Of a stretch of 64,000 nt of DNA, positions 1 through 64,000 are shown in pieces; positions within the stretch are counted from its first letter, which is position 1; every line of letters starts with the position of its first letter. The notes under the pieces were generated by a model that had not been told where the DNA came from, searched no databases, and worked only from the letters and a program-made list of their open reading frames with translations. Origin of the DNA: Thalassospira lucentensis (GTDB lineage: Bacteria > Pseudomonadota > Alphaproteobacteria > Rhodospirillales > Thalassospiraceae); contig NZ_CP136684.1 of NCBI RefSeq assembly GCF_032921865.1, positions 2,205,001-2,269,000 of the forward strand, given 5' to 3'. The position numbers and the translations under genes were made by a program.

Positions 1-16
1 TAAACAGGAAACAGGT

Positions 17-1060
17 TCAGTTGGCGAAAGACAACTGAACCTTGACCGATTTGCTGCGATCACTTGCCACGTCAAAGGCTTCTGTGGCGGTTTCAAGCGG
101 GAAGGTCTGGGTGATGATCGGGCTTACGTCAATTTTACCGCTATCGATCATGCGAACGGCCTCGGCAAACTCCGTATGGAAACGGAAGGTGCCGGTGATT
201 GTGATTTCCTTGGCGACCAGCGGATTGAACGCTACCGGAATTTCGCCGGCAACGCCGACCTGAACGAGGATGCCTTGCGGGCGCAAAACGCTGATGGCGG
301 ACCGCAAAGCCGCTGGGGCGGCGGAGCATTCCAGGCAAACGTCAAACTGGCCCTTATCCTGTTCATAAGGTTTAAGGTCGTCGGCGGCCGTGGCGATGTT
401 GATGGTGCGGGTTGCCCCCATCTGCTTTGCAACATTCAACGCAAAATCCTGCAAGTCGGTCACAACGATTTCGCTGGCACCGGCAAGTTTGGCGGCCGCC
501 GCACAAAGGCTGCCAATCGGACCAGCACCGGTAATCAGAACCTTCTTACCCGCAAGATCACCTGCGCGTGCAACTGCATGCAGGCATACGGCAAGGGGTT
601 CGGCACAGGCGGCCTTGCAGATATCGGTTTGATCGTTGATCACGAAACACTGGCCTTTGCGCACATTGACCAGATCGCGGAACGCCCCCTGAATATGGGG
701 CATCGGCATTGCCGACCCAAAGAACTTCATGTTCAGGCAATGCTGCTGCAGGTTCTGTAGGCAATAGCGGCACGTGCCGCACGGATGGCTTGGGTTGATT
801 GCAACCTTTTGCCCGACGGCCAGACCGTTTACATCCGGGCCAAGTGCAACGATGGTACCCGCGGCCTCATGTCCAAGAATGATCGGTTCTCGCACGCGGA
901 TTTGACCAATCCCGCCTTCGAAATAGTAATGCATGTCCGAACCGCACACACCACCGGCACCTACACGGATAAGGACTTCGTCACCAATAGGGGCGGTGGT
1001 TGCTTCGGTATCGATCCTAAGATCATCTTGGCCATACAGACGGCAAACACGTGTTTGCAT
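17..1060 (-). CDS. Zinc-dependent L-idonate/L-gulonate 5-dehydrogenase-like protein
   Basis: This 347-residue medium-chain dehydrogenase resembles L-idonate 5-dehydrogenase and sorbitol dehydrogenase. Visible landmarks are the catalytic zinc region (Cys39, His64-Glu65 in GHEAAG), the four structural-zinc cysteines at 94, 97, 100 and 108, and a Rossmann motif GAGPIG near 178-183. It follows dctM after a 3-base gap, with a GGAG ribosome site overlapping the dctM stop, so it is the last gene of the TRAP operon. With UxuA and UxuB encoded divergently, it probably oxidises C5 of an aldonate, either L-idonate to 5-keto-gluconate or L-gulonate to D-fructuronate. The family is clear; the substrate is inferred. 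Confidence 0.85.
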   Translation of the reverse strand: MQTRVCRLYGQDDLRIDTEATTAPIGDEVLIRVGAGGVCGSDMHYYFEGGIGQIRVREPIILGHEAAGTIVALGPDVNGLAVGQKVAINPSHPCGTCRYCLQNLQQHCLNMKFFGSAMPMPHIQGAFRDLVNVRKGQCFVINDQTDICKAACAEPLAVCLHAVARAGDLAGKKVLITGAGPIGSLCAAAAKLAGASEIVVTDLQDFALNVAKQMGATRTINIATAADDLKPYEQDKGQFDVCLECSAAPAALRSAISVLRPQGILVQVGVAGEIPVAFNPLVAKEITITGTFRFHTEFAEAVRMIDSGKIDVSPIITQTFPLETATEAFDVASDRSKSVKVQLSFAN

Positions 1061-1063
1061 TCA

Positions 1064-2338
1064 TTACTCCATCAGGGACGGCAGCCAGGTTGACAGCGCC
1101 GGGATATAGGAAACAAGGAACAGGATCAGGATATTGGTCAGAAGGAACGGCATCAGTGCCCTGATAACCGTGGTCACCGGGGCTTTGGCGATGTTCGCAC
1201 AGATGAACATGCAAATGCCTACCGGCGGGGTCGTCAAACCGATCATCAGGTTCAGAACCGCAAACACCGCGAAATGGATAGGATCGACACCGACATTGGT
1301 GGCAAGGGTCAGAAGTGGCACAAACAGGATGATCAATGCCGCAATCGTTTCCATGAACATGCCGACAATGAGCAGAACCAGATTGATCAGCAATATCACG
1401 GCATATTTGTTATCTGTGAATGACAATACCGCGTTTGAAATCATCTGCGGGATGCGTTCGGAAACAAGGATCCAGCCAAACACGTTTGCCAAACCGACAA
1501 GCGCAAGAATGGCGGCGGCGGTCACCGCGCTGTCGATGATGATTTTCGGAACCTTGCGCAGCGGCAGTTCGCGATAAATGAAACAGCCGACAATCAGGGC
1601 ATAGATACTGGCAATGACTGCGGTTTCAGTCGGGGTGACGATGCCGCTCAGCAAACCGCCGACAATCAGGGCCGTCATGGCAAGTGCCCAGAAGGCGCCG
1701 ACGAAGGATCGGGCCAGTTCACCAAATCCCTGCCACGGCTGGTGCGGAAAATTGCGTCGGACCGCGATGATGTAGCAGGTCACCATCATTGCAAGACCCA
1801 TCAGGATGCCGGGAATAGCACCCGCAATGAACATCTTGCCAACAGAAATGCCAGACAATGCACCAACGATGATCATGGGCATGCTTGGCGGGATGATCGG
1901 CCCGACCGTTGATGATGCCGCCGTAACAGCGGCCGAAAAAGCAGGAGTGTATCCGGCGCGGACCATGCCGGGGATCATCATGCCGCCGATTGATGCCGCG
2001 TCGGCAACAGCTGTTCCGGAAATGCCCCCAAACAGCATGGAACCGGTAACATTGGTCAGGCCAAGGCCACCCCGCATCCATCCGACCATCGCATTGGCGA
2101 ACCGCACAATACGCGGTGTAATCCCCCCGCCATTCATCAGGTTCCCGGCAAGGATAAAGCCCGGAATACAAAGCAGAACAAATACATCCATCCCGGCAAA
2201 CATTTTTTGCGGGATCACAACAAGAGGAATGCCTTCCAGCAGCAAATAGCACAGCGAGGACAGACCCAGCGTCACGGCGACCGGAAGGCCGATGACGAGG
2301 CCGAGGGCAAAAACGCCAAGTAAAATTGCGAGGCTCAT
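1064..2338 (-). CDS. TRAP transporter large permease (DctM family)
   Basis: This 424-residue, very hydrophobic protein has the normal DctM length and the family's glycine- and proline-rich segments (for example GPIIPPSMPMI and TPPVGICMF). DctM is the translocating subunit, driven by an ion gradient, and works with the small DctQ subunit and a periplasmic DctP. Its start overlaps the dctQ stop by four bases (ATGA), indicating translational coupling. The context of a GntR regulator, UxuA/UxuB and a sugar-acid dehydrogenase points to uptake of a hexonate or hexuronate; the exact substrate is unknown. Confidence 0.93.
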   Translation of the reverse strand: MSLAILLGVFALGLVIGLPVAVTLGLSSLCYLLLEGIPLVVIPQKMFAGMDVFVLLCIPGFILAGNLMNGGGITPRIVRFANAMVGWMRGGLGLTNVTGSMLFGGISGTAVADAASIGGMMIPGMVRAGYTPAFSAAVTAASSTVGPIIPPSMPMIIVGALSGISVGKMFIAGAIPGILMGLAMMVTCYIIAVRRNFPHQPWQGFGELARSFVGAFWALAMTALIVGGLLSGIVTPTETAVIASIYALIVGCFIYRELPLRKVPKIIIDSAVTAAAILALVGLANVFGWILVSERIPQMISNAVLSFTDNKYAVILLINLVLLIVGMFMETIAALIILFVPLLTLATNVGVDPIHFAVFAVLNLMIGLTTPPVGICMFICANIAKAPVTTVIRALMPFLLTNILILFLVSYIPALSTWLPSLME

Positions 2339-2844
2339 GGGAAGTCCTTCGTCGTATCTTCAGCTTTTCCGTCAGAAGCCCCGGCGATGACACGTATCAT
2401 CCGCAGGACCGCGAAAAGGCCGAGAACGGCAAGAAGAATGAAAACGGTGGCGTGAATGAAGTCCATCCGGACGCCTAAAGCGGGTGAAGTTTGAAGAACA
2501 CCGATTGAAACAAACATCCACGCAGGGGATAGCAGTATCAGGCAAAATGCCGCCGTCAGCCCGGCCGAGATGAACATCAATGCCCGCTGAATACGCAAAG
2601 GCAGCATTTCGCAAACGATGTCGACATTAACCAGTTCGCCATTGCGAAAAGACAGCCCGACGCCAAAAGCCGCAAGAAACAGCAGCGCATGACGCGTGAG
2701 TTCTTCGGTCCATACCGGTGAACTGGTCAAAAAGGTTCGCGACACAACCTGTATCAGGACCGTGCCGATCAGAATGCCGAAAGCGGCACCGGTTCCGATC
2801 CGGCAAAGTGCAATGATGGATGCGTATAATCTGGCAGAAAGCAC
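2335..2844 (-). CDS. TRAP transporter small permease (DctQ family)
   Basis: About 169 residues with four predicted membrane segments and the DctQ-typical WTEELTRHALLFLAAFGVG region. I place the start at GTG 2844 because it has a GGGGAAG ribosome site about five bases upstream. The longer reading from TTG at 2901 would run through the hairpin after dctP. The stop overlaps the dctM start. DctQ holds the TRAP complex together in the inner membrane. Confidence 0.85.
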   Translation of the reverse strand: MLSARLYASIIALCRIGTGAAFGILIGTVLIQVVSRTFLTSSPVWTEELTRHALLFLAAFGVGLSFRNGELVNVDIVCEMLPLRIQRALMFISAGLTAAFCLILLSPAWMFVSIGVLQTSPALGVRMDFIHATVFILLAVLGLFAVLRMIRVIAGASDGKAEDTTKDFP

Positions 2845-2860
2845 GTTACTTCCCCGTCGA

Positions 2861-2893
2861 AAAAAGGTTCGGTCGCGCGTACGCAACCGAACC
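2861..2893 (-). terminator. Hairpin with T-run between dctP and dctQ (partial terminator)
   Basis: The arms GGTTCGGT (2866-2873) and ACCGAACC (2886-2893) pair perfectly. On the minus strand the stem is followed by six T (2865 downward, TTTTTT then CGACGG). It lies after the dctP stop and before the dctQ ribosome site, so it probably lets only part of transcription through to the permease genes. Confidence 0.7.
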
Positions 2894-2901
2894 GGTAGCA
2901 A

Positions 2902-3876
2902 TCAGTTTGCGAAAAGGTCTTCGACGACAGGACGGATTTCGTCGGAAACATTTGCAAGAACAGCGTCTTTTGCTTTTTGGGCAAAGGCCTGCGTGTCGAC
3001 TTCAACGAAGGTCATGCCCTTTGCCTGAAGTTCCTTCGTCAACCGTTCTTCATCAGCGCTAAACAGGTCGCGCTCATATGCCTGCGCCCGTTTTGCGGCT
3101 TCCATGACGGCTTCCTTGTCGGCATCTGACAGTTTGCCCCAGGTGATTTCCGAAATGGTCAGATAAATCCATGAACGGACATGCTCGGTCTTGTTCACAA
3201 ATTTCTGCACTTCGTTGAAGCTTGCCGAATCAATCAGCGCCAGCGGGTTTTCCTGTGCGTCGATGGTGCCTGCCTGAAGCGAGGTAAAGACTTCCGAGAA
3301 CGCCATCGGTGTCGGTTGCGCGCCAAGCGATTTCCAGACATCAACAAAAAGCGGAACGTTCGGAACGCGCAGTTTCAGGCCGTTCAGATCATCCGGGCTT
3401 TTGATTTCGCGATTTGACGTCAGGTTGCGCGGGCCGCGGGCAAAATAGGCAATTGGGCGGATGCGGGCTTTCTCGACGATCTGCTGTTCGATTTTGTCGC
3501 CGATTTCACCACTGGCAACGGCATCCATGTCTTCGAGCGTCTGATAGGCATACGGAACAGCCAGAAGGGCCGCCATCGGTGCCCAGTTCTGCAGGCTTTC
3601 ACCGGTAATGGTCATGTCGACCGAACCAAGCTGCATGCCGTTGATCAGGTCGATTTCCTTGCCGAGTGTTTCGTTGGGGAAGACCTGCACATCAATACGG
3701 CCGTCGGTAAGGGTCGAAAGTTCCTCGCCGAACTTCACGGCAGCTTTGTGCCAGGCATTCTGTTCATTGGCGAGATGACCAAGTTTCAGGGTTATTTCTG
3801 CGGCAATCGCAGAGTTACCCATCATCATGGCGGCTACACCGGCGATCATCAGTTTCTTGGTCGTTTTTTTAAGCAT
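2902..3876 (-). CDS. TRAP periplasmic substrate-binding protein (DctP family)
   Basis: A 324-residue DctP-type protein with an N-terminal signal peptide (KKTTKK, hydrophobic stretch, cleavage probably after AIAA near residue 26). The DctP core is present: LKLRVPNVPLF carries the arginine that in this family binds the ligand carboxylate, followed by the QAGTIDAQENPL segment. It is the first gene after the GntR regulator, and the downstream hairpin should favour its expression over the permeases. The divergent mannonate/fructuronate genes suggest a sugar acid ligand. Confidence 0.93.
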   Translation of the reverse strand: MLKKTTKKLMIAGVAAMMMGNSAIAAEITLKLGHLANEQNAWHKAAVKFGEELSTLTDGRIDVQVFPNETLGKEIDLINGMQLGSVDMTITGESLQNWAPMAALLAVPYAYQTLEDMDAVASGEIGDKIEQQIVEKARIRPIAYFARGPRNLTSNREIKSPDDLNGLKLRVPNVPLFVDVWKSLGAQPTPMAFSEVFTSLQAGTIDAQENPLALIDSASFNEVQKFVNKTEHVRSWIYLTISEITWGKLSDADKEAVMEAAKRAQAYERDLFSADEERLTKELQAKGMTFVEVDTQAFAQKAKDAVLANVSDEIRPVVEDLFAN

Positions 3877-3902
3877 CTTTTCCTCCCTGTTCGGTTGATG
3901 CC

Positions 3903-4613
3903 TTAGGGCGACAACGTGGAATTTGCGTTGTCAAAAAGCTCCGTTCTGGAGCGGGCAATATCAGGCAGCGTATGCAGAATCTCACGGAGGTGCTCACGCA
4001 TGGCTGCGCTGGCTGCTTCGGGATCACGGGATGTGATCGCGGAAACAATTCGGATATGCTGTTCGATGATCTCGTTCATCGGAAACTGGAAGTAACTGAG
4101 GTAGCGCACTCGGTCGAGCTGGGCGCGAACATCCTCAACGACCTTCCATGCGTATGTCTTGCCTGCCGCTTCTGCGAGGCAGCGATGGAAATCATGATCC
4201 AGTTTAAGGAATGCACGCGCATCGCCTTCCATCGCCTGGCGCTGATCGGTGATCAGTTGTTCAAGGCGTGCCAGAAATGCATCATCGGGCTTGGTTGCGA
4301 CGAAACGGGCAATGTCGGCCTCGATGGCTTCGCGGACAAAACGCGCATCAAGAACGGCGGCGACGGAAATCTTTCGGACATAGGTTCCGCGTTGCGGGCG
4401 AACCTCCAAAAGGCCTTCGTCGGCAAGCTTGATGAAGGCCTCGCGGACGGGTTGGCGGCTGACATTGTAATGTTTGGCAAGTTCGGCTTCGGACAGGCGC
4501 ACGCCGGGAAGCAGATCCGTGCACACGATCCGTTCGCGAATAATGCGATGGATCTGTGGGCCTACGGCCTGATCGTGTGTGATTTCCCAGTCATTTTGTT
4601 CGGGATCGCCCAT
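3903..4613 (-). CDS. GntR-family regulator, FadR subfamily (FCD ligand domain)
   Basis: About 236 residues: an N-terminal winged helix (SEAELAKHYNVSRQPVREAFIKL) and an FCD all-helical ligand domain with metal-site-like aspartate and histidines (LDHDFHRCLAEAAG). I choose ATG 4613 because AAGGAGAG sits just upstream; an ATG at 4640 lacks such a site. It is transcribed with the TRAP genes and diverges from uxuA. UxuR/ExuR-like members of this family are repressors relieved by fructuronate or related acids, so local control of both transcripts is likely. Confidence 0.88.
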   Translation of the reverse strand: MGDPEQNDWEITHDQAVGPQIHRIIRERIVCTDLLPGVRLSEAELAKHYNVSRQPVREAFIKLADEGLLEVRPQRGTYVRKISVAAVLDARFVREAIEADIARFVATKPDDAFLARLEQLITDQRQAMEGDARAFLKLDHDFHRCLAEAAGKTYAWKVVEDVRAQLDRVRYLSYFQFPMNEIIEQHIRIVSAITSRDPEAASAAMREHLREILHTLPDIARSRTELFDNANSTLSP

Positions 4614-4740
4614 CAATCTCTCCTTGCTTTTCTGAGTCATGATGCATACTACCATACTAGTCAACAAAATTATGACGTGATATTATTCCTAACCGTTATA
4701 GTCGGTGTTGAAGACACCACGCCAATACAGAGAGAAACAC
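4614..4740. promoter_or_regulatory. Divergent promoter region between GntR and uxuA
   Basis: This 127-base AT-rich gap must hold both promoters. Visible elements are a direct repeat CATAC-N3-CATAC at about 4645-4657, the sequence TACTAGT next to it, TATTAT and TATAGT hexamers that could be -10 elements for uxuA, and a small hairpin GGTGT/ACACC at 4704-4718. No textbook FadR-type palindrome stands out, so the operator is not assigned. Confidence 0.4.
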
Positions 4741-5964
4741 ATGAAACAAACCTGGAGATGGTTCGGCCCGCGCGATCTGGTCAGCATTGACGATATTTGC
4801 CAGGCTGGCGCACATGGCGTGGTTTCCGCCCTTCATCATGTGCCAAGTGGTGCTGTCTGGACGCCGGATGAGATTGCCAAACGTCATGCCGAAATCGCGA
4901 CCATGAAGGATGGGGCGCCTTCGGGCCTTACCTGGGATGTCGTCGAGAGTCTTCCGGTTTCCGAATCGATCAAACGGCAGGTAGGCCCGTGGCGCGATCA
5001 TATCGCAGCCTACAAGCAAAGCCTGCGTAACCTTGCCGATTCCGGGATCAGCATCGTTTGCTATAACTTTATGCCGGTTCTTGACTGGACCCGAACCCAT
5101 CTGAGCTGGCGTCTGTCAAACGGCGCAACCTGCATGCGATTTGATCTGGTCGACTTTGTTGCATTTGATCTGTTCATTCTGAACCGCGATGGTGCTGCCG
5201 ATGATTATCCGGCCGCAATTGTTGCGGATGCAAAAAGTCGTTTCGCACAAATGTCCGAAGATCGCCGTAGTGAACTTGAACGGACGGTTGCCTTCGGCTT
5301 GCCCGGTTCGGTCGAGAATCTCTCGCTGGATGATTTGCGTGCGTTGCTTGCAACCTATGCCGATATTGATGCCGATACGCTTCGTGGCAATCTGGTTGCC
5401 TTCCTTGAGGAAGTCGTACCTGTCGCACGCGAGGTTGGTATTCGCATGTGCTGCCATCCCGACGATCCGCCCTTTGCCCTTTTGGGATTGTCGCGGATCA
5501 TGTCGACCGAGGCCGACTATGCCTACATCATGCAGGCGGTGGATCTTCCGGAAAATGGCATAACGCTATGTTCCGGGTCGCTGGGTGTACATCCGGAAAA
5601 TGATTTGCCGGGGATGATGAAACGCTTGGGTGACCGTGTGCATTTCATTCATCTGCGCAATACAAAACGCGAAAGCGAAGGTCTGCCATGCAGCTTCCAT
5701 GAGGCGGAGCATCTGGATGGCGATACCAACATGGTCGATCTGATCGAGGAAATCCTGCGCGAAGAGGCACGTCGCAAAGCAGCGGGACGTGCTGACTGGA
5801 ACATTCCGATGCGTCCGGATCATGGGCAGGATATTCTTGATGACTTGAACCGCAAGGGACAGCCGGGTTATCCGGCGATTGGGCGCCTCAAAGGCCTTGC
5901 CGAGTTGCGCGGTGTGATGACGGCACTTTCGGCAAGGTTTGATTTGCTTGGGGTCCCAAAATGA
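4741..5964 (+). CDS. uxuA: Mannonate dehydratase UxuA
   Basis: A 407-residue UxuA. It starts with the family hallmark KQTWRWFGPRD and contains the metal-site regions CCHPDDPP, GSLGVHPEND, FIHLRNTKR and MRPDHG. It removes water from D-mannonate to give 2-keto-3-deoxy-D-gluconate in the cytosol, using Mn2+ or Fe2+. The start is the ATG just before MKQTW; 12 further upstream codons are open but are not part of the family. The stop overlaps the uxuB start as ATGA. Confidence 0.96.
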   Translation: MKQTWRWFGPRDLVSIDDICQAGAHGVVSALHHVPSGAVWTPDEIAKRHAEIATMKDGAPSGLTWDVVESLPVSESIKRQVGPWRDHIAAYKQSLRNLADSGISIVCYNFMPVLDWTRTHLSWRLSNGATCMRFDLVDFVAFDLFILNRDGAADDYPAAIVADAKSRFAQMSEDRRSELERTVAFGLPGSVENLSLDDLRALLATYADIDADTLRGNLVAFLEEVVPVAREVGIRMCCHPDDPPFALLGLSRIMSTEADYAYIMQAVDLPENGITLCSGSLGVHPENDLPGMMKRLGDRVHFIHLRNTKRESEGLPCSFHEAEHLDGDTNMVDLIEEILREEARRKAAGRADWNIPMRPDHGQDILDDLNRKGQPGYPAIGRLKGLAELRGVMTALSARFDLLGVPK

Positions 5965-7412
5965 CATCTTCCGATAGTTCCGCTGCTGCACCCGATGCAG
6001 ATAGGGCAACGGCCGGTATCGTGCATATCGGGATCGGTGCCTTCCACCGGGCCCATCAGGCGGTTTATACCGACGTGGCGATGCAGGCCAAAGGCGGGAA
6101 CTGGCGCATTATCGGTGTCAGTTTGCGCAGCACTGACATTGTCGATGCCTTGAATGCGCAGGACTGCGCCTTTACGGTGATTGAACGTCATCCCGACGGC
6201 CCCAAAGCCCTTAGGATCACCAGCCTGTCAAAGGCAATTGCGGCTTCGCGTGATATTGCACCGGTTTTGGACGCGCTTACCGATCCGGCAATCGGGATCG
6301 TGACCATCACGGTCACCGAAAAGGCATATGGCATTGATCGGGTGTTGGGGGCGGTTCAGGCGGAACATCCGGCTGTGAAACATGATCTGGCAAATTCCAC
6401 CACGCCAACCGGGCTTCTCGGGATCTTGGTCGCCGGGCTGAAGCGCCGCAAACAGGCCGGCATTCGACCGTTTACAATCGTTTCCTGTGATAACCTGCCA
6501 TCGAACGGAGTGTTGTTGCGCAGCGGTGTGATTGACTTTGCCAAGCGTGTCGACCCGGATCTGGCAGGTTGGATCGAGGAAAATGTTTCCTTCCCCTCGA
6601 CGATGGTTGACCGGATTACGCCAGCGGCGGCAGCTCGCACGTTTGAAGATGCCAAAATTTTGACCGGAATCGACGATCCGGCTGCGATTGAAACCGAACC
6701 CTTTTCGCAGTGGGTTATCGAGGATGATTTCCCTGATGGCAGGCCCGCCTGGGAAGAAGCCGGTGCGATTCTGGTTCACGATGTCGAGCCATACGAACTT
6801 ATGAAACTTCGTATGCTTAACGGCAGCCACTCCCTGATCGCCTATTTGGGGCAAGTCGGTGATTACCGCTATGTTCGTGACGCAATGGCAAATGAGGCCT
6901 TCTCGCAACTTGTTGCGCAACATATGAAAAATGCTGCCGCAACGATGGCACCGCTTGCCGGGATTGATTTTTCCGATTACGGGGCCGAATTGGTCGAACG
7001 TTTCCGCAATCCCGAAATCGCACACGAAACCCGTCAGATTGCCATGGATGGCACGGAAAAACTCCCGCAGCGGATTTTCTCCCCGGCTTGTGATCTGCCG
7101 CAGGAAAGCAAGATGCTCGGTACGTTTGCCCTTTGTTTTGCTGCATGGATGGCTGTGATTTGCCAGCGCGTCAATACAGCACAGGATGGAACCGCTGAAC
7201 TGCTCAATGATCCGCGTGCAAACGAAATCATGGAAGCACTGGCGGATCATCAGGATGCAACCGCGATATACGAAAAACTTTCCGGTCTTAAGGGCTGGAT
7301 GCCCAAACAGTTGCAGGATAGCCTGTTCTGGCGTGAAGCCGTGATTAAACGCTTGTCGATACTAATGTCGGACGGTGCAGATGCCGCCATCAGGCACGAG
7401 ATCGACGCGTGA
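5961..7412 (+). CDS. uxuB: Fructuronate reductase / D-mannonate oxidoreductase (mannitol dehydrogenase family)
   Basis: A 483-residue long-chain polyol dehydrogenase. It has an N-terminal Rossmann start (HIGIGAFHRAHQAVYTD), the SCDNLPSNG segment, VDRITP, and the catalytic lysine/asparagine/histidine region KLRMLNGSHSLIAYLG. Mannitol and mannonate dehydrogenases share this fold. The four-base overlap with uxuA makes D-fructuronate reduction to D-mannonate (UxuB) the best reading, linking a fructuronate-producing step to UxuA. Confidence 0.92.
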   Translation: MTSSDSSAAAPDADRATAGIVHIGIGAFHRAHQAVYTDVAMQAKGGNWRIIGVSLRSTDIVDALNAQDCAFTVIERHPDGPKALRITSLSKAIAASRDIAPVLDALTDPAIGIVTITVTEKAYGIDRVLGAVQAEHPAVKHDLANSTTPTGLLGILVAGLKRRKQAGIRPFTIVSCDNLPSNGVLLRSGVIDFAKRVDPDLAGWIEENVSFPSTMVDRITPAAAARTFEDAKILTGIDDPAAIETEPFSQWVIEDDFPDGRPAWEEAGAILVHDVEPYELMKLRMLNGSHSLIAYLGQVGDYRYVRDAMANEAFSQLVAQHMKNAAATMAPLAGIDFSDYGAELVERFRNPEIAHETRQIAMDGTEKLPQRIFSPACDLPQESKMLGTFALCFAAWMAVICQRVNTAQDGTAELLNDPRANEIMEALADHQDATAIYEKLSGLKGWMPKQLQDSLFWREAVIKRLSILMSDGADAAIRHEIDA

Positions 7413-7623
7413 CTTTATCCCAGTTCTTTGCGATCAAGCATATGCCAAAATGGTTCCATCCGGACCTGTTTACCGATTTGATCCCGACGAAACATTTCGC
7501 CGGCTGTATGACCGCTTACTGCGGATCAATTATCAGCCTAGCTATTTTGCGTTATCGAACGGAGCAAAGTGACACCGCAATACCTCACTATATCGCGATG
7601 GATATGGCGGGAGATTTTGCGGT

Positions 7624-9408
7624 CTAAATGATTTCCAGAACCGGTGTGGTCAAAAGCTGCCCCGTCGTGACATCGCCGATACCACGGTCGGTTTGATGCG
7701 GGCCGGGGTTGCAGGCCAATGTAGCGCCGAACAGGGCCTTGAAAACCAGATAGGGCGGTTGCCAGTCGACAATTGCATCTGTCGCGGTTCGGATATCGGC
7801 AAATTGCTGCGCAACATGATCCATCGGTGCGTCGGACACCAACCCACAAAGTGGCAGCGGAAGAAGCGCATCAAGTTTGCCGTTTGATGCGACCGCCATA
7901 CCGCCACCGGCACGGATGACGGCATTGGCGGCAACCATCATATCGCGCGGATTGCCACCGAACACCGTAACATTGTGGCTGTCATGCGAGACGGTGGTGC
8001 AAACGGCACCTTTCCAGTCACCCCATCCGGTCAGAAAGCCGACGCGTGGTTTGCTGTCTGCCTTTCCGTGGCGATGGGCAACGGCGATCATGGTCGTGCC
8101 CATAGGCGGCACCACATAGCCGTTTTTGACATCGGCGTCGTCTGTTGCCCAGCGAGTAAAGCGTGGCCGGTCAATGGTGGCGATCCGGACGCGATCCCCG
8201 GATGCAGGAACACGAAAATCATCGATGGTCAGGACATCCATCTTCATGGTGTCAGACAGGGGGGCGGGATCAATCGAAACCGCCCGTGATGCCATTTCAC
8301 CGACCCCGGCGACGATTTCACCATTTGCAATAACCTGGCGTGCCCTGAAATCGGTCAGGTCGTCAAAGATGACAATATCTGCACGCCGTCCGGCAGCAAT
8401 CAAACCAAGATCGGAACGGCCAAGGCGCATCGCGGCATTCAGGGTTGCCGCCCGCAACGCCCATTCGGGCTTCATGCCATAACGGACCAGCCGACGCACC
8501 ACATCATCAAGCCCACCAGCATGAAACAGGTCATCGGGGAATACGTCATCGGTACAAAGCGTGACGGTTTGCGGCAGGAAACCCAACTCATTAAGCGTCT
8601 CGACAAAGCTCGGCAGAAGGTGGTCGTGCGATCCGCGCATTTCAATCGCAAGACCGGCTCGCAGTTTTGCCATCAGATCATCGTTTGAAACCAGTTCATG
8701 GTCTGAACTGACACCCGCCGTCATAAAGGCGGCAAGATCGGGTCCTTCAAGGCCACGGGCATGACCACAGACAAGTTTCCCCGATGCAAGACCTGCCTGC
8801 ATGATGTTGGTCATGCGGGGATTGCGATCAATCACGCCGCGCATATTCATGACTTCGGCAACCCCGGCGATTTCTGGCCAGGACAGCATTTCGGCCATGG
8901 CCTCACCGTCAAAATCAGCACCGGATATTTCAAGGCCGGGGGCGGCGGGAACGCAGGACGGTGCCAGAACCAGAACACGTAATGGCAGGTCACGTGTTGC
9001 ATCAATCGCCCAGCGGACACCATCAAGCCCCCGCACATTGCCAAATTCATGCGGGTCCCAGACGATTGTCGTGACGCCGCGGGCAACGACCGTTTCGGCA
9101 TAGATCGCCGGTGTGACCATCGAACTTTCGATATGCATGTGCGTGTCGATCAGGCCGGGGCTGACATAACCGCCCCGGGCACTGACGATCTTGCGGGCGT
9201 CGCTTCTGGTTGCCGGTTCATGGACGCTTGCGATCATTGGACCGATCAGGCCGATATCGGCCTTGCGGATTTCACTGGTCACCATATCGACAAGCTTGCC
9301 ACCGGTAATCAGGATATCGAACGGTTCATCGCCGCGTGCGGCGGCGACGGCACGTGTGCGCAATTTATGGCAGGTTAGATCGCCGGGTTCTGTCGTGCGA
9401 TTATTCAT
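7624..9408 (-). CDS. ade: Adenine deaminase
   Basis: A 594-residue adenine deaminase of the amidohydrolase superfamily. It contains the HxH metal site in GLIDTHMHIESSM, the IVWDPHE segment, and the C-terminal domain typical of bacterial Ade (GGMAVASNGK, LPLCGLVSD). It converts adenine to hypoxanthine and ammonia. I place the start at ATG 9408, which overlaps the stop of the upstream nucleoside hydrolase as ATGA. As last gene of the operon it completes adenosine to adenine to hypoxanthine. Confidence 0.95.
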   Translation of the reverse strand: MNNRTTEPGDLTCHKLRTRAVAAARGDEPFDILITGGKLVDMVTSEIRKADIGLIGPMIASVHEPATRSDARKIVSARGGYVSPGLIDTHMHIESSMVTPAIYAETVVARGVTTIVWDPHEFGNVRGLDGVRWAIDATRDLPLRVLVLAPSCVPAAPGLEISGADFDGEAMAEMLSWPEIAGVAEVMNMRGVIDRNPRMTNIMQAGLASGKLVCGHARGLEGPDLAAFMTAGVSSDHELVSNDDLMAKLRAGLAIEMRGSHDHLLPSFVETLNELGFLPQTVTLCTDDVFPDDLFHAGGLDDVVRRLVRYGMKPEWALRAATLNAAMRLGRSDLGLIAAGRRADIVIFDDLTDFRARQVIANGEIVAGVGEMASRAVSIDPAPLSDTMKMDVLTIDDFRVPASGDRVRIATIDRPRFTRWATDDADVKNGYVVPPMGTTMIAVAHRHGKADSKPRVGFLTGWGDWKGAVCTTVSHDSHNVTVFGGNPRDMMVAANAVIRAGGGMAVASNGKLDALLPLPLCGLVSDAPMDHVAQQFADIRTATDAIVDWQPPYLVFKALFGATLACNPGPHQTDRGIGDVTTGQLLTTPVLEII

Positions 9409-10334
9409 TTCGCTGCTTCCGCCTTGAGGGCTGAAAAGATCAGGTCGCACGCACGTTCCGTGTTAACAGAAACGGCATATTGCGCGTTTTTGATCGCGGT
9501 CGGGCGGGGATCAATAATGGTTTGCCCGCGCGAAGGATCTTGGCTGGTGTCAATTTCGATATGTGCATCAGCAAAGCTGATCGCATCTTCATCAATCACC
9601 GCTACCGCTGCGCAAGGATCGAAAACCGCCATCGCATCGCGCCCGCGTGACAGGGCGATATTGATGTATCCTTCGCTCAGATCGGCCAGAAGCCCCGCAT
9701 TTTTCCCACCAGCATTGCGGATAGGTGCAACATCATCCGGGGTGGCAAGCACCCGTCGGCAAAGGTCGAGATCAACCATGCGCAATTGCACCTGATGGGA
9801 CAGGGTAATGGCGACCGCTTCGGGGTCGGCAAAGGCATTATATTCGGCGAGGGCGGTGTGATTGCCGCGCGTTACGGCGCCCCCCATCCAGGTCACGCAG
9901 TCGATTCTGCGCGCCAGATCAGGCCGGGCCAGAACCAGCGATGCAATATTGCCAAGCGGGCCAAGGGCCAGAATATGGCGTTCGTCATTCGGTCCGGATT
10001 TGCTTTCAAGCCAGTCACAAAGACCGTCGAACGCGCTGCATTCTGCAATCGGGCGGCAATCGGGAAGATGTACGCCGCTTGATTGCATGCCAAGGGGCCC
10101 AAGAATCCGTTCGGCGGTTTCAAGCCCACCCATAACCGCCGTTTCGCGACCGGTATAGATTTTGAAATCCCAGTCAAACTGGCGCGCGGCACTGGCAGCA
10201 TTAATGCGCACGCGCTCAAGAGGGGAGTTCCCGGCAATCAGCGACATCCCGTCGATATGCTTTCCGGCATGGATGACAACCAGCACGGCGACCAAGTCGT
10301 CAAAGCCCATATCGGTGTCGATCCACAGTCCCAT
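9405..10334 (-). CDS. Nucleoside hydrolase (inosine-uridine preferring family)
   Basis: A 309-residue nucleoside hydrolase. The N-terminal DTDMGFDDLVAV matches the family's DTDxGxDDxxA calcium-binding signature, and ILALGPLGNIASL and WMGGA are further landmarks. The family cleaves N-glycosidic bonds of ribonucleosides to base plus ribose. Its start shares one base with the stop of the upstream ATPase (TGATG), and adenine deaminase follows directly, so purine nucleosides are the likely substrates. Confidence 0.92.
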   Translation of the reverse strand: MGLWIDTDMGFDDLVAVLVVIHAGKHIDGMSLIAGNSPLERVRINAASAARQFDWDFKIYTGRETAVMGGLETAERILGPLGMQSSGVHLPDCRPIAECSAFDGLCDWLESKSGPNDERHILALGPLGNIASLVLARPDLARRIDCVTWMGGAVTRGNHTALAEYNAFADPEAVAITLSHQVQLRMVDLDLCRRVLATPDDVAPIRNAGGKNAGLLADLSEGYINIALSRGRDAMAVFDPCAAVAVIDEDAISFADAHIEIDTSQDPSRGQTIIDPRPTAIKNAQYAVSVNTERACDLIFSALKAEAAK

Positions 10335-11368
10335 CAGAGGCTCCCGACGCGCGATAGGGATGCGGCCCGCGATACAGGCAGATCGAATTTCAGGACAGAA
10401 CTGAATTCATGGGCCGGAAGGCTGGCATCGCATTCCGCCTTGATCGGGCCAAGCGGGGTATCAAGCAGATACTCCCGTGTTCCACCGGCAAAAGACGTAC
10501 CGCGTATCGTGCCCTCGAACGGCCCATCGCCAAGGGTGACCATGGACGGGCGCCAGGCAAGGCCTTTGGTATCAAGAGGGGCCGTGCCCGACAGTTCGAC
10601 AGCCCCGGTTGCGGTTTTAAGTTTGCCGTTTTCAAGCGCGAAGACATTTTCAAACCCGACAAAGTCCGCAACGAAATCGGAAACAGGGCGGTAATAGATA
10701 TCTTCTGGTGTTCCGATCTGTTCGATATGACCATCAAGCATCACGATAATCCGGTCCGCCATCGCAAGGGCTTCGACCTGATCGTGGGTGACGAAGATCA
10801 TCGTGACACCGCTTTCCTTTTGCACGCGCTGCAATTCGGTCCGCATTTCAAGGCGCAGACGGGCATCAAGGTTTGATAGCGGTTCGTCAAGAAGCAGCAC
10901 CTTGGGCTCCATCACCATCGAACGCGCCAGTGAAACGCGCTGCTGCTGGCCGCCGGAAAGCTCGGCGGGTTTGCGGGTGGCGAATTTGGACAGCCCGACA
11001 GTACGAAGGCCTTCCTGAACCTTGTCGTCCAGTCCCTTGCCGCGAACTCCCATCAGCTTCAGGCCAAAGGCAACGTTTTCATAGACGTTAAGGTGCGGGA
11101 ACAGGGCATAGGACTGAAACACCAGCCCGACCGGGCGTTTGTTGGCGGGGGTCCGGGTGATGTCGACATTATCAAGGATGATCTTGCCCGATGACGGCTC
11201 CATCAACCCGGCAATGGCGCGCATGGTGGTGGTTTTGCCGCAGCCCGACGGGCCAAGTAGGGCAACCAGTTCTCCCTTGCCGATATCAAGATCCATTTCC
11301 GGTACGGCAACATTTTTACCGTAAGACAGGGTCAGTTTTTCAAGACAGAGAAAGCGGGCATCAGACAT
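10334..11368 (-). CDS. ABC importer ATPase (PotA/FbpC type)
   Basis: A 344-residue ATPase with Walker A GPSGCGKTT, signature LSGGQQQR, Walker B VLLLDEPLSNLD, switch histidine in FVTHDQ, and a C-terminal TOBE-like region. This class energises importers for polyamines, ferric iron, thiamine and some nucleoside-related compounds. It overlaps the upstream permease by 8 bases and is coupled to the downstream nucleoside hydrolase, which argues for a nucleoside or purine cargo. Confidence 0.93.
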   Translation of the reverse strand: MSDARFLCLEKLTLSYGKNVAVPEMDLDIGKGELVALLGPSGCGKTTTMRAIAGLMEPSSGKIILDNVDITRTPANKRPVGLVFQSYALFPHLNVYENVAFGLKLMGVRGKGLDDKVQEGLRTVGLSKFATRKPAELSGGQQQRVSLARSMVMEPKVLLLDEPLSNLDARLRLEMRTELQRVQKESGVTMIFVTHDQVEALAMADRIIVMLDGHIEQIGTPEDIYYRPVSDFVADFVGFENVFALENGKLKTATGAVELSGTAPLDTKGLAWRPSMVTLGDGPFEGTIRGTSFAGGTREYLLDTPLGPIKAECDASLPAHEFSSVLKFDLPVSRAASLSRVGSL

Positions 11369-12140
11369 AGCGGGAAAATCCTAGGAAACGTTCGGCCAGA
11401 AAGACAATGCCCAGCGACATGAAGGCAAGCAGCGCGGACAGGGCTGCGACCGACGGGTCATAGGTGATTTCCATATAGGCGAGCATGTCGATTGGAAGGG
11501 TTCGGACACCGGGCCCGGACAAAAACAGGGAAACCGGCACCTGATTGAAACTGGTGACAAAGCCAAGAATGAAGGCAGCAAGAATACCGCCACGGATATT
11601 TGGCATCACCACGCGGAAAAAGGCACCAATCCGCGACGACCCCAAAAGCACGGCGGCTTCTTCAATGTCGGATCGCAAATTGTTCAGGCTGGCCGACACT
11701 ACGCGTACCGCATAGGGCAGGATCAGCGCGGTATGCGCCAGAAACAGTGCAAACAGAATGCCGAAATTGAAAGGTACGACGAAGTAACGCAACAGTGCCA
11801 GACCGACAATGATGCCCGGCACAATGATCGGTGACGATACGATGGTCCGGATGGTTTCAGCACCGGGGACCTTGTAGCGCGATAGCGCATAACTTGCCGG
11901 AATGCCAAGGATCAGGGCGGCAAGCGTGCCGCCGATGGCAAGAAACATCGAGATGCCGAAACTCGCACGGAAGCTTTCGACCTCGAAGACTTTCAGCACC
12001 CAGCGCAGGGATAGTCCCTGCGGCGGGAAGGCAAGCGTTTCGCCGGCCGACAGCGATGCCGCGATAATGATCAGGAACGGACCAATCAGAAAGGCCAGTA
12101 CCAGTAAAAGAATGATCGGGGAAAACAGCTTGTTGGTCAT
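11361..12140 (-). CDS. ABC importer permease (PotC-like)
   Basis: A 259-residue inner-membrane permease with about six membrane segments and an EAA-type loop (EEAAVLLGSSRIGAFFRVVMP) that docks on the ATPase. It overlaps the second permease by 4 bases and the ATPase by 8. It belongs to the binding-protein-dependent permease superfamily. Confidence 0.92.
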   Translation of the reverse strand: MTNKLFSPIILLLVLAFLIGPFLIIIAASLSAGETLAFPPQGLSLRWVLKVFEVESFRASFGISMFLAIGGTLAALILGIPASYALSRYKVPGAETIRTIVSSPIIVPGIIVGLALLRYFVVPFNFGILFALFLAHTALILPYAVRVVSASLNNLRSDIEEAAVLLGSSRIGAFFRVVMPNIRGGILAAFILGFVTSFNQVPVSLFLSGPGVRTLPIDMLAYMEITYDPSVAALSALLAFMSLGIVFLAERFLGFSRYV

Positions 12141-12964
12141 TGCTTGTTCCTCGCGGTGGCAAGGCGTTTGAGCAGAAGATTGGCCGCAAATGCCATGACG
12201 ATCAGGATCAGGGCGATCACACTGGCCGATACGAAATCATTGGCAACAGTCACGCGCTGATACAGTAGGGTTTCAAGCATCAAAACCTTGGAACCGCCCA
12301 GAATGGCCGGGGTGATATAGGCGGTCATGGATCCGGTAAAGACCAGCGTGCCACCGATCACAAGGCCCTCTTTGGTTAGTGGCAGGATGACTTTCGTGAA
12401 AACCTGCAACCAGTTGGCGCCAAGAACGCGAGCAGCTGGCACCGCATCGCGCGGCATGTTTTCAAGCGCACTGATGAGTGAAATGATCATCAGCGGCAGA
12501 AACAGTTGCAGCAACCCGATGAAAACGGCTGTTTCGGTGAACAGGAAACGGATCGGTTCATCCGATAGCCCGACAGCAACCAGTGCCTTGTTCACAAAAC
12601 CGGTCCGGCCAAGGATCACCAGCCACGCATATGTGCGTGCTACTGGTGAAATCATCAGTGGCAACACAACGAGCCCTGTAATCCGGCCCTTGCCCTTTGG
12701 CGGCAGGTTCACGATTGCAAAGGCCGCGGCATAGCCGATCACGGCGGAGGCTGCCGTGACCAGTGCCGCAAGTTTAAGCGTGCGCAAAAAGACGGTCTGA
12801 TTAAGCGACTGGGAGAAGAAATCGATATAGGCCTGTATCGTCCAGCTATCGCCCGACCGAAAACCTTCGGACAGAAGAATCAGAACCGGGGCCAGAAAGA
12901 CCACAGCGGCAAAGATCGCGGCAGGGAGGACCAGCGCAAAGGCTTCGGCCCGGTTCTGAAACAT
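12137..12964 (-). CDS. ABC importer permease (PotB-like)
   Basis: About 275 residues from ATG 12964 (MFQNRAEAF), with hydrophobic segments starting directly after it and an EAA-like loop (PAARVLGANWLQVFTKVILP). A TTG about 8 codons upstream is a possible alternative; reading further upstream would cross the hairpin after the binding-protein gene. It pairs with the PotC-like permease to form the membrane channel. Confidence 0.87.
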   Translation of the reverse strand: MFQNRAEAFALVLPAAIFAAVVFLAPVLILLSEGFRSGDSWTIQAYIDFFSQSLNQTVFLRTLKLAALVTAASAVIGYAAAFAIVNLPPKGKGRITGLVVLPLMISPVARTYAWLVILGRTGFVNKALVAVGLSDEPIRFLFTETAVFIGLLQLFLPLMIISLISALENMPRDAVPAARVLGANWLQVFTKVILPLTKEGLVIGGTLVFTGSMTAYITPAILGGSKVLMLETLLYQRVTVANDFVSASVIALILIVMAFAANLLLKRLATARNKQ

Positions 12965-13020
12965 CTCGGCAACCTTGTCGTCGGTTAAAGTCAATAAGTG
13001 GTGGCGCGAGCAAGGCCCGC

Positions 13021-13054
13021 CGGATCGGGGTAAATGAGAGGAGGCCCCGATCCG
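13021..13054 (-). terminator. Intercistronic hairpin between binding-protein gene and permeases
   Basis: A perfect 10-base inverted repeat, CGGATCGGGG (13021-13030) and CCCCGATCCG (13045-13054), with a 14-base loop. It lies in the 109-base gap between the binding-protein stop and the PotB-like start. There is no T-run, so it is more likely an mRNA-protecting or attenuating structure than a full terminator. Confidence 0.65.
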
Positions 13055-13073
13055 ATAATGATCATGGTGGCGA

Positions 13074-14099
13074 TTACTGGCCGACCTTGTTGTTCCATTC
13101 CGACAACCAGGTTTCCTGATTGTCGATGGCAACCTGTGACGGGATCAGATGCAGATTGGCAACGGTATCGGCCCCATAGGTCAGGTTTTCGGCAATCTCG
13201 TCGGAAACCTTGACGTCCTTGTTTGCCGGGCTGTCGACAAGGTTTTCGGCCAATGCCGTCTGGATTTCGGTCGAAAGCCAGAAATCCATGAATTCAAGCG
13301 CAAGATCGCGGTTCTTGCTGCCTTTGGTCAGGACCATGACATTCATGCCACCGGACTGGCCTTCTTTCGGGGTTGCCCATTTGATCGGCAAATCCATTTT
13401 CGAAAAACCGGACCATGCAAAACGCCCGATGGGTGCGGCCCAGATTTCTTCCTGCTGCATTAACTGAACCAACTGCGATGAACGGACATAGAAGGTGACG
13501 ATCTCGTCCTTCTTTTCGCCAACGGCGGCAATCGGGGTTTTCAGCGACGGGTCTTCATCGCCAAGTGCCTTGCCCAGCATATAAAGGGTCAGCGGGCCCT
13601 GTGTGGTCGTGACGTTCGGAAGGGCGACATGATCAACCACGTCATCAGCCAGAAGGTCCGACCAGCTTTCGACTGTCATCTTGTCAGAACGATAGGCGAT
13701 CGAGCTGGCATAGAAGGTGTAACCAACACTCATGCCATCGCCATTCGGGTCTTTGGCAATGTCGTAAAGCTTGTCAAAGTTCGACAGCCTCGACGTATCG
13801 ATCTTGTCGGTCAGGCCATCCTTGGCAGCGGCCAGTGCATCGCGCATGGAAATAACCGCAAGGTCGATGACCGGATCGGCTTTGTTGGCTTCGATTTTGG
13901 CGAGACGTTCGACCGAGTTGCCGGTTTCGACAACCAGTTCGCAACCGCATTTTTCTTCGAACGGGTCGTACAGGAGTTCCTTGAATTCATCCTGTGCGAA
14001 ACCATAGACCGAAATGGTCAGGGTCTTTTCCTGGGCCTTTGCCGCACTTACGGACAGCAAAAGGGCAGCAGAAGCCATAAGCAGTTTTTTGATCGGCAT
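13074..14099 (-). CDS. ABC importer periplasmic substrate-binding protein (polyamine/iron class)
   Basis: About 341 residues with a clear Sec signal peptide (PIKKLLMASAALLLSVSAAKAQ, cleavage after AKA). The body (LTISVYGFAQDEF...FEEKCGCELVVETGN, then VALPNVTTTQGPL) resembles extracellular solute-binding proteins of the PotD/FbpA class. I place the start at ATG 14099, sharing a base with the LacI stop; a GTG three bases earlier is equally possible. Ligand prediction as a nucleoside or purine rests only on the downstream nucleoside hydrolase and adenine deaminase. Confidence 0.88.
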   Translation of the reverse strand: MPIKKLLMASAALLLSVSAAKAQEKTLTISVYGFAQDEFKELLYDPFEEKCGCELVVETGNSVERLAKIEANKADPVIDLAVISMRDALAAAKDGLTDKIDTSRLSNFDKLYDIAKDPNGDGMSVGYTFYASSIAYRSDKMTVESWSDLLADDVVDHVALPNVTTTQGPLTLYMLGKALGDEDPSLKTPIAAVGEKKDEIVTFYVRSSQLVQLMQQEEIWAAPIGRFAWSGFSKMDLPIKWATPKEGQSGGMNVMVLTKGSKNRDLALEFMDFWLSTEIQTALAENLVDSPANKDVKVSDEIAENLTYGADTVANLHLIPSQVAIDNQETWLSEWNNKVGQ

Positions 14100-15163
14100 C
14101 ACAGCGTTTCTCCGGTTGGGAAGGGTGCGTCAGGGGAAGCCGCCGGTCCGCTTGACGCGCGGACCATCAGTTCCATCGAAACCTTCGACGTATCGGCGGT
14201 GACGGTCTGTCTTGCCGTCTTGCCACTTTGAACGGTGGATTTGCCCTGTTCGATTTCACGGACAAGGGCGGCGATGGCCAGCTCGGCAATCCGGGCCATA
14301 TCCATATGCACCGTGGTTAGCGAAGGGGTCACCACGGGGGAAAAAATCAGATCGTCAAAACCGGTCACGCTGACCTGCTGAGGGACCTTGATCCCGGCGG
14401 TCTGCAATTCGGTCAGAACGCGAAGGGCATGCAAATCCGAAACGGCGGCAATCGCCGTGACGCCGTTTTTAACGTGGTCAATCAGGCCAAGCGATGCCCG
14501 TTCGCCACGTTCGTGCATCAATGTTTCAAGCCAGACCGTCGTATGACGGGTATTGCGACCAAGGGCCGATTTCATGCCGCCGATCCGGTCATTCTGCACA
14601 TTCGATGCCGGATCATGCCCGATCAGAAGAAAATTCTTATGCCCCAGATCGACCAGATGGCGCGCAACCTTCGCCCCGCCTTCCCAATGGTCCGCCGAAA
14701 CGGTGTTGCCCGGTGTTGAAGGGGTATCGACCATTGCGACAGGACATCCAACATCGCCGATCCGTGTGCCACGACGCGGAATGACGACCAGACCATCAAC
14801 ACCTCGTTCGATCAGGCGACTGATGGCCTGTGTCTGGGTGGTGACCTTGCCACGCGAGTCCGCAATCAGAACCCCATATCCGACATTTGATGCCGCCGCT
14901 TCCATGGCCTGCGCAATTTGCGGGAACAGCGGATTGGAAATATCTGGAAGGACAAGCCCCAGAACATTTGATCGGCCCGTTCGCAGTGCACGGCCCGCAT
15001 TGCTGGGCACATAACCAAGTTCGTCGGCCTTCTTGCGGATTTTATCGACCAGGTCGGTCGATACCCGGCCTTTCCCCGAAAGCGCGTTCGATACAGTTGC
15101 CGAAGACACGCCCAAGGCGTCAGCAATCATGCTCATATTCGGTCCGGAACGCGGTGAAGCCAC
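14099..15163 (-). CDS. LacI-family transcriptional regulator of the nucleoside operon
   Basis: A 354-residue regulator. The N-terminal HTH (SMIADALGVSSATVSNALSGKGRVS) is followed by the hinge and a periplasmic-binding-protein-like ligand domain (NVLGLVLPDISNPLFPQIAQAME). The start is GTG 15163 with GGGGG about six bases upstream; an ATG nine codons inside is the alternative. It is the first gene of the importer/nucleoside hydrolase/deaminase operon, and palindromes 46-67 bases upstream are its likely operators. A nucleoside or base is the expected effector, by context. Confidence 0.9.
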   Translation of the reverse strand: MASPRSGPNMSMIADALGVSSATVSNALSGKGRVSTDLVDKIRKKADELGYVPSNAGRALRTGRSNVLGLVLPDISNPLFPQIAQAMEAAASNVGYGVLIADSRGKVTTQTQAISRLIERGVDGLVVIPRRGTRIGDVGCPVAMVDTPSTPGNTVSADHWEGGAKVARHLVDLGHKNFLLIGHDPASNVQNDRIGGMKSALGRNTRHTTVWLETLMHERGERASLGLIDHVKNGVTAIAAVSDLHALRVLTELQTAGIKVPQQVSVTGFDDLIFSPVVTPSLTTVHMDMARIAELAIAALVREIEQGKSTVQSGKTARQTVTADTSKVSMELMVRASSGPAASPDAPFPTGETL

Positions 15164-15208
15164 TTAATACCCCCGTCAAACATCCAAAAGATGTGATCTG
15201 GCAACATT

Positions 15209-15230
15209 GATTAACTGGTTAATCGATTAA
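15209..15230. promoter_or_regulatory. Two overlapping LacI-type operators
   Basis: GATTAAC-TG-GTTAATC (15209-15224) and TTAATCGATTAA (15219-15230) are two palindromes that overlap, with centres about 8 bases apart. The second has the central CG common in LacI-family sites. They lie upstream of the LacI gene start and probably mediate autoregulation of the operon. Confidence 0.6.
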
Positions 15231-15340
15231 TCATACGCTACCGGACTCTTTTTGAAGAGTCGAGGGGTAAATTTATACAATATCCGGTGGCAGACCATGC
15301 CAAGGCAACGGCATAAATGCGAAGCCTTTGAAACAGGGCG

Positions 15341-15371
15341 AAAAACCCGGGCGCGGAAAATTTCCGGCCCG
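15341..15371 (-). terminator. Rho-independent terminator of the gamma-glutamyltransferase gene
   Basis: The stem CGGGC-G-CGGAAA (15348-15359) pairs with TTTCCGGCCCG (15361-15371) with one bulge. On the minus strand it is followed by GGTTTTT (15347 to 15341). It lies 42 bases downstream of the stop of the gene at 15413 and separates it from the LacI operon. Confidence 0.75.
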
Positions 15372-15412
15372 AACGTCGTCGGGATGCTTTTTAGAGGAGG
15401 GTTGCGGGGGAA

Positions 15413-17002
15413 TTAAATGATGCCGATGGCGGCCCCGTCGCTACGTGGATCATGGGCACCGTCAACATTGCCGTCAGGCGCGATCCGGATGATGCCGGCC
15501 TGTCCGGCAAGGGCACTTTGTGCCTCTATCTCGCGCAGGATATGACCACGGTTTTTCAGTTCGGCAAATACGGTAGGTCCGGCGTCTGCTTCGAGTTTCA
15601 GGCTGTCACGCGAATCAGAAAATGTTTTCCCCAGAAGGAACCGCGGGCGGGCAAGGGCGTCAGCCGGGGATAATCCGAAATCAATCAATCTGGTCAACAG
15701 CATGGCCAGTGTCTGTGGTTGCCCGTCAGCACCCTGCGTTCCGTAAAGCAGGCAGGGTTTGCCGTTCCGCAAAGCCAGACCGGGGTTCAATGTATAAAAC
15801 GGTCGTTTGCCTGGTTTAAGCTGGTTGGGATGGCCGTCGATTGTGCTGAATGCCGCACCGCGATTTTGCCAGACAATGCCGGTATTGCCCGCGACTACGC
15901 CACTGCCCCAATCGAAATAGGTACTTTGCAGAACGCTGGCGCAATTACCCTGTGCGTCTGTTGCTGCAAGAAAAACAGTATCACCATGGCGGAATGGGTG
16001 CGGCCATTCCATTGCGTGATCTGTTGCAATATCGGCGGCATTTTTGCGCAGCGTGTCAGCTCCAAGCATATCGCTGAAATCAAGGTTCGTGCCGTCAGGA
16101 TCACAGATCCGATCACGTTCCAGAAAGGCGCGTTTGATGGCCTCTACCACCAGATGGAAATGGTCCGGATTGCTTTCATCCCAATACTTGGTCCCCAATT
16201 CACGCAGGATGCCCATGGTCATCAAGGTTGCCAACCCCTGCGTCGGTGCGGGCGGGGCAAACAGCGTAACGTTACCATATTCTAGCGAAACAGCATCTGC
16301 CGTCCGGGTGCGGGTCAATTGCAGATCGCGCGCCCGGATCGGAGAGCCGACCTTGCCAAGGCCCTTGGCAATCCGGGTAGCCAGTTCGCCTTCGTAAAAA
16401 TCGCGGGCACCATTTTTGGCAATCAGTTTCAGGCTCTCGGCAAGGTATGGCTGGATAAATGTGTCACCTGCTTTGGGGGTGCGGCCGTTCGGAGCAAAGA
16501 TATCGGCAAATCCCGGCCAGTTGCGGTAATCATCTTTTCGGAAATCCAGCCAGAAACATTGTGATTTGCTGACAGGAAAGCCATTTTCGGCCAGCGTAAT
16601 CGCCGGTTCGATCAGATCGGCAAGCTTGCGCGTTCCGCCCCAATTGCGCGCCGAATGATCAAGCGCGTGTTGCCAGCTATCGACCGTGCAGGCCGTGGTC
16701 AGGGTTGATGCCGGTCCGCGCAACGCAATGGGGACGCCCGCATCACATTTGGCATCAAGCGCGGCCTGTCCGATGCCAAGGAACGATGAAACCTTGCCGG
16801 TTCTGTCGGCAACCATCCAGACGGCATCGCCGCCGATGCCGCAAAAATGCGGATATGTCACGGCGAGAACCGATGCGGTGGCCACAACGGCCTCGATTGC
16901 GGTGCCGCCATCACGCAGGACCTGGGCGCCTGCCTCGCTGGCGGCGATACTCGGGCTTGTGACCATCGCGCGATAGGGTGTGGAAATGTTGGCAGCACTC
17001 AT
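15413..17002 (-). CDS. Gamma-glutamyltransferase-family Ntn hydrolase, probably cytoplasmic
   Basis: About 529 residues from ATG 17002. The family core is clear: SPSIAASEAGAQVLRDGGTAIEA, GIGGDAVWMV, and the small-subunit start around Thr342 (GDTVFLAATDAQGN), where autocleavage would expose the threonine nucleophile. No signal peptide is visible, whereas classical GGT is periplasmic, so it may act on a cytosolic gamma-glutamyl or other amide intermediate. It diverges from a GntR gene across a shared palindrome and ends at a terminator. The reaction (hydrolase or transferase) and substrate are not decided by sequence. Confidence 0.85.
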   Translation of the reverse strand: MSAANISTPYRAMVTSPSIAASEAGAQVLRDGGTAIEAVVATASVLAVTYPHFCGIGGDAVWMVADRTGKVSSFLGIGQAALDAKCDAGVPIALRGPASTLTTACTVDSWQHALDHSARNWGGTRKLADLIEPAITLAENGFPVSKSQCFWLDFRKDDYRNWPGFADIFAPNGRTPKAGDTFIQPYLAESLKLIAKNGARDFYEGELATRIAKGLGKVGSPIRARDLQLTRTRTADAVSLEYGNVTLFAPPAPTQGLATLMTMGILRELGTKYWDESNPDHFHLVVEAIKRAFLERDRICDPDGTNLDFSDMLGADTLRKNAADIATDHAMEWPHPFRHGDTVFLAATDAQGNCASVLQSTYFDWGSGVVAGNTGIVWQNRGAAFSTIDGHPNQLKPGKRPFYTLNPGLALRNGKPCLLYGTQGADGQPQTLAMLLTRLIDFGLSPADALARPRFLLGKTFSDSRDSLKLEADAGPTVFAELKNRGHILREIEAQSALAGQAGIIRIAPDGNVDGAHDPRSDGAAIGII

Positions 17003-17073
17003 ATCGGCGTCTTTCGTAATGGATGGTTGGGCTGGAAATGAACGATCAGATTGTGTGGATCGGCGGTGGCGCA

Positions 17074-17094
17074 ATTGCATGCAATCGACTATAC
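17074..17094. promoter_or_regulatory. Probable GntR operator, copy 1
   Basis: The perfect palindrome ATTGCATGCAAT (17074-17085) is followed five bases later by TATAC. It lies between the divergent starts of the gamma-glutamyltransferase-family gene (17002) and the GntR gene (17130). The identical 12-mer recurs at 18399-18410, upstream of the transporter operon. Confidence 0.65.
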
Positions 17095-17129
17095 AGAGTT
17101 GCATTCATCATCATTGTTGCCGGGATCTT

Positions 17130-17843
17130 ATGAAGGCTTCTGATAAAGCAAAGCATCGCAATGAACTGATCAGTTCGGCATTGCGGTCCGCCATTCTTGA
17201 ACGTGTTCTGCTGCCCGGTATGAAGCTGCCCGAAGATTCCCTTGGTGAACGGTTCGGCGTCAGTCGCACTTTGATCCGTCAGGCGCTTGAACGGCTTGCG
17301 GCCGAAGGGCTTGTGGAACTGCGGCGCAATCGAGGGGCGATGGTGGCCAAGCCAAGCCTTGAAGAAGCCCGCGATATATTCGAGTTGCGTACCCAGATCG
17401 AGGACCTTGTGATCAGCCGTGTGATCAAGGAAATGACCCCGGAAAAGCTTGCGGAACTTGAAGCCCATCTTGCCAAGGAAGTTGAAGCCGAACATGCGTC
17501 CGAGCCGATTTCGATCCGGCTTGCGACCGAGTTTCATATCCTTCTGGCAAAGCTGGCCGGAAGCCCGGTTTTGTTGCGTTACGTCGAAGAGATCGGCTAT
17601 CGCTGCGGACTGACATTGTCGCTTTATGCGCGGCCGCATTCCACCGATTGCGGCATTCAGGAACACCGCCAGATTATTGATGCCCTTGCTTGCGGGGACG
17701 AGGAAAAGGCGCGTGAGTTGATGCGATCGCATCTGACGGCGGTTGCTGACCGGGCGCTGATCACGCGCAAGGAAGCCGGGCCGCTTGTGTATCTTGATGC
17801 GCTTGAGCCCTATGCACGCAAAGTGCGTGACGGTCAGGAATAG
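17130..17843 (+). CDS. GntR-family regulator (FCD domain) of the liv/amidohydrolase locus
   Basis: About 237 residues. The winged-helix domain has LPEDSLGERFGVSRTLIRQALERLAAEGLVE, and the FCD domain includes LRTQIEDLVISRV and the ATEFHILLAKLAGSP metal/ligand segment. I choose ATG 17130 (MKASDKAKHRN), where homology begins; the 50 upstream open codons cover the operator and look non-coding. It diverges from the gamma-glutamyltransferase-family gene, and the shared 12-base palindrome suggests it controls its own promoter and that of the downstream transporter genes. Confidence 0.9.
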   Translation: MKASDKAKHRNELISSALRSAILERVLLPGMKLPEDSLGERFGVSRTLIRQALERLAAEGLVELRRNRGAMVAKPSLEEARDIFELRTQIEDLVISRVIKEMTPEKLAELEAHLAKEVEAEHASEPISIRLATEFHILLAKLAGSPVLLRYVEEIGYRCGLTLSLYARPHSTDCGIQEHRQIIDALACGDEEKARELMRSHLTAVADRALITRKEAGPLVYLDALEPYARKVRDGQE

Positions 17844-17889
17844 ACCGTCACACGGAGGTGCATCCGACCGTAAAAGCTGTGGCACCCGA

Positions 17890-18315
17890 TCAGGCCCTTG
17901 TACCCTGACGGATCAGAATGCGTTCCGCACTTTCGTTCCAGACATCCATTTTGACGATCTTGCCGTTACGAATGACAAAGCGGTCAACATAGCGGTTGCC
18001 GTCGAACGGTGTTCCATCCGGCCATTCGCCATATAGCGTGCCCACACTGTAAACCACGGTTTCGGTCTTTCCCGGTGCGACGTCGAACTGCCCGAACTTC
18101 TTTTTCACCCATTTATAACGTGCCGCGTTAAAGGCGGTTGTGCCCGACGGGTGGTCGTATTTGGCGCCGTCGGTAAACGTGATGACAACATCGTCCGACA
18201 TATAGGTCGCGGCCTTTTCCGGATCGGGCTTCATCGATGCGTCCAGAAAATCGCGCACAATCTGAGCGTCGGGTGACAATAGTTCCGGAGCATCCGGAGC
18301 AAGAGTGGCGGTCAT
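17890..18315 (-). CDS. SnoaL/NTF2-like protein
   Basis: A 141-residue protein with the cone-shaped NTF2/SnoaL pattern: an N-terminal helix (AQIVRDFLDASMKPDPEKAATYMSDDVVITF), a polar central part and final strands (NRYVDRFVIRNGKIVKMDVWNE). Members are small isomerases, hydrolases, dehydratases or ligand-binding proteins, so the fold does not define the reaction. A GAGG ribosome site precedes ATG 18315. It diverges from the binding-protein gene across the palindrome-rich region and is convergent with the GntR gene, so it is probably a member of the same regulon. Confidence 0.75.
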   Translation of the reverse strand: MTATLAPDAPELLSPDAQIVRDFLDASMKPDPEKAATYMSDDVVITFTDGAKYDHPSGTTAFNAARYKWVKKKFGQFDVAPGKTETVVYSVGTLYGEWPDGTPFDGNRYVDRFVIRNGKIVKMDVWNESAERILIRQGTRA

Positions 18316-18373
18316 CTTGTATCCTCGTTTCGTGCGATTGATCTTTGATCAGCATAATACGGCGGCAGATTTT

Positions 18374-18420
18374 TTGCATGCACTAATTTTATGCAATAAT
18401 TGCATGCAATTTGCGTATAC
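18374..18420. promoter_or_regulatory. Probable GntR operator cluster, copy 2
   Basis: The region contains TTGCATGCA (18375-18383), an ATGCAA half-site (18391-18396), the perfect palindrome ATTGCATGCAAT (18399-18410) and the palindrome GTATAC (18415-18420). It sits between the divergent SnoaL-like and binding-protein genes and shares its 12-base core with copy 1. Confidence 0.65.
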
Positions 18421-18553
18421 ATGAGGCAATCCAATTTGGGAGTCTGGGATGAAATCTGATAATGCATTGAATTAAAACGATTTTGATTCTTGGCACGTGG
18501 CTTGCTGCACTGCGAAGGCCAACAGGCACTTCAAAATAATCAGGGAGTCTCAC

Positions 18554-19744
18554 ATGTCTGTTTATTCGCCTATCCCGAAACTGACACGGCGTGCCGCGCT
18601 TTTGGGGGCAGCTGCTGTACTGATGCTTGCCAGCGCATTGCCGGTTACCGCTGTACGTGCCGAGGATACCGTGAAGCTTGGTCTTGTCGCAGCCCTGAGT
18701 GGCCAGTCGGCCAAGTCGGGTGAGGCCATCACGCGTGGCATTACCCTTGCGATTGACAAGATCAATGCCGAGGGTGGGGTCCTTGGCAAGCCATTGGAAC
18801 TTGTGTCGCGTGATGATGAAAGCAACCCGGGAAAGGGCCTTGTCGCGGCGCGTGAATTGGCGCAGCGCGAAAGGGTTGCTGCCCTGATCGGTGGTCTTGA
18901 TACGCCTGTATCGCTTGCCATAGTGCCGTTTGCCAATCAGCAGAAAATTCCGTTTGTCGGCCCGTGGGCGGCCGGTACGCCGATCACCAAAAACGGTGCG
19001 GAAGAAAACTATGTTTTCCGTGTCTCCGCCGTGGATGAATATGTCGACGAAGCGATCACCGAATATCTGGTCAAGAAATACGGTGCCAAAAAGCCGGGCA
19101 TGATCCTGATCAACAACCCGTGGGGGGAGTCCAATGAGAAGGGGCTTCTAAAGGCGCTAGAAAAACGCAGCATGCCCAATGCCGGGATTGAAAAGTTTGA
19201 ATCAAACGATGTTGATGTTGTCCCGCAGCTGACACGCCTTAAGGAAAACGGGGCAGATTCCCTGTTTGTGGTTGCCAACGTGGCCCCGACCGCACAGGTC
19301 GTTAAATCGCTTGATCGCATGGGCTGGGATGTTCCGATTTCATCGCATTGGGGGCCGGCTGGGGGTCGCTTTACCGAACTTGCCGGTGCCAGTGGCGAAA
19401 AGGTTCATTTCATCCAGACCTATCTCTTTACCGATGCCTCAAGCCCGATGTTTGTAAAGCTTCAGGAAAAATTCCCGGAAATCAAAACGCTGGCCGACGT
19501 TACCCCGGCAACCGGTATCGCCAATGCCTATGACGCGACCCTTTTGATTGCCGCAGCTATCGAAAAGGCTGGTTCGACCGAAGGCCCGGCTGTTCGGCAG
19601 GCAATGTACGAGATCAGCGGGATCGAAGGCATGATCAAAACCTATGACAAGCCTTTCACCCCGGATGATCAGGATGCGCTTGGTCCGGAAGACTACACCT
19701 TCGCGAAGTTTGTCGAAGGCGAAATCATTCCGATCACTGACTGA
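18554..19744 (+). CDS. Branched-chain-type ABC importer substrate-binding protein (LivJ/K class)
   Basis: About 396 residues from ATG 18554, preceded by a GGGAG ribosome site. The long N-terminal signal (RRAALLGAAAVLMLASALPVTAVRAE, cleavage after VRA) leads into a type I binding fold starting VKLGLVAALSGQSAKSG. LivJ-class proteins in proteobacteria bind amino acids, amides, urea or aromatic and heterocyclic compounds. The neighbouring cytosine-deaminase-like amidohydrolase and gamma-glutamyltransferase-family enzyme favour a nitrogen-containing amide or ring compound rather than leucine. A stable hairpin follows the gene. Confidence 0.92.
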   Translation: MSVYSPIPKLTRRAALLGAAAVLMLASALPVTAVRAEDTVKLGLVAALSGQSAKSGEAITRGITLAIDKINAEGGVLGKPLELVSRDDESNPGKGLVAARELAQRERVAALIGGLDTPVSLAIVPFANQQKIPFVGPWAAGTPITKNGAEENYVFRVSAVDEYVDEAITEYLVKKYGAKKPGMILINNPWGESNEKGLLKALEKRSMPNAGIEKFESNDVDVVPQLTRLKENGADSLFVVANVAPTAQVVKSLDRMGWDVPISSHWGPAGGRFTELAGASGEKVHFIQTYLFTDASSPMFVKLQEKFPEIKTLADVTPATGIANAYDATLLIAAAIEKAGSTEGPAVRQAMYEISGIEGMIKTYDKPFTPDDQDALGPEDYTFAKFVEGEIIPITD

Positions 19745-19751
19745 TTCCGAT

Positions 19752-19793
19752 TTTCCCTGCGGCCCTGCCTTACCTGTTGTGGCCGCAGGGAAA
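19752..19793 (+). terminator. Intercistronic hairpin after binding-protein gene
   Basis: A perfect 13-base inverted repeat, TTTCCCTGCGGCC (19752-19764) and GGCCGCAGGGAAA (19781-19793), with a 16-base loop. It starts eight bases after the stop codon. No T-run follows. It probably protects the upstream message or dampens read-through into the permease. Confidence 0.65.
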
Positions 19794-19837
19794 CCGCGCG
19801 CCATTTTGCTGCGGTTTCGTGCAAAGGATAGTTTGCA

Positions 19838-20713
19838 ATGACCTTGTTAATGGCCGCCCTTATTACCGGTATCGGTTTGGGCAGCATGTATGGCCTGATC
19901 GCGCTTGGCTTTCAGATCACTTATTCGGTTTCATCCAAAGTCAATTTTGCCCAAGGCAGCATGGTCATGCTTGGGGCTGTTTTGGGTTTTGTTTTCTGTC
20001 AGCAATATGGAATGCCGGTGATTTTGGGTTATCCGCTGGCAATTCTGTGCTGTGGCGTGATGGGGGTTCTTGTTGAATTTTTCCTTGTCCGTCCGTTTGC
20101 GGTTCGCAATTCCGAAGCGTGGCTGATGGCAACCGTGGCAGGCGGTATTTTGCTTGATAACGCGGTGCTGTTTACCTTCGGAAATGAACCCAGAACCTTG
20201 CCATCGGTTCTTGTGGAAGACAGCTGGAATATTCTTGGCACCGGGGTTTATCCGCAACAAATCCTGATCCCGATTGCAGCAATTGGTGTCGCATTGGGAT
20301 TGCATGCGCTGTTTCGTCATACCCGACAGGGCCGGGCGTTGCTGGCCGTTGTGCAAAACCAGACGGCGGCGAAGCTTATGGGGATCAACACCACGGTCAT
20401 GGTGACCGGATCCTTTGCCATATCATCAATGCTGGCCGGGTGTGCCGGACTTTTGATCGCACCGCTTTTTTCCGTGCATTCAGACATGGGAACGCTGTTT
20501 GGCCTGAAGGCTTTTGCTGTTGCCATTCTGGGCGGCATGACATCGGCTTATAGCGTTATGCTGGCCGGGTTCATCTATGGGATGGTCGAGGCCGCTGTGA
20601 CCACCTATCTCGGTTCGTCCTATACTTTCATCGTTGTCTTTGCACTGGTGATCGCGGTTCTGACGATCAAGCCAAGCGGCCTGTTTGGCCGTGCTGCCAT
20701 CAAGAAGGTGTAG
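19838..20713 (+). CDS. Branched-chain-type ABC importer permease (LivH class)
   Basis: A 291-residue LivH-type permease with about eight hydrophobic segments. Family features are GLGSMYGLIALGFQITYSVSSKVNFAQGSMVMLGA near the start and the conserved loop TRQGRALLAVVQNQTAAKLMGINT that contacts the ATPase. It is followed after two bases by the fused permease-ATPase gene, whose N-terminal domain is its LivM partner. Confidence 0.94.
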   Translation: MTLLMAALITGIGLGSMYGLIALGFQITYSVSSKVNFAQGSMVMLGAVLGFVFCQQYGMPVILGYPLAILCCGVMGVLVEFFLVRPFAVRNSEAWLMATVAGGILLDNAVLFTFGNEPRTLPSVLVEDSWNILGTGVYPQQILIPIAAIGVALGLHALFRHTRQGRALLAVVQNQTAAKLMGINTTVMVTGSFAISSMLAGCAGLLIAPLFSVHSDMGTLFGLKAFAVAILGGMTSAYSVMLAGFIYGMVEAAVTTYLGSSYTFIVVFALVIAVLTIKPSGLFGRAAIKKV

Positions 20714-20715
20714 GG

Positions 20716-23271
20716 ATGAAACTGCCCGTGAAATTCAAAAATCCGATCCCGAAACTGAACAAGCCGGTAGCACTCGACAGCGTCATTGTTGCTGCGATGG
20801 CCGGGGGACTTGTCGCCGTATTGTTCACTGGCGGCTATACGCAGTTCATTATCGGGCTGGTGGCGATGACCGTCATTCTGACGGTGGGCCTGAACGTGCT
20901 TTATGGTCTGACCGGGCTGGTCTCGCTAGGGCAGGTTGGCTTCTTTGCCATCGGGGCCTATGCCAGTGCGATCCTGACGCTTGCCGGGCTTAACTTCTGG
21001 GTCAGTTTGCTGGCGGCCACCATCATTGGCGGGATTGCCGGATGTTTATTGGCGATTTCGGCCGTGCGGATGGCAGGGCCATTTCTGGCAATGGTCACGA
21101 TTGCCTTTGCCTTTATCGTTGAACATGGCGCGATTGAATGGCGTGACCTGACCGGCGGGCAAAACGGTTTGATGGGTTTCCCGATGCCGCAGATCGGATC
21201 ATATGTTTTTTCTGAACGTGATCTGGTCATGCTGTGTGTGTTGCTCGGCGGCATTGCACTTCTGGCATTCCGGCGTCTGGCGGTTAGTGGCTGGGGCATG
21301 GCAATGACCAGCATGCGGGATGCGGAAATCGCTGCAAGTTCGCTTGGTTATAATGCCTTTGTGGTCAAGGCATCGGGCTTTGCCATTGCGGCGGCAATGG
21401 CCGGATTAGCGGGGGCGTTGTTTGCACCGTTGATGATGTTTATCGCACCGTCAAACTTCCCGCTCAGCCAATCCATCCTGTATCTGTTTGCGGTTATTCT
21501 GGGCGGGGCCGGAACCGTTCTGGGGCCGTTGGTTGGGGCGTCTGTTTCCGTCCTGCTGCCGGAGCTGCTTTCGGACTTCGCCGAATACCGGTTGCTGATT
21601 TTCGGTGCACTTCTTGTTGCGGTTCTGCTGATTGCGCCGCGCGGCATTGTCGGCACGATTGCCCGTTTCATACCGCTGGCGCGGCAGAAGGTGACACCGG
21701 TTCCCCCCGAAAAGATCGAAGCCGGGCTGGCCGATTATCCCAAATCCGATGGTTTGCTGGTCGATGATGTATCGATTGCCTTTGGTGGTGTTAAGGCAGT
21801 TAATCAGGTGTCCTTCACGGCCCGACCGGGGCAGGTGACATCAATCATTGGGCCGAATGGTGCCGGTAAAACGACGTTACTGAACATCATCAGCGGGTTT
21901 TACAAACCGACCGAGGGAGCCGTTCGCATCGGTGATCGTGATATCGCAGGCAAGGCTACCGATTTTGCCGCGCGTAACGGCATTGCACGCACCTATCAGG
22001 CGACCCGTTTGTTTGAAAACATGTCGGTGGTCGACAATGTGATTGCGGGCATTTCATTGGGCCGGTTCGGGGCGCCATTTTCACGTATCGCATCGGATGA
22101 AAATCGCAATTTCGCAGCGGGGCTTTTACAGTTTTGCGGATATCTTGGTGATCCTGATGCACGTGCGGGTGATTTGCCACATGTGGATCGGCGTCTGGTC
22201 GAAATCGCCCGCTCGCTTGCGACCAAGCCCGGAGTCCTTCTGCTTGATGAACCGGCCGCGGGTTTGATGCATGCCGACAAGGTTGCACTTGCCAAATTGC
22301 TGCGCAAGCTGGCGGATGCCGGGATTGCGGTGGTTCTGGTCGAACATGACATGGAAATGGTCATGGGCATTTCGGACCTGATACTGGCGGTTGATGCCGG
22401 AACACCGATTGCCCTTGGCAATCCGCAGGACGTTCAGAAAAATCCGCGTGTCATCGCCGCCTACCTTGGCGATGGCAACAGCAAGGCGCATCCAAGACCG
22501 ACACCACTTGTGACCAGCGAAACACCGGTTATCGCGTCACTGCGATTGACGGCCGGTTATGGGGCGGCCCCGGTATTGAAGTCGGTGGATATCAAGGTCC
22601 GGCAGGGGGAAATGGTGGCGTTGCTTGGGGCCAATGGGGCAGGAAAATCGACCTTCCTGATGGCGCTTTCGGGATTGCTGCGCCCTGTTTCAGGCAGCAT
22701 CATTCTGAATGACGAATATATCCATAATCTGGCGCCACATCAGATCGTCGAACAGGGACTGGTCCTTGTGCCCGAAGGACGGCAGGTTTTCCCCGAACTG
22801 ACGGTGCGTGAAAACATCGAACTGGGGGCTTACAAACAACCCAAACCGGTCAACCGTGACGAACTTGAAGCCATCCTGACCCGTTTCCCGCGACTGCGTG
22901 ACAGGATCAACAGTCAGGCTGGTCTTCTGTCGGGGGGGGAACAGCAGATGATGGCCATCGCGCGCGGACTTGTGGCCAAACCGAAGGCGTTGCTTCTGGA
23001 TGAGCCATCCCTTGGTCTGGCCCCAGCCATGGTCGAAGAACTTTATACCATTCTGGGTGAATTACGCGATGACGGGGTCACGATCCTTCTGGTGGATCAG
23101 ATGGCGACCATGGCGCTGTCGGTTGCCGATTATGCCTATGTCCTTGAACAGGGACAGGTCGTTGCCGAAGGCAGCGCCAAAGATCTTCTGAAAGATGAAC
23201 GATTGATTGATGCGTATCTCGGTGGTGCGGATCAGTCCAAAAATGAAAAGGTGATCAGCGAGCATGCTTGA
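20716..23271 (+). CDS. Fused LivM permease - LivG ATPase - LivF ATPase
   Basis: This 851-residue protein joins three normally separate subunits. Residues 1-325 are a LivM-type permease (GLNVLYGLTGLVSLGQVGFFAIGAYA; loop MTSMRDAEIAASSLGY). Residues about 346-590 are a LivG ATPase with Walker A 379-386 and Walker B VLLLDE 507-512. Residues about 605-835 are a LivF ATPase with Walker A 638-645 and signature LSGGE 738-742. The first ATPase has LPHVDRR at 487-493 where an LS(Y/G)G-type signature is expected. No frameshift or stop interrupts the reading frame. It overlaps the amidohydrolase gene by 8 bases. Confidence 0.93.
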   Translation: MKLPVKFKNPIPKLNKPVALDSVIVAAMAGGLVAVLFTGGYTQFIIGLVAMTVILTVGLNVLYGLTGLVSLGQVGFFAIGAYASAILTLAGLNFWVSLLAATIIGGIAGCLLAISAVRMAGPFLAMVTIAFAFIVEHGAIEWRDLTGGQNGLMGFPMPQIGSYVFSERDLVMLCVLLGGIALLAFRRLAVSGWGMAMTSMRDAEIAASSLGYNAFVVKASGFAIAAAMAGLAGALFAPLMMFIAPSNFPLSQSILYLFAVILGGAGTVLGPLVGASVSVLLPELLSDFAEYRLLIFGALLVAVLLIAPRGIVGTIARFIPLARQKVTPVPPEKIEAGLADYPKSDGLLVDDVSIAFGGVKAVNQVSFTARPGQVTSIIGPNGAGKTTLLNIISGFYKPTEGAVRIGDRDIAGKATDFAARNGIARTYQATRLFENMSVVDNVIAGISLGRFGAPFSRIASDENRNFAAGLLQFCGYLGDPDARAGDLPHVDRRLVEIARSLATKPGVLLLDEPAAGLMHADKVALAKLLRKLADAGIAVVLVEHDMEMVMGISDLILAVDAGTPIALGNPQDVQKNPRVIAAYLGDGNSKAHPRPTPLVTSETPVIASLRLTAGYGAAPVLKSVDIKVRQGEMVALLGANGAGKSTFLMALSGLLRPVSGSIILNDEYIHNLAPHQIVEQGLVLVPEGRQVFPELTVRENIELGAYKQPKPVNRDELEAILTRFPRLRDRINSQAGLLSGGEQQMMAIARGLVAKPKALLLDEPSLGLAPAMVEELYTILGELRDDGVTILLVDQMATMALSVADYAYVLEQGQVVAEGSAKDLLKDERLIDAYLGGADQSKNEKVISEHA

Positions 23272-24484
23272 TTATGTGGTTAGGAACGCCTGCCTGCATG
23301 GCGAAACCGGTCTTCTTGATATTGTGATAAAGGATGGAATAATCGCCGGTATTGCGGCATCGATTGCGAGCGAGGCACCGTCCTTTGACGCCGGTGGCAA
23401 TCTTCTGACCGGTGGTTTTGTTGAAAGTCACCTGCATCTCGACAAGGCCTGCATTCTTGATCGTGCCAAAAACGAAAGCGGTACGTTGCAAGGCGCAATA
23501 AGTGCTGTTGCAAAGGCCAAAAGCGGCTTTACCGAAGATGATGTTTATGCCCGCGGGGCGAAAGTCATTGAGAAAGCCGTCACACAGGGTACGAACGCCA
23601 TCCGGACCCATGTTGAAATCGATCCGGGTATCGGTTTGGCCGGCTTTCGGGCGATCAAACGCCTGAAGCACGACTATGCATGGGCGATGGATGTCGAGAT
23701 TTGCGTTTTCCCGCAGGAAGGTCTTCTGAATTATCCGGGGACCGAGGAGCTTCTGCGTGAAGCACTTGATAACGGTGCGGACCTTTTGGGGGGCTGCCCC
23801 TATATGGATAGCGATCCGGTCGGACAGATCAAACGCCTGTTTGAAATGGCGCGCGATTATGATGTCGATCTGGATTTTCATCTGGATTTCGATCTCGACC
23901 CGACATGGCGACATCTGGATGAAGTCGCGCGTCAGACGATTGCCTTTGGCTGGCAAGGGCGCGTGATGATTGGTCATGTGACCAAATTGTCCGTCCTGCC
24001 CAAGGATCAATTGGCTAATACAACCGCCCTGATGCGACAGGCCGGGATTGGGTTGACGGTGTTGCCATCGACTGATCTTTTCCTGACCGGACGTAATTGC
24101 GAACATTCGGTCCCGCGGGGTGTCGCCCCGGCGCACAGTCTGGTGCGTGCGGGTGTGTGCTGTACCATCGCAACCAACAATGTCCTGAACCCGTTCACGC
24201 CGTTCGGGGATTGCTCGTTATCACGGATGGCAAATCTTTATGCCAATGTCAGTCAGCTGAGCACGACCGAGGAACTTGAAATGTGCTTTGCGATGGTTGC
24301 CGATAGCCCGGCAAAGCTTCTGGGGCGGCCAACCGAAATCATGATTGGCGGGGCTGCGACCTTTATTGCATTACCTGCGCAAAGCCGGGCACAGGTGGTT
24401 TCCGAAATCAGTCGCCCGGTCTGGGGCATGAAGGATGGACGGGTAACGTTCGAACATCCGGCGCCAAGATTGCTGCATCCATAA
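23264..24484 (+). CDS. Cytosine-deaminase-like amidohydrolase with altered active site
   Basis: A 406-residue amidohydrolase close in layout to cytosine deaminase and AtzC-like enzymes. Metal-site histidines are kept: His56/His58 (HLHLDK), His206 (FHLDF) and His238 (IGHVTK). The usual HxDE glutamate is Phe209, and the strand-8 aspartate region, DDVFDP in E. coli CodA as I recall it, reads NNVLNP (Asn305-306). Canonical hydrolytic deamination may therefore be changed, or a sister subfamily may use other residues. It overlaps the transporter fusion by 8 bases, so its substrate is probably the imported compound. Confidence 0.85.
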   Translation: MLDYVVRNACLHGETGLLDIVIKDGIIAGIAASIASEAPSFDAGGNLLTGGFVESHLHLDKACILDRAKNESGTLQGAISAVAKAKSGFTEDDVYARGAKVIEKAVTQGTNAIRTHVEIDPGIGLAGFRAIKRLKHDYAWAMDVEICVFPQEGLLNYPGTEELLREALDNGADLLGGCPYMDSDPVGQIKRLFEMARDYDVDLDFHLDFDLDPTWRHLDEVARQTIAFGWQGRVMIGHVTKLSVLPKDQLANTTALMRQAGIGLTVLPSTDLFLTGRNCEHSVPRGVAPAHSLVRAGVCCTIATNNVLNPFTPFGDCSLSRMANLYANVSQLSTTEELEMCFAMVADSPAKLLGRPTEIMIGGAATFIALPAQSRAQVVSEISRPVWGMKDGRVTFEHPAPRLLHP

Positions 24485-24497
24485 AGATGCAGCAATC
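24468..24497. terminator. Perfect hairpin at the convergent gene ends
   Basis: GATTGCTGCATC (24468-24479) and GATGCAGCAATC (24486-24497) form a 12-base perfect stem with a six-base loop. It overlaps the last codons of both the amidohydrolase and the histidine kinase genes. There is no long T-run on either side, so it may slow polymerase or stabilise both 3' ends. Confidence 0.5.
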
Positions 24498-25794
24498 ACG
24501 CGTCTGAAAGGGTGAAAATTGCGCGCATGCCGCCAGAGGCAAGGAAAGCTGTCTCGCAATGCCAGTTGCAGCGTTCGCAAATACTGCGCACCAGATGCAG
24601 GCCGATGCCTTCACCCTGATCGCGGGCGCAATCCCCGGCACAGGTCATCAGGTTGTTTTCGACAACCAGTTTGTTGGCCTCAAGCCGGACCGTAACCTGC
24701 CCTTTGGGCGTATGTTCGAACGCATTACGGATCAGGTTGGATACGACAATCATCAGCGCTGCAGGTGATGCTTCGATCTCGCCGCTTTCTGCGTCAGCAC
24801 TGAATTCACATGTCAGATTCTTGCCGTCGGTCAGATAGGCAAGATCAACGATGGCCTCGCGCACGAAAGCCGGATAGTCGATCTTTTCGTGTATGCCGTT
24901 AGGCGTTGCTTCGCGCCCGAGCCAAAGCAGGGTTTCAATCAGTTGCTGCATATTGCGGTTGGCGCGTTTGATCCGTGCGGCCAGACGAACCTGAATTTCG
25001 TTTAACGGTGTTTTATCAAGCAGTTCAACATTGCCGCTGACAATCGTTACCGGGGTTCGCAGTTCATGACTGGCCTGACGCAGGAATTCGCGTTCGCGTG
25101 TCACGAACCTGTCGACCCTTACCAGTGACTGATGCAGTTCGCTGGCGACATCATTCAGTTCGGTAAAGCCAAAATCGGGTACCGGTTGGTCAAGGTTTTC
25201 GGGTGACAGGGTTTTCGCCCAGCTTTGCAGGTTTTCAGATGGCTGCGTCATGCGTTTGCCGATCAGCCAAAGCACATAGGCAAATATCGCCATAACTCCG
25301 AGTGCAAACGGGATGGAAAGAAGGGCCAGTTTGTGAAGGCGCGCAAAATAGACGCTGTCTTCATCTCCCGCGTGATAGGTCTGTAGCAGCATGATCTGCG
25401 TGCCGTCGGCAAGAATATGGGGGAACACCAGAAAGACCGGATTATCCGGATCTTTTTGCGCAGCATATTTATCGGTGTTCAGATAATAAAGCTCGCCCGG
25501 ATCGATATCTTGGGGTTTGTAGCGGTTGCGCAGAAGCTCCGGCAATTCGTTGTAGTCTGTAAAGGTCTGAATGTTAAAGCCATTGGGAAGCGGGGCGGTT
25601 GGGTCATTGCTGCGCATTTCATCATATTGATCGGCAATGGTCTGTAGCTGGAAACTCGCGACCATCCATTTGCCATACAGCATGTAGAAATTAACGACAC
25701 CGGTATAGATCACCAGTGTAATGACAAGTGCCAGCAAAACGTAGTTCCGCACAAAGCGGGAAAAAGTTTTCTGGATTGGTGCGCAGGAATGCAT
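24496..25794 (-). CDS. Membrane sensor histidine kinase
   Basis: A 432-residue kinase with two membrane segments (about 16-36 and 156-178) flanking a periplasmic sensor domain, then a HAMP-like linker. The dimerisation helix has His243 in RQASHELRTPVTIVSG. The ATPase domain has an N-box (VVSNLIRNAFEH, 352-361) and a G2 box (GEGIGLHLV, 394-402). The usual G1 DxGxG is not recognisable between them (ENNLMTCAGDC), and the catalytic domain is short. It follows its response regulator after five bases. The signal is unknown; position after the molybdenum hydroxylase genes suggests a link. Confidence 0.9.
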   Translation of the reverse strand: MHSCAPIQKTFSRFVRNYVLLALVITLVIYTGVVNFYMLYGKWMVASFQLQTIADQYDEMRSNDPTAPLPNGFNIQTFTDYNELPELLRNRYKPQDIDPGELYYLNTDKYAAQKDPDNPVFLVFPHILADGTQIMLLQTYHAGDEDSVYFARLHKLALLSIPFALGVMAIFAYVLWLIGKRMTQPSENLQSWAKTLSPENLDQPVPDFGFTELNDVASELHQSLVRVDRFVTREREFLRQASHELRTPVTIVSGNVELLDKTPLNEIQVRLAARIKRANRNMQQLIETLLWLGREATPNGIHEKIDYPAFVREAIVDLAYLTDGKNLTCEFSADAESGEIEASPAALMIVVSNLIRNAFEHTPKGQVTVRLEANKLVVENNLMTCAGDCARDQGEGIGLHLVRSICERCNWHCETAFLASGGMRAIFTLSDA

Positions 25795-25799
25795 TTCTT

Positions 25800-26480
25800 T
25801 TACTCGCGAAGGGCCACGCCCTGGCCGGCAACTGTATGTATCAGGTTTTGATCGAATGGTTTGTCGATGCGCATTCGCAATTTGTAAAGATGCGTTTTAA
25901 GCGCATTGGTATCTGGCGGATCGCCCTGCCACAATGCCATCGACAATCGTGACCGTGTCACGACATGCGGACTGTTCTGGGCAAGAACTTCCAGAATGGT
26001 CCAGCTTGTCGGGGAGAGATTGATTGCCTGTCCGGATCGCGCAACATGTCTGTTTTCAAAATCAACGATCAGATCGCCAAGCGAAAAGCGCCGGATTTCG
26101 CCACTGCGGCGGCGCGACAGAACCCTTGTACGCATCAGAAGTTCTTCAAGCGCAAAAGGTTTGACCAGATAATCATCCGCCCCGGCACTGAAACCTTCAA
26201 GTTTGTCTGCGAGTGTATCGCGCGCTGTCAGCATTAGAACCGGGGTGTCGATCCCCTCGTTGCGCAAGGCGTTGCAGATGCTGATGCCATCGCGAAACGG
26301 CAACATGATATCAAGCAATATCACATCATATTCGCCAGTCAGTGCGCGCTGAAAACCCGTTTCCCCATCAAAGGCGTGATCGCATTCGATGCCTTCTATT
26401 GTCAGGTAATCGCTTATTGTTCCGGCAATATCCATGTTGTCCTCGACCAGAAGGACCATGATGTTGGCGGTTGTTTTCAT
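25800..26480 (-). CDS. OmpR-family response regulator
   Basis: About 226 residues from ATG 26480. The receiver domain has the acidic pocket LLVEDN and phosphoacceptor Asp57 (VILLDIMLP), with the switch lysine in LVKPF. The C-terminal winged helix ends LKTHLYKLRMRIDKPF, typical of OmpR/PhoB regulators. It is transcribed with the kinase that follows. A longer reading to 26582 overlaps the mocA-like gene and lacks family similarity. Confidence 0.92.
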   Translation of the reverse strand: MKTTANIMVLLVEDNMDIAGTISDYLTIEGIECDHAFDGETGFQRALTGEYDVILLDIMLPFRDGISICNALRNEGIDTPVLMLTARDTLADKLEGFSAGADDYLVKPFALEELLMRTRVLSRRRSGEIRRFSLGDLIVDFENRHVARSGQAINLSPTSWTILEVLAQNSPHVVTRSRLSMALWQGDPPDTNALKTHLYKLRMRIDKPFDQNLIHTVAGQGVALRE

Positions 26481-26553
26481 ATGTTTGTGGTTCCGGTTTC
26501 GGCGGTTTTGCCAGATGCTGAAGATACCAGATTGCCCTAAAAGCGGTGAAAGG

Positions 26554-27147
26554 TCAGCCCGGTTCGAAAAGCCGGTTGGCAAACAGTTTCAGATCATCCT
26601 GAGTGTCGATGTCGAACGCTGCATTTGGCATGGCGATCGCACTGATATCGTGACTGCTGCTATTGAGCACCTGTTGTGCGCCGCGGGCGCCGTCCAACTT
26701 GGAAAGTTCCGGGAAATATGCGGCTGGAAACAGGGCGGGGACGCCGTTCATTTCCTTATACCGGGATGCTATGACGTGGCTTCCGTCAAAGGCATTCAGA
26801 AGTTTCTGATAGTCATTTCTGGTCAAGCCGACCTGATCCGCAAGGGCGATCAGGAGGCCGTCATACGTACCGGCTGCGCAAATTCCGGCAATGCCTGCTG
26901 CAATCGATGATCCCATACCGGATTGCCAGTTGTCGTTGGCGATGGTTTTTGCGCGATTGCCGATCACCGAAAGGATTTCATCGCGAAATGCACCCAGCAC
27001 GACATAAAGATCATCGTTGAAAATGGGGCGAAGCTGATCAATGGCGTGTTCCAGCATCGGCTTGCCATTGATATCGGCAAGCTGTTTGCGTCCGCCAAAT
27101 CGTGTGCTTTCACCCGCTGCAACGATAAGACCGGCAATTTTCATCAT
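26554..27147 (-). CDS. MocA-like molybdenum cofactor cytidylyltransferase
   Basis: A 197-residue nucleotidyltransferase. The N-terminal loop LIVAAGESTRFGGRKQL binds the nucleotide, and ALADQVGLT holds the metal-binding aspartate. MocA attaches CMP to molybdopterin, giving the cytosine dinucleotide cofactor used by xanthine-oxidase-family hydroxylases. Start options at 27147 and 27144 overlap the XdhC stop. With XdhC and the hydroxylase subunits upstream it forms the maturation part of this operon. Confidence 0.87.
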   Translation of the reverse strand: MMKIAGLIVAAGESTRFGGRKQLADINGKPMLEHAIDQLRPIFNDDLYVVLGAFRDEILSVIGNRAKTIANDNWQSGMGSSIAAGIAGICAAGTYDGLLIALADQVGLTRNDYQKLLNAFDGSHVIASRYKEMNGVPALFPAAYFPELSKLDGARGAQQVLNSSSHDISAIAMPNAAFDIDTQDDLKLFANRLFEPG

Positions 27148-28139
27148 TCAGCCGCCTGAGCGAGTGCCGGGGCGGCATCAAGTTTGTAAAGTGCGACATG
27201 AATACCCGATAACATTGAAAGTGCGATGCTTTCGGGCAGTTGTCCGCCAATATCGATCCCGGCGGGGCTGGCTACCGGGAAGGGCAGGGCAGGCTCGGCA
27301 ATTTCCGCACGTTCAAGAACATCGACAAAACGATGCCGCGGACCCAGCATGGAAACATGACGCAACTGGCTGGATTTCAGAATCTGAAGCGCCTTGGCAT
27401 CGATATCAATGCTGTGCGACATCAGGATTGCCGTATCGACGCGATGTTGCGCAACATAATCAACCAATGTTGTGTCGATCTGACGCAGGATGGTGCCTGC
27501 CTTGGGGAAATGTTCGGGGCGGGCATTCGCTGGGCGCGGGTCAACCAATGTGGTTTTCCAGCCCATTTCATGTGCGATGGAAACCACAGGCCGCGCATCC
27601 AATCCACCCCCGACGATCAGGATGTGGGGTTCAGGCACAATCGGGGTTACAAGCCAGTCACCATCAGACCGGTTTTCGATATAGCCGGTGCGCTGGCCGG
27701 TATGGTCCGCACGTTTGAAATATCCGCGGGTATCGCCGACTTTCTGAAAATACAGACCGCTTTGGCGCACCATCAAAGCATCGCAAAGATCGGAAAGCCC
27801 AAGGTCGTTTGCGTGGTCAAGGGGTTGCAGCATGATGAATACCTTGCCGCCGCAACCAACGCCCAGCCGGAAAGACAGGTCGTCTTCGTCATTGCCGTCA
27901 TAGACAAGCATGACCGTTTTGTTGGTTACCATGGCGCGCCGGGCGTTGCGGATAATATCGGCTTCAAGGCAGCCGCCGCTCAGTAGGCCAAACTGCTGGC
28001 CATTCCCGTTAATCAGCATCATGGCCCCGGCCTTGCGATAGGCCGAACCCTCGGTGCGATAAACCGTACCCAAAACCCATTCGGTATCTGTCTTGTTTTC
28101 CTGCCAGACGCGTAGCATGGCCGATAACTGGTTACTCAT
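27144..28139 (-). CDS. XdhC/CoxI-family molybdoenzyme maturation factor
   Basis: About 331 residues from ATG 28139. An N-terminal XdhC domain (GTVYRTEGSAYRKAGAMMLI, LSGGCLEADI) and a C-terminal Rossmann domain (HILIVGGGLDARPVVSIAHEMGW) match the XdhC family. XdhC proteins receive molybdenum cofactor, help its sulfuration and load it into hydroxylases. Its position between the large subunit and MocA fits a dedicated maturation role. Confidence 0.93.
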   Translation of the reverse strand: MSNQLSAMLRVWQENKTDTEWVLGTVYRTEGSAYRKAGAMMLINGNGQQFGLLSGGCLEADIIRNARRAMVTNKTVMLVYDGNDEDDLSFRLGVGCGGKVFIMLQPLDHANDLGLSDLCDALMVRQSGLYFQKVGDTRGYFKRADHTGQRTGYIENRSDGDWLVTPIVPEPHILIVGGGLDARPVVSIAHEMGWKTTLVDPRPANARPEHFPKAGTILRQIDTTLVDYVAQHRVDTAILMSHSIDIDAKALQILKSSQLRHVSMLGPRHRFVDVLERAEIAEPALPFPVASPAGIDIGGQLPESIALSMLSGIHVALYKLDAAPALAQAAE

Positions 28140-28162
28140 GATGTGCTCCCGCAAAAGGGGCT

Positions 28163-28202
28163 GCCCGGGGGACGGGTGGGGACCCGAAAATGCCCCCCGG
28201 GC
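28163..28202 (-). terminator. GC-rich hairpin between large subunit and XdhC genes
   Basis: GCCCGGGGG (28163-28171) and CCCCCGGGC (28194-28202) pair perfectly, with a smaller GGGT/ACCC stem inside the loop. It fills the gap between the hydroxylase stop and the XdhC ribosome site. No T-run follows, so it probably tunes the ratio of enzyme to maturation factors rather than ending transcription. Confidence 0.5.
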
Positions 28203-28210
28203 AACATGCC

Positions 28211-30379
28211 TTACACGAAGTCGAAACCGGCTTTGGTCATCGGAAGATCCGTGATCCGTTTTCCGGTCTTGCCAAATATGGCGTTGGCAACAGCCGGAGC
28301 GGTCGGGGGGACGCCCGGTTCGCCAACGCCCGTAGGGGCATTGTTCGATTGAACAATTGCCACTTCGATGGCAGGCATTTCGGCATTTCGAAGCAGTTCG
28401 TAATCCGGGAAGTTGAACTGGTCGACTTCACCATCCGTCAGGGTGATTTCGTTGCGGAAGGCGGCACATAATGCGTAACCAGCACCGCCTTCCATCTGTG
28501 CGCGGATGACATCGGGGTTAACAGCTACCCCGCATTCAACCGCCATGAACAGTTTGTTCACATGCACACTGGTGTCCTCGACCGTGACGTCGGCAACAAC
28601 CGCAACGCAGGTATTGAACGAAAGGTGCGCGGCAAAACCACGTTTGTCGCCCTTTTCCCATCCGGATATCTCGCGGACAAGCTTGATGGCTTCGATCATG
28701 CGGGCCTGATTGGTGCCTGCCGGATCAAGCATCGCAAGGCGCATTTCGATCGGGTCCTGCCCCGTTTCGGTTGCGAGCATATCCATCAGTGTTTCCATGA
28801 CATATCCGGTGTGGGTATGTCCCACCGAACGCCACCACAATATGGGGGTCGGGGTCTGGAAGTCGCTTAACCCGATGCCATGGTTGGGGATGGTATAAAG
28901 ACTTTCGGTGACACCCTCGACCGATGTCGGGTCGATGCCATCCTGTACCATGCCTTCCATCGGCCCACCCTTCATGATGGATTTGACAGCCATCCGGTGA
29001 TCCCAGCCAATAATCTTGCCATCACTATCCAGACCGATTTTTGCCCGGTGTACGGCCATCGGGCGGTAATAACCGCCGCGAATATCGTCCTCGCGGCTCC
29101 AGACCAGTTTGACCGGAACCTTGCGGCCCGAAACGGCAAAGGCCATGGCGGCTTCGACATTATAGTCGGAGGCGCCGTTGGCACGACGACCGAACGAACC
29201 GCCGGCATAAAGCGTTCTGATCTCGACCTGTGACGGTTCCAGTCCAAGGGCGGCTGCGACCATTGGGCGGGTCAGGGTCGGGAACTGGCAGCCATCATGG
29301 AGGCGAACGCCATTTTCGGTCGGCTCGATGATGCAGTTTTCCGGTTCCAGCGGGGCGTGAGCCAGGAACGGGAAGGTGAATTCTGCATCAATGGTTTTGG
29401 TGGCATTGGCCAGAAGCGGTTCAACGGATGCCAGCGGCACTTCGTGATTGGCGTCAAACTGCGGCGCATCAAGCAGTACCTTGTGATCGGCAATCATGGC
29501 ATCCGTGCTGCGTGTTTCGGCCTGGCTGAAATCCCATTCAACAGAAAGGGCATCACGTGCCTGAAACGCAGCCCAGGTGTTTTTGCCAAACGCCACAACT
29601 CCTGCCTTGTTCGGCAGAATTTGTGCAGCAATGAACCCTGCAACATCTTTGGACGCAGTGTCGTCAAAGGAGGTGACGGTGCCACCGAATTTCGGGCTGC
29701 GCATGATCGCGGCATAGATCATGCCCGGCAGATTGACATCCATCGCAAAGATTGCGGTGCCGTTCGTCTTGTCGGTGTTGTCCTTGCGATGCAGTTTGTC
29801 GCTGCCAATCAGCTTGAACTGATCCGGGGTTTTAACGGTTGGTTTTTCAACCGCCTCAAGGGTTGCTGCAATCGCGACAAATTCTCCGAAATGACCGGAA
29901 TTGCCACCGGATTTCAGCATGCCGTTTTCAACGGTGATGCTGCTGGCATCGACACCCCAGTTCTGGGCAGCCGCACGGACCAGAAGATCACGCGCTGCAG
30001 CACCGGCTTCGCGATATTGCATGAAGGAATTGGCGATGGATGTTGAGCCACCGGTTCCCTGTGCATGGAAGAACAGGTTGGCATAACGTTCATTATCGGC
30101 AGGGGCGAATGCCGTCTGAACCGTGTCCCAGTCAGCGCCGAGTTCCTCGGCAACCAGTGTCGTCAGGCCGGTTGTGGTGCCCTGACCCATTTCGAAATGT
30201 TTGATGATGACGGTTACCGTGCCATCGGCATCGATTTTGACAAACGGGTTAAGGTCGGTTGCGGCAGCCACACCGCTGCCTGCTGCAAGAACGCCTTTGG
30301 CATTGACGCCGACCAGAAGGGCGGCGGTACCGGCGGCTGATCCGATCATGAAGCCGCGACGTGATACATTGATTGTCAT
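28211..30379 (-). CDS. Periplasmic molybdenum hydroxylase large subunit (IorB-type)
   Basis: A 722-residue protein of the xanthine oxidase superfamily, closest in layout to the beta subunit of isoquinoline 1-oxidoreductase. A twin-arginine signal (SRRGFMIGSAAG) exports the folded enzyme. Cofactor-binding landmarks include EMGQGTTTGL, QGTGGSTSIANS and GGSFGRR. The base-catalyst glutamate lies in TGVGEPGVPP near the C terminus. Substrates of this group are N-heterocycles or aldehydes. No FAD or cytochrome subunit is encoded nearby, so the electron acceptor is unclear. Confidence 0.9.
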   Translation of the reverse strand: MTINVSRRGFMIGSAAGTAALLVGVNAKGVLAAGSGVAAATDLNPFVKIDADGTVTVIIKHFEMGQGTTTGLTTLVAEELGADWDTVQTAFAPADNERYANLFFHAQGTGGSTSIANSFMQYREAGAAARDLLVRAAAQNWGVDASSITVENGMLKSGGNSGHFGEFVAIAATLEAVEKPTVKTPDQFKLIGSDKLHRKDNTDKTNGTAIFAMDVNLPGMIYAAIMRSPKFGGTVTSFDDTASKDVAGFIAAQILPNKAGVVAFGKNTWAAFQARDALSVEWDFSQAETRSTDAMIADHKVLLDAPQFDANHEVPLASVEPLLANATKTIDAEFTFPFLAHAPLEPENCIIEPTENGVRLHDGCQFPTLTRPMVAAALGLEPSQVEIRTLYAGGSFGRRANGASDYNVEAAMAFAVSGRKVPVKLVWSREDDIRGGYYRPMAVHRAKIGLDSDGKIIGWDHRMAVKSIMKGGPMEGMVQDGIDPTSVEGVTESLYTIPNHGIGLSDFQTPTPILWWRSVGHTHTGYVMETLMDMLATETGQDPIEMRLAMLDPAGTNQARMIEAIKLVREISGWEKGDKRGFAAHLSFNTCVAVVADVTVEDTSVHVNKLFMAVECGVAVNPDVIRAQMEGGAGYALCAAFRNEITLTDGEVDQFNFPDYELLRNAEMPAIEVAIVQSNNAPTGVGEPGVPPTAPAVANAIFGKTGKRITDLPMTKAGFDFV

Positions 30380-30382
30380 GAC

Positions 30383-30844
30383 TTATGCCTCCAGCTTTTC
30401 AGACGCCAGTTTGATGGCTTCGTTGATGCGTACATAGGTCACACAACGGCACGCATTGCCGTACATGTATTCCTTGATTTCATCGTCCGTCGGTTTCGGA
30501 TTCTCGGTCAGAAGGCCGATGGCCGACATGATCTGTCCGGATTGACACCAGCCACATTGTACGACGTCCTTTTCGCGCCATGCGGCCTGAACCGCTTGGG
30601 CGATCTTGTCGGTTGCGCCTTCAATCGTCGTGATTTCACTGTCGACAGCGTCTTCAATAAAGGTCTGGCAGGAACGGGTCGGGTACCCGTCAATGTGAAC
30701 GGTACAGGCGCCGCAATAGGCAACGCCACATCCAAACTTGGTGCCGGTAAGTTCCAGTCCGTCACGCAGAACCCATAATAGCGGGGTGCCAGGTTCTGCT
30801 TCGACGGTACGGGATTCTCCGTTTATTTTTAGCTGATACTGCAT
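30383..30844 (-). CDS. Two-cluster [2Fe-2S] subunit of the molybdenum hydroxylase
   Basis: A 153-residue iron-sulfur subunit. Cys39, Cys44, Cys47 and Cys59 bind the plant-type cluster. Cys97, Cys100, Cys132 and Cys134 bind the second cluster, in which the usual CRCGTY reads CRCVTY. The start is ATG 30844; a longer reading to 31114 overlaps the neighbouring kinase gene and is not family-like. It has no signal peptide and should be carried across the membrane with the Tat-signalled large subunit, whose gene starts four bases downstream. Confidence 0.93.
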   Translation of the reverse strand: MQYQLKINGESRTVEAEPGTPLLWVLRDGLELTGTKFGCGVAYCGACTVHIDGYPTRSCQTFIEDAVDSEITTIEGATDKIAQAVQAAWREKDVVQCGWCQSGQIMSAIGLLTENPKPTDDEIKEYMYGNACRCVTYVRINEAIKLASEKLEA

Positions 30845-30950
30845 GACCGCCTCATCTCTCTCGATAAACAGTGATTTATCTTCTGATGAGCGGGGGTAAC
30901 CGATGGGTAAACGCCAATTGGAATGGTTAAAATGAGGGGTGGGCTGGCAA

Positions 30951-33671
30951 TCAGGCGGCGGGAACAAACACCCTGAAGGTCGCACCACGGCCCGGCGGAC
31001 TCTCAACCCAGATCTTGCCTTTGCAATGTTCCACGACATGTCTGGCGATAGCCAGACCAAGACCGGAACCGGACGGGCGGGGTTTGTCATCGGGGTATTT
31101 GCCGCCACGGGCAAATTTATTGAAGATTACCGCCTGTTCGTCTTTGGTGATGCCGTTTCCGTTATCGGTGATCGAAACAAGATAACCACCATCCATGACT
31201 TCACCGCGGACCTTTACGCTGGGATCACGGGCCGCAGAAAATTTTGCAGCGTTTGACAGCAGGTTGATAAAGACCTGTGTCAGCCGGTCGCGATCCACAT
31301 GCAGCGTGACAGTCGCGGGCGACAAGTCGAGTTCCAGATCAACCCCCTTGTTGTCGAGCAACCCTTTGATTGCTTCGACGCTTTCGTCAAGGACGGACCG
31401 CGGATCAACATTTTCCGGGCGCCAGTCGGAATGACCGGCCTCAAGCCTGGCAAGATCAAGATGGTCGTCAATCAGACGGGTCAGGCGTTCGCTTTCGCGT
31501 ACGATAATTCCCATGAAATGTTCGGCGCGTTCCGGATCGAGTTCCGGTGTGTCGACAAGGATTTCGGAGAAGGACCGGATTGAGGTGAGCGGCGTTCTGA
31601 ATTCGTGACTGACCATGGTCAGGAATTCGTCTTTCAGGCGATCAAGTTCCTTAAGCCGTTCATTGGCAGCGCGAAGTTCGGCCGCTGCACGTTCCAATTC
31701 GTGCGATTTCTGTTCAAGGCGCTGGGAATATTCGATCACATGTGATGTTTCCTCGAGAATTTCGAGGACTTCATCAAGACTGACCATTTCCCCCTTGGCG
31801 ACAGAGGAAACCATTACGCGCGCCGACGCCGCCCCGATGGACCCGGCAAGCAGCCGTTCGGTAAAGGCGATCATGTCGGCATTGGCTTCGCCTTTGCCGC
31901 GCCAGGGCGTTTCGCGCGTCCAGCCGAAATCGCGAAAGGAATGAAACGCACGTTCACGGCCCAGAAAACGTTCAACCAGTTCATACAGATCGTCAATCGT
32001 TGCTGATGACCGCCAGATAACTGTTTCCTGACCTTTGCGCAGAAACGCATCGACAAACAGGGTGGCCTGAATGCGTTCCAACGCGCTTGGCGATGTGAAC
32101 AGGCTGATCAGGACATAGGCCGCTGTATTGAGTGTGATTGACCAGATCAGGGCATGGGTGAGTGGCTCGAACCCGGTTAAGCCAAACAAGCTTTCCGGTC
32201 GAAGCCAGGGGTGACCAAATGCACCATGTTCGATCAGTGTCGGGTTCATCCAGCCGCTATCGGCAAGCGATGGCAGCAGCAGGGTATAGGCCCAGATGGC
32301 AAAACCGATCACAAGGCCGACCTGGGCACCGGTTTTGGTGCCCCCCTTCCAATAAAGGCCGCCAATCATGATCGGGATGAATTGTGCGGTGGAGGCAAAG
32401 GATATCAGGCCGATTTCAGCCAATGCATCGCTGGCTCCGGCCGACCGGTAATAGGCAAAGCCCATAAACACGACCAGCACGATGGAAGCGCGCCGGATGA
32501 AGATCAGAAGGCCGGTAAGATCATCGCGTTCGGTGACGCGCAGCCAGCGAATGCGCAGCAACGCGGGAACGACAAGGTCGTTGCAGACCATGGTCGACAA
32601 CGCAATCGTTGCAACAATCACCATGCTGGTGCTGGCGGATAATCCACCGACATAGGCAATCAGGGCCAGTAGCGAATGACCTTCAAAAAGGGGTACGGAA
32701 ATCACAAAGAAATCCGGATCGGCCCAGCTTGGCAAAACGCCAAGGCCCGCCAAGGCAATTGGCAGGACGAACAAATTCATCGCCAGCAGATAAAGCGGAA
32801 AGGCCCAGCTTGCGGTCGACAGGTGGCGTTCATCGACATTTTCGACGATGATGACCTGAAACTGCCGCGGCAATGTCAGGATTGCCGCCATGGACAGCAT
32901 CATCAACGTCATCCAGCGTGCGCTGCCGTTTTCGGGCAGTTGCAGCAAGGATGCGGTTTGTGGATTTGCCGCGGCCTGATCAAACAGATCGCCCAATCCG
33001 GCAAACATGAAAAAGCAGACAAAAATGCCGACAGCAAGCAGGGCGAACATTTTGACAAGGCTTTCAAAGGCGATGGCTGCGACCATGCCTTCGTGATGTT
33101 CATCCGCATCAATAAACCGGGTGCCAAACAGAATGCCAAACAGGGCAAGACCAAGGGCCGCCCAAAAGCCGCTATCGGCAAGCATGGGCACCTGATTGAC
33201 GACCGGGCCGGTCATCGCCCCGCCCCAGACGGTCAGAACGGTATAGCTGGTGGCAATCGCCTTAAGCTGGAGCGCGATATATGGCGTTGTTCCGATCACC
33301 GTGATCAGGGTAACCAGCATCGATAATTGCGTGCTTTTGCCATAACGCGATGAAATGAAATCGGCGATGGATGTGATGCGATGCGCCTTGGAGATGCGTA
33401 GCATCTTGCGCAGCAAAAACCACCATCCAAGGAAAATGACCGTCGGTCCGAGATAGATCGTCAGATATTCAAGGCCGTTCCGTGCAGCCGACCCGACCGC
33501 GCCATAAAATGTCCAGGATGTGCAATAGACCGCAATGGACAGGGTATAGACAGTCGGATTGCGCACCCATGATCGTCCGTCGCGTGCCCGTTTGTCCCCC
33601 CACCATGCGATGGCATAAAGCAATCCGACATAAGCAAGCGAAACCGTGATCACCAGTTCGGAGGACAGCAT
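30951..33671 (-). CDS. Sodium/solute symporter - histidine kinase fusion (CbrA-like)
   Basis: A 906-residue sensor. Residues about 1-530 form a sodium:solute symporter-like domain with some 13 membrane segments (SIAVYCTSWTFYGAVGSAA; GGLSASTSMVIVATIALSTM). A linker with a likely coiled coil (645-680) follows. The kinase core has His689 in MVSHEFRTPLTS, N-box Asn807, G1 DNGNG (836-840) and G2 GSGLGLAIA (869-877). Such proteins (CbrA, CrbS and relatives) couple nutrient sensing or transport to phosphorelay. The start is ATG 33671, two bases after the small membrane gene. The ligand is unknown; histidine, acetate and other carboxylates are precedents. Confidence 0.93.
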   Translation of the reverse strand: MLSSELVITVSLAYVGLLYAIAWWGDKRARDGRSWVRNPTVYTLSIAVYCTSWTFYGAVGSAARNGLEYLTIYLGPTVIFLGWWFLLRKMLRISKAHRITSIADFISSRYGKSTQLSMLVTLITVIGTTPYIALQLKAIATSYTVLTVWGGAMTGPVVNQVPMLADSGFWAALGLALFGILFGTRFIDADEHHEGMVAAIAFESLVKMFALLAVGIFVCFFMFAGLGDLFDQAAANPQTASLLQLPENGSARWMTLMMLSMAAILTLPRQFQVIIVENVDERHLSTASWAFPLYLLAMNLFVLPIALAGLGVLPSWADPDFFVISVPLFEGHSLLALIAYVGGLSASTSMVIVATIALSTMVCNDLVVPALLRIRWLRVTERDDLTGLLIFIRRASIVLVVFMGFAYYRSAGASDALAEIGLISFASTAQFIPIMIGGLYWKGGTKTGAQVGLVIGFAIWAYTLLLPSLADSGWMNPTLIEHGAFGHPWLRPESLFGLTGFEPLTHALIWSITLNTAAYVLISLFTSPSALERIQATLFVDAFLRKGQETVIWRSSATIDDLYELVERFLGRERAFHSFRDFGWTRETPWRGKGEANADMIAFTERLLAGSIGAASARVMVSSVAKGEMVSLDEVLEILEETSHVIEYSQRLEQKSHELERAAAELRAANERLKELDRLKDEFLTMVSHEFRTPLTSIRSFSEILVDTPELDPERAEHFMGIIVRESERLTRLIDDHLDLARLEAGHSDWRPENVDPRSVLDESVEAIKGLLDNKGVDLELDLSPATVTLHVDRDRLTQVFINLLSNAAKFSAARDPSVKVRGEVMDGGYLVSITDNGNGITKDEQAVIFNKFARGGKYPDDKPRPSGSGLGLAIARHVVEHCKGKIWVESPPGRGATFRVFVPAA

Positions 33672-33673
33672 GC

Positions 33674-33898
33674 CTATTCCCTTTCCTCCGTCTGGATGCT
33701 GTGACGAAGGGCGCGTGTGATGAGCGCACAGCAACCGATAAGCAAGGCCCAGCCGGCAAAGAAATAAACGAACAGGATGGGTAACCCGAACAGCGTTCCT
33801 TCAAGAGAAAAGACCCCGACCAAAGGCGGGATCCATGCAAAGAACGCAACAAGGGCAAGGACAAAGGCGCGTTCGGTAAGTTTCCGGGGGGGGGGCAT
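33674..33898 (-). CDS. Small two-helix membrane protein upstream of symporter-kinase
   Basis: A 74-residue protein with two hydrophobic segments (about 11-32 and 38-62) and a charged C-terminal tail. I do not recognise a named family. Small membrane proteins often precede sodium/solute symporters, so an accessory role for the downstream sensor is plausible. A run of ten C on the coding strand covers codons 2-5 directly after ATG 33898. The gene ends two bases before the kinase start, so kinase translation may be coupled to it. Confidence 0.7.
   Translation of the reverse strand: MPPPRKLTERAFVLALVAFFAWIPPLVGVFSLEGTLFGLPILFVYFFAGWALLIGCCALITRALRHSIQTEERE
33886..33895. repeat. Ten-base G:C homopolymer at a start codon
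   Basis: Ten consecutive G on the plus strand (C on the coding strand) lie immediately inside the small membrane protein gene. Slippage by one base would shift its frame. It could act as a contingency tract, or the exact count could be a sequencing uncertainty. Confidence 0.8.
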
Positions 33899-33922
33899 TG
33901 GCCAGCTCCCGCTTTTTTGCGC

Positions 33923-34321
33923 CTAGTTCCGGTCGCCAGCCAGCATGGCTTTGACGCGTGAAACCACATCGCGGGTGGAAAACGGTTTGGTGACAAAGTC
34001 GTCAACGCCAAGCTCAAGTCCTTTGCGTCGGTCGACCTCACGGGTTTTGGCCGTCAACATCATGATCGGAACGGGACGGGTGTGCGGATTTTCGCGAACG
34101 GCGCGGACAACATCAAAACCGTCACAGCCCGGCATCATGACATCAAGCAGAACCATGTCAGGAAGGTCGCGCACAATCATTGCGATGGCCATCTGGCCAT
34201 CGGTTGCAACGCTGACGTCATAGCCTTCCTTCTCCATCAGAAAGCTAAGCGATTCGACGATGGTTTCCTCGTCCTCGGCTATCAGGACCTTTGGTCTCTC
34301 CGTCACGGACGTTCTCCCCAA
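33923..34321 (-). CDS. Single-domain response regulator (CheY-like receiver)
   Basis: A 132-residue receiver with the acidic pair in LIAEDEE, phosphoacceptor Asp60 (MVLLDVMMPG), the LTAK threonine region and the switch lysine in VTKPF. There is no DNA-binding or enzymatic output domain. It is encoded in the same direction just upstream of the small membrane protein and symporter-kinase genes and downstream of the ScfR-like regulator. It may be a phosphate sink or shuttle, or act by protein contact. Confidence 0.92.
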   Translation of the reverse strand: MGRTSVTERPKVLIAEDEETIVESLSFLMEKEGYDVSVATDGQMAIAMIVRDLPDMVLLDVMMPGCDGFDVVRAVRENPHTRPVPIMMLTAKTREVDRRKGLELGVDDFVTKPFSTRDVVSRVKAMLAGDRN

Positions 34322-34374
34322 TATTCGAATTATTATATATTCGATCCTAACCGGTTATTGCGCGAGTTTTAATG

Positions 34375-35958
34375 CTACTTTGGGGTGGTATGGATCTCGT
34401 GCCCTGTATCGGCAACCGCATAGGCGCGCTGCATGCATTCTTCACGTGGGCATTGTCGGCACCCAATGCCAACCGGAACGGCTGCCTGCGGGGTATCAAG
34501 CGGCAATCCGTCCGCATAAACAATGTCACGGGCAAAGGCCGTGTCGCAACCGATCATAACGGAATAAACCGATTGCGGCACCCGATACCCTCCGGCACCA
34601 GTACGCACCGCACGCGCAATAAAAAGATATTCGCTTTCATCGGGCAGGCGAACAAATTGCGGTATTACCCGTTCTGGCGTCAAATAGGCTTCGTGAACCA
34701 CCCAACGGGGGCAGGCACCGCTGTAACGCGGTAGTTGCAGGCCGGATGCCGAAAAACGTTTGGAAATATTGCCGGCAATATCGGTGCGCATGAAATGGAA
34801 AGGAATGCCTTCAGCACCCGGGCGGCGCAAGGTCGTCAGGCGGTGGCAGACCTGCTCCCAGCTTGCGGCAAAGCGTTGCTGCAGCAATTCGATGTCATGC
34901 CGCAAAATCTGGGCCTCGGCCCGGAAGCTGTCATAGGGGAACAGAAGGGCCGCTGCGAAATAGGATATCAGGGCCTCGCCTGCGCGTTGGCGGGCGGCAT
35001 CGGTGCCAAGGTTGGCGCGGTCCAGGATGTCATTGACCGTATCCTCGCCTTCCAGTCGGCAAATGATCCGTGCCGCATGAAAGCGTGTCGAGGTGATCGG
35101 CATCGCGCGTGAAAATCTGAGGTGGGAATCCGCGCGGTTCCAGTCGAACCCCGATGCGGGCAAATCTTCGGGGGGCAAACGATCAACCCGGATTTGATGA
35201 CGTCGTTCCAGATGCTTGATCAGGTCGGTCAGAAACAATCCGCCTGCAGGATCAATGACAGCCCGCATTTCATCTGCTCGATCTTCGAGTGTCGGGAAAT
35301 AGTTGGCATTGTCATAAAGCAGGTCGTCGACTTCCTCGGCGGGGCTGGCGGCAGGGCGCCCGGCATCACCGCGTTCAAGGAAGCTGAAAATCTCGGTTGC
35401 TGATTCTGCCAGTCTTTGGGATTCCCGCACCAGTGTGGCGTTGAAGCGCGCCCGTTGTTCGGCAGGCAAATCATCGTAATCGTCAAAGATTTCGGCAACT
35501 GTCCGGATTGACGTGATGCGGGTCAGGATTGAATGGCTGGCCTCGGCCAGGAACGGATCGTGGCTGAGCCGTTCGGACAGATTGTCAATTTCCTCAAGCC
35601 CGTTGCGATAGGCGCGATAAAGCGACAGGAAGGCGGAAATCATGCCCGGTGCTGCGGCGATCATTGCCGGAAATTCACGCGGGATCAGCGGGGTTTCACG
35701 AAAAACCGGATCGGTTGCGGCTTCGCCAAGATCGGCAAGCAGGCGGCTTTCTTCCGACCCTGACAGGGCATGGGGCTGGATTTCAAGTGCGCTTGCCAAG
35801 CGCAGCAGTAATCCACCGCCAATCGCACGGCGGTTATGTTCGATCAGATTGAGATAAGAGGGCGAAATTCCCGCGGCCTTGGCCAGGGCATTCTGCGTCA
35901 GGCCGATGTCTTTGCGGCGTCCGCGAATACGGTGTCCGATGGGTGCCTGACGGGACAT
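34375..35958 (-). CDS. ScfR/PccR-like XRE-family regulator of short-chain acyl-CoA metabolism
   Basis: About 527 residues from ATG 35958. The N-terminal XRE HTH (residues 8-62, TQNALAKAAGISPSYLNLIEHNRR) is followed by a central region (about 90-200) rich in helices, and a C-terminal domain with the cysteine cluster GCRQCPREECMQRA typical of short-chain fatty acyl-CoA regulators. Known relatives sense propionyl-CoA or related thioesters. It diverges from an ABC importer gene, and TTTACAAA repeats lie between them. Receiver, membrane protein and symporter-kinase genes follow in the same direction. Confidence 0.88.
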   Translation of the reverse strand: MSRQAPIGHRIRGRRKDIGLTQNALAKAAGISPSYLNLIEHNRRAIGGGLLLRLASALEIQPHALSGSEESRLLADLGEAATDPVFRETPLIPREFPAMIAAAPGMISAFLSLYRAYRNGLEEIDNLSERLSHDPFLAEASHSILTRITSIRTVAEIFDDYDDLPAEQRARFNATLVRESQRLAESATEIFSFLERGDAGRPAASPAEEVDDLLYDNANYFPTLEDRADEMRAVIDPAGGLFLTDLIKHLERRHQIRVDRLPPEDLPASGFDWNRADSHLRFSRAMPITSTRFHAARIICRLEGEDTVNDILDRANLGTDAARQRAGEALISYFAAALLFPYDSFRAEAQILRHDIELLQQRFAASWEQVCHRLTTLRRPGAEGIPFHFMRTDIAGNISKRFSASGLQLPRYSGACPRWVVHEAYLTPERVIPQFVRLPDESEYLFIARAVRTGAGGYRVPQSVYSVMIGCDTAFARDIVYADGLPLDTPQAAVPVGIGCRQCPREECMQRAYAVADTGHEIHTTPK

Positions 35959-35972
35959 GGCGTGCCCTTTTC

Positions 35973-36020
35973 TTGACAAAATTTACAAATTTTCATTTGA
36001 GTTGTTTATATATTTACAAA
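35973..36020. promoter_or_regulatory. AT-rich divergent promoter with two TTTACAAA repeats
   Basis: TTTACAAA occurs at 35982-35989 and again at 36013-36020, 31 bases apart, close to three helical turns. A perfect -35-like TTGACA is at 35973-35978. Related ScfR proteins bind TTTGCAAA repeats, so these are candidate sites for the divergent regulator. Confidence 0.5.
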
Positions 36021-36159
36021 AAAACTGTTCTTGTTCAATCATATATTGATTCATTTTCAACTAGTCCCCATTGTTTTGACAGGTCGACAAAAACATTAAT
36101 CAAAAAACGCGGCCTCAGATTTTTCTGAAACGCATCCCAAGACATTGGGGAGGAAAACC

Positions 36160-37521
36160 ATGTCGGAGACCAAGAACACCCGAAATGTATCCCGTCGTAC
36201 GGTTCTTAAAGGAACGGCTGCGACGACAGGGGCTGCGCTGATCGGCGCATCATTCCCGATGCATTTCATCAAAAATGCACATGCACAGACCTTCCGGGGC
36301 GACCCGGGTAGCTCGGGCAGCGTCAAGTTCGGTTTTAACGTTCCACAGTCCGGTCCGTATGCCGACGAGGGCGCCGATGAATTGCGCGCCTATCAGCTCG
36401 CTGTGAAACACCTGAACGGCGAAGGCGATGGCGGCATGCTCAATACCATCAAGCCGCTGGAGCTTAAGGGGAACGGCGTTCTGGGCAAGAAGGTCGAATT
36501 CGTGACCGGTGACACCCAGACCAAATCCGATGCGGCGCGTGCTTCGGCAAAGCGCATGATCGAAAAAGACAATGTTGCAATGATCACCGGTGGTTCATCG
36601 TCCGGTGTGGCGGTGGCCGTTCAGGGGCTGTGTCAGGAAATGGGCGTGATCTTCATGGCCGGTCTGACGCACTCGAATGATACCACCGGCAAGGACAAAA
36701 AGCGGTATGGCTTCCGTCATTTCTTCAACGCTTACATGTCCGGTCAGGCGATTGCGCCGATCCTGAAGGAAGAATATGGCACCGATCGTCGTGCCTATCA
36801 CCTGACGGCCGATTACACCTGGGGCTGGACCCAGGAAGAATCGATCAAGGCCGCAACCGAAAATATCGGCTGGGAAACCGTGAATACCGTTCGCACTCCG
36901 GTTGGTGCGGGTGACTTCTCGCAATATATCACGCCGGTTCTGAACTCTGGCGCGGATGTCCTGATCCTGAACCACTACGGCAAGGACATGGTCAACTCGC
37001 TAACACAGGCGGTTCAGTTCGGTCTGCGCGACAAGCAGGTAAATGGCAAGAACTTCGAAATCGTCGTTCCGCTGTATTCCCGTCTGATGGCACAGGGGGC
37101 CGGTGATGCCGCAAAAGGCATTCTGGGGACCACCAACTGGCACTGGTCGTTGCAGGATGCCGGTTCGCAGGCGTTTGTGAAATCGTTCGGTCAGGAATAC
37201 GGCTTCCCGCCGTCACAGGCCGCACACACCTGCTATGTTCAGGCGCTGCTTTATGCGAATGCCTGCGAAATGGCTGGCACTTTCGCGCCCTGGGAAGTCA
37301 TCAAGCAACTTGAAGGTTTCGAGTTCGATGGTGCGGGCAATGGCCCGACCCTGTATCGCGCAGAAGATCACCAGTGCTTCAAAGACGTTCTGGTCGTGCG
37401 TGGCAAGCAGGAGCCGCAGTCCAACTTCGACCTTCTTGAAGTGGTCAAAGAGGTTCCGCGCGCACAGGTCGAATATCCGGCCGACATGTTCGGCGGGGAA
37501 CTCGGTCCGTATCAGGTCTGA
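36160..37521 (+). CDS. Tat-exported ABC substrate-binding protein (LivJ/amide class)
   Basis: About 453 residues from ATG 36160 with a GGGGAGG ribosome site. A twin-arginine signal (SRRTVLKGTAATTGAALIGA, cleavage after AHA) is followed by a large type I binding fold (VKFGFNVPQSGPYADEGADE). It is longer than classical LivJ and resembles the branched-chain/amide binding proteins that often serve carboxylic or aromatic acids. The divergent ScfR-type regulator suggests a short-chain or acyl-CoA-forming substrate, but this is only inferred. A strong hairpin follows. Confidence 0.92.
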   Translation: MSETKNTRNVSRRTVLKGTAATTGAALIGASFPMHFIKNAHAQTFRGDPGSSGSVKFGFNVPQSGPYADEGADELRAYQLAVKHLNGEGDGGMLNTIKPLELKGNGVLGKKVEFVTGDTQTKSDAARASAKRMIEKDNVAMITGGSSSGVAVAVQGLCQEMGVIFMAGLTHSNDTTGKDKKRYGFRHFFNAYMSGQAIAPILKEEYGTDRRAYHLTADYTWGWTQEESIKAATENIGWETVNTVRTPVGAGDFSQYITPVLNSGADVLILNHYGKDMVNSLTQAVQFGLRDKQVNGKNFEIVVPLYSRLMAQGAGDAAKGILGTTNWHWSLQDAGSQAFVKSFGQEYGFPPSQAAHTCYVQALLYANACEMAGTFAPWEVIKQLEGFEFDGAGNGPTLYRAEDHQCFKDVLVVRGKQEPQSNFDLLEVVKEVPRAQVEYPADMFGGELGPYQV

Positions 37522-37542
37522 TCCCCTTGTAACGTAACAGGC

Positions 37543-37572
37543 TGGGCCGACTGTCATCCGACGGTCGGCCCA
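37543..37572 (+). terminator. Intercistronic hairpin after binding-protein gene
   Basis: TGGGCCGACTGTC (37543-37555) pairs with GACGGTCGGCCCA (37560-37572) with one G-T wobble and a four-base loop (ATCC). It lies 22 bases after the stop and 80 bases before the permease start, without a T-run. It probably favours binding-protein mRNA over the permease part. Confidence 0.65.
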
Positions 37573-37653
37573 ACTGCCCCGATGGGCAATGCTTTTGGCA
37601 AATGCTTTGGCTTTCTGTTCGTTAAGCCCTTTTGAACACGCGGCGGATAATCA

Positions 37654-38670
37654 ATGGACGCTATATTTCTTCAAATCCTGAATGGTCTGGACAAGGGGGG
37701 TGCTTATGCGCTGATTGCCCTTGGTCTGACCCTGGTGTTCGGCACGCTTGGCGTGGTGAACTTTGCCCATGGTGCCATCTTCATGATCGGCGCCTTTTGT
37801 GCGGTGACGCTGGAAAAAATCCTGACGCTTTCTGTTCGGGTCAAGGACGAGTCAGTCACCTTCTTTGACGCCTACAAGGAAACGCCTTATCTCGAAGTCT
37901 GGTTTGGCGATACCGGCACGGCGATTATTGACTGGTCTGTGCCGTTATCAATCATCCTTGCCATTCCGGTGATGCTGGCGATTGGCGTGATTATGGAACG
38001 GGCACTGATCCGGCATTTTTACAAACGTTCCCACGCCGAACAGATCCTTGTGACATTCGGTCTGGCGATCGTGTTGCAGGAACTGATCAAATCCTTCTTC
38101 GGGGCAAACCCGATCCCGCAAGGTGCACCGGAAATTGTTGCCGGTTCTGCCAATATCGGGGCATGGATCGGCCTTGGGGAATCCGTGGTTTATCCATGGT
38201 GGCGTCTGATTTACCTGCTGTTTTCGGCAACAATTATCGGTCTTGTCTTCTCGTTCCTGCATTTCACCACTTACGGGATGGTGGTGCGTGCCGGCATGGC
38301 TGACCGTGCAACGGTCGAGCTGCTTGGCATCAATATCGAACGTCGTTTTACCATTGTGTTTGGCATGGCTGCAGTGGTCGCAGGGCTTGCCGGTGTGATG
38401 TACACACCTGTCTTGCCGCCTGATTACCATCTCGGGATGGACTTCCTTGTCCTGTCCTTTGTCGTCGTCGTTGTCGGCGGCATGGGGTCGCTTCCCGGAG
38501 CGGTGCTGGCGGGTTTCCTGCTTGGTATCCTGCAATCCTTCTCGTCGATGACTGAAGTGAAAGACATCTTTCCCGGTATCGACCAGATCATCATCTACCT
38601 TGTCGCCGTCGTGATTCTGCTGACCCGTCCGCGTGGTCTGATGGGGCGACGGGGCGTGATGGAGAGCTGA
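37654..38670 (+). CDS. Branched-chain-type ABC importer permease (LivH class)
   Basis: A 338-residue permease with about eight membrane segments and typical LivH features ([54 protein letters not shown]). An insertion of roughly 30 residues after the second helix ([19 protein letters not shown]) makes it longer than the other LivH in this window. The LivM start follows one base after its stop. Confidence 0.94.
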
Positions 38671-38671
38671 T

Positions 38672-39835
38672 ATGTCAAATACTCAAATCGTCTCGCCCAA
38701 GCAGGACCTGATTTACATGGTGGTTCTGTCGGTTGTGGTCCTGACCATGCCGATCTGGTTGCAGCCTTTCGGTGCGGCCTATCCCGATCTGATGCAGAAA
38801 TTCATGATCTTTGGCATTTTTGCCATCGGTTACAATGTCCTGTTTGGTCTGACCGGTTATCTTTCCTTCGGTCACGCGGCGTTTCTGGGCGTCGGGTCCT
38901 ACACCGCCGTCTGGTCATTCAAACTGCTGTCAATGAATGTCCTGCCGGCAATGATCTTTGCCGTTGCGCTTTCGGGGCTGTTTGCCCTTCTGATCGGCTA
39001 TGTCTCGTTGCGTCGTTCGGGGATTTATTTCTCGATCCTGACGCTGGCTTTTGCGCAGATGTCCTACAATCTGGCCTATTCGGTTCTGACGCCGATCACG
39101 AACGGTGAAACCGGCCTGCAACTGACGCAGGGTGATGCAAGGGTTCTTGACCGGATGGCCGGGATCGAAGCATCGGCGGCATTGCCGACTCCGAACCTGT
39201 TCGGAATAGAGGGGATCGGATATTCCGGCTTTTACATATGCGCGGTTCTTCTGATCATTTCGTTCTTTATCTATCTGCGCATCTTCCGGTCCGCTTTCGG
39301 GTTGAAGTTGCGTGCCATCAAGTCGAACCAGAACCGCATGGGGTATACCGGATATAACACCCGGCCCTACCTGATGACCGCCTTTGTCATTTCGGGCATG
39401 TATGCCGGACTGGCCGGATCACTTCTGGCGGTGACCGATCCGCTGGCCGGGGCGGAGCGCATGCAGTGGACGGCGTCGGGCGAGGTTGTTCTGATCACCA
39501 TTCTTGGTGGTGCGGGAACACTGATCGGGCCGCTTCTGGGTGCGGGGATCATCAAGTATTTCGAAAACATCTTTTCGGCCTTTAACGATCAGGTTCTGCA
39601 AAATGCGTTTTCCTTCCTGCCCGACTGGCTTGGCCATGCGGTGGCATCGGTTGCAGGTCTGTTCGTTGGGGATGGCTGGCACCTGACACTTGGTCTTGTT
39701 TTCATGCTGATCGTGATCTTCCTGCCCGGTGGGGTGATGGAAGGGATCAATCGCCTGTGGCGTCTGATCCGGAACCGTTCAACATCCTTCGAGAATAACG
39801 AAAAAGAACAACAACCTTCGACGAGGGAGGTCTGA
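38672..39835 (+). CDS. Branched-chain-type ABC importer permease (LivM class)
   Basis: A 387-residue LivM permease ([27 protein letters not shown]; loop [19 protein letters not shown]) with an unusually charged C-terminal tail ([21 protein letters not shown]). A GGAGAG ribosome site overlaps the end of livH. Together with LivH it forms the channel. Confidence 0.94.
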
Positions 39836-39838
39836 TCG

Positions 39839-40600
39839 ATGTCCGAATACATTCTTGATGTTACCGATGTCGACAAGCATTTCGGCGGCCTGCGGGCCCT
39901 GTCCGACATCAATCTTCGGGTCAAGGAAGGCACCGTTCATGCCATCATCGGCCCGAACGGGGCGGGAAAATCGACCCTGCTTAACGTGATTGTCGGGCGT
40001 CTTGCGCCCAATCGCGGGCGGGTGTTGCTGGGGGACGAGGTTCTGACCGGCAAAAATCCGTATGAGATCAACCAGCTTGGTGTCGCACGTGTTTTCCAGA
40101 CGCCGGAAATTTTTCCGGAACTGTCGTTGCTGCAAAATGTGATGGTACCGGCACTGGCCAAGCGTGATGGCGAGTTTAACCTGAGCTTTCTCAAGAGCCT
40201 GTTTTCGGAACGCGAAATTCGCGATCAGGCGGAACACATGCTTGAGGATGTCGGGCTGATCGAACACAAGGATCATCTGGCAGGATCAATGTCGCGCGGG
40301 GATAAACGTCGTCTTGAACTGGCGATGTGCCTGAGCCAGCGGCCTAAACTGTTCCTGCTGGATGAGCCGACCGCTGGTATGTCGCGACATGACACCAACC
40401 GCACGATTGATCTGCTCAAACGGATCAAGGAACGCGGGATGACCAAGGTGATCATCGAACATGACATGCATGTCGTGTTCAGTCTGGCAGACCGCATCAG
40501 CGTTCTGGCGCAGGGTGCGATCATTGCCGAAGGCACCCCGGAAGAGGTGCGCAACAATCCCAAGGTCAAGGAAGCCTATCTCGGAGGGGAAACTGTATGA
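39839..40600 (+). CDS. Branched-chain-type ABC importer ATPase (LivG class)
   Basis: A 253-residue ATPase with Walker A GPNGAGKST, Walker B LFLLDEPTAGM and switch histidine in IIEHDM. The signature segment is MSRGDKRRLELAM, a common LivG variant of the C-loop. It begins three bases after livM and overlaps livF as ATGA. Confidence 0.94.
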   Translation: MSEYILDVTDVDKHFGGLRALSDINLRVKEGTVHAIIGPNGAGKSTLLNVIVGRLAPNRGRVLLGDEVLTGKNPYEINQLGVARVFQTPEIFPELSLLQNVMVPALAKRDGEFNLSFLKSLFSEREIRDQAEHMLEDVGLIEHKDHLAGSMSRGDKRRLELAMCLSQRPKLFLLDEPTAGMSRHDTNRTIDLLKRIKERGMTKVIIEHDMHVVFSLADRISVLAQGAIIAEGTPEEVRNNPKVKEAYLGGETV

Positions 40601-41349
40601 ACGCGGTCCCGCAAACCAAACCCGTCATGAAACAGGGCGGTGATCCGGCCTTCTTCTCGGTCTATGATCTGCATGCCTATTACGGCGAGAGCTATATCGT
40701 GCAGGGTGTCAGCTTTGACATTCGCGAGGGCGAAATTCTTGCCCTTCTGGGGCGTAACGGTGCCGGTAAGACATCGACCCTGCGTGCGCTTGCGCGGATG
40801 GCCGATCCGGAACTCAAGCATGGTGAAATCTGGCTCGATCATCAGCCGCTTCACACCATGAAGGCGTGGCAGGCCGCCCGCCTGGGGCTGCAGCTTGTGC
40901 CCGAAGACCGCCGCATCATTCCGGGTATGACGGTTGAGCAGAATCTTGAACTGGCCCAGATTGCCGAGCCGATTGGATGGTCGATCCAGCGCATTTACGA
41001 ACTGTTCCCCCGTCTTGGTGAACGTGCCGAGCAGGAAGCGATCACCCTTTCGGGCGGGGAGCAGCAGATGCTGGCGATCGGGCGGGCATTGGCACGTGAT
41101 ATCAAGCTGCTGTTGCTTGATGAACCGTATGAAGGTCTTGCACCGGTGATTGTCCAGGAGATTGAAAAGACGCTTCAGAATGTCAAAAAGCTTGGCATCA
41201 CCACCATCATTGTCGAGCAGAACGCGATTGCTGCACTTAAGCTTGCTGATCGCGCGATCATCATGGATAGCGGCCAGATCGTGTTTGACGGTACCGCGCA
41301 GGCGGTTCTCGATGATACCGAATTGCGTGATCAGTATCTTGCGATCTGA
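40597..41349 (+). CDS. Branched-chain-type ABC importer ATPase (LivF class)
   Basis: A 250-residue LivF ATPase with Walker A GRNGAGKTS, signature LSGGEQQML, Walker B LLLLDEPYEGLAP and the LivF-typical IVEQN in place of a switch histidine. It is the last gene of the five-gene importer operon and is followed by two hairpins ending in a good terminator. Confidence 0.94.
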   Translation: MNAVPQTKPVMKQGGDPAFFSVYDLHAYYGESYIVQGVSFDIREGEILALLGRNGAGKTSTLRALARMADPELKHGEIWLDHQPLHTMKAWQAARLGLQLVPEDRRIIPGMTVEQNLELAQIAEPIGWSIQRIYELFPRLGERAEQEAITLSGGEQQMLAIGRALARDIKLLLLDEPYEGLAPVIVQEIEKTLQNVKKLGITTIIVEQNAIAALKLADRAIIMDSGQIVFDGTAQAVLDDTELRDQYLAI

Positions 41350-41371
41350 TTTTTGACCTGACAGGGGGAGG

Positions 41372-41405
41372 ATCCCGGCATCTTTGGGTAAGGGTGTGCC
41401 GGGAT
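41372..41405 (+). repeat. Inverted repeat just after livF
   Basis: ATCCCGGCA (41372-41380) and TGCCGGGAT (41397-41405) form a nine-base stem with a 16-base loop. It precedes the main terminator by three bases and may be part of a double-hairpin end structure. Confidence 0.55.
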
Positions 41406-41408
41406 GTC

Positions 41409-41438
41409 AAAAGGCCGCGCCATTGTGCGCGGCCTTTT
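41409..41438 (+). terminator. Rho-independent terminator of the liv operon
   Basis: AAAAGGCCGCGC (41409-41420) pairs with GCGCGGCCTTTT (41427-41438) around a six-base loop. The A/T-run arms make it bidirectional in principle; on the plus strand it ends livF transcription before the phosphopantetheinyl transferase gene. Confidence 0.85.
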
Positions 41439-41566
41439 CCGTATTCATGTATTGCCGATTATATGCCAACCGCAGATAGCCGGTTCACAATTGCGGGCTC
41501 CCGGTGCACAATGGATGCTGCAGACAGGCTTCATGACGGGTTGCCAAACAGCAAGCGGAAGCACGT

Positions 41567-42349
41567 ATGGAAAATATTCGGGTCCTCGGAACCGGGCATA
41601 TTGATCTGGCGCGTGATGATATGGGCGAAGTTGATATCGCCATCGGGCTGTTGCGTGCCACGCTTGCGCATGTGGCTGTTTGCAATGAAGGCGAAGCCGG
41701 CGAGGATGCCGAAAACTGGCTCCATCCCGAAGAACTGTCTTTGGCGCGCCGGATGAGCCACGATGGCCGCCGTACCAGCTATATCGCCGGGCGGGTTGCC
41801 GCCAAAATTTCCCTGACCAGCTGGCTTGCGACCGATGAGCCGGATCGTTTCTGGGTGCGGCCGGGGGTGTTCGGGCAGCCGTTTATTGATGGCACATCGG
41901 CAATCGGGTCCGGGCTGGGGCATAAGCTTCCCTGTGTCAGTATCGCGCACAGCGAAGATGCTTCCATGGCGATGGCCTATCACCGGGCCCATCCGATGGG
42001 TATTGATCTTGCACCCATTGACGAAGATGCGATGCCGTTATTGCAGGCGGAACTGACCCGCGAGGAACTTGCGGTGATGGCAAAGCTTGACCTGCCGGAA
42101 TGTGACGCTGCCCAGCTTCTCTGGAGCTGCAAGGAAAGCCTTGGCAAAACGCTTAATACTGCCCTGATGGTGCCGCTTCCGGTTTTCGAGGTGGCAGAGC
42201 TGATAGAAGAACCGCCCTTTATCACGATCCATTACCGTAATTTCGAGCAATTCCGCACCATTGCCTGCCGCAATCAAACCGGCTGGTTTACCCTGACCCT
42301 GCCACGTGAAACCGAAATTACCGATACGTCATGGCTTGAATGTATCTGA
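41567..42349 (+). CDS. 4'-phosphopantetheinyl transferase (Sfp type)
   Basis: A 260-residue Sfp-type transferase. The P-loop-like region RRTSYIAGRVAAK, the magnesium-site motif MGIDLAPID and the WSCKESLGKTL helix are the family's three core motifs. It moves phosphopantetheine from CoA onto acyl or peptidyl carrier proteins. A GGAAG ribosome site precedes ATG 41567. No carrier-protein or megasynthase gene is visible in the window, so its targets lie elsewhere. It is convergent with the Lrp gene. Confidence 0.88.
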   Translation: MENIRVLGTGHIDLARDDMGEVDIAIGLLRATLAHVAVCNEGEAGEDAENWLHPEELSLARRMSHDGRRTSYIAGRVAAKISLTSWLATDEPDRFWVRPGVFGQPFIDGTSAIGSGLGHKLPCVSIAHSEDASMAMAYHRAHPMGIDLAPIDEDAMPLLQAELTREELAVMAKLDLPECDAAQLLWSCKESLGKTLNTALMVPLPVFEVAELIEEPPFITIHYRNFEQFRTIACRNQTGWFTLTLPRETEITDTSWLECI

Positions 42350-42367
42350 TTGCGTCGGCGGACGTGC

Positions 42368-42838
42368 CTAGCCGGTTTCAACGGCCAAACCTTCGAAGTC
42401 TTTCAGGACGTTAAGCACAATCGATGTTTTGACATGCTGCACGGAATCGTGAGGCAGCAAAACCTCGTTCACGAAATGCGAAAGGGCGGCAAGGTCTTTG
42501 GTCACGACCTTCAGGTGATAATCCATTTCCCCGGTCAGGGAATAGGCTTCCAGTACTTCGGGAAGGTTGGCCAGCAGTTCGGAAAACCGTTTGGCATTGT
42601 CGCGATTATGGGTGGCCAGGGTCACGGAAATTACCACCATCAGGCCAAGGCCCATTTTTTGCCGGTCAATATCGGCGCGGTATCCGCGAATGAAACCTTC
42701 GGCCTCCAGCCGGGCGCGGCGGCGCGAACATTGCGACGGCGATAATGCGATCCGTTCTGACAGATCATTGTTGGTCAGACGCCCGTCGCGCTGCAATTCG
42801 GCAAGCAGTTTCAGATCAAGTTTATCAAGTTGCGTCAT
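42368..42838 (-). CDS. Lrp/AsnC-family regulator next to hppD
   Basis: A 156-residue regulator: N-terminal HTH (LTNNDLSERIALSPSQCSRRRARLEAEGFI) and C-terminal RAM ligand/oligomer domain (VLEAYSLTGEMDYHLKVV). It diverges from the 4-hydroxyphenylpyruvate dioxygenase gene across 142 bases. Lrp-type proteins commonly activate adjacent amino acid catabolic genes, so tyrosine or phenylalanine may be the effector. Confidence 0.92.
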   Translation of the reverse strand: MTQLDKLDLKLLAELQRDGRLTNNDLSERIALSPSQCSRRRARLEAEGFIRGYRADIDRQKMGLGLMVVISVTLATHNRDNAKRFSELLANLPEVLEAYSLTGEMDYHLKVVTKDLAALSHFVNEVLLPHDSVQHVKTSIVLNVLKDFEGLAVETG

Positions 42839-42980
42839 TCATGCACCATTTTGATGATCTGCGCATGATATGTGTATGAAATAGCGAAAATCAACCGTGA
42901 ATGCACGCACATTGCGGCCGATCTGGCGCAAGATAGGTCCATAACAAGAACCTTTCTAATTCCAGATCAAGGAGCCTTCG

Positions 42981-44093
42981 ATGGGACCGTTTCCACATGA
43001 TGCCCCCCGCGCAACGATCACTGCCGATAACCCGGCCGGAACGGATGGCTTTGAGTTTGTCGAATTTGCCCATGAAGAGGCCGAGAAGCTTGAAACCCTG
43101 TTTACGCGCATGGGCTATACGCCGGTTGCCAAGCACAAATCAAAAAACATTACCGTCTGGCGTCAGGGTGACATCAATTACATCCTGAATGCCGAGCCCG
43201 GTTCGCACGGGATGAAATTTGTTGAAAAGCACGGCCCCTGTGCGCCGTCGATGGCGTGGCGGGTGGTCGATGCCAAGCATGCCTTTGATCACGCGGTTTC
43301 CAAGGGCGCGGAGCCGTATACGGGCGATGACAAAACCCTTGATGTCCCGGCGATTGTCGGCATTGGCGGGTCGCTTCTGTATTTCATCGATGCGTATGGT
43401 GAAACCGGTTCGGCCTATGATACGGAATTTGACTGGCTGGGCGAACGTGACCCGAAACCCGAAGGGGTCGGTTTCTATTATCTCGACCATCTGACGCATA
43501 ATGTCTATCGCGGCAATATGGATAAATGGTGGGATTTCTATCGCGACCTGTTCAATTTCAAACAGATTCACTTCTTTGATATTGCGGGTAAAATCACCGG
43601 TCTGGTCAGCCGCGCGATTACATCGCCGTGCGGCAAAATCCGTATTCCGTTAAACGAATCAACCGATGACAAAAGCCAGATCGAGGAATACCTCAAAAAA
43701 TACAACGGCGAAGGCATCCAGCATATCGCGGTGGGCACGGACGGTATCTATGACGCGACCGACAGGCTTGCGGCCAATGACCTTAAATTCATGCCGGGGC
43801 CGCCAGATACCTATTACGAAAAATCCCATGACCGTGTGCAGGGGCATGACGAGCCGATTGAGCGCATGAAAAAACATGGCATCCTGATCGATGGCGAGGG
43901 CGTTGTGGATGGCGGCATGACCAAAATCCTGTTGCAGATTTTCTCGAAAACCGTGATCGGCCCGATCTTCTTTGAATTCATCCAGCGCAAGGGCGATGAA
44001 GGCTTTGGCGAGGGCAATTTCCGTGCCCTGTTTGAAAGCATCGAAGAAGACCAGATCCGTCGCGGCGTTCTGAAAGTCGATGCAGCGGAATAA
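42981..44093 (+). CDS. hppD: 4-hydroxyphenylpyruvate dioxygenase
   Basis: A 370-residue HPPD with two VOC-like domains. The three iron ligands are visible: His in YYLDHLTHNVYRG, His in GEGIQHIAVGTDG, and Glu in PIFFEFIQRKG. It converts 4-hydroxyphenylpyruvate to homogentisate, the entry to the pathway completed by hmgA, the fumarylacetoacetase and maiA 6-10 kb downstream. AAGGAG precedes ATG 42981 and a strong terminator follows. Confidence 0.97.
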   Translation: MGPFPHDAPRATITADNPAGTDGFEFVEFAHEEAEKLETLFTRMGYTPVAKHKSKNITVWRQGDINYILNAEPGSHGMKFVEKHGPCAPSMAWRVVDAKHAFDHAVSKGAEPYTGDDKTLDVPAIVGIGGSLLYFIDAYGETGSAYDTEFDWLGERDPKPEGVGFYYLDHLTHNVYRGNMDKWWDFYRDLFNFKQIHFFDIAGKITGLVSRAITSPCGKIRIPLNESTDDKSQIEEYLKKYNGEGIQHIAVGTDGIYDATDRLAANDLKFMPGPPDTYYEKSHDRVQGHDEPIERMKKHGILIDGEGVVDGGMTKILLQIFSKTVIGPIFFEFIQRKGDEGFGEGNFRALFESIEEDQIRRGVLKVDAAE

Positions 44094-44114
44094 TCGTTGG
44101 TGAGAGATATTTTA

Positions 44115-44146
44115 CAAAAGCCCGGATTGCGTCATCCGGGCTTTTG
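44115..44146. terminator. Bidirectional terminator between hppD and GNAT gene
   Basis: CAAAAGCCCGGAT (44115-44127) pairs with ATCCGGGCTTTTG (44134-44146) around a six-base loop, with A/T arms on both sides. It lies between convergent genes and serves both. Confidence 0.9.
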
Positions 44147-44158
44147 CTATCTTGCCTT

Positions 44159-44611
44159 TCAGACAGACAGATTCTTTTCAAAATAAACGCGGTTGAACCC
44201 GTTTTCAGTACGCCGTCCTGTTTCGACATAACCAAGATGCGGATAGATCGATAAATTCGCAGTCATCTTTTCATTGGTATAAAGACGCATATGGGAAAAT
44301 CCCTGCTGCCTTGCGTTTTCCTCGCAAAAGGCCATTAGGCGTTTACCAATACCGCGCCCTTTCTGGTCGGGCATAACCGCAATGTTTTCGAGCATCATGG
44401 TCGTGTCGTCGTCAGGGTAAAAAACGATAAACCCGACAACTTGGTTTTTGTCATCGGTTGCGATGTGAACATGCCCGGCCATAATTTGTGCAGCAAAATC
44501 GGCGGTCATGGGGGCCGGTTTGCGCCCGATGATGGCAACATATTGCTGATAAGCCGAAATGGCGCAGTCGCGGATGGCGGTTTCATCGCTCGGCCGGGCA
44601 GGGCGGATCAT
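44159..44611 (-). CDS. GNAT-family N-acetyltransferase
   Basis: A 150-residue GNAT protein with the acetyl-CoA-binding motif A (IAVMPDQKGRGIGKRLMAFCEENARQQG) and motif B (YPHLGYVETGRR). It acetylates an amine on an unknown small molecule or protein. It stands alone, convergent with hppD. Confidence 0.87.
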   Translation of the reverse strand: MIRPARPSDETAIRDCAISAYQQYVAIIGRKPAPMTADFAAQIMAGHVHIATDDKNQVVGFIVFYPDDDTTMMLENIAVMPDQKGRGIGKRLMAFCEENARQQGFSHMRLYTNEKMTANLSIYPHLGYVETGRRTENGFNRVYFEKNLSV

Positions 44612-44688
44612 GTCGTTCCCAAATCAGTTGTGGCACCATGATTTTTTTATGATTGTGCAAGTAAATCAATGGGTTTTGACCGTGCTGG

Positions 44689-44720
44689 GAACTTTTTCCG
44701 GATTTTTTAGAAAAAAGTTC
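44689..44720. repeat. AT-rich inverted repeat
   Basis: GAACTTTTT (44689-44697) and AAAAAGTTC (44712-44720) form a nine-base stem with a 14-base T-rich loop. It lies 78 bases upstream of the GNAT start and could be a weak terminator or regulatory site. Confidence 0.45.
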
Positions 44721-44782
44721 TTGATTTGTTCTTATCATTGTGTCATAAAGATAAAGTCAACAGGACAAATGGGTCCGGAGAC

Positions 44783-44820
44783 AAAACCCGCAAAGCGTGA
44801 TTCGCTTTTGCGGGTTTTTT
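44783..44820 (+). terminator. Strong plus-strand terminator with no gene before it
   Basis: AAACCCGCAAAGCG (44784-44797) pairs with CGCTTTTGCGGGTTT (44803-44817) with one bulge and is followed by T. No coding region on the plus strand precedes it after the hppD terminator, so it may end a small RNA that starts near 44750. Confidence 0.7.
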
Positions 44821-45501
44821 GCGTTTCGGGCGGCAAAACAGGAATGAGACGATGACAGGGCAGCGATCTGACAGGATGACATGGCGGGGACGGCGTCGCC
44901 AAAGGGACGTCAATGGCGCATGGAAAAGTCATTACGGCGGTGGTGCATCCGGGCCGTGAGGCCGTCGGAAATTTACGAAAAACGGGTGTTTATCATGACG
45001 GGAGAGATGTGCCCTTGGGGCAAGGGCGTTTGTTCGGGGCTGGGATAGCCGGGGCGAGGTGAAGCTGGTTCGGTCCAGCTCAGTCCAGTCCGGTCGGTGA
45101 AGCGCGAAAATGCCGAGAATCAGCGGGCCCGAATTGCGCCCGGATTGGATCGGCATTGGATCGGCTGGCCGGGGTGCCGGGATTGGCTGGTGGGATTGGT
45201 TGCCAGCGGGCCGATGCATCGTTCGGACATGCCAACAGGCCGATCATCGATGGCGGGACGTGGGTCTGCCATGCGGCAATGTTCTTGCCTTTGGGGTGGG
45301 GTGCGTTTTCGCCGTCCATCGAAAGCCAGAAATTTTTGTTTGGGGCAGCGGTGACTGGGCGAGGCCGGTCTGGTGCTGCCCGGTTCAGTTCATCCCCGTC
45401 TCGTTCTGTCCGCTTTCGTCTGGCCCACCCGGTCGGTGGTGTTTGGTGATGCCGAGGGGTAGCAGGGCTGGTTGGTGGGATTGGCTTGTCGATGGATCAA
45501 A
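44821..45501. other. Long intergenic stretch without a convincing gene
   Basis: About 680 bases rich in short GGATT, TGGGATTGG and GTCCAG-like repeats (for example near 45170-45200 and 45465-45490). Several open frames exist on both strands, but none starts after a ribosome site and none has recognisable protein-like composition. It may be decayed DNA or spacer between hppD and the TRAP operon. Confidence 0.6.
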
Positions 45502-45589
45502 ATCGTCATTCCGGGCAGAGCAGAGCGCAGACCCGGAATCCATGCCCCATTGAAAGAGACTGGATTCCCGCCTTCGCGGGAATGACGAT
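45502..45589. repeat. Palindromic double-hairpin repeat element (REP/MITE-like)
   Basis: The outer arms ATCGTCATTCC (45502-45512) and GGAATGACGAT (45579-45589) are inverted copies. Inside are GGAATCCA (45535-45542) and TGGATTCC (45561-45568), so each half folds as its own hairpin (GTCATTCCGGG with CCCGGAA; TGGATTCCCGC with GCGGGAATGAC). This GTCATTCC...GGAATCCA type is a dispersed repeat in many proteobacterial genomes. Confidence 0.8.
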
Positions 45590-45688
45590 CAGGTTGGGTG
45601 TGTCCTGCCATCGATGATGACGTTGCCCTTGTCCGGGGTTGGGCTGGTTTCCGGCATGGGTCGAAAGCGGTTACACCGGGGCAGGCGC

Positions 45689-47002
45689 CTAGTAGGCACC
45701 AAACCCCAGAAGATGGGGCAGCCACAGGACCAGACCGGGGATGGCGACCATCAGGATGACGCGGACAATATCGGCGGTGAGGAAGGGCAGGATGCCGCGT
45801 GACAGGGTGGTGATGGTCATGTCGGATGACACGCCCTGAATGATGAACAGGTTCATGCCAATTGGCGGGGTGATCAGACCGATTTCAACAACCGATACCA
45901 GAACAACCCCGAACCAGACCGGATCATAGCCGACCCCGGTGATCACGCCATATGCCGGGACCACCGTCAGAAGGATCATGGAAAGGCTGTCCATGAAGCA
46001 GCCGAGTACGACGTAAAACACCAGAAGCGCGATCAGGACGACAAGCGGTGAATAGCCCTGTGTGGTGATCCAGTCCACGAGCGTCTGGGTCAGGCCGCTG
46101 GTTTCGATGAAGAAGTTGAAAAGTGCTGCCCCGATCAGGATCAGGAAAATCATCCCGGTCATGCCAGCGGTTTCGCGAATGCCGGTGCGTAAAACCGTCC
46201 AGTTCAGGCGTTTGCGCAAGAATGCAAACAGCAGGGCACCACCGGCGCCAACGGCTGCGGCTTCTGTGGGGGAAAACAGGCCGGCATAAATCCCGCCAAT
46301 CACCAGAACGATCAAGACGATGGCATCCCACATGCGCAGCAATGCACCCCAGCGCTGTGACCAGGGGACATAGTCACTGACCGGGGCAAGGGACGGGTTG
46401 CGCATGACCTGAATGCGGATGGAGATGATGTAAAGCACGGTTGCCAGAAGGCCCGGGATCATCGCACCGGCAAACAGGGCGCCGATGGATTGTTCGGTCA
46501 TGAGGGCGTAAATCACCAGAAGGATTGAGGGCGGGATCAGAACGCCAAGCGTGCCGCCCGCAGCAATCGATGCCCCGGCGAGGCTTTTGGCATAGCCGCG
46601 TTGGCGCATTTCAGGAAGGGCGACGCGGCCCATGGTCGCACAGGTCGCAAGCGATGATCCGCAAATGGCACCAAATACCGCACTGGCGCCGATGCTGGAC
46701 GCGGCCAGACCGCCCGGACGATGGCCGGAAAAAGCGGTGATGCCGCGAAACAGATTGCCCGATAGTCCGGAATGGGAGGCAAACACGCCCATGAAAATGA
46801 AGAGCGGCACCACCGAAAGGCCATAGGGGAATATCGCCTCGAACGGGAGGCTTGCCATGACGTAGCTTGCCGACATCCAGTCGGTCAGAAGCAGGGTGCC
46901 GATGATGCCGACAACCGCCATTGCGACAGCGACCGGCACCCGCAAAAGGGCCAGTGCGAGAGCCGCCACAAACCCGATCAATCCCGCCCATTCCGTCGCC
47001 AT
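45689..47002 (-). CDS. TRAP transporter large permease (DctM family), second system
   Basis: About 437 residues from ATG 47002, which shares one base with the dctQ stop (TGATG). The DctM signatures include LGVLIPPSILLVIYAL and LITPPIGMNLFIIQGV. The longer reading to 47200 lies antisense-free within dctQ but is not family-like. It is the last gene of an operon located between hppD and hmgA, under a divergent IclR regulator. Confidence 0.92.
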   Translation of the reverse strand: MATEWAGLIGFVAALALALLRVPVAVAMAVVGIIGTLLLTDWMSASYVMASLPFEAIFPYGLSVVPLFIFMGVFASHSGLSGNLFRGITAFSGHRPGGLAASSIGASAVFGAICGSSLATCATMGRVALPEMRQRGYAKSLAGASIAAGGTLGVLIPPSILLVIYALMTEQSIGALFAGAMIPGLLATVLYIISIRIQVMRNPSLAPVSDYVPWSQRWGALLRMWDAIVLIVLVIGGIYAGLFSPTEAAAVGAGGALLFAFLRKRLNWTVLRTGIRETAGMTGMIFLILIGAALFNFFIETSGLTQTLVDWITTQGYSPLVVLIALLVFYVVLGCFMDSLSMILLTVVPAYGVITGVGYDPVWFGVVLVSVVEIGLITPPIGMNLFIIQGVSSDMTITTLSRGILPFLTADIVRVILMVAIPGLVLWLPHLLGFGAY

Positions 47003-47538
47003 CAGCTCTTCTCGTCCGTTAAAAGCAGTTTTAGAAATTGCACAAGACACACCAGTGTCGAGATCGCCATGCCGGTCAGAAGGAAGGCCCAGAACAGGAT
47101 CATCGGGATCGCAAGGTTTTGCGACACATCGCCATAGGTCCATTGTTCCATCGCACGGCCCCACGACAGATACAGCAGGAAAGCCATCAGCCCGGCGCAT
47201 AAAAGCGGGATCAATCGATCAATGGTTTTAAACAGGATGCGAAGGCGGTTCTTGCCGATCAGGTCAACCGTGACATGGGCATGCGCGCTAAAGGCATAGG
47301 GGATGGCCCATGATGCGGCGGCCATGACGCAAAACTGGGTCAGGTCAACCGCACCGACCAGCGATTGCCCGCCAATGCGCCGCCAGATGATATCGACAAC
47401 CACAATGGCAATCGCCCCGATCAGGGCCGCCATGCCGACAAAGGCCAGAATGTCGGTCAGCCGGTTCATCAGGTGATCCATTTGGTGAACCGCGGCATAG
47501 AGCCGCGATCCACCGGATTTTTCAGCCCGATGCGTCAT
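47002..47538 (-). CDS. TRAP transporter small permease (DctQ family), second system
   Basis: A 178-residue DctQ with four hydrophobic segments and the IVVDIIWRRIGGQSL and FCVMAAASWAIPYAF segments typical of the family. Both ends overlap neighbours (ATGA with dctP, TGATG with dctM), so, unlike the first TRAP operon, no hairpin separates the binding protein from the permeases. Confidence 0.9.
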   Translation of the reverse strand: MTHRAEKSGGSRLYAAVHQMDHLMNRLTDILAFVGMAALIGAIAIVVVDIIWRRIGGQSLVGAVDLTQFCVMAAASWAIPYAFSAHAHVTVDLIGKNRLRILFKTIDRLIPLLCAGLMAFLLYLSWGRAMEQWTYGDVSQNLAIPMILFWAFLLTGMAISTLVCLVQFLKLLLTDEKS

Positions 47539-48593
47539 TTGTCGCCAGCGTGATATTTGGCATCAAATTCCGCGATCAGTTCCTGTGCGCGTTTATAGAT
47601 GGCGTCGGGGTCGGAGACGCCCTTTTCCTTCAGCCCGGCCAGATATTCCTGGATCATCGGCTGGGATGCTTCCTGCCATTGAGCACGGGTGGCGTCATCG
47701 ATCGTGATGATTTCATTGCCATGTTGTTCGGCATTGGCCTTGCCAACGGCTTCCCATTTGGTCCACCAGTCGCCAAATTTGCCGACAAGGACGTCGCCGG
47801 AAATTTCGTCAATCGCGGCGCGGACATCGTCGGGCAGGCTGTCATATTTTTTCTGGTTCATCACGAAATAGAAGCCGGCGGTATAGGCCGCGGCATCGGT
47901 GTGATATTTCAGAAGTTCGTTGGCCTTGACCGCGTTGACCAGATCCCAGGTGGCAACCAGACCTTCGATGTTGCCCTTTTGCAGGTTTTCGTAAATCGCC
48001 GATGGCGGCAGGCCGACCGGGGATGCGCCAAAGGATTCCAGCATGGCCGAAATCGCCGGGCTTGGCGTTCTGAGGCGCAGGCCCTTGAGATCGTCAAGGG
48101 TCCGAACCGGGTTATCAAGGGTATGGATCAGGCCGCCCGGATGGGTGAACAGGGCAAGGAGCTTGAAGTCTTTATAGTCGCTGCCAAGCAGACCTTCCTT
48201 GTAAAGCGTCCAAAGGGTTTCAGACCCGGAATCGGCATATTTCACCAGAAACGGCAGTTCAATGATCGAGGCGGCCGGATAGCGGTCACGTGGAATGCCG
48301 TTCAGGCCAACGGCCATATCCATCACACCTGCGCGGACCTGATCGGCCTGACGGTCGATTTTGCCAAAGGCGGATGTCGCGTCATAAATTTCGACTTCGA
48401 CCTTGCCGTTGGTTTTTTCCGACAGTTCCTTGCCCCAGCTTTCGAGGAAGTCTTTCTGGAAGCCGTGGCTTGGCGGCAGATAGTGGCTGACCTTCAGCGT
48501 GATGTCGGCGGCATGGGCCATGCCCGCACCGGCCAGAATGGTTGCCCCGGCCAGAAGCCCAAGCAGTGTGTTGCGAAGTTTCATCGGTTTCAT
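47535..48593 (-). CDS. TRAP periplasmic substrate-binding protein (DctP family), second system
   Basis: A 352-residue DctP protein. The signal peptide (LRNTLLGLLAGATILAGAGMAHA, cleavage after AHA) precedes DITLKVSHYLPPSHGFQKDF. The ligand-binding arginine segment LKGLRLRTPSPAI is conserved. The start has a GGGAGAGG site upstream. Location inside the tyrosine/homogentisate region and control by an IclR protein suggest an aromatic or organic acid ligand, but no residue pattern proves it. Confidence 0.92.
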   Translation of the reverse strand: MKPMKLRNTLLGLLAGATILAGAGMAHAADITLKVSHYLPPSHGFQKDFLESWGKELSEKTNGKVEVEIYDATSAFGKIDRQADQVRAGVMDMAVGLNGIPRDRYPAASIIELPFLVKYADSGSETLWTLYKEGLLGSDYKDFKLLALFTHPGGLIHTLDNPVRTLDDLKGLRLRTPSPAISAMLESFGASPVGLPPSAIYENLQKGNIEGLVATWDLVNAVKANELLKYHTDAAAYTAGFYFVMNQKKYDSLPDDVRAAIDEISGDVLVGKFGDWWTKWEAVGKANAEQHGNEIITIDDATRAQWQEASQPMIQEYLAGLKEKGVSDPDAIYKRAQELIAEFDAKYHAGDK

Positions 48594-48717
48594 GTTCCTC
48601 TCCCTGTTTTCTGATCATGTGTTTGATCGTGCTTTTGATCGGTCCGGTGCCAAGGGCGCATCACGGCCGCTGATGGGCTTTCCACGTTCTGATCATCGGT
48701 GTGGAGTGCTGTTTTTT

Positions 48718-48746
48718 CTTTGAATTGGAATTATGATATATATAAT
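48718..48746 (+). promoter_or_regulatory. Candidate IclR promoter in the divergent gap
   Basis: A perfect -10 hexamer TATAAT at 48741-48746 lies 35 bases before the IclR start, with TTGAAT (48720-48725) or CTTTGA (48718-48723) as a weak -35. The surrounding AT-rich imperfect palindrome (ATTAT...ATAAT, 48730-48746) could be the IclR operator covering this promoter and the dctP one. Confidence 0.45.
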
Positions 48747-48780
48747 CAATTACGCAATATGAAATTTATGCAGGTAAATT

Positions 48781-49710
48781 TTGACCAAAGCCTCATCGAA
48801 AAACATCCCGGTTGCGGATAGCGACATCGATATTTCGGACGCGGTTGATGCCGTTGATGCGGCCGATACGCGCAAGGGCATTCAGTCGGTCGAGGTCAGC
48901 GGCGTGATCATTGCCGCATTGTGCGATTTCAAATTCCCGGTGCCGTTAAAGGATCTGGCGGCGGCGGTGGATATGCCACCGGCAAAGGTTCATCGCTATC
49001 TGGCGAGCCTGGTGCGGATCGGGCTTGCCTGGCAGGATGATCTGACCGGGCTTTATGGCCTGGGGCCGATGGCGTTGCGGATGGGCATTTCGGCGATTGA
49101 ACGCAATGACGTGGTGATGCGGGCCGGGCGGCTTTTGCGCAATCTGGCGATTGAATTGCGGTCGTCCGGGCATCTCGCGATCTGGGGCGAACGGGGCCCG
49201 GTCCTGATCCGGACCGAGCATGGCGGGCCGCCGATCATATCGACCATGGGGCTTGGCACGGTGATGCCGTTATTGCGGTCGGCCACCGGGCAGGCGTTTT
49301 TATCGACCATGCCGCGTGGGGCGATTGAGCATGTGATCCGGGCCGAACAGGATATCCTGCATTGGGATGATGCCACGGTGGATCGGTTGATTATCGAAAC
49401 GCGCGAACGCGGTGCGGCGGTGATCGAAGGCGATATCGTGCCGGGCTTATCGGCGATCAGTGCGCCGGTCTATAATCTGGACGGGGCGGTGGCGTGTTGC
49501 GTGACGCTGATGAACCCCAAGGCCAATTATTTCCAGCCGGGACAGCCAGCCTTTGACGTATTTTTGCGCGCGATTGCCGATTTCACCCAAAGCTGGGGCG
49601 GGCAGCCGCGCGATGAGGCCGAGGACAGTCAAACAGCAACTGTCACAGGAAATGTCACAGGGACCATCAAAGATCATTCAGCTTTGTCAGGAGGTCGGAA
49701 AGGCGTTTGA
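48781..49710 (+). CDS. IclR-family regulator of the TRAP operon
   Basis: A 309-residue IclR protein: HTH (VPLKDLAAAVDMPPAKVHRYLASLVRIGL) then the effector domain (GHLAIWGERGPVLIRTEHGG...LLRSATGQAFLST). It starts with TTG 48781; no in-frame ATG lies nearby and the ribosome site (AGGT) is weak. It diverges from dctP. In Pseudomonas HmgR, an IclR protein, controls homogentisate genes, so a link to the adjacent pathway is conceivable. Its 3' end overlaps the convergent MarR gene by 44 bases. Confidence 0.88.
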   Translation: MTKASSKNIPVADSDIDISDAVDAVDAADTRKGIQSVEVSGVIIAALCDFKFPVPLKDLAAAVDMPPAKVHRYLASLVRIGLAWQDDLTGLYGLGPMALRMGISAIERNDVVMRAGRLLRNLAIELRSSGHLAIWGERGPVLIRTEHGGPPIISTMGLGTVMPLLRSATGQAFLSTMPRGAIEHVIRAEQDILHWDDATVDRLIIETRERGAAVIEGDIVPGLSAISAPVYNLDGAVACCVTLMNPKANYFQPGQPAFDVFLRAIADFTQSWGGQPRDEAEDSQTATVTGNVTGTIKDHSALSGGRKGV

Positions 49711-50104
49711 AATCCGCATCGCCCAGAAAATCGCGGACCTTTTTGTCATAGGCAATGCCCGCCTCGCACAGTGACTGAAAGGCCGATTGGCCCTGCGAGG
49801 TCAGTTCAAGGCGATGAACGCGACGATCATTTTCGTTCTGGACGCGTCGGAGCCAGCGGCGTTGTTCGATGGAAAAGACGGCACGCGAGACCTTGGTTTT
49901 ATGAAGCCCCGTATGGGTGACGATTTCGGTCGCGGTTAGCGCGCCATATTGTCCAAGGGTGGCCAGAACCCGCCATTCGGATCGCGTCATCCGGTATCGG
50001 TCGCGATAGATGTCGCGAAAGCCAAGACTGACCTTTTCGCTGGCGTGGTGCATCAGAAACGGCAGAAAGCGGTGCAGATCGAATTCGGATTTCTCGGATT
50101 TCAT
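49667..50104 (-). CDS. MarR-family regulator divergent from hmgA
   Basis: A 145-residue MarR protein with the winged helix [46 protein letters not shown], including the DxR wing motif. It diverges from hmgA, with only 79 bases between starts and GTTAC-type palindromes in that gap. It likely represses the homogentisate genes until an aromatic acid binds. Its end overlaps the IclR gene on the other strand by 44 bases. Confidence 0.9.
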
Positions 50105-50123
50105 GGCTTTAAAAGGCTGTTTG

Positions 50124-50158
50124 ATAGTTACAAAAATTACAGTTACGGATGTAACTAT
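50124..50158. promoter_or_regulatory. Probable MarR operator upstream of hmgA
   Basis: AGTTAC-GGAT-GTAACT (50141-50156) is a perfect palindrome, and another ATAGTTAC half-site lies at 50124-50131. It sits 27 bases before the hmgA start and 20-37 bases from the MarR start. Confidence 0.65.
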
Positions 50159-50183
50159 ATCGAAGATTGGTAGGAAAAAGGCA

Positions 50184-51563
50184 ATGACGGATCACAAGGT
50201 TACGACTGGAACCGCCGGAAATGCTGCAAACGGCGTTGCGAACGATCTGCGTTACATGCCCGGTTTTGGCAATGATTTTGAAACCGAAAGCCTTCCCGGT
50301 GCCTTGCCGCAGGGGCAGAACAGTCCGCAGAAATGCGCCTATGGGCTTTATGCCGAACAGCTTTCGGGCTCACCCTTTACCGCGCCGCGCGGCACCAATG
50401 AACGGTCGTGGCTGTATCGCATGCGGCCGAGCGTGCGCCATAACGGGCGGTTCAAAGCCTTTGCCCTTCCGGAATGGAAAACAGCCCCATGCGTGAATGA
50501 CCATAGCCTTGCGCTGGGTCAGTTGCGCTGGGACCCGGTGCCGATGCCAACCGAACCAACCGATTTCATTTCCGGTATGCGCACGGTGACCACGGCCGGG
50601 GACGCCATGACCCAGACCGGCATGGCAAGCCACGTTTATGTGTGCAACACCGATATGGTGGATGACTATTTTTTCAATGCGGATGGCGAATTGCTGGTGG
50701 TGCCCGAAAGCGGCACGCTTCGCATCTTTACCGAACTTGGCATCATGGATGTCGAACCGCTTGAAATCGCATTGATCCCGCGTGGCATGATGTTCAAGGT
50801 TTCGATCGTAACACCCGGGATTGAGGGCGGAGCGCGGGGTTATGTCTGCGAAAACTATGGGGCGAAATTCACCCTGCCGGAACGCGGGCCGATTGGCGCC
50901 AACTGCCTTGCCAATCCGCGTGATTTCAAAACGCCGGTGGCGGCCTATGAGGATAAGGAAACGCCGTGCCGGATCCTGATCAAATGGTGCGGGCAGTTTC
51001 ATGAAACCGGGATCGGGCATTCGCCGCTGGATGTGGTGGCGTGGCATGGCAATTACACGCCGTTCAAATATGATCTTCGGACATTTTCACCGGTCGGCGC
51101 GATCCTGTTTGATCATCCCGATCCGTCGATCTTTACCGTGCTGACCGCCCCGTCGGGCGAGGCCGGAACGGCGAATATCGATTTTGTCATCTTCCCGCCG
51201 CGCTGGATGGTGGCGGAACATACCTTCCGCCCGCCATGGTATCACCGCAATATCATGTCGGAATTCATGGGGCTGATTTGCGGGCAATATGATGCCAAGG
51301 AAAAGGGATTTGTTCCCGGTGGCATGAGCCTGCATAACATGATGCTGCCCCATGGGCCCGATGCGTTCGGGTTTGAAAAGGCATCGAACGGGGAGCTTGG
51401 CCCGCAGAAGCTGGAGGGCACCATGGCCTTCATGTTTGAAACCCGTTTTCCGCAGCAATTGACGAAATTTGCCGCCGAGCTTGAGACCCTTCAGGATGAT
51501 TATCTTGATTGCTGGGACGGGCTGGAACGCAAATTTGATGGCACGCCCGAAGGTCGCCCGTAA
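50184..51563 (+). CDS. hmgA: Homogentisate 1,2-dioxygenase
   Basis: A 459-residue enzyme from ATG 50184. It begins with the family hallmark [14 protein letters not shown] and carries the iron-ligand region [20 protein letters not shown]...[15 protein letters not shown] (His, Glu, His). It opens the homogentisate ring to give maleylacetoacetate. Upstream codons to 50010 are open but cross the operator and the MarR gene. The fumarylacetoacetase gene follows after 64 bases. Confidence 0.97.
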
Positions 51564-51627
51564 ACGGCGACCGGTAAAAAGAACATCACAGGACTTAACG
51601 ACAGGAATGCCGGAGGCATAAAAACCG

Positions 51628-52647
51628 ATGAAACTTGCAACCCTTAAAAACGGCACCCGTGACGGCCAGCTTGTGCTGGTGACCAAAGACCTTGGGGAAT
51701 ATGTCGATGCCAGCGCGATTGCGCCGACAATGCAGGCAGCGCTTGATAACTGGGACAAAGTTGCGCCGCGCCTGAGCGAACTGGCCGATGAAATCGCCGC
51801 CGGATCGACGATTGCCAAACGTTTCGCGCTTGATGAAACCAAGCTGCATTCGCCGTTGCCGCGGGCGTTTCAGTGGGCGGATGGGTCGGCCTATGTCAAT
51901 CATGTCGAACTGGTGCGCAAGGCGCGCGGTGCGGAAATGCCCGACACCTTCTGGACCGATCCGCTGATGTATCAGGGCGGTTCGGACAGTTTCCTGGGAC
52001 CGCGTGATGATATCCGCATGGCCGATACGGCATGGGGCATTGATATGGAAGGCGAGATCGCGGTTGTAACCGGTGATGTGCCGATGGGCGCATCACCTGA
52101 TCAGGCGCGCGATGCGATCCGTTTGATCATGCTGGTCAATGATGTGTCTTTGCGTGGGCTGATCCCCGGTGAGCTTGCCAAGGGATTTGGTTTCTTCCAG
52201 TCCAAGCCGTCCTCGGCCTTTTCGCCGGTGGCGGTGACGCCCGATGAACTTGGCGATGCGTGGGATGGGGGCAAGGTTCACCTGCCGCTTTGTGTTGATC
52301 TGAACGGGAAGCCGTTTGGGCGCGCCAATGCCGGGGTCGATATGACCTTTGATTTTGCCCAATTGATCGCGCATGCCGCCAAAACCCGCCCGCTTTGTGC
52401 GGGATCGATCATCGGGTCGGGCACGGTTTCGAACAAGCTTGATGGGGGTCCGGGCAAACCGGTGGCGCAGGGCGGGGCGGGATATTCCTGCATTGCCGAA
52501 ATCCGCATGATTGAAACCATTGAAAACGGCAAACCGGAAACCCCGTTCATGCAGTTTGGCGACCGGGTACGGATCGAGATGCGCGATGGCAATGGTCAGT
52601 CGATCTTTGGCGCGATTGACCAGAGCGTTGTGAAGTACGCACCATGA
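51628..52647 (+). CDS. fahA: Fumarylacetoacetase (fumarylacetoacetate hydrolase)
   Basis: A 339-residue FAA hydrolase. The metal-binding acidic motif is in WGIDMEGEIAVVTGD, and VSLRGLIPGELAKGFGFFQSKPSSAF and GTVSNK are conserved parts of the catalytic domain. It splits fumarylacetoacetate to fumarate and acetoacetate. A GGAGG site precedes the start, and its stop overlaps maiA as ATGA. Confidence 0.95.
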   Translation: MKLATLKNGTRDGQLVLVTKDLGEYVDASAIAPTMQAALDNWDKVAPRLSELADEIAAGSTIAKRFALDETKLHSPLPRAFQWADGSAYVNHVELVRKARGAEMPDTFWTDPLMYQGGSDSFLGPRDDIRMADTAWGIDMEGEIAVVTGDVPMGASPDQARDAIRLIMLVNDVSLRGLIPGELAKGFGFFQSKPSSAFSPVAVTPDELGDAWDGGKVHLPLCVDLNGKPFGRANAGVDMTFDFAQLIAHAAKTRPLCAGSIIGSGTVSNKLDGGPGKPVAQGGAGYSCIAEIRMIETIENGKPETPFMQFGDRVRIEMRDGNGQSIFGAIDQSVVKYAP

Positions 52648-53300
52648 GCGATGTCGTCCTGTATGATTATTGGCGGTCTTCGGCCAGCTATCGGGTCAGG
52701 ATTGCGCTTTCGCTGATGGATATGGCGTATCAATCCGTTGCGGTTGACCTTTTGGCGGGGGCGCATAAAGCGCCTGATTTCCGCAAACGCAATCCGCAGG
52801 GGTTGGTGCCCGCCCTTGAGATTGACGGGTTGATGCTGACCCAGTCACTCGCAATCATCGAATATCTGGATGAGACCCGCAGCCATGCGGGTTTCCTGCC
52901 CAAGGACGCGGTGGGGCGGCAGCGCGTGCGCGCACTTTCGCACGCGATTGCCATGGATATTCACCCGGTCTGTAATCTGGGGGTTGTCGGCAATATCATG
53001 AAGCAGGCCGAAGCCCATGGCGAGGACCCGGCGAAGGTGCGGCTGGCATGGATGGGGAAATATATCGGCGAGGGGCTTGAAGCGTTTGAACGGCTTCTGG
53101 ACCATCCGGGCACGGGCAGCTTTTGCCACGGTGACCGGCCATCAATGGCCGATATCTGTCTGATTCCGCAGATTTATAATGCCAAGCGGTGGGACGTTGA
53201 TTTAAGCCACCTTCCGATGATCAACCAGATTGCCGAGCGGTGCCTTGCGATGGACGCGTTTGCGCGCGCCCATCCCGATCTTGCAAAGCCGAAGGATTAG
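52644..53300 (+). CDS. maiA: Maleylacetoacetate isomerase (zeta-class GST)
   Basis: A 218-residue zeta-class glutathione transferase. The signature SSASYRVRIAL near the N terminus contains the glutathione-activating serine, and NPQGLVPALEIDG and TQSLAIIEYLDE follow. It isomerises maleylacetoacetate to fumarylacetoacetate. Overlap with fahA supports one hmgA-fahA-maiA transcript. A small TTAGGG/CCCTAA hairpin covers its stop. Confidence 0.95.
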   Translation: MSDVVLYDYWRSSASYRVRIALSLMDMAYQSVAVDLLAGAHKAPDFRKRNPQGLVPALEIDGLMLTQSLAIIEYLDETRSHAGFLPKDAVGRQRVRALSHAIAMDIHPVCNLGVVGNIMKQAEAHGEDPAKVRLAWMGKYIGEGLEAFERLLDHPGTGSFCHGDRPSMADICLIPQIYNAKRWDVDLSHLPMINQIAERCLAMDAFARAHPDLAKPKD

Positions 53301-53310
53301 GGGCAAGGCC

Positions 53311-54465
53311 CTAAAGAACGAGGGCATAAATCGCGCGGGCGTCGTCAAACGTGACCTCGCGCGGGTTATTGATCAGCAACCGTTCGACTTTCATGGCATC
53401 GGTCGCAAGCAGATCAAGGTCGGATTGTGCGACACCGACATCGCGCAGTTTTTGCGCAAACGGCATGCGCGCCACCATTGCCGCGATAAAGGCGATGAAG
53501 GCGTCGCAGGCGTCGGCATCGTTGGAAAAACGCTGGTCCGGCATGACGGCAGTGGCGAGTTCGCCATAATGCTGCATCGCAGCATCGCGGTTGAATTTAA
53601 GGACCTCGGTCAGGACGAGGGCATTGGATAATCCGTGCGGCACGTGAAAATGCCCGCCCAGCGGATAGGCCAGCGCATGGACCGCTGCCACCGGGGCATT
53701 GGCAAATGCCATTCCGGCCATCATGGATCCCTGCAACATTGCCTCGCGCGCGGCACGGCCGGGATTTGCCGAAACCGCATCGTCGATATGGGATGTCATC
53801 AATTGCAATGCCCGGATGGCGAGGCTGTCGGACAGGGGATTTTTTTTGTGTTTTGTCGTATAGGCCTCGATCGCATGCACCATGGCATCAATGCCCGTGG
53901 CCGCCGTGATCGGGGCCGGCAACCCCATGGTCAGTTCCGCATCAAGCAATGCAAGATCGGGATAGAGCAGGGGGGAAACGACACCCTTTTTTTCCGATGT
54001 CGGCGTGGTGACGATGGAAATCGGGGTGACTTCGGACCCGGTGCCAGCCGTCGTCGGGACCTGTATCAGACGCAGGCGCGGGCCTGTCGCCAGACCGATC
54101 CCATAGATATCGGCAAGGTTTTGCGGTTTGCCGCACAGCAGTGCCACCAGTTTGGCGGTATCCATCGAACTGCCGCCGCCCAGCCCGATGACAATATCGG
54201 CACCGAATTCCAGCGCATGGCGGGTGGCTTCAAGGATGCTTTCCTCGGGCGGGTCAGCCTGCACACCAGTCCAGAGCAGATAATCGACCCCGGCCTGCCG
54301 GAGGGAGGCACAGGGGCCCGATGTCAGCCCGGCCTTTTCAAGGCCGGGGTCGCTTAGGATGAAGGCGCGTTTTGCCCCGGTTTCGGCGCACAGTTTACCA
54401 AGTTCCTGTGCACCGCCAAACCGGCAGATTGCACGCGGGGTGGTTTCGAAGATGAAATCGGACAT
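53311..54465 (-). CDS. Iron-containing alcohol dehydrogenase
   Basis: A 384-residue group III dehydrogenase. It contains the nucleotide-binding GLGGGSSMDTAK, TTAGTGSEVTP, and the metal-binding stretch GIDAMVHAIEAY with HALAYPLGGHFHVPHG. Members reduce or oxidise diverse alcohols and hydroxy acids with NAD(P). It is convergent with maiA and stands alone, so its substrate is not indicated. An A8 run lies in the coding strand near 53840-53847 (KHKKN). Confidence 0.9.
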   Translation of the reverse strand: MSDFIFETTPRAICRFGGAQELGKLCAETGAKRAFILSDPGLEKAGLTSGPCASLRQAGVDYLLWTGVQADPPEESILEATRHALEFGADIVIGLGGGSSMDTAKLVALLCGKPQNLADIYGIGLATGPRLRLIQVPTTAGTGSEVTPISIVTTPTSEKKGVVSPLLYPDLALLDAELTMGLPAPITAATGIDAMVHAIEAYTTKHKKNPLSDSLAIRALQLMTSHIDDAVSANPGRAAREAMLQGSMMAGMAFANAPVAAVHALAYPLGGHFHVPHGLSNALVLTEVLKFNRDAAMQHYGELATAVMPDQRFSNDADACDAFIAFIAAMVARMPFAQKLRDVGVAQSDLDLLATDAMKVERLLINNPREVTFDDARAIYALVL

Positions 54466-54542
54466 CTGGCTTCCCTAGCTTCCCTGACTGATCATTTATT
54501 TTGACAGCAAGGGTGCCGTGGATCCGGCCCGGCAGCAAGACG

Positions 54543-54788
54543 CTATTTCAGGCGGCCATGTCGGCAGGTCTGATCAATCTCGTCGCGATTGATGCCGATA
54601 TCGCGCAGAATGGCGTTCGGGGATTGGCGCAGCCATGCGGCGTCACGCGCGATTTTGCGCTGTGTTGCGATATGGCGGATCGAAAGAACGAGCCAGCGCC
54701 AGACAACATTGCCGAACGACGCATTCGCGGTCGACCCGGCATGGGGGGCGGTGGCGGCGAGGGAGTTGGTCGTGATGTGCATTGTCAT
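54543..54788 (-). CDS. Small DUF1127 protein
   Basis: An 81-residue protein whose C-terminal half (VVWRWLVLSIRHIATQRKIARDAAWLRQSPNAILRDIGINRDEI) matches the arginine-rich DUF1127 motif ending in DIGLxRxEI. Some DUF1127 proteins bind RNA and affect phosphate, carbon or small-RNA turnover in alphaproteobacteria; this one is uncharacterised. A perfect 20-base palindrome lies 34 bases upstream. Confidence 0.8.
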   Translation of the reverse strand: MTMHITTNSLAATAPHAGSTANASFGNVVWRWLVLSIRHIATQRKIARDAAWLRQSPNAILRDIGINRDEIDQTCRHGRLK

Positions 54789-54821
54789 GATGCTGGCTCG
54801 CTAGTTTGCTTTGCTAATGAG

Positions 54822-54841
54822 GTTCGAAATCGGTTTCGAAC
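54822..54841. promoter_or_regulatory. Perfect palindrome upstream of DUF1127 gene
   Basis: GTTCGAAA (54822-54829) and TTTCGAAC (54834-54841) flank TCGG. The position in the promoter zone suggests an operator for an unidentified regulator. Confidence 0.6.
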
Positions 54842-54878
54842 ACAGGTAAAAACTAGCCCGCCTTTGACGACTTCGGTG

Positions 54879-54921
54879 CGCAAAGATCGCAAAAGCGTGC
54901 GAAATTTCCGCAAATTTTGCG
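54879..54921. promoter_or_regulatory. Phased CGCAAA half-sites upstream of Lrp gene
   Basis: CGCAAA-like half-sites recur at 54879, 54888, 54899 (GCGAAA) and 54909, about every 10 bases. The last forms the palindrome CGCAAA-T-TTTGCG (54909-54921). This helical phasing fits wrapping by an Lrp octamer and autoregulation. Confidence 0.5.
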
Positions 54922-55001
54922 TAAAAACGATTTTTCTTATCGGCCCGGTTCGGTCATTGTTTGGGGCGTATTGACGACCATGCGTTTGGGGCAGGGGCAT
55001 T

Positions 55002-55439
55002 TTGACTGAACTTGATAAATTCGACTATCGCCTGCTGGAACTGTTGCAGCAGAACAGTCGTCTGACGGGAACCGAATTATCGGCACAGGTGGGGCTGTCA
55101 TCGGCGGCGTGTCTTCGCCGGGGGCAGCGTTTGCGCGAAACCGGCGTGATCGAACGCGACGTTGCGATTGTGTCGCCCAAGGTATTTGGCAAACGGATGA
55201 TGATCATCGTGTTGCTGACCATGGATCGCGACCGGCCGGATCGGTATATGCTGATGCGCGAGGAATTCGGCAAAATGCCCGAAGTCGTCCAATGCCATCA
55301 CGTGACCGGGGCGCATGATTTTGTCCTGCGCATTCAGGTCGCCGATATGGATGAATATAGCGCGTTCGTGGATCGGGTTTTTCATGAGCCCTATATCAAG
55401 CGTTATGAAAGCCTGGCCGTTCTGGGGTCGCTTAAATAA
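55002..55439 (+). CDS. Lrp/AsnC-family regulator
   Basis: A 145-residue Lrp protein: HTH (LTGTELSAQVGLSSAACLRRGQRLRETGVIE) and RAM domain (VVQCHHVTGAHDFVLRIQVADMDEY). The start codon is TTG 55002, behind a GGGGCAGGGG site. It is convergent with the polyamine genes and shares their terminator. Its target may be the divergent DUF1127 gene or itself; the effector is unknown. Confidence 0.9.
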   Translation: MTELDKFDYRLLELLQQNSRLTGTELSAQVGLSSAACLRRGQRLRETGVIERDVAIVSPKVFGKRMMIIVLLTMDRDRPDRYMLMREEFGKMPEVVQCHHVTGAHDFVLRIQVADMDEYSAFVDRVFHEPYIKRYESLAVLGSLK

Positions 55440-55440
55440 A

Positions 55441-55466
55441 AACGGCGGGCATCAAAGCCCGCCGTT
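55441..55466. terminator. Terminator between Lrp and carboxyspermidine dehydrogenase genes
   Basis: AACGGCGGGC (55441-55450) and GCCCGCCGTT (55457-55466) form a perfect stem with a six-base loop. On the minus strand it is followed by TTTTTATTT, a good terminator for the gene ending at 55494; on the plus strand it ends the Lrp message. Confidence 0.88.
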
Positions 55467-55493
55467 CGCATTTTGGATCATCAGGATTATGGC

Positions 55494-56735
55494 TTAGGCG
55501 AAATCAAGCGCCCGGTCGCCATTGGCGTCCTTGATGCGGGTCGGAAGACCCATGCCGTTCAGAAGGTTCAGGAACGGTTTGGATGGCAGTTCTTCGACAT
55601 TGGCCATCTTTTTCACATCCCATTCGCCGGTGGCGATCAGCATGGCGGCTGCGACCGGCGGAACGCCAGCGGTATAGGAAATGCCCTGGCTTCCGACTTC
55701 CTCGTATGCGTCCTTGTGGTCCGCGACGTTATAAATCAGGACTTCGGTTTCCTTGCCGTCCTTGCTGCCCTTGACCAGATCACCGATGCAGGTTTTGCCG
55801 GTATAGTCGGGTGCCAGCGAGCTTGGGTCCGGCAGGCAGGCCTTGACGACCTTGAGCGGCACGACTTCGAGGCCCTCGGCCGTCGTGACCGGTTTTTCCG
55901 ACAGCAGGCCGATATTGTTCAGGACCGTGAAGACATTGACGTAATGATCGCCAAAGCCCATCCAGAAACGGACATTGGGGACATCAAGGTTCTGTGACAG
56001 GGAATGAACCTCGTCATGGCCGGTCATGAAGGTCTGGCTTTCGCCGACAACCGGCATGTCCCAGATTTTCTTGACCTCGAACATCTTGTTTTCCTGCCAG
56101 GCGTTGTTCTGCCAGGAATAAACCGTGCCGGTAAATTCGCGGAAATTGATTTCCGGGTCGAAATTGGTGGCAAAATATTTGCCGTGGCTGCCGGCATTGA
56201 TGTCGATGATGTCAATCGAGTCAATCTTGTCGAAGTAATCCTCGACCGCCAGTTTGGCATAGGCATTGACCACGCCCGGATCAAAACCGACGCCCAGGAT
56301 CGCGGTGACACCGGCCTTTTCGCATTCTTCACGGCGTTTCCACTCGTAATTTGCGTACCAGGGCGGGGTTTCGCAGATTTTGTCCTGTTCTTCATGGATG
56401 GCGGTATCGAGATAGGCAACGCCCGCCTTGATGCAGGCTGACATGACCGGCATGTTGATGAAGGCGGAGCCAACATTGATGACGATTTCGCAGCCGGTTT
56501 TCTTGATCAATGCGACGGTGGCATCGATATCGGTTGCGTCAAGCGCATGACCTTCGAGCGTGCCGGCATTCTTCAGGTTTTTCTTTTCATGAATGCTGTC
56601 GATGATTTTCTGGCATTTTTCCGCCGTACGCGACGCAATATGGATATCGCCAAGCACATCATTATGCTGTGCACATTTATGCGCGACCACCTGTGCGACG
56701 CCACCTGCGCCGATAATCAGAACATTCTTCTTCAT
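55494..56735 (-). CDS. Carboxy(nor)spermidine dehydrogenase (saccharopine dehydrogenase family)
   Basis: A 413-residue enzyme with the N-terminal Rossmann motif VLIIGAGGVAQVVAHKCAQ and saccharopine-dehydrogenase-like segments (VINVGSAFINMPVMSACIKAGVAYLDTA; GVGFDPGVVNAYAK). It condenses a diamine with aspartate semialdehyde and reduces the imine, giving carboxyspermidine from putrescine or carboxynorspermidine from diaminopropane. In alphaproteobacteria the spermidine route is the usual one. It follows the decarboxylase gene after 51 bases. Confidence 0.93.
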   Translation of the reverse strand: MKKNVLIIGAGGVAQVVAHKCAQHNDVLGDIHIASRTAEKCQKIIDSIHEKKNLKNAGTLEGHALDATDIDATVALIKKTGCEIVINVGSAFINMPVMSACIKAGVAYLDTAIHEEQDKICETPPWYANYEWKRREECEKAGVTAILGVGFDPGVVNAYAKLAVEDYFDKIDSIDIIDINAGSHGKYFATNFDPEINFREFTGTVYSWQNNAWQENKMFEVKKIWDMPVVGESQTFMTGHDEVHSLSQNLDVPNVRFWMGFGDHYVNVFTVLNNIGLLSEKPVTTAEGLEVVPLKVVKACLPDPSSLAPDYTGKTCIGDLVKGSKDGKETEVLIYNVADHKDAYEEVGSQGISYTAGVPPVAAAMLIATGEWDVKKMANVEELPSKPFLNLLNGMGLPTRIKDANGDRALDFA

Positions 56736-56786
56736 TTCGGGCCAAAAACTCCCTTTTTACGAATAGATGAAACCCAAAGCGCCTTT

Positions 56787-57884
56787 TTACGAAAGGCTCG
56801 AAACATAATCATCGAAGGTGAACTCACGTACAACGCGTTCGCTGCCGTCGAGTTCCTTGATCACGATGGACGGCATGCCGACACCGTTGAACCAGTTCTT
56901 TTTGACCATGGTGTAACCGGCGGCATCCTGTACCGAGATACGGTCGCCGACCCTGATCTCGTTTTCGAAATTGAATTCGCCAAAAACGTCACCGGCAAGG
57001 CAGGACTTGCCGCAGATCATATAGGCATGATCGCCCGTGTTCGGCTCAATCTTGGCAGTTTCGCGATAGATCAGAAGATCGAGCATGTGGGCCTCGATCG
57101 AGCTATCGACAATCGCAAGGTTTTTGCCATTGAACAGGGTATCAAGCACGGTGACCTCAAGGGTCGTGCTTTTGGTGATCGATGCTTCGCCCGGTTCGAG
57201 ATAAACCTGAACGCCGTATTTTTGCGAGAAGGCCCTGAGGCGGGCGCAGAATTTATCAAGCGGGTAATTGTCCCCGGTGAAGTGAATGCCACCCCCCAAG
57301 CTTACCCATTCAACACGCGACAGAAGCGATCCGAATTTGGTTTCGATATCGCCCAGCATTTTGTCGAACAGATCGAAATCGGCGTTTTCGCAGTTATTGT
57401 GGATCATGAAGCCGGAAATGCGGTCCATGACGGCCTCGACCTTGGTGACGTCCCATTCGCCAAGGCGAGAAAACGGGCGGGCCGGATCGGCCAGATCGAA
57501 GCTGGAACTTGAAACCTGCGGGTTCAGGCGAAGACCGCGCACGATGCCGGACGCAGCATCGGCAAAGCGGTTAAGCTGGCTGATCGAATTGAAGATGATC
57601 TTGTCGGCGTTTTCGATCACTTCGTCGATTTCGGAATCGGCATAGGCCACGCTATAGGCATGGGTTTCCTTGCCGAATTTCTTGCGGCCCAGTTTGACTT
57701 CGTGCAGCGACGAGGATGTCGTGCCATCCATATAGTCCGACATGAAATCGAAGACCGACCAGGTTGCAAAGCATTTCAATGCCAGCAACGCCTTTGCGCC
57801 GGAATGTTCGCGCACATAGGCGATCTTTTCCATGTTGCGCAGCAGTTTCGATTTATCGATCAGATAATAAGGCGTATGCGGCAT
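56787..57884 (-). CDS. nspC: Carboxy(nor)spermidine decarboxylase
   Basis: A 365-residue PLP-dependent decarboxylase of the alanine-racemase fold. The PLP lysine lies in ALLALKCFATW, and the C-terminal EFGEFNFENEIRVGDRI and CGKSCLAGDVFG (with the dimer-interface cysteine) match NspC. It decarboxylates carboxyspermidine or carboxynorspermidine to the triamine. It is the first gene of the pair and has a long upstream region with several hairpins. Confidence 0.93.
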   Translation of the reverse strand: MPHTPYYLIDKSKLLRNMEKIAYVREHSGAKALLALKCFATWSVFDFMSDYMDGTTSSSLHEVKLGRKKFGKETHAYSVAYADSEIDEVIENADKIIFNSISQLNRFADAASGIVRGLRLNPQVSSSSFDLADPARPFSRLGEWDVTKVEAVMDRISGFMIHNNCENADFDLFDKMLGDIETKFGSLLSRVEWVSLGGGIHFTGDNYPLDKFCARLRAFSQKYGVQVYLEPGEASITKSTTLEVTVLDTLFNGKNLAIVDSSIEAHMLDLLIYRETAKIEPNTGDHAYMICGKSCLAGDVFGEFNFENEIRVGDRISVQDAAGYTMVKKNWFNGVGMPSIVIKELDGSERVVREFTFDDYVSSLS

Positions 57885-58348
57885 CGTATTCTGGTTCCTC
57901 GACCGAAGGCCCTGTTTTCAGGGACCGAAAAGACAACACGGAAAACGTCCGTCGACCGGCAAACATTCCCCGCAAGGTTCGGCATTCAAGCCCGGTTTGC
58001 GCCAACGAATTTCATACCATCGATGCGAAGGCACTTTGTGCCTGTATCGCATGCGCCGCGACCCAATAGCAGCGGGGCGCATACGGGTCAACAGTGTGAC
58101 CACATTGTCTGATCGCGTGGTCTTTAAATTACCGGGGCCTTTGCGCCTTTTGATGCAGGATTTGCAAGGGTAACAGTTTGATTCCATAGGGAAACAGACG
58201 GCGATCAGATGCAGGTTTCCGTTTCGTGAAACTTGGGCCTGCCCGGTGGGGCTTTGCGCAAGCCGGATTTCCAACAGTATCACCAAATCGCGGATTTTGC
58301 ATGGTTGCGGGGCAAAAAGCCCGCGATGGCATCTGTGCTATTGCTTTT
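57885..58348 (-). other. Long upstream region of nspC with clustered hairpins
   Basis: No gene is evident in this stretch. On the nspC side it holds a CCCTG-TTTT-CAGGG hairpin (57910-57923), a two-part stem ATGCGA/TCGCAT enclosing GGCAC/GTGCC (58023-58052), ATGCGCC/GGCGCAT (58051-58082) and GGTCA/TGACC (58086-58101). The second and third share two bases. A structured leader is possible; the rest should hold the promoters. Confidence 0.5.
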
Positions 58349-58385
58349 TTGTACCGAATGGATAATTGTTTATCGATTGGTACAA
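58349..58385. promoter_or_regulatory. Probable TetR operator before the DUF1348-TetR operon
   Basis: TTGTACC (58349-58355) and GGTACAA (58379-58385) are perfect inverted arms, and GATAA/TTATC parts continue the symmetry inside. The site lies 20 bases before the DUF1348 start, overlapping a plausible TTGTAC/TATCGA promoter. Confidence 0.55.
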
Positions 58386-58405
58386 TAAAACTGATGGAGC
58401 CGACG

Positions 58406-58879
58406 ATGAGTGAGCTACGCCAACCCCTGCCGCCCTTTACGCGGGAAACCGCAATCCAGAAAGTCCGCATGGCCGAAGATGGCTGGAACAGCCGTGATCC
58501 GGCGCGGGTGTCGCTGGCCTATACGCCCGATACGATCTGGCGGAACCGTGCGGAATTTGCCAATGGCCGTGAGGAGGTCATTGCCTTTCTGACCCGCAAA
58601 TGGAACAAGGAACTGGAATATCGATTGATCAAAGAGTTGTGGGCGCATGACGGCAACCGGATCGCGGTGCGTTTTGCCTATGAGTATCGCGATGATTCCG
58701 GGAACTGGTATCGGGCCTATGGCAACGAGAATTGGGAATTTGCCGAGAATGGCCAGATGCATCGCCGGTTTGCCTGCATCAATGACATGCCGATCCGCGA
58801 AGAAGACCGCAAATTCTTCTGGGATCGTTCGGGGCCGCGCCCGGCTGATCATCCGGGCCTGTCCGATCTGGGATTATAA
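58406..58879 (+). CDS. DUF1348 NTF2-like protein
   Basis: About 157 residues from ATG 58406 with GGAG six bases upstream. The sequence [33 protein letters not shown] and [34 protein letters not shown] is typical of the DUF1348 branch of the NTF2-like fold. Function in this family is not established; detoxification or small-ligand binding is often assumed. The TetR gene follows after seven bases. Confidence 0.85.
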
Positions 58880-58886
58880 GTAAGCC

Positions 58887-59477
58887 ATGCCAAAGATTAT
58901 CGCGGAGCGTTCCGATGTTATTCCCGTCCTTGCGGAGATTTTCCGCGAGTATGGCTATGAAGGGGCGAGCCTTTCGCTGATTGCCAGCCGGACGGGTCTG
59001 GGAAAGGGCAGCCTTTATCATTTCTTTCCCGGTGGCAAAGAGCAGATGGCATCCGAAGTGCTTCGCGAGATCGATGGCTGGTTCGAGGACGCGGTTTACA
59101 AGCCGCTGCGTGACGCAGACGACCCGCGGGCGGCGATTTTGGAAATGTGCCGTTCGGTTGCGACCTATTTCTGGTCGGGCAAGCGGGTGTGCCTGATCGG
59201 GGCCTTTGCGCTTGATAATGTGCGCGACCGTTTTTCGGACGCAATCCGCGATTATTTTGCGGTCTGGCAGCGGTCGTTGCAGCAGGCGCTTGTGCGGATC
59301 GGGCATGATGCGGACCGGGCATCGGACATTGCCGAAGATGCGATTTTATCGATCCAGGGGGCGCTTGTTTTGTCGCGCGCGCTGGACGATACGGCGGTGT
59401 TTGAGCGCGCCATGGTGCGGGTTGAAACCGGGTTGCTGGCGGGGCCGGATCAGGGGAACGGGCACACGGGACCCTGA
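58887..59477 (+). CDS. TetR-family regulator
   Basis: A 196-residue TetR protein with the HTH YEGASLSLIASRTGLGKGSLYHFFPGGKEQM. The C-terminal helices (SVATYFWSGKRVCLIGAFALD) resemble regulators of detoxification genes. It is co-transcribed with DUF1348 and probably represses this operon through the TTGTACC/GGTACAA site. A VOC-family gene follows in the same direction. Confidence 0.9.
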   Translation: MPKIIAERSDVIPVLAEIFREYGYEGASLSLIASRTGLGKGSLYHFFPGGKEQMASEVLREIDGWFEDAVYKPLRDADDPRAAILEMCRSVATYFWSGKRVCLIGAFALDNVRDRFSDAIRDYFAVWQRSLQQALVRIGHDADRASDIAEDAILSIQGALVLSRALDDTAVFERAMVRVETGLLAGPDQGNGHTGP

Positions 59478-59484
59478 CGGGGTG

Positions 59485-59503
59485 TGATACCATTACGGTA
59501 TCA
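59485..59503. promoter_or_regulatory. Palindrome between TetR and VOC genes
   Basis: TGATACC-ATTAC-GGTATCA is a perfect inverted repeat just after the TetR stop. It is followed by A, not T, so it is not a plus-strand terminator; an operator for the VOC gene promoter is more likely. A weaker ATCATCG/CGATGAT hairpin follows at 59537-59555. Confidence 0.45.
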
Positions 59504-59620
59504 AAAAATGACAAATTGCCGACCGTGCGGCCCTTGATCATCGGGATGCGATGATTAAGTTTTATAGTGATTTAGGTGCCTGACCCCGGATCATTCCAAG
59601 CGACAAATGAGGAGGCGTCC

Positions 59621-60106
59621 ATGCCTGCACCCGTCAGTGTCGATCACTTGGCCTTTCCGACCCGCGATCTTGCGGCGACGGATGATTTTTATTCCCGTGT
59701 TCTGAAGGCGCGGCTGGTTCATGCCGAAAGCGGTTACAGCCCGTCATGGAAAAGCGATTTTCTGCTGATTACCTTTGCGCTGACCGATGGAACGCGGCTG
59801 TCATTCTTTGACTGGCCAGCCGATACCGGACCGTATCCCGATGATCCCGACATGCCCAACGACGTGTTTCATATCGGGCTTCGGTGCGATACGCCGCGTG
59901 ATGTGATTGCCTGGCAGAACCATTTGTTCCAGCACAAGGTGGTTTACCATAACGAGGATGACGGGAAATCGCGCCGGTTGTTCATCCGTGATCCGAACGG
60001 CATCCGGTTTGAAATCTTTGCCGCCGATCAGCCGAAATACAGTGACGATCACGAAGATCGGGCACGTTCGGTTTATGAAGAATGGCAGAAGATCGCCAAT
60101 CGCTGA
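59621..60106 (+). CDS. VOC-family (glyoxalase/dioxygenase-like) protein
   Basis: About 161 residues from ATG 59621 with GGAGG upstream. The vicinal-oxygen-chelate pattern is clear: SVDHLAFPTRDLAATDDFYSRVLKARLVH at the start and RRLFIRDPNGIRFEIFAA at the end, containing likely metal ligands His and Glu. Reactions in this superfamily range from isomerisation to drug resistance, so the substrate is open. Confidence 0.85.
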   Translation: MPAPVSVDHLAFPTRDLAATDDFYSRVLKARLVHAESGYSPSWKSDFLLITFALTDGTRLSFFDWPADTGPYPDDPDMPNDVFHIGLRCDTPRDVIAWQNHLFQHKVVYHNEDDGKSRRLFIRDPNGIRFEIFAADQPKYSDDHEDRARSVYEEWQKIANR

Positions 60107-60131
60107 TCAGATTTTGTGATTAGGCTTCAGG

Positions 60132-61163
60132 TCAGGTCGGGCAGGGGCCGGTGCTTTGGCGGATGATCAGTTCGGTCGGGACAATGACCGGGTTTTCCGC
60201 CGGTTCCGGGATCGCGCCAGCTTTATCAAGCCGGGCAAGCAGCAGCGAAATCGCCTGTTCACCCAATCGTCGGCGCGGCTGACGCACGGTTGTGAGCGGC
60301 GGATCGTAATTGGCGGCCAGATGAATATCATCGAAACCAACCACGGATACATCGTGGGGCACGCGAAGGCCGAGTTCCTTGGCCGCGACAATGACGCCGA
60401 TTGCCATACCGTCCGATGAGCAGAAAAATGCCGTTGGGCGGTTTTTGCTGTCTTTAAGCAGGGCACGCGCCGCCGAAATACCCGATTCAATCGAAAAATC
60501 GCCGCGATAGATCAGGGACGGGTTGACTTCGATGCCGCTGCTGGAAAGCGCGCGGCGATAGCCGGCAACGCGGTCGGTCGTCAGGATGTTGCTGGCGGGG
60601 CCCGCGATATGGGCGATGCGGCTGTGTCCAAGGTCCAGCAGATGTTTTGTCGCGCTATAGGCGGCCTTTTCATTGTCGATGATCACGGTCGGCAGGTTGC
60701 AGCCCGGAATGCGTTCGCAGGCAATGACCACGGGCGGAATGATCCCGCGCGGGGTATTGGCAAGCGGTGCCGGAAGGCGCCCGTTTAGCAGGATCATGGC
60801 ATCGGCCTGATTGCTGCGCAGGTAGGCGGCATAGGTGGCTTCGCGTTCGGGTTCGTTCTGGGTATCGCCGATCAGGACGTTGTAGCCCGCCTTGCTGGCG
60901 CCCTGTTCGATTCCCGACAGAATTTCCGAAAAGAAGGGGTTTCCGATATCGGGGACCAGCAAAAGGATCATGCCCGACCGGTTCAGGCGGAGGTTTCGGG
61001 CCATGACATTGGCGGTATAACCGGTCGCGGCGATGGCGGTTTGCACTTTTTCGCGCGTGCTTTCGGAAACCACATGGGGTTTGTGCAAGGCACGGCTGAC
61101 GGTGGCAATGGATACCCCGGCATGTTCGGCAACATCTTCAATCGTCGCGATTTTTTCGATCAT
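60132..61163 (-). CDS. LacI-family regulator of a sugar importer
   Basis: About 343 residues from ATG 61163. The HTH (TIEDVAEHAGVSIATVSRALHKPHVVSEST) is followed by a sugar-binding-like domain (MILLLVPDIGNPFFSEILSGIEQ; VSVVGFDDIHLAANYDPPLTTV). The longer reading to 61370 crosses the operators and the ATPase start. It diverges from the ribose/galactose-type ABC importer and is probably its sugar-responsive repressor. Confidence 0.92.
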   Translation of the reverse strand: MIEKIATIEDVAEHAGVSIATVSRALHKPHVVSESTREKVQTAIAATGYTANVMARNLRLNRSGMILLLVPDIGNPFFSEILSGIEQGASKAGYNVLIGDTQNEPEREATYAAYLRSNQADAMILLNGRLPAPLANTPRGIIPPVVIACERIPGCNLPTVIIDNEKAAYSATKHLLDLGHSRIAHIAGPASNILTTDRVAGYRRALSSSGIEVNPSLIYRGDFSIESGISAARALLKDSKNRPTAFFCSSDGMAIGVIVAAKELGLRVPHDVSVVGFDDIHLAANYDPPLTTVRQPRRRLGEQAISLLLARLDKAGAIPEPAENPVIVPTELIIRQSTGPCPT

Positions 61164-61260
61164 TCTTCTTCCTACTCTGCCGCTCGCAAGCTGTCCAGCG
61201 GCATTGATGGCGGGGTAGTGGCCCTGATAACCGGTGTGATTTTCATCACCATATGAAAAA

Positions 61261-61295
61261 TGTAAAGGTTTACATAATGAATGAAAACGTTTACA
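61261..61295. promoter_or_regulatory. Two LacI-type operators before the sugar importer
   Basis: TGTAAA-GG-TTTACA (61261-61274) and TGAAAACGTTTACA (61282-61295) are 21 bases apart, two helical turns, in the divergent gap. They fit LacI/GalR-family half-sites of the TGNAAACG type. Confidence 0.75.
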
Positions 61296-61349
61296 CAAGA
61301 GGCAATCAAAAGTTGATCGCATCAATGCGACGCTAGGGAGGCTACATAA

Positions 61350-62903
61350 ATGACGGATGCGGCTGTTCATGCCGTTAATCCCGGTATCGGGGGCGAAGTA
61401 CGTCTTTCCGGCCGGAAGATTTGCAAATCATTTGGCCCGGCACAGGTGCTTTTCGATGTGTCCATCGATCTGCATGCAGGCGAGGTGCACGCGCTTTTGG
61501 GCGAAAACGGTGCAGGCAAATCAACACTGGTTAAAATCCTGTCGGGCTATCACGAACCGACCGAGGGTGAGCTTGTCCTTGATGGCAAATCCATCAGCTT
61601 TGCCGATAGCGAGGCGGGTGAAGGGCACGGGGTGATCCTGATCCATCAGGAACTTAACCTTGCCGAGCAGCTTACCGTTGAAGAAAACATTTTCCTGGGT
61701 CGCGAAATCAAACGCGGCTGGTTCCTTGATAAAACCGCGATGCGCGCCGAGGCCAAAAAGCTTCTGGAGCAGCTGCAATGCGATGTCGATCCGCGTACCC
61801 GCATTCGTGATCTTTCGGTTTCTGATCGCCAGATGGTCGAAATTGCCAAGGCGCTCAGCAAAAAGGCCGATATCCTGATCCTGGACGAACCGACTGCGGT
61901 TCTGACCGGGCGCGAGGTTGAAATCCTGTTTGATCAGATCCGGCGTCTGCGCGAACAGGGTGTCGCGATCCTTTATATTTCCCACAAGCTTGATGAAATC
62001 AAAGCCATTGCCGACCGCGTCACCGTGCTGCGCGATGGCCGCCACATCGTGACCGAGCCGGTGGTTGACCTGAGCAAGGATGACATGGCGCGGCTTATGG
62101 TCGGGCGCGATATCAAACAGATGTTCCCGCACCGGGTATCGGATACCAGTGCGCCGATTGTGCTTTCGGTGCGCGATCTTTCGGTGCCCGGACAGGTGCG
62201 TGATGCGAGTTTCGACCTGCATAAGGGCGAGGTGCTTGGCTTCGCCGGGATCGTCGGGGCGGGACGGACCGCCCTGATGGAGGCGATTATCGGCCTTCGC
62301 GAAAGATCGTCGGGGACGATTGAACGCGATGGCAAGCCGGTGCGGATTGCAAGTTTGCAGGACGCCAAAAACAGCGGCATCGCCTATCTGACCAAGGACC
62401 GGAAAGGCAGCGGGTTGCTGCTGAATATGGATATGCGGCCCAACCTGACATTGCTGGCGCTGGAAAAGTTCGGCAACGTGATTGTTGATCGCAAGGCGGA
62501 AGAAGCCGCCCTTGAAAAGGCGATTGAGGCGTTTGATATCCGAGCGGCCGACCGCAAGGCAAAGGTCGGTGATTTTTCCGGTGGCAATCAGCAGAAGCTT
62601 TTGCTGGCGAAGGTCATGGAAACCGATCCGGATATCGTGATTATCGACGAGCCGACACGCGGCATCGATATCGGCACCAAAAGCCAGATTTACCATTTTA
62701 TCGGCGGTCTGACCGATCGCGGAAAATCCGTCATTCTCCTGTCGTCGGAAATGCCAGAAATGCTTGGCCTGTCGGACCGCATCGCGGTCATGGCGGCGGG
62801 ACGCATTACCGGCATTCTTGAAGGAAACGACCGCAACGAACATGAAATCATGCGGCACGCGACAGGAATATCAGGCCAAGAGGGAGTGTCTGTTCATGAG
62901 TAG
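61350..62903 (+). CDS. Sugar ABC importer ATPase (RbsA/MglA class)
   Basis: A 517-residue tandem ATPase. The first half has Walker [10 protein letters not shown], signature [15 protein letters not shown] and Walker [12 protein letters not shown]. The second half has the degenerate Walker [10 protein letters not shown] typical of this class, signature FSGGNQQKL and [12 protein letters not shown]. It energises uptake of pentoses, hexoses or polyols. GGGAGG precedes the start, and it overlaps the permease gene by 8 bases. Confidence 0.95.
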
Positions 62904-63909
62904 CCTTGAGCGCCGCGAGGCAAGTGCCTCGCCCCGTTTTTCCATCGATTTCAAGGCACTTGGCCCGTTTATGGCCCTTGTGGTGCTGTTTGTTCTGGGA
63001 ACGGCGATCAATGACGCCTTCCTGAGTGGCGGCAACCTTTCGAATATTTTCACCCGTGCGGCCTTTATCGGCATTATTGCGGTCGGTGCGACCTTTGTGA
63101 TCACGGCGGGCGGGATCGACCTTTCGGTCGGCTCGATGGCGGCGTTCATATCCGGTGCGATGATTGTCGTGATGAATACGCTGGTCGAGACACTCGGACC
63201 GGGGCTTGAAACCGTTCTGATCGGGATCGTGTTAAGCATCATTCTGGGCATCGGGGCCGGGGCGGTCAACGGGCTGGTCAGTACCAAGGGCAAGATCGAG
63301 GCCTTTATCGTGACGCTTGGCACGATGGGGATTTATCGGTCGCTTGTGACCTATATGGCCGATGGCGGCACGCTGTCGCTTGATTTCGAGGTGCGCGGCA
63401 CCTATCGCCCGGTTTATTACGGCGAGCTGCTGGGCATTCCGGTGCCGGTTCTGGTGTTCCTTGCGGTGGCGGTTGCCGGTTATGTGTTGCTGAACATGAC
63501 GCCGTTCGGGCGCAAATGTTTTGCCATCGGCTCGAACGAGCAGGTGGCGCGTTATTCCGCGATCCATGTCGACCGGGTCAAGACGATGACCTATGTCATT
63601 CAGGGGCTTTGTGTGTCGATTGCGACCATCATTTATGTGCCCCGCCTTGGTTCCGCATCCAGTTCGACCGGGGTTCTTTGGGAACTTGAAGCCATCGCGG
63701 CCGTGATCATCGGCGGCACGATGCTCAAGGGTGGTTATGGCCGCATCTGGGGCACGGTGGTTGGTGCGATCATGCTGACCACGATTGGCAATATCCTTAA
63801 CCTTACCGATGCGATCAGCAATTACCTGAACGGGGCTGTTCAGGGCTTGATCATTATCGTTGCCGTGTTCCTGCAGCGCGGGGACTGGCGACGCAAGAAA
63901 AGCAAATAA
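62896..63909 (+). CDS. Sugar ABC importer permease (RbsC class)
   Basis: A 337-residue permease from ATG 62896. It has about ten hydrophobic segments and the RbsC hallmarks [16 protein letters not shown] and the C-terminal [27 protein letters not shown]. It forms the channel for the tandem ATPase. The binding-protein gene appears to start 64 bases downstream, at the window edge. Confidence 0.95.
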
Positions 63910-63973
63910 CCGGCGATCAACGTCCGGCTCAAGATGACATACAGAATCATTTTTTGATCAGGAGGAAGCTTGA

Positions 63974-64000
63974 ATGAAAACGATTACAAAGTTTCTCGGG
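63974..64000 (+). CDS. Start of a further gene, probably the sugar-binding protein (cut by window end)
   Basis: Nine codons (MKTITKFLG) are visible after a strong AGGAGG site. The lysine-rich start followed by hydrophobic residues fits a signal peptide, and the position after an RbsC-class permease suggests the periplasmic sugar-binding protein. The first bases resemble a LacI half-site. Confidence 0.5.

Follow-up and report, generated by a model that had tools for sequence, protein, structure and literature searches.

Gene content of the locus

Seven genes and two operator-like regions lie at this locus (Table 1), inside the 64-kb window, i.e., the whole stretch of DNA that was analyzed. The original prediction had placed a GGT-family enzyme, a GntR regulator, a SnoaL-like protein, an importer and an amidohydrolase here, and every part was found where it had been placed, with Pfam/NCBIfam support. 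For the GGT-fold enzyme, the start is best set at 17002 and not at the first ATG of the open reading frame (17104), because 17104 lies upstream of operator 1 and the frame would cross the operator. At the other end of the locus, the amidohydrolase gene and the LivM-LivG-LivF fusion gene overlap by 8 bp. No publication describing this gene set was found among titles in the open-licence literature.

Table 1 Features of the locus, with positions in the window
Feature	Position	Strand	Evidence
GGT-fold (Ntn hydrolase) amidase, HpxW-like, 529 aa	15413..17002	-	Pfam, 5hft alignment, tree
Operator 1, perfect 12-bp palindrome ATTGCATGCAAT, between GGT and GntR genes	17074..17085	.	
GntR/FCD transcriptional regulator, 237 aa	17130..17843	+	Pfam GntR + FCD
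SnoaL_2/NTF2-like protein, 141 aa	17890..18315	-	Pfam; relative of PDB 9mua SnoaL half
Operator 2 array, three copies TTTGCATGCACT, ATTTTATGCAAT, ATTGCATGCAAT	18373..18410	.	
Substrate-binding protein (SBP), branched-chain-amino-acid/amide (HAAT) type	18554..19744	+	Pfam Peripla_BP_6, PDB relatives
LivH/UrtB-like permease	19838..20713	+	Pfam, NCBIfam
LivM-LivG-LivF triple fusion (permease + two ATPases), 851 aa	20716..23271	+	Pfam, NCBIfam
Amidohydrolase-superfamily protein (AMH), 406 aa, Asn305-Asn306 subfamily	23264..24484	+	

Importer and enzymes

The SBP matches Peripla_BP_6 (Pfam, 190 bits) and carries a Tat-like signal (RRAALLG, on inspection); it scores under the NCBIfam cut-off for Liv binding proteins (76.3 vs 477 bits), and no ligand could be read from its sequence. 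The permease matches BPD_transp_2 (Pfam, 132 bits), and the triple fusion combines BPD_transp_2 (positions 44–304) with two ABC_tran stretches (Pfam).

The GGT-fold enzyme matches G_glu_transpept (Pfam PF01019, 375 bits) and remains below the NCBIfam GGT cut-off (304.8 vs 357.85 bits). When it is aligned with 5hft, its nucleophile Thr342 (GDTVFL) falls on the residue that begins chain B, the small-subunit start; no signal peptide was seen on inspection. Arg114, Asp433, Ser462, and Ser463, which we take to be the gamma-glutamyl contacts of E. coli GGT, align with Ile, Ala, Tyr, and Thr in this enzyme. Canonical gamma-glutamyl chemistry was rejected on the pocket residues and the NCBIfam cut-off. 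Judged by sequence, the nearest relative among the characterized enzymes compared is HpxW, presumably the protein in PDB 5HFT. Another paralogue in the genome (G000:C2:4178292) has HpxW's His and Gly at the equivalents of Ser462 and Gly484. GGTs from SC52 (36%) and Novosphingobium (40%) were rejected as orthologues, both grouping, weakly (80/0), with another paralogue of the genome rather than with the locus enzyme.

The AMH matches Amidohydro_3 (Pfam, 83 bits) and falls under the NCBIfam cytosine deaminase cut-offs (205.1 vs 438, 202.4 vs 403, and 173.2 vs 483). It had been expected to be atypical, which is borne out and can now be made precise: Asn and Phe replace the catalytic Asp and Glu of cytosine deaminase in 67/67 orthologue matches, and the catalytic Asp is kept in 6/6 paralogue matches. 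Eight residues (His56, His58, Lys61, Gln151, His206, His238, Asn305, and Asn306) are invariant in all 26 aligned rows, the lowest identity being 48%; this pattern suggests a functional metal site. By these residues the AMH is a distinct subfamily of amidohydrolases; hydrolysis itself is not assured, because the Asp and Glu used by cytosine deaminases are missing.

The SnoaL-like protein scores above the gathering cut-off of Pfam SnoaL_2 (PF12680; 29.5 vs 27 bits). For 18 of 29 plasmid records of this family, ‘nuclear transport factor 2 family protein’ is the only name. A profile of the family matched 8 PDB sequences at E ≤ 1, none of them AtzH, and membership of AtzH/DUF3225 was rejected on the Pfam and PDB profile matches. 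Relatives of the SnoaL-like protein often adjoin cyclic-amide hydrolases. On plasmids, a dihydropyrimidinase (L091), a PuuE-like deacetylase (L094 and L095), and an AtzD-family ring-opening enzyme scoring over its NCBIfam cut-off (L095) lie alongside, and HyuA/HyuB, under the caprolactamase cut-offs, accompany the Sulfitobacter relative (L096). With 79.6 vs 424.6, the PuuE-like protein falls short of the cut-off of its NCBIfam model, and it matched no Pfam family. When 12 relatives were sampled in the order outside the genus, 5 lay with HyuAB, or with two PuuE-like proteins and an isochorismatase-type protein, and 5 had at most a weak match to the labelled partners; no ring hydrolase adjoins the Salmonella relative.

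Operator-like palindromes and proposed GntR control

A pattern scan of the whole 4,733,519-base genome returned exactly two copies of ATTGCATGCAAT, both at this locus and one per divergent intergenic region (operator 1 and 18399–18410), vs no exact copy of a reversed control pattern. With one mismatch allowed, 15 genome sites were found, including both exact ones, vs 2 for the control; with two, the window held 8 sites vs 7.4 expected by chance, so that the count is notable for the exact copies only. The identical palindrome that had been predicted is present, but the two divergent regions that hold it could serve four transcription starts, not the three proposed: those of the GGT, GntR, and SnoaL genes and of the SBP operon. 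In operator 2, TTTGCATGCACT (18373), ATTTTATGCAAT (18386), and ATTGCATGCAAT (18399) are spaced by 13 bp; TTTGCATGCACT and ATTTTATGCAAT each differ at two positions, and the case for them as putative operator copies comes from the conservation of this spacing in relatives, not from how many there are. A TATACA element lies 4 bp after operator 1 on the + strand and another 5 bp after the last operator 2 copy; a promoter scan gave 2 sites (1.1 expected), neither of which is the TATACA element.

We scanned for the 10-bp core TTGCATGCAA in 15 of the 18 Thalassospira-type loci (L049–L066): on the SnoaL side it was exact in all 15, and on the GGT–GntR side exact in 9 and with one mismatch in 6. Outside the genus, 19 loci were scanned (18 of L067–L089, plus L026), the stretches varying with gene order. 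Four of them had the exact core (Roseibium, Labrenzia, SC52, and Rhizobium straminoryzae), another 6 had it with at most one mismatch, and 9 gave no match. The GntR proteins of the Pseudomonas and Stutzerimonas sets share only 34–35% identity, and none of the three sets scanned (of four) has an operator match. The regulator itself scores 60 bits (GntR) and 84 bits (FCD) in Pfam, and none of the best 25 of 27 NCBIfam models attains its cut-off. A text search of the literature for the palindrome gave no title on this operator among the matches listed. Since this locus alone has the exact operator, which phylogenetic footprinting also traces in relatives, we are nearly certain that the seven genes form one co-regulated unit.

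Distribution of the gene set

Among 29 Thalassospira genomes, orthologues of the GGT-fold enzyme and the AMH have the same distribution: 21 genomes carry both and the other 8 carry neither. That these genes are never together in relatives, the outcome named at the outset as speaking against a common regulon, is contradicted by the whole set being contiguous at 20 of the 21 Thalassospira loci (the locus studied included) and by many partial sets elsewhere. The T. alkalitolerans locus is without the three transporter genes, and no SBP match at E ≤ 1e-90 was found anywhere in that genome.

Outside Thalassospira, the comparison covered 23 GTDB amidohydrolase loci (L067–L089), with L090 (a 35% match across 74 residues) excluded; loci were counted by tblastn because simple gene calls in high-GC loci contain wrong-strand ORFs. 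SnoaL was present in 16 of the 23, GGT in 9 (41–58% identity), and the same transporter in 8, with an NMT1/SsuC-type transporter instead in 7; seven loci have the AMH without SnoaL (L070, L074, L075, L080, L087, L088, and L089). By chance, ~3% of 21-kb loci would hold some GGT, as estimated from 7 PF01019 genes (8 matches) in 4.73 Mb. Azospirillum, Agrobacterium, Bradyrhizobium, and others carry related sets in which the transporters are swapped. At one locus (L126), an amidase-signature ORF directly follows the AMH, as if replacing the GGT, which was not found within the 18-kb locus. The Cupriavidus locus (L097) has a GGT after the same transporter, and no AMH orthologue was found within its 21 kb. 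The c11 protein was dropped as a simple substitute for GGT, L089 carrying both.

Proposed pathway and alternatives

With slightly less than even confidence, we propose that these genes form a regulon, repressed by GntR, that lets the cell draw nitrogen, and perhaps carbon, from a small cyclic amide (imide, ureide, or lactam). From the seven genes, their common operator-like palindrome, and their conserved association, all read from the sequences themselves, we infer the following steps. The SBP would capture the compound in the periplasm, and LivH with LivM-LivG-LivF would import it. In the cytosol, the Asn305-type AMH would attack the ring, which we take as ring opening, and the SnoaL-like protein may isomerize or tautomerize either the substrate, with its ring still closed, or the ring-opened product. 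The HpxW-like Ntn hydrolase would then cleave the resulting linear amide to ammonium and an acid. The GntR/FCD regulator would sit on the ATTGCATGCAAT sites of both divergent regions until repression is lifted by the compound or by a product. Several of the above observations speak against this proposal: the loss of Asp and Glu from the AMH, the presence of GGT at only 9 and the absence of SnoaL from 7 of the 23 loci outside the genus, the SnoaL relatives in the order with at most weak partner matches, the Salmonella relative, the low scores of the PuuE-like and L096 HyuA/HyuB proteins, the divergent Pseudomonas and Stutzerimonas sets, and the outcome of the promoter scan.

It is also possible, if rather doubtful, that the substrate is an aminated N-heterocycle (of oxopurine, pterin, pyrimidine, triazine, or creatinine type), from which the AMH would deaminate an exocyclic amino group and the GGT-fold enzyme hydrolyze an oxamate-like end product. 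The closest solved relatives of the AMH are indeed cytosine deaminases and AtzC, and a second amidohydrolase with intact Asp is found in L080, L087, and L027, where it adjoins a gene annotated as 8-oxoguanine deaminase. Related loci also include an NMT1/THI5-type binding protein (Pfam), a putative BMP-type binding protein (L075 and L068, on inspection; NCBIfam gave no name), and the c44 amidohydrolase, for which the best NCBIfam models are N-ethylammeline chlorohydrolase and 8-oxoguanine deaminase, both far under cut-off. HpxW of Klebsiella is reported to be an oxamate amidohydrolase, and it belongs to uric acid breakdown. However, both catalytic carboxylates of cytosine deaminase (Glu217 and Asp313) are replaced in every AMH orthologue match, which speaks against deamination, and the partners of the SnoaL family at loci without this AMH include ring-opening cyclic-amide hydrolases.

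The loss of the equivalents of these carboxylates (positions 305 and 209) could instead mean that the AMH has no catalytic activity and serves as a scaffold or sensor, leaving the chemistry to the GGT-fold enzyme alone, as the Cupriavidus locus might suggest. We consider this improbable, given the eight invariant residues, Asn305 and Asn306 among them, that suggest a working metal site, and the retention of the enzymes in T. alkalitolerans where the transporter was lost. The GGT fold assigned by Pfam and NCBIfam would fit a route in which an amine is gamma-glutamylated and GGT then removes the glutamate, as in pathways of gamma-glutamylated amines. With the score under the GGT cut-off, the binding residues missing, and no gamma-glutamyl ligase among the seven locus genes (Pfam, NCBIfam), this reading appears very improbable.

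If the cyclic-amide proposal is right, it would add an unassigned nitrogen-scavenging route for Proteobacteria and point to a function for the NTF2-fold SnoaL family. The locus also supplies a defined candidate operator, and the AMH a natural amidohydrolase subfamily that raises the question of whether the strand-8 Asp is dispensable. More speculatively, and with a good deal of doubt, the parts taken jointly may represent a widespread, undescribed cyclic imide/ureide pathway, in which the AMH founds a subfamily working without the catalytic Asp (Asn-Asn) and the SnoaL proteins are a cyclic-amide isomerase family, found repeatedly alongside three or more unrelated enzymes that open rings and, in Sulfitobacter, joined to a 4-OT tautomerase in one protein.

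Comparison with known systems

The AMH is homologous over its whole length to bacterial cytosine deaminase and AtzC (4r7w, E 1.7e-44; 2qt3, E 8.9e-34), with the HxH motif, the later His residues, and the Gln conserved, but differs in all orthologue matches by Asn305, Asn306, and Phe209 in place of Asp313, Asp314, and Glu217 (presumably E. coli CDA numbering). Similarly, the GGT-fold enzyme has the motifs WQNRGAAFS, PF[HY]TLNP, YG..G.DGQPQT, and RPR.LLG.T in common with HpxW, and the canonical gamma-glutamyl contacts of GGT are missing in both; yet HpxW falls outside the supported 14-row clade of the locus enzyme (in a midpoint-rooted tree with several long branches), and its His and Gly at the Ser462 and Gly484 equivalents are Tyr and Ala here.

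AtzH (DUF3225, NTF2 superfamily), the decarboxylating amidohydrolase of cyanuric acid breakdown (PMC6219798), is likewise a small NTF2-superfamily protein of a nitrogen-heterocycle operon, whereas the locus protein matches SnoaL_2 and has no AtzH-like/DUF3225 model among its Pfam matches at 1e-3. The second half of the ‘Tautomerase’ entries PDB 9mua/9mup is homologous to residues 8–128 of the SnoaL-like protein (E 2.6e-31), which itself is without a Tautomerase domain (Pfam). These entries, for which a literature search found no publication on 9mua, are probably 4-OT plus SnoaL, the first 58 residues of 9mua being assigned to 4-OT by analogy with the Sulfitobacter relative. Finally, the importer resembles the HAAT systems LivFGHMK and UrtABCDE in having an SBP, two permease domains, and two ATPase domains, but its SBP is far under the LivJ/LivK-type and UrtA cut-offs, and its LivM, LivG, and LivF are joined in a single 851-aa chain.

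Gene content and neighbourhood conservation

Within the locus, the amidohydrolase (AMH) and transporter fusion genes overlap by 8 bp, and the next long ORF downstream of AMH (24496-25794) runs in the opposite direction. The AMH of T. lucentensis MCCC 1A02072 is 99% identical to that of the window.

Features of the seven-gene locus (15413-24484 of the window)
Feature	Position	Strand	Description
GGT-fold enzyme (GGT)	15413..17002	-	first of the seven genes; 529 aa
ATTGCATGCAAT, copy 1	17074		GGT-GntR gap
GntR/FCD regulator		+	second gene
SnoaL_2 protein (SnoaL)	17890..18315	-	third gene
ATTGCATGCAAT, copy 2	18399		SnoaL-SBP gap
Apparent operon		+	binding protein, LivH-like permease, LivM-LivG-LivF fusion and AMH, in that order
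Periplasmic substrate-binding protein (SBP)	18554..19744	+	
AMH	23264..24484	+	406 aa

The genes of this set stay together. The original prediction had grouped them as a candidate catabolic regulon, and neighbourhood comparison bears the grouping out, with the whole set contiguous in 20 of the 21 AMH- and GGT-bearing Thalassospira genomes (window included) and partial sets in other genera. Of 29 Thalassospira genomes, 21 have orthologues of both AMH (at least 79% identity) and GGT (at least 75%) and the other 8 have neither, although these genomes are related and few independent events lie behind the split. T. alkalitolerans retains GGT, GntR, SnoaL, and AMH at a locus without the transporter, and a search of this species for an SBP match at E ≤ 1e-90 returned none. 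The region downstream of AMH (24496-33734) encodes MobA-like and XdhC proteins, a molybdenum hydroxylase subunit and, by inspection, a sensor kinase and a response regulator; homologues of ORFs from this region likewise follow AMH in T. alkalitolerans.

A GTDB-wide AMH scan yielded 42 loci: 18 of Thalassospira type (one titled Rhodospirillales MAG), 23 others (L067-L089), and L090, which was left out of locus counts for its weak AMH match. Among the 23, SnoaL was present in 16 and GGT in 9, while the transporter was the same as in the window in 8 and of NMT1/SsuC type instead in 7. Pseudomonas and Stutzerimonas loci (L078, L083-L085) carry SnoaL, the transporter, AMH, and GGT; those of Azospirillum (L086, L099), Agrobacterium (L092), and R. 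oryzicola (L082) carry GGT, GntR, SnoaL, and AMH, with an NMT1/SsuC-type transporter in L086, L092, and L099. At L082:3638-6356, the set adjoins what we take, by motif, to be HutI-like and HutF-like genes of histidine utilisation.

A shared operator-like palindrome

The 12-bp palindrome occurs exactly twice in the 4.73-Mb genome, both times at this locus, and TATACA follows each perfect copy by 4-5 bp on the + strand. The SnoaL-side copy is the third of three with 13-bp spacing, of which the first two each depart from the palindrome at two positions. Copies with that many mismatches are about as common across the window as chance predicts (8 vs 7.4 expected). Elsewhere in the genome there are 13 one-mismatch copies, e.g., at G000:C2:2161220. 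A promoter scan gave no above-chance support for promoters at the locus, so their placement is inferred.

We scanned for the 10-bp operator core in 15 of the 18 Thalassospira-type loci and, outside the genus, in 19 more. The SnoaL-side core was exact in 15/15 of the former, and the GGT-GntR core was exact in 9 and had one mismatch in 6. Outside the genus, the core was exact in 4 loci, carried one mismatch in a further 6, and was not found in 9 of the 19 scanned. Labrenzia L068 has the same triple spacing as the window, and Rhizobium straminoryzae (L087) has the exact 12-mer between a GntR gene (50% identical) and a divergent AMH paralogue-GGT-AMH run.

Enzymes of the locus

Cytosine deaminase aligns with the window AMH nearly end to end, but AMH Phe209 and Asn305 stand opposite Glu217 and Asp313, which we take to be its catalytic residue numbers. 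The amidohydrolase had been called atypical, and this holds among its orthologues: all 67 matches (at least 45% identity, loci L026-L100, several Thalassospira genomes counted twice) have H, H, K, Q, H, F, H, N, and N at positions 56, 58, 61, 151, 206, 209, 238, 305, and 306, with Phe209 and Asn305 in place of the catalytic Glu and Asp. These positions are also invariant in a 26-row alignment. The GTDB scan relied on short peptide patterns, one spanning the Asn pair, and is thus biased towards it; the pair is also present in six plasmid orthologues from a whole-protein search (L026, L027, L028, L092, L098, and L099). Asp305 is kept in 6/6 AMH paralogue matches (25-31% identity), and one paralogue (L098) combines Phe with Asp. 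The Asn-type subfamily is thus real.

The window GGT scores below the NCBIfam GGT cut-off. Among the solved relatives listed, the two chains of 5hft, presumably Klebsiella HpxW, combine to the most bits (189 and 166). Contacts of E. coli GGT with the gamma-glutamyl group are not conserved in the window enzyme; the motifs of HpxW are. A citing text describes HpxW as an oxamate amidohydrolase. In a 25-row tree, HpxW falls outside the 11-row (100/99) and 14-row (96/97) clades holding the window GGT. Three of the four Pseudomonas/Stutzerimonas GGTs were included in the tree (L078, L083, L085), and all three group with the window GGT with support. We read the window protein as a putative Ntn amide hydrolase with its own specificity. 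At L126, no GGT was found within the 18-kb locus, and the ORF directly after AMH, which could share 4 bp with it if started at a TTG, is 42% identical to the L098 amidase, itself above its NCBIfam cut-off. This fits another predicted linear-amide hydrolase in place of GGT. The ORF is of amidase-signature type. The stretch between SnoaL and AMH (L126:9221-10267) encodes a LivG-tail/LivF chain that looks like what is left of the fused transporter.

The sole strong solved relative of SnoaL is the second half of 9mua, an entry named Tautomerase, and a Sulfitobacter relative (L096) carries Pfam Tautomerase and SnoaL_2 in a single chain. In plasmid records, SnoaL relatives are accompanied by an amidohydrolase (L026, L092, L099, and L100), by HyuA/HyuB (L096), by a dihydropyrimidinase about 4 kb away (L091), by an AtzD-family enzyme above the NCBIfam cut-off (L095), or by a PuuE-like deacetylase (L094 and L095) that falls below the PuuE cut-off, the L094 protein having no Pfam match. 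On a Salmonella plasmid (L093:8273-9369), a 57% identical relative lies directly behind yiiM (annotated as 6-hydroxyaminopurine reductase), with no ring-hydrolase- or deacetylase-type partner beside it. Across 150 genomes of the order, relatives were detected in 24, including 12 outside the genus; among these 12 loci, 2 have AMH, 5 pair an isochorismatase-type protein with HyuAB or PuuE-like proteins, and the remaining 5 show at most a weak match among the labelled partner set, the contig ending within three of these five stretches. In the order-level loci L128, L129, L130, L134, and L136, and in L096, SnoaL relatives occur with an isochorismatase-type protein and with either HyuAB or a pair of PuuE-like proteins. 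Four of the five order-level loci further encode a TRAP SBP, a LeuC homologue, and an ICL/PEP-mutase lyase. These loci look like a route from cyclic imide via alkylmaleate to alkylmalate, with substrate and order being guesses.

Comparison with known systems

We favour import and breakdown of a cyclic imide, ureide, or lactam under GntR repression; the cyclic-amide part of this reading comes mainly from the recurrence of ring opener, linear amidase, and SnoaL together. Searches of a mainly open-licence literature set turned up neither this gene combination nor its operator nor an amidohydrolase of the Asn type, a weak absence as the set lacks most subscription papers. The protein families at the locus are already known, and we file it as a putative catabolic regulon under GntR control whose set of enzymes is distinct.
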